Source: a virus
Strand: one strand, 5' to 3'
DNA length: 21,770 bases
Virus record (IMG/VR): IMGVR_UViG_3300005915_001256
Location: 1-21,770 of that record
The translations under genes were made by a program, and so were the position numbers. Each line of letters opens with the position of its first letter. The first letter of the stretch is position 1. Below the pieces are notes generated by a model. The model was not told the DNA's origin. It did no database searches and saw only the letters and a list, made by a program, of their open reading frames with translations. Positions 1-21,770 of this stretch are shown piece after piece.

Positions 1-836
1 CTGCTGGTGCTATATATGCTATTGGTCGTTCTGCTGGTGGGGAGAAAAAGGCTGCTGGTGGGGAGAAAAAGGCTGCTGACGGTGCAGGAGGTGGTGAGGG
101 TACTGGCGATGAGGCTGAAAGTACTACCAAGCCTGTAGAGCATACGCACAGTAAACCTGATTTATCTCCGGGGGTTACTAAGCCTGTTAGCACACCTAAG
201 AACTCTGGTATTAAAGTACCGGGTAGCTCTTACGAAAATCCCAAGACAATATCTACAAACGCTCCTCCTCCTGTATCTCTTTCGGGTTCTTCTAATACCA
301 AACCTAATATATTTGTGCGAGATCCTCTCTCTGGGGGTCAGGGCTATTCTGCTAATAAGCTGACGGTTCCTACGGTGCCTGGAGTGGCCACTAATGAAAA
401 TAAGGATACACCTAGTCCTAAATTTGAGCGTAAGAATTATATGAAAAATAAATCCCTAACAGAAGATGAAGAAGTTGAGAAGGCCATTCCTAACGAAGTA
501 AAGGGTCCTATGGATATAGATTTAGACGGACAGACACATAGAGTTCTTGGTTCTTATACAAATATCAATGGCGAATTGTGCTATGCTGTTGCTCATAAGA
601 AGCACGGTCTTGTGCAGATGAAGGCAGATAGAGTACCTAGTGATATGGCCAAAGGTCTAATGCCTGTTATCGATGCTGCTCTGTATAAAGCAGGTTCCTT
701 GCCTACTGATGATTCCGACACTGAGAGGTTGTCTGGTAAAAATCACATGGGTGAGGGGGGCGGTTGGCCATCTCAGTCTCACGACTCCACTAAGCGTAGA
801 ATAATGGCTCGTATGGCTCCTAAGAAAGGCCGATAA
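1..836 (+). CDS. Hypothetical protein, 5' end cut off by the window
   Basis: The frame is open from base 3, so the gene starts left of the window. A GTG at 315 is in frame but has coding sequence running straight through it and is unlikely to be the start. The visible part begins with a low-complexity Ala/Gly/Glu/Lys stretch that includes a duplicated 7-residue unit, then a Pro/Thr/Ser-rich linker to about base 430. A more ordered part follows (bases 430-700) with a possible small beta domain around HRVLGSY and CYAVAHKKHGL, and then a basic tail ending APKKGR. It contains NKSL and EKAI, the K-S/A pattern common in its neighbours. The stop overlaps the amidase start (TAATG), so the two are probably translationally coupled. 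I recognise no family. Its place beside portal and amidase suggests a head or packaging-region protein, by context only. Confidence 0.8.
   Translation, partial: AGAIYAIGRSAGGEKKAAGGEKKAADGAGGGEGTGDEAESTTKPVEHTHSKPDLSPGVTKPVSTPKNSGIKVPGSSYENPKTISTNAPPPVSLSGSSNTKPNIFVRDPLSGGQGYSANKLTVPTVPGVATNENKDTPSPKFERKNYMKNKSLTEDEEVEKAIPNEVKGPMDIDLDGQTHRVLGSYTNINGELCYAVAHKKHGLVQMKADRVPSDMAKGLMPVIDAALYKAGSLPTDDSDTERLSGKNHMGEGGGWPSQSHDSTKRRIMARMAPKKGR
31..72 (+). repeat. Perfect 21-bp tandem duplication inside the first gene
   Basis: Two identical 21-base units (31-51 and 52-72) begin CTGCTGGTGGGG and end AAAAAGG; six more bases of a third copy follow. The unit length is a multiple of three, so the protein gains the 7-residue unit AGGEKKA twice. 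It lies in a low-complexity linker and could vary in copy number by replication slippage. Confidence 0.9.
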
Positions 837-1711
837 TGCAATATAAGGAGTGGTATGATCTGATACAGATTGAAGATGTTATAGAGACATTAGAGGGCCA
901 TTCTTGGGATAGAATTAGACGTATCGATCCTGACACCTACGAAAAAGCTGAAGAGGCTGGTAAGATTCAAGGTGAAGGTAGAGTTTGGGGTAAAAGAGGG
1001 CTAGGCAGTATAGACAAAGTAGTGGTACACCAAACTGCTGGTGAGGGTAGGTTGGAGGCTTTTAACAAGTACCACACTGGCCCTAATCACATCAGTATTT
1101 ATGGATTGCCTAAATTAGCATACCATTTCTATATACCTTACGAGAGAGATAGGTTCACAGGTCAGTCACTTGTTTATAAAGTAAACGCATTAGATGACTT
1201 GACCTATCATTGTAAAGGTGCTAATAGAACTGCTATTGGAGTTGTAGTTGAGGGTGCTCTCCATTCTCCTTATTGGAGAGGAGGCAGAAGACACCCTACA
1301 GATATGCAGATGAATGCTCTTAGAGGCATTTGGTTGTATCTAAAGGAAACGTTTAAGTGGGATACTGGAAGACATTTGTACAGTCATTCTCACTTTGGTA
1401 AGCCTGCTTGTCCTGGAGAAGTTATAGAGAAGTGGGTTCGTTCTATGAGAATGGGAACTGTATACTCTTTTAATACTATCGGAGAAGTTCAAAGGGTATT
1501 ACAAGAGTTAGGGTTCTATGATGGTGATATAGATGGTATGTATGGCCCTATAACTAGAAGGGCTGTAGCTTTGTTTGAGAATAGATATAAGGAATATGGG
1601 TTAACTCCTGACGGTTATTGGGATGATGTAACAGCAGATATGTTACAAAAAGTGTGGAATGGGCATATAAATGGTGAATCCGTTTTGGAGGCTATAAATG
1701 AAAAGGGCTAG
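836..1711 (+). CDS. N-acetylmuramoyl-L-alanine amidase (endolysin-type) with C-terminal peptidoglycan-binding domain
   Basis: Predicted zinc enzyme that cuts the bond between N-acetylmuramic acid and L-alanine in peptidoglycan. Residues 58-200 match the Amidase_2 / T7-lysozyme fold. The likely zinc ligands are H65 (in VVVHQTA), H184 (in YSHSHFGK) and C192 (in ACPGE); the H-C spacing of eight equals that of T7 lysozyme. Y97 in AYHFY and K189 are candidates for the catalytic Tyr and Lys. Residues 212-275 look like a PG_binding_1 domain, with VQRVLQELGFYDGDIDGMYG and then a TRRAVALFE helix. The first 57 residues are unassigned. There is no signal peptide or membrane segment, so export would need a holin or another route. 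The gene lies between the first gene and the portal, about 17 kb from the membrane-protein cassette. It could be the lysis enzyme or a virion-associated cell-wall enzyme. The ATG overlaps the upstream stop, with AAAGG just before it. Confidence 0.93.
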   Translation: MQYKEWYDLIQIEDVIETLEGHSWDRIRRIDPDTYEKAEEAGKIQGEGRVWGKRGLGSIDKVVVHQTAGEGRLEAFNKYHTGPNHISIYGLPKLAYHFYIPYERDRFTGQSLVYKVNALDDLTYHCKGANRTAIGVVVEGALHSPYWRGGRRHPTDMQMNALRGIWLYLKETFKWDTGRHLYSHSHFGKPACPGEVIEKWVRSMRMGTVYSFNTIGEVQRVLQELGFYDGDIDGMYGPITRRAVALFENRYKEYGLTPDGYWDDVTADMLQKVWNGHINGESVLEAINEKG

Positions 1712-3401
1712 TTTAGGTTTTGCTTCTGATCACGAGGATGGTGGGGGAGATTATTCTAGTCATTTAGACGTGTTACATAACATGGCTGATGAGTGGCGTC
1801 ACCTGCAAAAAGGCTGGAAAAAGATGCCTGCTGGCGGCCCTGCTAGGCAGCCAAGATCTATAGTTAACGATCCTCTAGCGCTCACATACTCTCAGGGATA
1901 TAAAGAGCGAAGGTCTACTCCCAACTTTTCTATGTTGCGTAGGCTCGCTCATCAAGTAGCTTTGGTTGCTGCTATCCATAATACAAGAATCATGCAGGTA
2001 GCGTCATTCTGTCAGCCATACGCCAGAACTAAGCAGTTTGGGTTTGAGCTTAAGTTCAAGGATACTGACACTGTGATGACGGAGTCGGATAAGCGATTTG
2101 CTAAGGATTTATCCGAGTACATCATGTCCTGTGGTCGTCCTGGGGAGTCTTCTTTCGCCGGTCGTAGAGACAATTTCGAAGACTTCACTAAAAAGGTAAT
2201 CAGAGATAGGCTGGTTTTCGATCAAGCTACATTCGAGATCATCCCCACTAGAAGGGGATTACCTTTTGAGTTTATTCCTGTAGATGCTGCTACTGTTAGA
2301 ATCGCTGCGGAAGATTTAACTACCGCCAACAAACTACGCGAAAAGTTGATGGGGCAAGGATTTCATGGGATGATTAGGGACGAGCCTTGGGCTCCCTCTT
2401 TTGAGCCTCCTACTAACGGAAATAGGATTACGCATGTTCAGCTTATTAGGGGTCAGATTGAGAATATTTATTATGAAGGAGAGTTGGGTTTTTGTATCGC
2501 CAATCCCCGTTCAGACATTTATGCTAATGGCTATGGATATTCTGAGCTAGAGCAGCTAATCACGATTATTACTTCTCATCTACATGCAGAAGAATATAAC
2601 CGTAGAGTATTCATGCAGGGATCAGCTCCTAAAGGCATCTTAAACATTAAAGGGGATAACATTCCTCCTGAGATGTTAGAGTCTTTTAAGAGGCAGTGGC
2701 ATGCGATGGTTACAGGTGTAGAGAACGCTTGGAAGACTCCTGTACTACAAGCTGATTCTGTTGAGTATAATAGTATTCAAAACACTAACCAGGAAATGGA
2801 ATATAACCTTTGGTTGGAGTATCTTACCAAGATCATCACCGCTGTGTACCTTATTGATCCTGCAGAGATTAACTTCGATATTGCTGCTCCTGCTTCTGGT
2901 AATCCAATGTTTGAGTCCACGGGTGAGTGGAAGATTAAGAAGTCTAGGGATAGGGGCTTGAGGCCTTTGTTGAGATTCTATGCTTCCTGTATTAATGAAC
3001 ATATCATAGACAAGATCGATCCCAGGTTTCACATAGTATTTGTAGGTCTTGATGAGCTTTCAGATAAAGAAAGAATCGAACTAAGACAGCAGCAAGTACA
3101 GACGTTTAAGACTCTTAATGAAGTAAGAGACGAAGAGGGACTAGAAGCAATCGACGACGGTGACGTAGTGCTGAATCCCGCTTATCTGCAGTATGTGCAG
3201 ATGCAACAAGAACAGAAGGCGATGGAACAGCAACAGGGTGAAGAAGGAGATCCTCAGGCAGAAGGGGAGCAACAAGGAGGTGGTGGGGCACCTCAAGAGG
3301 AAGCACCTGCTAAGGAAGCGCCTCCAGAAGAGGAGCAAGGTGCTATGTCTCCTGCTGATATGCATAATTTGCCTGTGTATAAGAGTGGGCTAATTATATA
3401 A
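1698..3401 (+). CDS. Portal protein
   Basis: Forms the dodecameric ring at the capsid vertex through which DNA enters and to which the neck attaches (family knowledge). The 567-residue protein has the signature of HK97/SPP1-type portals: GYGYSELEQL at 277-286, a helix with EEYNRRVFMQGSAPKGIL at 298-315, the FKRQWHAMVTG stretch followed by TPVLQ, and later the helix leading into ITAVYLIDPAEINF. After about residue 495 it becomes a Gln/Glu/Pro/Gly-rich tail, probably disordered, ending in VYKSGLII. The ATG lies 14 bases inside the amidase gene with GGAG at 1687-1690 as a well-placed ribosome-binding site. The stop overlaps the next start (TAATG). Confidence 0.92.
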   Translation: MKRASLGFASDHEDGGGDYSSHLDVLHNMADEWRHLQKGWKKMPAGGPARQPRSIVNDPLALTYSQGYKERRSTPNFSMLRRLAHQVALVAAIHNTRIMQVASFCQPYARTKQFGFELKFKDTDTVMTESDKRFAKDLSEYIMSCGRPGESSFAGRRDNFEDFTKKVIRDRLVFDQATFEIIPTRRGLPFEFIPVDAATVRIAAEDLTTANKLREKLMGQGFHGMIRDEPWAPSFEPPTNGNRITHVQLIRGQIENIYYEGELGFCIANPRSDIYANGYGYSELEQLITIITSHLHAEEYNRRVFMQGSAPKGILNIKGDNIPPEMLESFKRQWHAMVTGVENAWKTPVLQADSVEYNSIQNTNQEMEYNLWLEYLTKIITAVYLIDPAEINFDIAAPASGNPMFESTGEWKIKKSRDRGLRPLLRFYASCINEHIIDKIDPRFHIVFVGLDELSDKERIELRQQQVQTFKTLNEVRDEEGLEAIDDGDVVLNPAYLQYVQMQQEQKAMEQQQGEEGDPQAEGEQQGGGGAPQEEAPAKEAPPEEEQGAMSPADMHNLPVYKSGLII

Positions 3402-4840
3402 TGGATGCAAAAATAGCCATTTTAGCGATGGGAGTAAAGCTAGGTAAGGTGAGCAAGGTCCAGGCTCTGTCTGCTTTGAGTATTAAGCAGAAGAAAGAGT
3501 TTATGGATATGCTCAATAGTAAGAAAATGTTTGGTCAGTCTATGTGGAAAGGTGGCATTGCTCCTTCGGAAGGTGAGTTGTCTGTAGAAGACTTGATGGC
3601 TTTTGTGCCTTCTGAGAGTGTGCGAAACAGTTTTCTGAGAGGACCCAACCAGGAACCTCTTAACAAGCCCAGTAAAGCTCCTTACAATCAAGGACCACAG
3701 CCTGATGCAGTACTGGACGATCCTTTAGTGAGAAAGTCTATGGAGGCTAGAGGATTTGTGAATATAGGAGGAGACTACGCTCATATAGATCACGATCCAT
3801 TAGACCAGGATTCTGGTAGGTTTGATCACTGGAGTGCTGGAGAGCATAAGGCTGCGGCTATCAAGTTTTCAAGAGAGGCTGATAAGTTAGATGCTGCTAG
3901 AGACAAGGTAAAGACTCAGAATGGTGGATCTGATTACCACAAAACTAATGCAGCTCTAGCAGAACACGATAGCGATAAACTTAACGATTCGGATAGTTAT
4001 AGGGCAGCGGCTCGTAAACATAGGGTAGCTGCTAAGATTAAAGGGCTTTCAAAGTCAGGAGATAATAAGATGGAAGATGTTTTGGTTAAGGCATGTAAGA
4101 GCTGTAGTTCTGCTAAGCATGAAAAAGGTTTTGAGGATACGGTACCTGGGGAGAAGTTAGAGAAGACAAAAGACATTCTTGTAGAGAAGTCTTGGCCTTT
4201 CAACGCAGAGAAGAGAACCGTCAATGCAGCCAACGCTTCTATGAAGAAGCAAGCTAAAGAGGGTTCTTTAAACGACCAGAATAGGGGGGATTACGATAGG
4301 ATCATTAGTGCAGCCTCAAAGGGACCAAAAGATAGGCCTCCTATGTCTAAAGGATATAAAGAAGCTATAGCGTTATTAAAAGGAGAGCCTATAGACTATG
4401 CTAAAGACATTCTTGTAGAGAAGTCTTCTGAGGCATATTGGCGAGGACAGGGAGATCAAGCTAAAGCCTCCCCTGTTAAAGGGAATAGGCATGTAGCCAA
4501 CACAGCTGCTAAAATAGCCGCAGAGACTTGGGGAGAAGACCATCCTACTACTCTGGCTATGAAGGAGAAGGCTGAGGGTCTTATGGCTGATCACAAAGAA
4601 GCAAAGAGTATGCCAGCAAAGAGAGGGTTTTTTAGTAGGTCTATTGAGGCTAATGCTGAGGCCCAGCGTTTGGGTACTATCAGTTCTCTTACGCCTGCGC
4701 AGGGGATGAGCAAGTCTGTTAACGATAGTATCAATCTCAGGTTCCAGGACGATAGAGTGGAACAGGAGCGTTTTGCTAAGGCACGCCAGGAGTATTACAA
4801 CTCCGGTGTTAACTGGCATGAAGACGATTTACTTAAATAA
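3401..4840 (+). CDS. Hypothetical protein, probable internal head protein with repeated DILVEKS motif
   Basis: 479 residues, not recognised. It is mostly hydrophilic and helical, with a His/Asp-rich stretch (GGDYAHIDHDPLDQD, then EHKAAAIKF) near residues 124-160. The motif KDILVEKS occurs twice, 78 residues apart, encoded by an identical 25-base sequence. Further K-S/A sites are LVRKSM, LSKSG, LVKACKS and MSKSV. The start shares its A with the portal stop and I see no good Shine-Dalgarno before it, so it probably depends on reinitiation after the portal. Position directly after the portal is typical of minor capsid, internal or injected proteins. The many K-S sites suggest processing by the phage protease. 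Function is otherwise unknown. Confidence 0.85.
   Translation: MDAKIAILAMGVKLGKVSKVQALSALSIKQKKEFMDMLNSKKMFGQSMWKGGIAPSEGELSVEDLMAFVPSESVRNSFLRGPNQEPLNKPSKAPYNQGPQPDAVLDDPLVRKSMEARGFVNIGGDYAHIDHDPLDQDSGRFDHWSAGEHKAAAIKFSREADKLDAARDKVKTQNGGSDYHKTNAALAEHDSDKLNDSDSYRAAARKHRVAAKIKGLSKSGDNKMEDVLVKACKSCSSAKHEKGFEDTVPGEKLEKTKDILVEKSWPFNAEKRTVNAANASMKKQAKEGSLNDQNRGDYDRIISAASKGPKDRPPMSKGYKEAIALLKGEPIDYAKDILVEKSSEAYWRGQGDQAKASPVKGNRHVANTAAKIAAETWGEDHPTTLAMKEKAEGLMADHKEAKSMPAKRGFFSRSIEANAEAQRLGTISSLTPAQGMSKSVNDSINLRFQDDRVEQERFAKARQEYYNSGVNWHEDDLLK
4169..4427 (+). repeat. Pair of identical 25-bp direct repeats encoding KDILVEKS
   Basis: The same 25 bases occur at 4169-4193 and 4403-4427 (starting AAAGACATTCTTG, ending AGAAGTCTT). 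The offset of 234 bases is exactly 78 codons, so both are read in the same frame. Exact conservation at DNA level suggests a recent duplication or conversion of this short segment; the sequence between the copies is not obviously repeated. Confidence 0.92.
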
Positions 4841-4849
4841 GGAATTAAT

Positions 4850-5815
4850 ATGATCACAAATAAGCCATTAAAACGAACTCTCAATAAGACCGTAGTTGCA
4901 GCTACCCAGGATGCTAAGCCTGAGAAGCTTACCAAGTCTGTTCAGGATATTTTCAGAGATAACTTGAGTAGGACTATGCCAGATGATGATTACTCTCTGG
5001 ATGCGTTCTGTAAGTCTATACCTATACCAGAGGATCACCAGAAGGTTCTCAGGGACGGTACGCCTACTCATGCGCTACCTGCTGCTGTAAAAAAGAAGTT
5101 ACCACAGTACTATGTTGCCGCCGTTAATGGGGTAAAGGAGTTGGAGTCTAGCCCGGCTAACGACTCTCAAGCAAGCGATATTAGCCATTTTGCGGTAGGC
5201 ATAAAAGAGCACCTCGATGGTCTTACTGACGTTAAGAACAGCGAGAAAATCCGTGCTGGTAACGATAGTAGATATGCTGAACAGGCTGAGCACGGTAATG
5301 ATATTGTACCGGAAGCTGCTCGTCCCCTCGATGTGAATGGGAATATGCGTAAGGCAGCCCCTGCTCCAGAGCACGAATCTGAAGCTTATCACGAAGCTGA
5401 GATGTCTAAACATGAGCAAGCTCAAAAGCATTCTACTGATTTTGTGGTTAAGCTTCATCAAGCGCTAAAGGGCGAGAAGCATTATGGAGGTAAGGATGGT
5501 TTTGGAGAGAAGATTAACGAGGTTCTAAGGCAACACCACGAGGACCACCAAGCTGCTTGGGGTACTCATCTCGATGAGGTGAGTAAGAGTGCCGATGCCG
5601 GTAACTTGAAAGACTCCCACGATGCCCTAGTAGGAGAGTTGGAAAAGGCTGCTCGCAGGTTCCGAACTACTGCTCACAGAGCCGGTTCACGAGGATCTTC
5701 TTCAGCTAATAGAGCTGGGGTAGCTGCTGGTGGCCAAACTAAATACATTAACCCTCAGAAAGTAGCTGCTGCCAAGAGAATGTCCGCTCTAGGCGCTGGA
5801 AAGAAGACAGCTTAA
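4850..5815 (+). CDS. Hypothetical His-rich helical protein with basic C-terminal tail
   Basis: 321 residues, not recognised. The N-terminal half is mixed charge with LTKSVQDIF and CKSIPIPED. Residues about 170-250 are strongly helical and rich in His, Glu and Ala (spaced His as in EAYHEAEMSKHEQAQKH and RQHHEDHQAAWGTH). The last 60 residues are rich in Arg, Ser, Gly and Ala and end in a basic KRMSALGAGKKTA tail, which would suit contact with DNA. The ribosome-binding site AAGGA overlaps the upstream stop. It also carries EVSKSA, MRKAAP and LEKAAR sites. Probably a virion-internal protein, by context and composition only. Confidence 0.83.
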   Translation: MITNKPLKRTLNKTVVAATQDAKPEKLTKSVQDIFRDNLSRTMPDDDYSLDAFCKSIPIPEDHQKVLRDGTPTHALPAAVKKKLPQYYVAAVNGVKELESSPANDSQASDISHFAVGIKEHLDGLTDVKNSEKIRAGNDSRYAEQAEHGNDIVPEAARPLDVNGNMRKAAPAPEHESEAYHEAEMSKHEQAQKHSTDFVVKLHQALKGEKHYGGKDGFGEKINEVLRQHHEDHQAAWGTHLDEVSKSADAGNLKDSHDALVGELEKAARRFRTTAHRAGSRGSSSANRAGVAAGGQTKYINPQKVAAAKRMSALGAGKKTA

Positions 5816-7110
5816 TGGCGTCTAACAATCATCCAAATTATGGGTCAAGACCTGCTTTAAAGAGGAACTACGTTAAGGACACTAGTGAAAAGGGTGTTTC
5901 TTTTAGTCTTCCTGGAACGGGAGATAGACCGGGCACACTTTCTGGTACTACAAGGCATATGAACGCTTTGAAGCCTGGGATTAGGTCTAGTGAGCTAAGT
6001 AAGGGAATAGGTACTACTCATTTTGCTGTTATGAACAGTTTAAAGAGTGATGACGGTAAGTGGGATGCAGCTAAGATTAAAGCCAAGGCTACTCCTTTGC
6101 GGGGGTCTAAGGGTCATCCTCTGCTTCCTAATGCTGACGATGAGAAAAACTTGTCTAGAGATAAGCATAAAGAGCTTAAAGGGTGGCACGAAAAGCGAGC
6201 TACCTCAGCCAAGTTAAATATGAATCATGAAGGTGGTGAGTACCACGATATGATGTCTGGTTGGCATGGTAGCGTGGTGGATAAAAAGCAGGGTGAACTT
6301 TCTTCTGGAGATTTAGATATGAATAAGAGTTTAAGTATTGGGGATCACCCTGACGAAGAGATGAAGACTGTTGTGTCTAGGTTTATTGAGCGCGGGACTA
6401 GGCTAGCTCACGCAGACCCAGAGCATCTAAAAGAGGTGCTTGAGGGCCTTCCAGAGGCTGCAGAACTGCCAACTATCTTGATGCAGGCAGATCGGCTACA
6501 CTCTCAGGGCGATATGTACTCTAAAACGGCTCAAGGTGACCCTCTAGACGACGATCAGTCTGGTGACCTTGACGAGAGTAAGGGAGCTTTGGCTGAGCTG
6601 TTAGTGGCCGCTGTGCTGGCTGGAGATAGCTTTCCTATTGAGGATAGCGCAAAAGCTACTATAGTAGACACGATAGGCCACCATCTTATGCAGCCTCCTC
6701 CCCCAGATCCTGGAGAATTTGAGGACCAGGAAGGACAAGAGCCTGTTCAGAAGTCTATTACTACTTGGGCAGATGCTTTTAATATCCTGTATGGGGTAAA
6801 GGCTGATCAAAAGGAGCAAAAGCTACAAAAGGCTGTGGAGTCTGGGCAAGCTATTCCTTTGTCTGATGATGACATTGCTGCATTTCAGCAGATACTGCTG
6901 GATTCTATTGGGTGGCTCAAAGTTCACCACGACAAACATTTTACGGATATCGACGGAGATATCCCAATCGCTCAGGAGCATTTGGATGCGCAAGAAGAGG
7001 ATACAGAGGAGCCTGAGCAGAAAAGCAAAAAAAGTGCTGGACAAAGCGAGAAAGGGCCTGTAAAAAAATCTGTGTGGGATGATGAAGCCCTGTACCTACT
7101 GTTTGACTAA
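5815..7110 (+). CDS. Hypothetical acidic protein, probable internal head protein
   Basis: 431 residues, not recognised. The N-terminal 140 residues are basic and His-containing (for example WHEKRATSAKLNMNHEGGEYH). A helical, acidic middle follows, from DEEMKTVVSRFIERG to about residue 290, then a proline run (QPPPPDPGEFED) and an acidic C-terminal part. K-S sites are MNKSLSI, VQKSITTW, KKSAG and VKKSVW; the last sits 13 residues before the end, and LQKAVES is also present. The ATG shares its A with the upstream TAA, with GGAAAG ahead of it. Spacing and composition link it to the two genes before it and the one after, as one block of probable capsid-internal proteins. Confidence 0.83.
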   Translation: MASNNHPNYGSRPALKRNYVKDTSEKGVSFSLPGTGDRPGTLSGTTRHMNALKPGIRSSELSKGIGTTHFAVMNSLKSDDGKWDAAKIKAKATPLRGSKGHPLLPNADDEKNLSRDKHKELKGWHEKRATSAKLNMNHEGGEYHDMMSGWHGSVVDKKQGELSSGDLDMNKSLSIGDHPDEEMKTVVSRFIERGTRLAHADPEHLKEVLEGLPEAAELPTILMQADRLHSQGDMYSKTAQGDPLDDDQSGDLDESKGALAELLVAAVLAGDSFPIEDSAKATIVDTIGHHLMQPPPPDPGEFEDQEGQEPVQKSITTWADAFNILYGVKADQKEQKLQKAVESGQAIPLSDDDIAAFQQILLDSIGWLKVHHDKHFTDIDGDIPIAQEHLDAQEEDTEEPEQKSKKSAGQSEKGPVKKSVWDDEALYLLFD

Positions 7111-7127
7111 TTTCCAAAGGACACACT

Positions 7128-9371
7128 ATGCAATCATTTAGCAGTAGTCTCACGCCGGTCGAGTACTTGGCTAAGTCTATATCTGGGCGCGGCCCCATGC
7201 CCCACCACAAATACATTCGTAGAGAGTGGAGTGGCAAGGGGGATAAGTGGGTGTATATCTACCATGAGTCTCCTCACAAGAACCACGGATTCGAGCATGC
7301 AGAGACTGATGCGCCTCATAGCCTTCCTATACATGAAGCGTCCCGGGATCACTGGTTCCACGGCCCTGAACATGCGTACAAATTCTCTCATTGGAATAAT
7401 GTGGCAGATCAAGTAGGAGGACTCCTAGACGAAGGCAATAAGGGAAGTTTTCGTTTGGAGGGCATTTCTCATGATAAATACGCCGATGTAAACGTAACCC
7501 CAGGCAATAAGAACCCTATCCATATCAAAGATAACTTCTCAGGTAAGATGCGTAGTACGTTCCTTACTGATGCAGATTCTTTGAAGGCTTGGGTAGCAAA
7601 GCAAGGAAACCAGCCAGAGCAGGTGTCGCTGACCGGGGATGGCGAGGATCAGTGGCATCACAAGATTGTATTGTCTAAACCTGCAAAAGGTAAGACTGCT
7701 CCTACCTGGGCTAGAGTACACTTTAACCAGGATCACCCCCAGTACAACGAAAAAGACGGGAAGAATAGAGATTTTCGTAGAGAGTTTACTTATAAAGATT
7801 GGTGGTCTAAACGAGTAGGGCAGCGAGGTGCATCTTTAATTGACGTGTCTGCTGAGGAAAAGGCTAGTCGCCCATATAGGTCACTACTTGAAGAGGGTAA
7901 AGTTCCTATTAAGTCAGTTGAGCGCACGTTCGATTGGCAGGGCACTAAGAAGAGAAGGGATTTTTGGGAGGTTGACTGGTCTGCCTTGAAAGAGCAGACA
8001 GGAATAGACAAGCAAGAATTCATTTGGGGTAAGGGAGATAAGGCCTGGATCAAGGAAACGCGTGACTGGGAAGAGGGGGGAGGTAAAGGGGCTCCTCCTC
8101 AAAGAGGCGGTATTTTCGGTGAGTCGAGTTCCCTTATCTGGCATGCAGCTTGGAGAGTTGGTAGTAAGTATTTTATTAACGATCCTACTTTTTTGAGCCG
8201 AAAAGTGCCTGGGGCTGGTGATACTAAGGTAGAAGATGGGTTTATCAATACTATTGTTAACGCTATTGAAGATGGTATGATAGGTACTCCAGAGAAGCCG
8301 GGAAGTATGCTTGCTGGGTATAACCCAACCACAAAACACTACGTCCGTCAGACGGGTACTTATGCCGTAGCTAAGTTCTCAACATATGCGTACTCTATGG
8401 CTAAGTGGATAGCTATTAAGACGTGTGCTGCCGAGCAAGAGAAGAGACGTTCTACTTCAGGAGGCCTCCCAGTTGAGACTATCGCTTCTGGGAACAAAGA
8501 TAAGGCTAGGAGAGGTTATGCAGGTATCTCAGATACTCCTGCAGAGCCTGACATCCCTAAGGATACTCCTGCTCCTAAGACTCTGATTCGTAAGCGTGGT
8601 GCAGGCTCAGATAAGGGGGTATCTAAGGAGTCTTCAGAGGTTTTCACTAAGTGGAAATTCATGCAGAAGAAGCTGTTGAACGACAGTCTCAAAGAGTTAA
8701 CTGCTATAGATGGCGAAAAGGGAGACGAAGTTGGAGAGCTGCGTACTGCTATAGATGATATGGATGATATCAAATCTTTGCAAGATGCTATTAGCTGGAG
8801 TTCTTCTGCTCAAGATAACAATCATACCCTAAACCGGTTAGGCGTTCTGGTACATGCTGGTCAGGTAGAGGGTTATTTATCTGATAGCGAGATTAATAAA
8901 TATGAGGAGTCTACGGGAGCAGCCGGGTCTTCTTATAGTAGGAAACAGGTGTCCGGTGCTGTAGACGCCTTCTTTGATTCTGTTCCTGAGAAGTACGGCT
9001 CAGAGGCTCCTTTCGAGGGGGAAGAACTTGCTCTTGTGGGTAAGGTGGCTAATTATTTAGCTCCTCACATCGTCTCTGGTGACGCCTATATGCACTCAGG
9101 CAGGGCGGCTAAGAAATTTGCCTCTGAGATTTCCTCTGTTAAGGATGCTACTGGTGATACTCCTTGGAAGAATGATCCAGAAGGTTTTGTGAATCAGATG
9201 CTGCAGGAAGAGAATTTCCTGGATAATTTAAGGGATCATATTACTAAAGACCTTCGCTCTACTATGTCCTCTTCGTCCAAGCCAAAAGACCCTAAGGTTA
9301 CCAAGTCTATGGCTATGCTTCATATAGCTATGGAAGACTTTAAAGAAAGATTAAAGGAACAGTATAACTAA
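7128..9371 (+). CDS. Large hypothetical protein with a possible sigma-70 region-2-like patch
   Basis: 747 residues. The N-terminus carries LAKSISG, followed by HHKYIRREW and KWVYIYHE (residues 26-47), a Trp/Tyr-rich basic patch. Residues 80-310 look like an alpha/beta region of no family I know. Around 334-450 the spacing and wording recall sigma-70 region 2: LIWHAAWRVGSKYF, then AGYNP, then KFSTYAYSMAKWIAIK at 416-431 and GGLPVE at 445-450. FSTYAY followed by an aromatic/Trp helix is the hallmark of region 2.2-2.3 in bacterial sigma factors, but an extra loop lies between AGYNP and FSTYAY, and I see no region 4 helix-turn-helix. The C-terminal 250 residues are helical and acidic, with TKSM near the end. 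AAAGGA precedes the start, and the stop overlaps the next ATG. The sigma link is a guess; the open reading frame is solid. Confidence 0.82.
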   Translation: MQSFSSSLTPVEYLAKSISGRGPMPHHKYIRREWSGKGDKWVYIYHESPHKNHGFEHAETDAPHSLPIHEASRDHWFHGPEHAYKFSHWNNVADQVGGLLDEGNKGSFRLEGISHDKYADVNVTPGNKNPIHIKDNFSGKMRSTFLTDADSLKAWVAKQGNQPEQVSLTGDGEDQWHHKIVLSKPAKGKTAPTWARVHFNQDHPQYNEKDGKNRDFRREFTYKDWWSKRVGQRGASLIDVSAEEKASRPYRSLLEEGKVPIKSVERTFDWQGTKKRRDFWEVDWSALKEQTGIDKQEFIWGKGDKAWIKETRDWEEGGGKGAPPQRGGIFGESSSLIWHAAWRVGSKYFINDPTFLSRKVPGAGDTKVEDGFINTIVNAIEDGMIGTPEKPGSMLAGYNPTTKHYVRQTGTYAVAKFSTYAYSMAKWIAIKTCAAEQEKRRSTSGGLPVETIASGNKDKARRGYAGISDTPAEPDIPKDTPAPKTLIRKRGAGSDKGVSKESSEVFTKWKFMQKKLLNDSLKELTAIDGEKGDEVGELRTAIDDMDDIKSLQDAISWSSSAQDNNHTLNRLGVLVHAGQVEGYLSDSEINKYEESTGAAGSSYSRKQVSGAVDAFFDSVPEKYGSEAPFEGEELALVGKVANYLAPHIVSGDAYMHSGRAAKKFASEISSVKDATGDTPWKNDPEGFVNQMLQEENFLDNLRDHITKDLRSTMSSSSKPKDPKVTKSMAMLHIAMEDFKERLKEQYN

Positions 9372-9850
9372 TGGAAGATTTTGTTAACAATCCTAGAGAC
9401 GTAGAGAAGCACTTAGACACTCTTAACAAAAGTTGCGGGGACTTAGAGAGTCTGTGCAATCAGTGTGGCGGGTGCTGTTGTGCTGAGGTAACTACCAAAT
9501 CAGTGGACAACCACTTTATAGGGGTAGTAGTGGATGAGCTTCCCTGCAAGCATCTGATTAGGAAGTCTGGGGATACGTTTGAGTGCTCTTGCTATGAGGA
9601 GAGGTTCGAAAAGACTGATTGGTGTTTAGATCTGTTCTCAGCTATGGTTAAAGGGGCTTTGGTAGAGACGTGCCCTTATGTACAGGATTTTGATGGATAC
9701 AGAGGTAAGCAGTTCCTAAATGACCATGAGTACTTAATTATACGTCCTGAGTTGGTTAAAGCTATAAAAGATAACTTAGAATTATTGAAGTCTATTGATG
9801 CTTTCGATGAGTCTGATATCGAGTCTTTCCTGGGGGAAAGTATTGGATAA
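9371..9850 (+). CDS. YkgJ-like cysteine-cluster (zinc- or iron-binding) protein
   Basis: 159 residues with eleven cysteines. C29-x2-C32-x2-C35-C36 (LCNQCGGCCC) is the CxxCxxCC signature of the YkgJ / UPF0153 family, thought to chelate zinc or iron. Further family-like cysteines are C59 in PCKHL, C74 in CYEERFE, C85 in DWC and C101 in CPYV; the order CxHL, then CxYExR, then WC, matches the family pattern. Cellular YkgJ proteins have no firmly known reaction. This copy sits among virion genes and carries four K-S sites (NKSC, TKSV, RKSG, LKSI), as its neighbours do, which is odd for a housekeeping-type metal protein. The ATG overlaps the preceding TAA with AAAGGA upstream. Confidence 0.8.
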   Translation: MEDFVNNPRDVEKHLDTLNKSCGDLESLCNQCGGCCCAEVTTKSVDNHFIGVVVDELPCKHLIRKSGDTFECSCYEERFEKTDWCLDLFSAMVKGALVETCPYVQDFDGYRGKQFLNDHEYLIIRPELVKAIKDNLELLKSIDAFDESDIESFLGESIG

Positions 9851-10088
9851 GGTTGATGATGTAGTTTGTAGCTGTGGGGAATTTATTGTTAAGTCTCTAG
9901 AAGGCAAGACTAAGGTGCGTTCTAAGATCCTTCTGTTTGAGGGAGGTAAAACCCTGGCTAAGTGTCGTAGGTGTGGTGGTATGCACGAAGTCCCTATACA
10001 AATGCACTATGTAGAAGACAATGTGGATAATATAATTAAATCGAAGAAAAGGCGGGTGTACGTGAGAAATAACTTGACAGATAAGTAA
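9843..10088 (+). CDS. Small zinc-ribbon protein
   Basis: About 81 residues if started at TTG 9843. This start has GGGGGAA at 9832-9838 as its ribosome-binding site and overlaps the upstream stop by eight bases. A longer reading from TTG 9795 lies deep inside the upstream gene and has no good ribosome-binding site. Two cysteine pairs, VCSCG and CRRCGG about 30 residues apart, form a zinc ribbon of the kind seen in Mu Com and many small phage proteins. Between them lie KTKVRSKILLF and an IVKSL site. The C-terminus is basic. It may bind nucleic acid or act as a small regulator; the specific role is unknown. The -35-like element of the downstream promoter candidate overlaps the last codons. Confidence 0.65.
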   Translation: MDKVDDVVCSCGEFIVKSLEGKTKVRSKILLFEGGKTLAKCRRCGGMHEVPIQMHYVEDNVDNIIKSKKRRVYVRNNLTDK

Positions 10089-10106
10089 AAGTCAGGCATA
10101 TACAAT
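10074..10106 (+). promoter_or_regulatory. Candidate sigma-70 type promoter
   Basis: A perfect TTGACA at 10074-10079 is followed by an AT-rich stretch holding three imperfect -10 options: CATATA at 10097 (17-base spacer), TATACA at 10099 (19) and TACAAT at 10101 (21). The -35 is ideal but each -10 is a compromise between match and spacing, so activity is uncertain. It sits just before the capsid operon gap. Confidence 0.4.
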
Positions 10107-10109
10107 ACT

Positions 10110-10141
10110 TAGGTATGTTTGATAAGTAGTTTCGATACCTA
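10110..10141 (+). other. 7-bp inverted repeat just downstream of the promoter candidate
   Basis: TAGGTAT at 10110-10116 and ATACCTA at 10135-10141 are perfect complements around an 18-base loop. It would lie at the 5' end of a transcript from the candidate promoter. It could be an RNA hairpin or a protein-binding site. Confidence 0.45.
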
Positions 10142-10153
10142 TATCGCCTCCAT

Positions 10154-10192
10154 AAAGGGAGAGCCTTACCGGCCTCCTTTTATTTTTGTTTT
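10154..10192 (+). terminator. Rho-independent terminator-like hairpin before the capsid operon
   Basis: AAAGG (10154-10158) pairs with CCTTT (10176-10180), and inside it AG/CT and GCC/GGC pairs continue with single-base bulges around the loop TTACC. TATTTTTGTTTT follows immediately, as expected for an intrinsic terminator. It lies between the zinc-ribbon gene and the protease gene, so it may end upstream transcription or act as an attenuator for the capsid operon. Confidence 0.6.
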
Positions 10193-10222
10193 AGGATATG
10201 CGTTTTAGGACATACAGGTTAG

Positions 10223-11059
10223 ATGGTAGATAACAGTTATACTACAGAAGACTTCAATTTCTTTGTTCCCATGCAAAAGGCTATGCCTGCTAAAGTTGCT
10301 GGTGATACTAGAGATCGTATGATTCAGGGTATTGCCTCTACTGATAATATAGACTTGCAAGGTGAGATAGTTAAGCAGACCGGGTTAGATCTAAAATACT
10401 TTTTGAAAAGTGGTTATCTTAACAACGATCACAAACCCGGGGCAGAAAATAAAGTTGGAGAGCCTGTAGAGGCTAGGATTACTAAAGAAGGTTTGTTTGT
10501 AAAAGGATTCCTTTACAAGAACCATAAAGCAGCAGACGGTTATTGGGAGTTACTAAACGCCCAGGTAGCCGATCCGCAGTCAAAACGCAGAGTAGGTTTC
10601 TCAGTTCAAGGCAAAGTAAAGAAGCGCAGTGGTAATGTAGTAGAAAAAGCCTGGATTCAGGATATTGCTGTTACTACCGCCCCAATCAACCCCAACACAT
10701 GGGCGGATCTTGTTAAATCGCTATCCGCAGGTCACGCCACAGTTAACCAAACTGACGGGTCTGCTCTGGGCGTGGAATCACTACTTACTGATAAGAGAAG
10801 TAAAGACTCAGAAAAGAGTCTAAAGAATGTTACGTATCCACCTGCATTGTTCAGTAAGTCTGAGGTAGTACAGGAATTACAGCTTAAAAAAGGTTGGTCT
10901 AGATCTACTGCAGAGGTGGTAGCATCTTATTTGTTGTCTGATAACGATTCTGATGGGTTATGTAGGTCTGAGGCTATTGAAGTAGTTAAATCTGCTCAAG
11001 GCTGGTCTGATAAGTCAGCAGAGTTTGTTGTAGATTATCTGTTCAATAAGAAAAACTAG
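10223..11059 (+). CDS. Prohead (head maturation) serine protease, S78-like
   Basis: Cleaves capsid and scaffold proteins inside the immature head (family knowledge). Residues 25-160 show the Caudovirus prohead protease fold: catalytic His at H70 (YLNNDHKPG), the GLFVKGFLY strand, catalytic Ser at S127 in GFSVQG, and the TTAPINPNTW strand after it. Length to residue 161 is usual for the catalytic domain. Residues 162-203 closely match the N-terminal part of the capsid protein (LVKSLSAGHATVNQT against LRKALSAGYAITNQT; 15 of 21 identical from LSAG to VESL, then SLKxVTY), probably a self-cleavage or targeting segment. Residues 212-273 are two related units, each with GWS-x-x-(T/S)AE-x-V-x-x-YL. 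The ATG has only a weak AGG ribosome-binding site and follows a terminator-like hairpin. It heads the capsid operon. Confidence 0.9.
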   Translation: MVDNSYTTEDFNFFVPMQKAMPAKVAGDTRDRMIQGIASTDNIDLQGEIVKQTGLDLKYFLKSGYLNNDHKPGAENKVGEPVEARITKEGLFVKGFLYKNHKAADGYWELLNAQVADPQSKRRVGFSVQGKVKKRSGNVVEKAWIQDIAVTTAPINPNTWADLVKSLSAGHATVNQTDGSALGVESLLTDKRSKDSEKSLKNVTYPPALFSKSEVVQELQLKKGWSRSTAEVVASYLLSDNDSDGLCRSEAIEVVKSAQGWSDKSAEFVVDYLFNKKN

Positions 11060-11070
11060 GAGGTTTTTAA

Positions 11071-11682
11071 ATGGCAGCGGAAACGATTCAGAAGTCCCAA
11101 AGGGGCAACTTGCACCAAGGTAGTTCCCCTAAAGAGTGGGCGGGCTCTAGGTACTCGAAAGCTAACGACAAGACTCCAGGAACGTCTAACAACACGGACT
11201 TCTCAATGTCTAAGGCGTTTGAGGCTCTGATGCAGAGTAACGAAGTTATCAGTAAGGCTATGGAGGAGTCCCCGTTCTTGGCTGAGTTTGTTAGCGAGTT
11301 TGTAGAGGTTCTAAAGTCTTTCGGTGAGGAAGTCTCAGAGACTATCGCTAAGTCACAAGAGGAGCAGCTTAAGTTTAATCTAGAGCTAGAGGACGTAGTT
11401 AAGTCACTAAACGAGCAGACGGATGCAGTAGATACCCAGACGCAGCAATTAGCTGAGGGAGATGTTCTATCTAAGTCAGCTCGTGCTCCTGAGGTACTTG
11501 TTAAGTCACATCCTGGTGACGTGTCTGAGACGCCTTCCTACTCCAAAGAAGAGATTAACGATGCTTTGTGGAAGTCATTCGAAGCTGGCGAGATCAGCGG
11601 TCTAGACATTACTAAGTATGAAACTTCAGCCAATGGTCAGCTAGACGCGTCTGTAGCACGTAAAATCGGCCTAAGTAATTAA
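11071..11682 (+). CDS. Scaffold-like protein rich in K-S/A sites
   Basis: 203 residues, acidic and mostly helical, between protease and capsid protein, the usual place of a scaffold. Of its 16 lysines, 10 are followed by Ser or Ala (for example TIQKS, VISKA, VLKS, TIAKS, DVVKS, VLSKS, LVKS, LWKS), at intervals of roughly 10-30 residues. This regular spacing would let a protease cut it into short peptides. The last 40 residues (LWKSFEAGEISGLDITKYE onward) resemble the end of the next protein and may bind the capsid protein. A perfect AGGAGG lies seven bases before the ATG, stronger than most in the window and consistent with high expression. The scaffold role is inferred from position, composition and length; no family is recognised by sequence. 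Confidence 0.75.
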   Translation: MAAETIQKSQRGNLHQGSSPKEWAGSRYSKANDKTPGTSNNTDFSMSKAFEALMQSNEVISKAMEESPFLAEFVSEFVEVLKSFGEEVSETIAKSQEEQLKFNLELEDVVKSLNEQTDAVDTQTQQLAEGDVLSKSARAPEVLVKSHPGDVSETPSYSKEEINDALWKSFEAGEISGLDITKYETSANGQLDASVARKIGLSN

Positions 11683-11702
11683 TTTTAACGGAGGGCGATA
11701 TT

Positions 11703-12386
11703 ATGGAACAACAGGAAGTTAAAATCACTGAAGAGGAATTGTGGAGAGGCTTGAACAAGCTAGAGGAACAACTATCCCTACTAAAGAAGTCTGGCTCTGA
11801 GGAAGAGTCTGATGCTCATGAGAAGAAAGAGGACGAGGCTCGTGCAGCTGCTGTCGCGCCTAAGGGGGATAAGCCTCCTAAGAAAGAGGAAGAAGCAGAA
11901 GAAGACGACACTGAAAAGTCTTTAGAGGCAGCCGAGGAGATTGTTGCGAAGTCAGAGCAGGAAGATGCTACTGGTATTGAGGTATCAGACTTTCTCATGG
12001 AGCTAGTACAGACCTTTCGCAAAGGTATGGTTGACTATAAAGATCATATAGTAGATATGGTTAAGTCCAACCACGAGGCAACTGAAGAGATCGTTAAGAG
12101 CATTGCTGGGTATACGAGAGATAGCCAGGAAACTCTGTGCAAGTCTGCGGACGCCATCAACAGTGCTTGGGACATGCCTGCCAGGGGTCCAAAGTCTGTG
12201 GTAGGCTCAGACGGAACATCACCCCAGGGGAAGGCTATGACTCCTCTACAGCAGGTGGAGTTCCGGCAGTCTCGCGCAGCTAAATTGAAGACTATGGTTA
12301 AGGGTGGCGAAGCCACTATGTTAGATTTGGTTAGATATGAGAAGAGTGGTGAGCTTTCCGACGAGTTAGCAAAGTCTCTTAATTAA
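11703..12386 (+). CDS. Second scaffold-like protein, acidic coiled coil with K-S sites
   Basis: 227 residues, very rich in Glu, Lys and Ala in the first 85 (likely a coiled or disordered segment), then helical. Nine K-S sites are present, among them TEKSL, IVAKS, DMVKS, EIVKS, TLCKS and the extreme C-terminal LAKSLN. The end (TMLDLVRYEKSGELSDELAKSLN region) parallels the end of the preceding gene, so the two probably share a C-terminal domain. GGAGGG precedes the ATG. Likely scaffold or an internal core protein that is degraded or processed on maturation. Two successive scaffold-like genes may reflect a duplication or a core/scaffold pair. Confidence 0.75.
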   Translation: MEQQEVKITEEELWRGLNKLEEQLSLLKKSGSEEESDAHEKKEDEARAAAVAPKGDKPPKKEEEAEEDDTEKSLEAAEEIVAKSEQEDATGIEVSDFLMELVQTFRKGMVDYKDHIVDMVKSNHEATEEIVKSIAGYTRDSQETLCKSADAINSAWDMPARGPKSVVGSDGTSPQGKAMTPLQQVEFRQSRAAKLKTMVKGGEATMLDLVRYEKSGELSDELAKSLN

Positions 12387-12436
12387 GTTTTGTCGTTGTA
12401 GTGAGCAATCGCTAGAAAGAAAGTAGGAATAAACAG

Positions 12437-13879
12437 ATGGAATCTATGGTGAGTTTGAGCAATTATGACGGTTTAAATGGCTTTGGCCAAACGTCTTTGA
12501 GCGAAGTTGATGAACTTCGTAAAGCACTGTCTGCAGGGTATGCTATTACCAATCAGACTGGTGGATCGGCTATGCGCGTTGAGTCCTTGGAGCAAAGTCT
12601 CAAGGTAGTAACGTATAGCAATAAGCATATTGTGTTGTGGCGAAAGATTAACAAGAGCCCAGCGTTTTCAACGGTCGAAGAGTACAACCAGTTGCTGAGC
12701 TACGGTGCTACTGATCGTGGAGCATTCACCCGAGAAGGTGAACTACCTCAGTCCAGTGACACCAGCTACGCCCGCAGAACTGCGCTGGTCAAGTATTTAG
12801 GTACTACCCGAGAAGTTACTCATCCTATGACTCTGGTAAATCCGGCTCATGGTGATGTGGTAGCGATGGAAAACCAAGCTGGTATTCTGTGGCTGCTAGA
12901 GCGTCTAGAAGACTCTCTGTTCCACGGCGACTCTTCACTAGCGTTTGATGGTGAAGCAGAGCAGTTTGATGGTCTAGACTCCTTGATTGATACTACAGCA
13001 TTCGTCGATCTAGAAGGCGGCGCAATGACTGAGGACGCAATCGAAGAAGCATCCAACCAGATTTTCGAGCATTTCGGCTATCCAAGCGATCTGTTCGCAG
13101 GTCCCAAGCCTTTGAGCGATCTCGTGAAGCAGTTCTATCCTCGCCACCGTGTGAGTTTGCCTGCTCCTGAGAACGGTACTATCGGCCAAAGTATCAATAG
13201 TATGGCTACTCAGGCTGGTTTGATTCAGTTCAACCCCGACCTATTCTTGCGTAAGACCAAGAGTCCCCCAGCAGCAGCCACTTCACCAAGTGCGCCTGTT
13301 GCTACTGGCGCGGTCACTGCGGCTGTCTCTGGTACTGCTAACTCAGCAGAGTGGGACAAGCAGTTGGGTGAGGTTACTGGAGACACTTTATTCTCCTATG
13401 CGGTAACAGCGTGTAACCGTTTTGGCGAGTCCGCTCCAGTATACGAAGATATCACTATCGCGGCTGCAGATATTAATAACCAGGAGTCAGTAACTCTTCA
13501 GGTGGTTCTAGGAGCTGCTCTAGGTCCAAACCCACCAGAGTTCCTTCGTATTTACCGCACAGATCCTTTGACTGCTTTCAGCACCACTCCTGCGGACTTC
13601 TACGAGATCCTGAAGGTTCCTGTGTCTTCACAGACTGCAGCGGCCACTATGGTAGCCGTAGCAACCGATCGTAACTTCATCATCCCCGGTACGTACCAAG
13701 GGTACATGGGTGAGATGAGCCCGAACGTTCTGACCTTCCGCCAGTTGGCTCCTATGATGAAGCTAGACCTAGCAGTACTAGCACCTGCCTACCGCTGGAT
13801 GGTATTGATGTATGGAGTACCGTTGCTTTATACCCCACTCAAGTGGACGCGCCTGATCAACATCGGAGATTTGGCATAA
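12437..13879 (+). CDS. Major capsid protein with inserted Ig-like domain
   Basis: 480 residues. The N-terminal part (LRKALSAGYAITNQTGGSA, then VESLEQSLK, then IVLWRKI) and the end (LAPAYRWMVLMYGVPLLYTPLKW) match capsid proteins of the large SPO1/A511-like phage group as I remember them. This family uses the HK97 fold. By comparison with the protease, K29-A30 is the likely maturation cleavage site, which would remove 29 residues. Residues about 275-415 form an insertion that starts with a Pro/Ala linker, contains SYAVTACNRFGESAP and LRIYRTDP, and looks like an Ig- or Fn3-type domain exposed on the shell. Codon choice leans to cgt/cgc for Arg and ctg for Leu more than in neighbouring genes, consistent with high expression. 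A hairpin follows the gene. Confidence 0.9.
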   Translation: MESMVSLSNYDGLNGFGQTSLSEVDELRKALSAGYAITNQTGGSAMRVESLEQSLKVVTYSNKHIVLWRKINKSPAFSTVEEYNQLLSYGATDRGAFTREGELPQSSDTSYARRTALVKYLGTTREVTHPMTLVNPAHGDVVAMENQAGILWLLERLEDSLFHGDSSLAFDGEAEQFDGLDSLIDTTAFVDLEGGAMTEDAIEEASNQIFEHFGYPSDLFAGPKPLSDLVKQFYPRHRVSLPAPENGTIGQSINSMATQAGLIQFNPDLFLRKTKSPPAAATSPSAPVATGAVTAAVSGTANSAEWDKQLGEVTGDTLFSYAVTACNRFGESAPVYEDITIAAADINNQESVTLQVVLGAALGPNPPEFLRIYRTDPLTAFSTTPADFYEILKVPVSSQTAAATMVAVATDRNFIIPGTYQGYMGEMSPNVLTFRQLAPMMKLDLAVLAPAYRWMVLMYGVPLLYTPLKWTRLINIGDLA

Positions 13880-13902
13880 GCGGCTTTAGTGGTTAATATA
13901 GG

Positions 13903-13932
13903 ACCAGGAGAGGCATAAACCCCTCTCCTGGT
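13903..13932 (+). terminator. Strong hairpin after the capsid gene
   Basis: ACCAGGAGAGG (13903-13913) and CCTCTCCTGGT (13922-13932) form a perfect 11-bp stem around an 8-base loop. There is no clear U-run after it (TCCTCTCGATTT), so it may be a weak terminator or an mRNA-stabilising or processing structure. Confidence 0.6.
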
Positions 13933-13952
13933 TCCTCTCGATTTAGGTGTGT

Positions 13953-14294
13953 ATGGAAGAATTAGAGAAAGCGTTGAAGATTTTTAAGGATGAACTGCTT
14001 AAGGCTGGTTTAGTCTCTAATAAATTCAAATGTATGAATCCTGGAACGTTTAAAGAGGACACCAAGAACTTAACGCCTGATCAGCATAAAGATCAAGAGT
14101 ATGCCCATAGAAGTGCTATTACTGCTATGGGCGGGGTGCTTAAGAACGCTAGACGAATGAGCGAAGACTCGCATCAAAACGGGCACCCAACTTTTAACGA
14201 TACTATATCGAAATTTCATGCAGACATGGAAGGCCATGTTGAGACAAGTACTATACTAGCAGGTATGCATAAAACAGCTGCGAAATCTAAGTAG
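13953..14294 (+). CDS. Small His-rich hypothetical protein
   Basis: 113 residues from ATG 13953, chosen because AGG at 13945-13947 is five bases upstream; a GTG at 13947 would add two residues but overlaps that site. Helical, with many histidines (LTPDQHKDQEYAHR, SHQNGHPTF, KFHADMEGH, AGMHKTAAKSK). The His spacing recalls the helical stretches in the proteins at 3401-7110. Located between hairpins directly after the capsid gene. It might be a minor head protein. No family recognised. Confidence 0.72.
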   Translation: MEELEKALKIFKDELLKAGLVSNKFKCMNPGTFKEDTKNLTPDQHKDQEYAHRSAITAMGGVLKNARRMSEDSHQNGHPTFNDTISKFHADMEGHVETSTILAGMHKTAAKSK

Positions 14295-14304
14295 CTAAAA
14301 TAAC

Positions 14305-14340
14305 TCCTGGGTGATAGCCTTACCTAGGACGATTTCTTGT
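14305..14340 (+). terminator. Hairpin with T-rich tail
   Basis: TCCTGGGT (14305-14312) pairs with ACCTAGGA (14322-14329) with one G-T wobble around a 9-base loop. CGATTTCTTGTTTG follows, which is moderately T-rich. Plausible weak terminator between two head genes. Confidence 0.4.
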
Positions 14341-14377
14341 TTGTGCAAGACCTTTTCTCTTAAGAAGGAGACAAATT

Positions 14378-14941
14378 ATGGCTGAAGCTAAACTTACCAC
14401 TCCCCAAATTGCCCAGTTAAATCGGAACTTTCGCCAATCCCCCAATTGGCCCCGAAACGTTAACATGGGTAACATTATCCAAGAACTTATGGAGGGAACA
14501 GACGACGCTACACACGAGCCTGTAGCGGACTTGGCAGCGTTGCGAGCTATCCCAGAGGACGAGCTTTCTGATAGGATGATGATCCTGTGTGAAACTCTAG
14601 GGCTATATCGCTATGATGCCCAATCAGTTGCTGTCGATGACGCTGTTAACGTGGTTAAACCTACTGCCGTAACTACAGGTAGATTTATCCGTATTATGGG
14701 GCTAGCATTGACTAATACCCAATCAGGAACTACAGATATTACTGTAGACTTTACTGCTGGTACTGTCAGTACTACTGTAGTAACTTTTGCTACTGCTATG
14801 ACCAGTACAGATTACTCGGTATCTCTATGTCCTGCGGAGAACGTAACTGCCTGGGTTACTAATAAGCTACAGGCTAGTTTTGTTATCAATCTATCAGCTG
14901 TTCCTGCTGGGGATGTCGATTGGATCGCTGAACTACAGTAG
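14378..14941 (+). CDS. Probable decoration or fibre-type structural protein
   Basis: 187 residues. Residues 48-106 hold a module (VADLAALRA, then YRYDAQSVAVDD, VVKPT and GRFIRI) that recurs in the large protein at 16306 (VADIAALRA, YSDDSMAVDD, VKPT, GRWLKA). This type of module is common in phage fibres and decoration proteins as I recall. The C-terminal 80 residues are Thr-rich beta sequence ending VDWIAELQ. A good AAGGAG site precedes the ATG, and hairpins flank the gene on both sides, so it may be expressed at its own level. Likely a virion surface protein; the exact role is unknown. Confidence 0.72.
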   Translation: MAEAKLTTPQIAQLNRNFRQSPNWPRNVNMGNIIQELMEGTDDATHEPVADLAALRAIPEDELSDRMMILCETLGLYRYDAQSVAVDDAVNVVKPTAVTTGRFIRIMGLALTNTQSGTTDITVDFTAGTVSTTVVTFATAMTSTDYSVSLCPAENVTAWVTNKLQASFVINLSAVPAGDVDWIAELQ

Positions 14942-14958
14942 AATTTAACTAGATAACT

Positions 14959-14981
14959 AGGAGGGGCATATCGCCCCTCCT
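14959..14981 (+). terminator. GC-rich 9-bp hairpin
   Basis: AGGAGGGGC (14959-14967) and GCCCCTCCT (14973-14981) are perfect complements around ATATC. The bases after it (TAACATAAATAAAG) are not a U-run, so termination would be weak; an RNA processing or stability role is also possible. The 5' arm contains a Shine-Dalgarno-like AGGAGG with no start codon after it. Confidence 0.55.
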
Positions 14982-15010
14982 TAACATAAATAAAGAAAGA
15001 GAGAACGATT

Positions 15011-15970
15011 ATGGCCAATCCTTTAAGAGTAGTTGATGGTCTTGCTGTAACCACAGGAGACGTTGTTACTGATTCTGGAGATGTTACGGCTACGGCAGGC
15101 GCTATTGAAGCAGGTACCACAGTCGCTGCGGGTACTACGTTAACTGCTGGTACTGGTATTACAGCTACCACAGGCGATGTGCTTGTTTCTACTGGTGATA
15201 TTTCTGTTACTTTAGGGTCTGTTACTGCTGATGAGGGTAACATCACTGCTACATTAGGCGACATTACTGCCTCAGCTGGTGCTGTTGCTGGTACAACCAT
15301 TTCTGCTGATGGTACTCAGGTACTTCCACAAGAGGGTGCTTATCCCTCAGCGGTTTTTCTGTTTACTACTTGGCCAGCAGAAGATGAGCCTATTATGATT
15401 GGGGCTACTACTTACACATTCAAAGCTGCTCCGGGAGGCGCGGGAACTCGTCAGATTGGTAGGGATGGTGCTAGTGTTGAGAATAGTCGAGATTTTTTGC
15501 TTAACTACATTAATAACAGCGTTGATTTCGTTGAGGATTTGGTTGCCTCAGACATTAGCACTAACTATGTAAAGTTAACAGGTGCTACAGGAGCAGCAGG
15601 TAGTCGTGTAGCTGCTGTAGGAGTAGCAAATGTAGCTTTAGCAGATAGTGGTGCGGCTGCTATCGTGACTAACCAGGACGATTCTAATGTTACTGGTAAA
15701 GTTGCTGGTGGGAGTATGACTGGAGGCGAGTTTGTCGTCAGCGCAAAAGCTGCTACGGCCATCGCTGTCCCAGGTGCCGTTCTTATTGAACTTCCGTTCA
15801 CTCCCACTTGGTTCCAAGTATCTATGTGGACTTCCGCAGGAGAGATTCTTAGTACTACTAAGGCCATCACAGACGTGGTTGCTATCAATGGAGATGCTAT
15901 CATGATTACTGGAACCGGAGCAGTGCATTTAGCTGCTACTGACGTAGTGCGTTGGATCGCAGGAACTTAA
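15011..15970 (+). CDS. Repeat-rich beta structural protein (decoration or fibre)
   Basis: 319 residues. Residues 13-103 are about thirteen short units, mostly 7 residues, of the form x-x-x-G-(D/S/N)-(V/I)-x (TTGDVVT, DSGDVTA, STGDISV, ATLGDIT and so on), which suggests a beta-helix or fibrous stalk. Residues 110-200 include a stretch of the type ATTYTFKAAPGG followed by NSRDFLLNYINNSVD, a small domain often seen in phage structural proteins (from memory). The C-terminus is beta-rich and ends VVRWIAGT. No K-S sites, unlike the proteins upstream. The ribosome-binding site is weak (AAAGAGAG). Most likely on the virion surface. Confidence 0.75.
   Translation: MANPLRVVDGLAVTTGDVVTDSGDVTATAGAIEAGTTVAAGTTLTAGTGITATTGDVLVSTGDISVTLGSVTADEGNITATLGDITASAGAVAGTTISADGTQVLPQEGAYPSAVFLFTTWPAEDEPIMIGATTYTFKAAPGGAGTRQIGRDGASVENSRDFLLNYINNSVDFVEDLVASDISTNYVKLTGATGAAGSRVAAVGVANVALADSGAAAIVTNQDDSNVTGKVAGGSMTGGEFVVSAKAATAIAVPGAVLIELPFTPTWFQVSMWTSAGEILSTTKAITDVVAINGDAIMITGTGAVHLAATDVVRWIAGT
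15047..15319 (+). repeat. Heptapeptide-like coding repeat array
   Basis: About thirteen imperfect 18-21-base units encode the xxxG(D/S/N)(V/I)x pattern. The units differ at DNA level, so this is an old repeat maintained by protein structure, not a recent tandem expansion. Confidence 0.75.
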
Positions 15971-15997
15971 CAGTTAATTTAACCGGGAGGTAAGCTA

Positions 15998-16303
15998 ATG
16001 GCTTATTGGGAACAAGAACTCCTGGAGGTTGATACTGGTAATAGAGACGGGGAGGCATTCGTAGTGGATGCCTTTCCATCTTTCCTTGTTTATGTAGAGC
16101 ATGTATTTGGGGCTGGCTCCATAGTGACTACTGTGCAAGGAAGGCAAAAAGGCTCTTCAAATTGGGTGCCCCTCCAGACTTTCAACACGGATGGAGACAA
16201 TACTCTAGCTGTAGATAATTACGGGTGGTATGAGGTACGTGTAGTAACCTCTAGTGCCGTAAACCCAGCTACGTCCGAGGCAGATATTAGTGGAGAAGTG
16301 TAG
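15998..16303 (+). CDS. Small beta-sandwich-like structural protein
   Basis: 101 residues, rich in beta-forming residues, with aromatic positions typical of small phage beta domains (SFLVYVEHVFG, GSSNWVPLQTF, NYGWYEVRVV). It looks like a single Ig-like or jelly-roll domain. GGGAGG precedes the ATG, and the next gene starts two bases after its stop, with a GGAGAAG site inside this gene. It may be a decoration protein or an adaptor for the large fibre-like protein that follows. No family recognised. Confidence 0.7.
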   Translation: MAYWEQELLEVDTGNRDGEAFVVDAFPSFLVYVEHVFGAGSIVTTVQGRQKGSSNWVPLQTFNTDGDNTLAVDNYGWYEVRVVTSSAVNPATSEADISGEV

Positions 16304-16305
16304 AT

Positions 16306-18921
16306 ATGACTAATGCCGTATGGCCTAAAAGAGACAGTGATCTATACTGGGTACGTAAAGACACAGTTGCTGATATAGCAGCTTTACGTGCTGTTGTAGA
16401 GCACGAGGACAATCATGTACGAAGAGTAGAGGCTGTAGACTATGATTATGAGTACTCAGATGATTCTATGGCTGTGGATGACGGGGATCTGTATGTAAAG
16501 CCTACTAATGTGCTACTAGCAGATCCTGGTAGGTGGTTAAAGGCCTCTAAGGGCTCTCAGCATCAAACGCTGCCTGATCTTCTTGCAAACCCAAACCCAC
16601 ATGCTGTAACATACTCTCAAGCGGGTGCCTCAGCCGCTATTCATGCTGCTCAGCACGGCACAGGCCAACCTGATGAGGTAGCGCTGGACGGTTCCCAGAT
16701 CACCACGGGTACCGTGGCATTGGCGCGCCACCCTGAAAGCATTGAAAATCTAGATAAATGGGCCAATGGCGCTGCCCTCGACCACCCTGAAGTCACGGTG
16801 GATGTGGATACAGGGGTTGTGTATTGCAACGTCGAAAAAATGGGTGGTGGAAATGTACGTGTGCAGCTTGGTGAAACCACACTTACATACACCGCTGGTC
16901 GTGTGGCCTTAAGCGCTGGAACGGATACAGTTCCTGTAAAGAATTTCTGCTATATTTGGGATAACGGGGGAACTGCTACATTAGCAAACGTGGTTGGAGA
17001 TCACGATTCTGTGCCAGGGGGAATCGAGCATGTTCCCGTAGGCGAGTTCTATGTCCAGTCTGCTGCTTCGGTGAATACAGACGGAGCGTACAAGGTTCAC
17101 GTATGGACTGATCTACTTGCTCATGACAATGGACAGTCTCACATCAAGTATTTGAACGAAAGGCTACGCCAGGAAAATGCCTCATGGAAAGAGGGAGTAG
17201 CGACCACTCTTGCGCTTACGACGAATGGCGGGTCAGCTGATAACGTATTATTTTCCACGACAGTTGGGGAAGTATACCAACTCCACGAGCATGATTTCCC
17301 TGTTTTTGCAACCGGGTCCGATGTGTACGTTGTAAACCAATTCGGTACGCCGTTCGATAAGGTTACAGATCTAAATGTACTGCTGACTGATGCCTTAGGG
17401 GCAGCTATTGGAAACGATAGACGTTTCTCGTTAGTGATTTGGGGGTGCGTGTCTGAGGACACAGGAGACTGTAAGCTATACTGCAACCTCCCGAATGGGG
17501 ACTATAAAAAGGATGCTGAGGCAATTCAGGATAAGAACCGGTTGGTTGTCTACGATATCCCGTTAGAATTCAAGGGCACAGGATTCTTGATCGCAGAACT
17601 TATCCTCAAGTACGAAACTGCTGCCAGTGGGACATGGACTGAGGTTCTGACAAGAGATCTGCGCGGATTGCTGCCTTCTATTGCAGCTGGTGGTGGGTCG
17701 GTTCAGGGGTCTGAATTTTCGGACGCTGACTTTAGAGTATTTGATGACTCTGATCCTACAGCGGATTTGGCTTTTGATGCGTCCGCGATCAGCGCAGGAA
17801 ACACTCGCACAATCACGATGCCGGATAAAGACGTGGATCTGGGTGGAATCCCAGCTAGCGACGTAGTTGTTGATGCCGCTGCTTTCGCAGGGAATTTGAG
17901 TCCTACGGACACTGATGTGCAGACAGCTCTCGACACGCTGGATGTCATGAGCGCGGGAGGATCAGGGCCAGATGATTGGGGTACAGATCCCGACATGGTC
18001 TTGACTGAGGGTGGGGATCTCCGGGCGTCGGACACCCCAGACTTGGAGGTGCAAGCAAATAGATACCGCTTGTGGAATAAGAGCACAAATGGCTATTTTG
18101 CTAATCCAAAAGATGCGGCACTAACGGTTACAGCGGCAAATGTGGGGAAACAAAAAGTCGCAAATGTGGAAGTGCCCATCACTGTGGACGGGCCACCGAT
18201 TATTCATGATGGTGCGGAGGTGGATGTTGCTGGAACCTTTGATGTCATTGAGGTGAACGCGGCCTCTGCAAAGTGGTATCCTAAATATGCTACAAGATAC
18301 GTGGCGGTCCGGCTCACGGATACATCTGGCGTTGCTCGCTCTCTGTCAAGCATTTCGTATAGATATCGAAATTTTGCCAATCTGACTGTCAGGGTATATG
18401 TTGCCCCTGATAATGGATCTGATGCGCCGGATTGGGCGGCAAAAACTTTGATTGGAACGAGCCCTGTTCATGCCCCTGCTGTGGAGACTGACTATACGTT
18501 GACATTAAGCGGGACGTTGCCAGCGAGCACGGCAACGTGGGTTATTATGGATATTAACATGAGCCTCACCCAAGACAGTTACGTTTATATTGTTACGGAC
18601 GGCGCAGTTCTTACGGATCTTGCCGACGACCTGTGGTTAAAAAAATCTACAGATGGGACGACGTGGGCGAATCAAGCGGGGTATGCGACTGGTGACGGTT
18701 CGCTTAACTCCTGGTATGGTGAGAATACGCAAGGGATGACAAACCTAGCGGCGGCAGGAGTTCCAGCTTTCCCGGCAGTGACGGCTGACCACAAAATTAT
18801 CGGGACAATCGGGGATCCGGCTGGCGTAACGATTATAGAAACAACGGACGAGGTTGTTGACAGCGGCCCAGCGGGGAATAGTGTTCTGTTAACGCCCGCT
18901 GCTGACCAATACCGCCCGTGA
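16306..18921 (+). CDS. Large fibre-like protein
   Basis: 871 residues with several modules often found in phage fibres. Residues 21-80 are the VADIAALRA ... GRWLKA module shared with the protein at 14378. Residues about 107-150 hold AAIHAAQHGTGQPDEVALDGS and TTGTVALAR. Residues about 473-514 hold DADFRVFDDSD, LAFDAS and RTITMPD. Residues about 530-546 have the TDVQTALDTLD pattern. The remainder is beta-rich, ending in a C-terminal half (from roughly residue 560) that could be the receptor-binding or head-domain part. The start follows the previous stop by two bases. From roughly base 16660, and most clearly after 17700, the DNA uses more NNG/NNC codons (acg, gcg, gtg, cgc) than neighbouring genes, a sign that this part was acquired separately. 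It may be a tail fibre or a head fibre; its position next to capsid genes allows either. Confidence 0.78.
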   Translation: MTNAVWPKRDSDLYWVRKDTVADIAALRAVVEHEDNHVRRVEAVDYDYEYSDDSMAVDDGDLYVKPTNVLLADPGRWLKASKGSQHQTLPDLLANPNPHAVTYSQAGASAAIHAAQHGTGQPDEVALDGSQITTGTVALARHPESIENLDKWANGAALDHPEVTVDVDTGVVYCNVEKMGGGNVRVQLGETTLTYTAGRVALSAGTDTVPVKNFCYIWDNGGTATLANVVGDHDSVPGGIEHVPVGEFYVQSAASVNTDGAYKVHVWTDLLAHDNGQSHIKYLNERLRQENASWKEGVATTLALTTNGGSADNVLFSTTVGEVYQLHEHDFPVFATGSDVYVVNQFGTPFDKVTDLNVLLTDALGAAIGNDRRFSLVIWGCVSEDTGDCKLYCNLPNGDYKKDAEAIQDKNRLVVYDIPLEFKGTGFLIAELILKYETAASGTWTEVLTRDLRGLLPSIAAGGGSVQGSEFSDADFRVFDDSDPTADLAFDASAISAGNTRTITMPDKDVDLGGIPASDVVVDAAAFAGNLSPTDTDVQTALDTLDVMSAGGSGPDDWGTDPDMVLTEGGDLRASDTPDLEVQANRYRLWNKSTNGYFANPKDAALTVTAANVGKQKVANVEVPITVDGPPIIHDGAEVDVAGTFDVIEVNAASAKWYPKYATRYVAVRLTDTSGVARSLSSISYRYRNFANLTVRVYVAPDNGSDAPDWAAKTLIGTSPVHAPAVETDYTLTLSGTLPASTATWVIMDINMSLTQDSYVYIVTDGAVLTDLADDLWLKKSTDGTTWANQAGYATGDGSLNSWYGENTQGMTNLAAAGVPAFPAVTADHKIIGTIGDPAGVTIIETTDEVVDSGPAGNSVLLTPAADQYRP

Positions 18922-19026
18922 GCGTGCTTAAAATCTGAGTGATAGGTGAATAATGAGCAACTGGCTGGAAGGAAACAGCAACTAGAGATGTTTGTAGTAA
19001 TCGCGTTCTATTTAAGGATTTAATTT
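18922..19026 (+). other. Intergenic gap before the membrane-protein cassette
   Basis: 105 bases without a clear gene. A ten-codon reading frame at 18953-18985 (MSNWLEGNSN) has AGGTG five bases upstream and could be a tiny peptide, but it is too short to judge. No convincing promoter or U-tailed hairpin is seen. The last bases carry AAGGA, the ribosome-binding site of the next gene. Confidence 0.5.
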
Positions 19027-19338
19027 ATGGGTATAGAAGTTTTAACGATGATTGTGCGAATTCTGGTGGGGTTGGTGATTTCTGCCTTCCTCATCTACGT
19101 TAAGATGTCTGCTGGTAAAGATGCAGCACAAGACCTTGAAATAGGTTCTGTTAAGACAGCACTTAACAATCGTCCTACCAGACAAGAGGTGGAGGATATT
19201 ATCAAGGGTTCTCAGCATATGACGGATAGGTTAACCGACTCCCACAGGGATCATTGCGAGTTTAGGTTCGATAAAGTAGAGAAGTCTATAGAAGATCTAA
19301 AGGGGACAGTAGAGCGCCTACGAGAAAAGGGTTTATAA
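19027..19338 (+). CDS. Membrane-anchored coiled-coil protein, spanin- or holin-associated
   Basis: 103 residues. Residues 5-27 form one hydrophobic segment (VLTMIVRILVGLVISAFLIYV). The rest is charged and helical with heptad-like spacing, including RPTRQEVEDIIK and FDKVEKSIEDLKGTVERLRE. One N-terminal membrane anchor plus a coiled coil is the shape of inner-membrane spanins and of some haemolysin-type lysis accessories. The fold fits, but there is no sequence family I can name. It opens a run of four small membrane proteins, and its stop overlaps the next start (TAATG). Confidence 0.7.
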   Translation: MGIEVLTMIVRILVGLVISAFLIYVKMSAGKDAAQDLEIGSVKTALNNRPTRQEVEDIIKGSQHMTDRLTDSHRDHCEFRFDKVEKSIEDLKGTVERLREKGL

Positions 19339-19631
19339 TGAGCACAGTTTTGCTCGCTTCTTATGCAGTGGAGATAGTGCTACTATTGGCTGTTATAGTA
19401 GTTTTGGTGGCGATGTCCACTAAATCGTACAAAGCAAAAAAAGCTTGTAGGATTTTTAGAGAGCGTCCTACAAGCGATTTATGGCTATCACTGTTTGATC
19501 TTAGCAGCCCCTCAGGTAAGGGCAACGGCCATGATAAGTCTCCAGAGGCTATTGTAATGCTTCAGAAAGAGGTTTATGGGGATAAATCTTCTGAAGAGTA
19601 TAGCTGGTTTTTAACAGGTACAGGAGGTTAG
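19338..19631 (+). CDS. Small protein with N-terminal membrane anchor
   Basis: 97 residues. Residues 4-25 are a strong hydrophobic helix (VLLASYAVEIVLLLAVIVVLVA) followed at once by a basic stretch (STKSYKAKKACR), which predicts the N-terminus outside and the rest in the cytoplasm. The soluble part (WLSLFDLSSP, then IVMLQKEVYG, ending TGTGG) is not recognised. It is translationally coupled to the gene before it, with AAGGG as ribosome-binding site. Part of the lysis-type cassette by position; it might be a holin partner or regulator. Confidence 0.66.
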   Translation: MSTVLLASYAVEIVLLLAVIVVLVAMSTKSYKAKKACRIFRERPTSDLWLSLFDLSSPSGKGNGHDKSPEAIVMLQKEVYGDKSSEEYSWFLTGTGG

Positions 19632-19632
19632 A

Positions 19633-19833
19633 GTGATTGTGTCTGGCAAAAGAAATATGGAAGGGAATAGAAAAGTCGTATTATATGTCTTTACTATCTG
19701 TATTTTTTTGCTTATACTATTCACAGGATACATGACAGCCTATATTGCATATTCTATCTCTAGTATGTTTGGTTTAGTGGTTGGCGGTAACATGGCTGAG
19801 CACTTTTTTAAGCACAGAAGGAAGATTGAATAG
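19633..19833 (+). CDS. Holin-like membrane protein
   Basis: 66 residues from GTG 19633, preferred because AGGAGG at 19622-19627 is five bases upstream; an internal ATG at 19657 has no such site. Residues 15-35 (VVLYVFTICIFLLILFTGYM) and about 38-54 (AYIAYSISSMFGLVVGG) are hydrophobic, and the protein ends in a basic tail (HFFKHRRKIE). A basic N-terminus, one or two membrane helices and a charged C-terminus fit small phage holins, which form the membrane lesion that releases endolysin. Sequence identity to a named holin family is not established. Confidence 0.62.
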   Translation: MIVSGKRNMEGNRKVVLYVFTICIFLLILFTGYMTAYIAYSISSMFGLVVGGNMAEHFFKHRRKIE

Positions 19834-19834
19834 A

Positions 19835-19918
19835 ATGCCTATAGGATTTATGGTAGTAGTGGTATTGATGGCGTTAGTGGTATCCGTGATTGTTATTGGT
19901 GGAGGACTCGGTAGTTGA
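19835..19918 (+). CDS. 27-residue single-helix membrane microprotein
   Basis: ATG 19835 begins one base after the previous stop and reads 27 codons to TGA 19916-19918. The peptide starts MPIGFMVVVV and ends VIVIGGGLGS; nearly all of it is hydrophobic and long enough for one membrane pass. AAGGAAG at 19818-19824 could serve as ribosome-binding site, or it could be translated by coupling. It sits at the end of the membrane cassette, so it may modulate the holin. Such a short frame could also be chance, but the uninterrupted hydrophobic composition and tight spacing argue for a real gene. Confidence 0.5.
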   Translation: MPIGFMVVVVLMALVVSVIVIGGGLGS

Positions 19919-19945
19919 AGATTGGCTTAAAGGAGGAAATTCTAA

Positions 19946-20449
19946 ATGGCGACTAAAAGACCTAAAGACAAAATTGGTGGTATAGACGTAATCGTAGGTA
20001 AGAGGGATGATATAGATCCTTCTACTGTAAAAAATCCTAATATGGACAGACTCCTCAAGAGCCAGAAAAAGCTAGGTACTAACGTAGCTAAGTCTATTCA
20101 GAAGCAGTCTCTAAATACTGTAGTACTAAATCCAGACTATGAAGAGGAGAAGGTGCGAATAGGGCACAGGTCTGTAAGAGGTAAGACTAAGTCTGTTAAC
20201 AATGTGCTATTCCTGTTTGATAGTAGAGGTATCGCTGAGGTACCTAAGCTTGCTACCAGGGAGAGGGATGCTCTACTTAGGCAACCAGGGTACTACGATC
20301 CTGATTTGGTAGTTGAGGAGCCCGTTGTCCACGAGAGATTTATGCCTCCTGCGCCTGTTATACATCCTACTATAGCAGAGAAGAAAAAGAAGAAGCTTGG
20401 TAGGCCTAAGATCGATTTAGACGGTAAGAAGAAGGTTAGGTTCAAATAA
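19946..20449 (+). CDS. Basic hypothetical virion or neck-region protein
   Basis: 167 residues, Lys/Arg-rich at both ends. The middle (HRSVRGKTKSVNNVLFLFD, then GIAEVP and LLRQPGYYDP) has a pattern I associate with small conserved proteins next to head-tail genes in large phages, without a name. A Pro-rich linker (RFMPPAPVIHP) leads to the C-terminal KKKKKLGRPKI, which has the GRP core flanked by basic residues as in AT-hooks and could touch DNA. AAGGAGG lies upstream with good spacing. The stop overlaps the next start as TAATG, so the two are likely made together. Confidence 0.72.
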   Translation: MATKRPKDKIGGIDVIVGKRDDIDPSTVKNPNMDRLLKSQKKLGTNVAKSIQKQSLNTVVLNPDYEEEKVRIGHRSVRGKTKSVNNVLFLFDSRGIAEVPKLATRERDALLRQPGYYDPDLVVEEPVVHERFMPPAPVIHPTIAEKKKKKLGRPKIDLDGKKKVRFK

Positions 20450-21042
20450 TGGCCGAGTATACTAAGCTAACAAAGAATGTATTAGGTAGAATTCGTATCT
20501 CAGACGCTAGTGCTGCCGCTGTTTCCATTACAGCAGTTAGAGATATATCTAATACGGCTAACGTTACCTTAAAAGATAATACCTATGCAGATATTACACT
20601 GCCTATTATCTTAAATGACGATTCTCCTTATTGGGAGACAGATGAGGTTATTTGTGAGACTGCTGGAGTGTTTGGGCTGACGGTTAAGTTGGATTTGAAT
20701 TATGAATATCTACTATTAGAAGTAGAGGAAAGCTCATCCGGTCCTCAGTCCAGCACGCTGCAGACCTGTAATTTGGTTGGTTATATTGCTGATCTGACTG
20801 GGTCTCCTTTAGAGAATGCTTCCATTTCTGCTAGATTATTGGCTGCTCCTGAGCTAGTGACTGATGCTTATATCCAAGATGAAGTATTGACTGCTGTGAC
20901 GGACAGCTCTGGGTACTTCTCTTTAACAGTGTTAATCGATACTCAGTTAGAGATTTACATACCTGAAGTTAACTTCAAGAGAAGCGTTCAGGTTCCTGAC
21001 AGTGTTGGCGATCATAACTTATTTGGGTTATCGGAAGTGTAG
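20449..21042 (+). CDS. Beta-rich structural protein with a carboxypeptidase-regulatory-like domain
   Basis: 197 residues. The first 100 are beta-rich and unassigned. Residues about 107-185 follow the pattern of carboxypeptidase-regulatory-like or CnaB-type beta-sandwich domains: VGYIADLTGSPLENASISA, then TAVTDSSGYFSLTV, then a strand before VPDS. Such domains are common on phage neck, tail and fibre proteins and usually serve as spacers or adhesive units. The gene is coupled to the preceding basic protein by TAATG. Role on the virion unknown. Confidence 0.73.
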   Translation: MAEYTKLTKNVLGRIRISDASAAAVSITAVRDISNTANVTLKDNTYADITLPIILNDDSPYWETDEVICETAGVFGLTVKLDLNYEYLLLEVEESSSGPQSSTLQTCNLVGYIADLTGSPLENASISARLLAAPELVTDAYIQDEVLTAVTDSSGYFSLTVLIDTQLEIYIPEVNFKRSVQVPDSVGDHNLFGLSEV

Positions 21043-21045
21043 TTT

Positions 21046-21770
21046 ATGTCTATCACAGCTTTATCAGTATTTGCAGACAAAGAGGAATATTGCTCGTATG
21101 AGGCGGGGCAGAAGGACATCACTGCTGTTGTGTACCCTACTCCAGCTCTTACTGTAGCTGGAGAGTCTATTACGATTAAGATCATGAAAGCTCGTCGTAG
21201 TAGGGATGAAGAAGTGTACTCAGAGACGTATGAGTTCACAGGAGCTACTGAGTCTAATGGTATAGAGTTTACCTGGGATATTAATGATATTGTGGATTCG
21301 GATGATATCCCACTTATGCGAAGAGGTAACTACTATGTCGCTGTCGAAGATGACAATGGTGTTGTTGCTGACGCTGTTTCTGATGATTTTCGCTTGGCCC
21401 TTTGCAGCGTTAATTATATGCGTAACCACTGGTTGTTTGGCGTTCCTCTCACCAGTTTTGAGATACGGTCACTTAAAGTACAGCCACAAAGAATCACTGG
21501 AGTAGTAGCTAAGGACATTAGTCGAGGGCATCCTATGGTGATGGCTCCTCTAAAATACATGGTTGTGGGTACCAAGAAGTTCCTTTGTTGGGCTGAGGGA
21601 CCCCAAGTAGAAATTACAGCTGTTAGCCCCACAGGAGCTAAGCAAACAATCGTTACCCCAGGCCCAGCAGGTCAGGAGTACATTGTATTTGAGATTAACC
21701 CTAGGATACTCCCAGCCTCTTCAGTGGAAGAGTTCCTTATCGTAGAGTCAGATCTGTTGAGCGATGAGAA
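21046..21770 (+). CDS. Beta-rich structural protein, 3' end cut off by the window
   Basis: ATG 21046 lies three bases after the preceding stop, with GGAAG upstream, and the frame stays open for 241 codons to the window end. The N-terminal part (VYPTPALTVAGESITIKIMK, then GNYYVAVEDDNG) looks like an Ig- or macroglobulin-type beta domain. The later part (FEIRSLKVQPQRITGVVAKD, then FLCWAEGPQVEI) is also beta-rich. No K-S sites. Probably a neck, tail or fibre component by its neighbours; not recognised as a named family. Confidence 0.8.
   Translation, partial: MSITALSVFADKEEYCSYEAGQKDITAVVYPTPALTVAGESITIKIMKARRSRDEEVYSETYEFTGATESNGIEFTWDINDIVDSDDIPLMRRGNYYVAVEDDNGVVADAVSDDFRLALCSVNYMRNHWLFGVPLTSFEIRSLKVQPQRITGVVAKDISRGHPMVMAPLKYMVVGTKKFLCWAEGPQVEITAVSPTGAKQTIVTPGPAGQEYIVFEINPRILPASSVEEFLIVESDLLSDE

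Follow-up and report, generated by a model that had tools for sequence, protein, structure and literature searches.

Why does one short pattern, a lysine followed by serine or alanine and preceded two positions earlier by a hydrophobic residue, recur through the head proteins of a virus? The stretch of DNA that raises this question, record IMGVR_UViG_3300005915_001256 (21,770 bases in all, hereafter the window), is a virus fragment carrying an SPO1-like head module. An earlier note on this DNA had proposed that an S78-like protease cuts after this lysine, such that many of the proteins encoded upstream would be internal to the head and processed. In our assessment it is highly probable that the head-maturation protease of the phage recognizes this motif as its cleavage code, and that the processing scheme given below holds as a whole. 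This reading draws on the enrichment of the motif, on a code that carries over from one protein or phage to another, on sites that lie at domain borders, and on the mature ends recorded for relatives, and by extension the window phage's own proteins are probably cut.

Gene order and relatives

The head module encodes, in order, the portal, six extra genes (3401-10088), the protease, two scaffold-like proteins, and the major capsid protein (Table 1). SPO1 has the same order minus the six extra genes. The phrog_752 match of the capsid protein, together with the portal-protease-scaffold-capsid order, places the phage in the SPO1-like (Herelleviridae-type) capsid family, and its nearest annotated relative is Exiguobacterium phage vB_EalM-132, with 45.7% capsid identity.

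Immediately 5′ of the portal lies a lysin gene with Amidase_2 and peptidoglycan-binding domains (836-1711). The frame of the first gene (3-836) is open back to the edge of the window, and thus the GTG at 315 that had been taken as its start is probably internal. Downstream of the module, the proteins at 14378-14941 and 16306-18921 are weakly similar to each other (phmmer E about 5e-4 to 8e-4), possibly through a repeated adhesion or tail domain.

Table 1. Features of the window, with the sites predicted in each product (K, the lysine preceding a predicted cut)
Feature	Position	Strand	Remarks
Portal	1698..3401	+	phrog_12; lacks an N-terminal site; K562, close to the C-terminal end, fits only the plain motif
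Accessory protein g3401	3401..4840	+	PWM sites after K112, K438; two copies of ILVEK|S
Accessory protein g4850	4850..5815	+	sites after K29 (EKLTK|SVQD, nt 4934-4936), K55, K246
Accessory protein g5815	5815..7110	+	sites after K171, K313, K339, K418
Accessory protein g7128 (747 aa)	7128..9371	+	a site close to each terminus: K16 (EYLAK|SISG, nt 7173-7175), K726 (PKVTK|SMAM, nt 9303-9305)
Cys-rich accessory protein g9371	9371..9850	+	leader site K20 (DTLNK|SCGD, nt 9428-9430); also K130, K140
Small gene preceding protease	9795..10088	+	K33 (EFIVK|SLEG); in 24 loci, window included
Head maturation protease (S78-type)	10223..11059	+	phrog_1028, E=2e-56
Protease segment copying the capsid post-cut N-terminus	10715..10792	+	starts at K165; K|SLSAGHATVNQTDGSALGVESL
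Scaffold-like protein 1 (g11071, 203 aa)	11071..11682	+	phrog_15087; sites after K8, K48, K62, K82, K94, K111, K135, K145, K168
Scaffold-like protein 2 (g11703, 227 aa)	11703..12386	+	phrog_15087; nine K-S; PWM sites after K72, K83, K132, K147, K224
Major capsid protein	12437..13879	+	phrog_752, E=5e-107; predicted cut after K29
Capsid segment common with protease	12521..12598	+	K29 onward
Gene 3′ of capsid gene	19946..20449	+	two PWM sites, K38 and K49

The motif is enriched in the window, but unevenly

Observed counts of [VLI]xK[SA] were compared gene by gene with composition shuffles, with PWM scoring alongside. Pooled, the 14 genes up to position 14294 hold 43 copies against 10.7 expected (p=0.0003). 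The signal is very strong in scaffold-like protein 1 (8 against 0.60; PWM 9 against 0.30), scaffold-like protein 2 (5 against 0.73; PWM 5 against 0.30), and g9371 (4 against 0.22). The counts given previously for the two scaffold-like proteins are exact, with 10 of the 16 lysines in the first preceding Ser or Ala and the second holding its nine K-S pairs. Enrichment is moderate to weak in g3401 (5 against 1.66, p=0.022; 10 against 3.06 for [VLIMF]xK[SGA]; PWM count not significant), g4850 (3 against 0.99, not significant; PWM 3 against 0.30, p=0.0035), g5815 (3 against 1.07, not significant; PWM 4 against 0.40, p=0.0005), and the protease (3 against 0.97; 8 against 1.73 for [VLIMF]xK[SGA], p=0.0007).

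The shuffled-sequence count that the earlier note called for thus reveals a real enrichment, although not one present in almost every protein up to the capsid gene, as had been claimed. Specifically, g7128 is not enriched (2 against 1.7; PWM not significant), and its K[SA] pairs, 8 in number, fall below the 11.6 expected. The amidase gene (g836) has zero copies of [VLI]xK[SA], and neither the first gene nor the portal exceeds its shuffles. Similarly, the motif is indeed scarce in the beta-rich proteins downstream, but this scarcity is no special signal, because these proteins have few lysines and observed counts lie close to the expectation from composition.

When the scaffolds, protease, and capsid protein are set aside, [VLI]xK[SA] still occurs 25 times against 7.8 expected in the genes up to 14294, and 19 times against 5.9 in the portal-to-protease genes. 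The plain pair K-(S/A) is not significantly raised in either case (57 against 50 outside the scaffolds, protease, and capsid protein; 44 against 38 in the portal-to-protease genes), and therefore it is the hydrophobic residue at P3 that carries the signal.

The proposed code, refined across SPO1-like phages

The same pattern is found in 58 non-redundant SPO1-like loci that include a capsid protein and a protease, which come from related phages such that the counts are not independent. In these loci, [VLI]xK(S/A) is found 467 times against 56 (8.3-fold) in the scaffold genes of the protease-to-capsid interval, 254 against 45 (5.7-fold) in proteases, 131 against 52 (2.5-fold) in portal-to-protease genes, 54 against 27 in portals, and 92 against 40 in capsid proteins. 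The ratio is about one in the first three genes 3′ of the capsid gene (40 against 57) and in later genes (188 against 150).

A scan of all 400 residue pairs following [VLIMF]x in the scaffolds ranks KS first (495 against 39, z=72), followed by KG (132 against 29) and KA (110 against 33). With the lysine of K-(S/A) as P1, positions P4 and P5 favor D or E, P3 is L, M, I, V, or F, P2 favors R, N, S, or A and avoids D and G, and P2′ favors F, L, I, or M and avoids Ser and Pro, the latter almost never being found. The refined code would thus read (D/E)-(D/E)-[LMIVF]-x-K|S (>G,A)-hydrophobic. The form proposed earlier, hydrophobic-x-K-(S/A), survives as its core, amended to admit M or F at P3, to rank S over G over A at P1′, and to include a hydrophobic residue at P2′.

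The window record covers only 21.8 kb, and a whole-genome scan was made with the complete genome of SPO1. There the ranking of 187 ORFs is headed by the scaffold (11 against 0.39) and has the protease in third place and the portal in sixth, while all ORFs outside the head module together hold 45 copies against 32. The SPO1 tape measure protein (L009:22051-24723) has one K-(S/A) where 11 are expected, as if the motif were avoided.

Two other loci have unusual gene structures. In Chryseobacterium phage MA9V-3 (L015:12336-13934), the pre-capsid gene aligns to the protease and then continues into a K-S-rich scaffold-like tail, and by this alignment is a natural protease-scaffold fusion. In another phage (L053:10001-11974), the capsid match spans 1974 bases rather than about 1440, with the N-terminal part in a short ORF of its own (10001-10258), which suggests that an intron or other insertion lies within the gene.

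The proposed code and recorded capsid cuts

A matrix trained only on scaffolds from other phages was run on further proteins. Because its training sites had been picked as K-(S/A), it chooses mainly among the K-(S/A) pairs of a given protein. The best-scoring lysine is the conserved N-terminal one in 55 of the 58 capsid proteins, which share a common ancestry; HK97 and T5 provide the independent cases. In the window capsid protein, K29 (DELRK|ALSAGY, nt 12521-12523) is the sole site above the PWM threshold in 480 aa, and its position is invariant among nine diverse phages. This protein is predicted to mature by a cut after K29, as judged from these scores and from the ends recorded for its homologs. 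Specifically, the mat_peptide of Listeria phage A511 Cps in GenBank X91069 starts after K23 (DALK23|SFTTG), the residue homologous to K29. Among the structures of the Kayvirus major capsid protein (PDB 9row, 9rox, and 9roz), the mature chain of 9row, with its start as deposited, begins at S25 after VVK24.

For HK97 gp5, the top-ranked lysine is K103|S104, the documented cut site (PMC10275583), and the deposited mature chains begin at residue 104. The next three sites lie in the delta domain that is removed. The top four sites in the T5 capsid protein (AY543070) likewise all fall inside the delta domain that is cut away. The mature chain deposited for this protein begins at residue 160, after K159, and the PWM does not place this actual cut, HLK|AVNQ, among its top sites. 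The capsid protein of mycobacteriophage LittleE matures to DLDRNN (PMC3706429), and thus Lys|Ser is not universal in HK97-type phages. Taken together, the A511, Kayvirus, and HK97 ends, the transfer of the matrix, and the sites that flank the protease support the proposal that the S78-type protease cuts after Lys, and would extend it to the window phage.

Predicted sites border the catalytic domain of the protease

The catalytic domain of the window protease spans about residues 29-166, and an AlphaFold model is ordered over about these residues and disordered at 1-28 and 167-208. Self-cleavage is predicted after K19 (VPMQK|AMPA, nt 10277-10279) and K165 (ADLVK|SLSA, nt 10715-10717). Sites mapped over the 58 proteases concentrate in two places, residues 20-29 and K165 (55 of 58); the C-terminal tail holds a smaller group, and the stretch 30-158 holds few. 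These clusters match the borders of the folded domain and thus fit self-release on both sides of it. Conserved K-S sites also occur inside the domain at about 105, 116, and 142, where folding of the protease probably protects them. Many proteases have an internal K-S site (ALKKSNAP) in the region corresponding to window positions 10535-10573 (residues 105-117), for which the scheme would not account if it were accessible.

The match to the PHROG head maturation protease profile makes this protein a member of the S78 / HK97-type group. Pfam PF04586 matches 11 of 32 homologs (E<=0.01) and gives no match to the window protease itself. H70 and S127, conserved in 98% and 100% of the 58 proteases, are the likely catalytic His and Ser. 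The top 10 PDB matches of the model are all herpesvirus proteases (best E=6e-5, probability 1.00), with TM scores of only 0.25-0.40 for a model that includes its disordered tails.

Accessory proteins and portals

Do the substrates extend beyond the scaffolds, protease, and capsid protein? Across 72 portal-to-protease genes, the matrix finds 104 sites against 21.6 expected, and in the first 40 residues of the accessory proteins it finds 31 against 5.1. The portals hold 31 sites in their first 35 aa, against 3.8 under a uniform spread. Many relatives' portals have an N-terminal site, whereas the window portal does not. The chain of a deposited portal structure is the full-length sequence and thus does not bear on trimming. 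The leader site of g9371, HLDxLxK|S, lies directly before the Cys-rich domain and is kept in seven of eight aligned homologs. This protein (9371-9850) belongs to a CxxCGxCC Cys-rich family present in 12 loci, the window included, and encoded between portal and protease in the aligned cases.

If only the scaffolds, protease, and capsid protein were true substrates, the accessory-protein sites would be incidental. In the window, the PWM gives no significant result for g3401 or g7128, the simple motif is only borderline in g5815, and for most of the accessory genes no homolog can be detected. A search of phage records found no homolog of g3401 or g7128, and the fetched loci contained none of g3, g3401, g4850, g5815, or g7128. 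We nevertheless regard so restricted a substrate set as rather unlikely given the enrichment of the class, the N-terminal bias of its sites, and the conservation of the g9371 leader. The preferred reading, in which accessory proteins are also substrates, therefore retains the claim that many upstream proteins are processed, on the strength of the class-level statistics and of g4850, g5815, g9371, and, by the plain motif, g3401, but not for every gene. We infer that these proteins are packaged in the head, and by analogy with T4 their leaders may serve as packaging tags.

The gene at 19946..20449, with two PWM sites where 0.17 are expected (p=0.008), has homologs in four other loci and lies directly 3′ of the capsid gene in two of these (L017 and L025). 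It is possible that it encodes a further head protein.

Composition and host proteases as alternative sources

The motif could instead be a by-product of composition, or of helical repeats in charged coiled-coil proteins, rather than a cleavage code. The scaffolds are indeed rich in Lys, Ser, and Glu, and K-(S/A) in the accessory genes occurs mostly as composition predicts (57 against 50). However, composition does not account for KS standing first of 400 pairs after [VLIMF]x (z=72), nor for the SPO1 tape measure protein having one K-(S/A) instead of 11. Moreover, the T4 head scaffold gp22 has a Glu code of its own and not the Lys code, and the same matrix finds the capsid and HK97 cut sites. 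We therefore consider this explanation very unlikely. Recognition of the sites by a host trypsin-like protease, which would also cleave after Lys, is hardly credible, given preferences at P3, P1′, and P2′ stronger than trypsin needs, sites that concentrate in the head module and border the phage protease's own catalytic domain, and a code common to phages of Bacillus, Bacteroides, and Chryseobacterium.

A segment shared by the protease and the capsid protein

The stretch that follows the predicted capsid cut, ALSAGYAITNQTGGSAMRVESL, has a counterpart in the protease, where it follows K165. This shared segment, noted previously as starting LVKSLSAG in the protease and LRKALSAG in the capsid protein, is real (alignment z=16.7). 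Searched against the fetched loci, its profile matches almost every protease and capsid protein; the only other matches are a split capsid gene and a single weak one. The pair scores significantly in 38 of the 58 phages. Scores within a phage exceed those between phages (88.9 against 61.2; permutation p=0.0002), but the best score is usually not with a segment's own partner, indicating that matching is at the level of the clade. Recent gene conversion was considered as a source of this likeness. Of 711 codons, 277 are identical against 254 expected, and thus the segments are not clearly more alike than codon usage predicts and do not have the appearance of recent conversion.

Both segments may bind the same partner, either the scaffold or the inner shell. 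Through such a partner the protease would be drawn into the prohead, from which its own cut would release it. The copy of the capsid arm offers a hint as to how the enzyme may be recruited.

A proposed processing scheme and its reach

In the immature head, the protease would free itself by cuts flanking its catalytic domain and would next cut both scaffold-like proteins at many sites, such that the pieces can leave the head. It would also remove 29 residues from the capsid protein and trim or cut several of the portal-to-protease accessory proteins, near the N-terminus in g4850, g7128, and g9371. A broader proposal, which we advance only tentatively, joins three elements. First, a hydrophobic(P3)-x-P1|Ser grammar would run through the phage-herpesvirus maturation protease superfamily, and the P1 residue would differ between lineages: Lys for HK97, T5, and SPO1-like phages, Glu for T4 and phiKZ, and Ala for herpesviruses. 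Second, Lys|Ser leaders would be the packaging tags of a large set of injected head proteins in SPO1-like phages. Third, the protease would be anchored in the prohead by its capsid-arm copy and released by its own cut.

Isolated examples of capsid cuts at Lys|Ser or Lys|Ala are already known. A general Lys code was not found described in the literature searched, which lacks most subscription papers. What appears new is a Lys code with multiple substrates and defined preferences from P4 to P2′ across SPO1-like phages. Such a code would allow the poorly known internal head contents of these phages, among them phages of Staphylococcus, Listeria, and Enterococcus that have been used or suggested in therapy and biocontrol, to be predicted from sequence. 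It names candidate packaged proteins, and would account for the clearing of scaffold from a large head in which processing is not Glu-directed. Cuts made after Lys would go unseen in ordinary proteomics with trypsin.

Comparison with known processing systems

In HK97, where the gp4 protease is the S78 prototype, the cut in gp5 falls at the lysine that the scaffold-trained matrix ranks first of all those in gp5. However, HK97 joins scaffold and capsid protein in one chain, whereas the window phage has separate scaffolds and many accessory proteins with sites. A511 Cps belongs to the same capsid family and its K23|S24 is homologous to K29, but its annotation covers the capsid cut only and describes no general code. 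Similarly, the Kayvirus capsid protein begins at S25 at the homologous site, and the sequence of that entry records no other substrates.

In T4, the gp21 protease breaks the core down into small peptides and also shortens internal proteins at their N-termini (PMC9958956). The N-terminal sites in the accessory proteins and portals of SPO1-like loci resemble this leader processing, except that P1 is Glu in T4 and Lys in the window phage. As a control, T4 gp22 yields 10 copies of the Glu code against 2.4 expected and one of the Lys code against 1.2. The SPO1 scaffold, like those of the window, is the reverse, with the Lys code and without the Glu code. In the two window scaffolds the Glu code ([LI]xE) occurs 3 times against 2.7 and 3 times against 3.7, which does not indicate T4-type processing. 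The phiKZ-like phage SPN3US uses gp245 to process many head proteins, with Ser preferred at P1′ (PMC10052503). Its motif, A-x-E|, again differs at P1 from the Lys of the window phage.

The best fold matches of the window protease model are the herpesvirus assemblin proteases. The cut pattern of these enzymes is also hydrophobic-x-P1|Ser, with Ala at P1.
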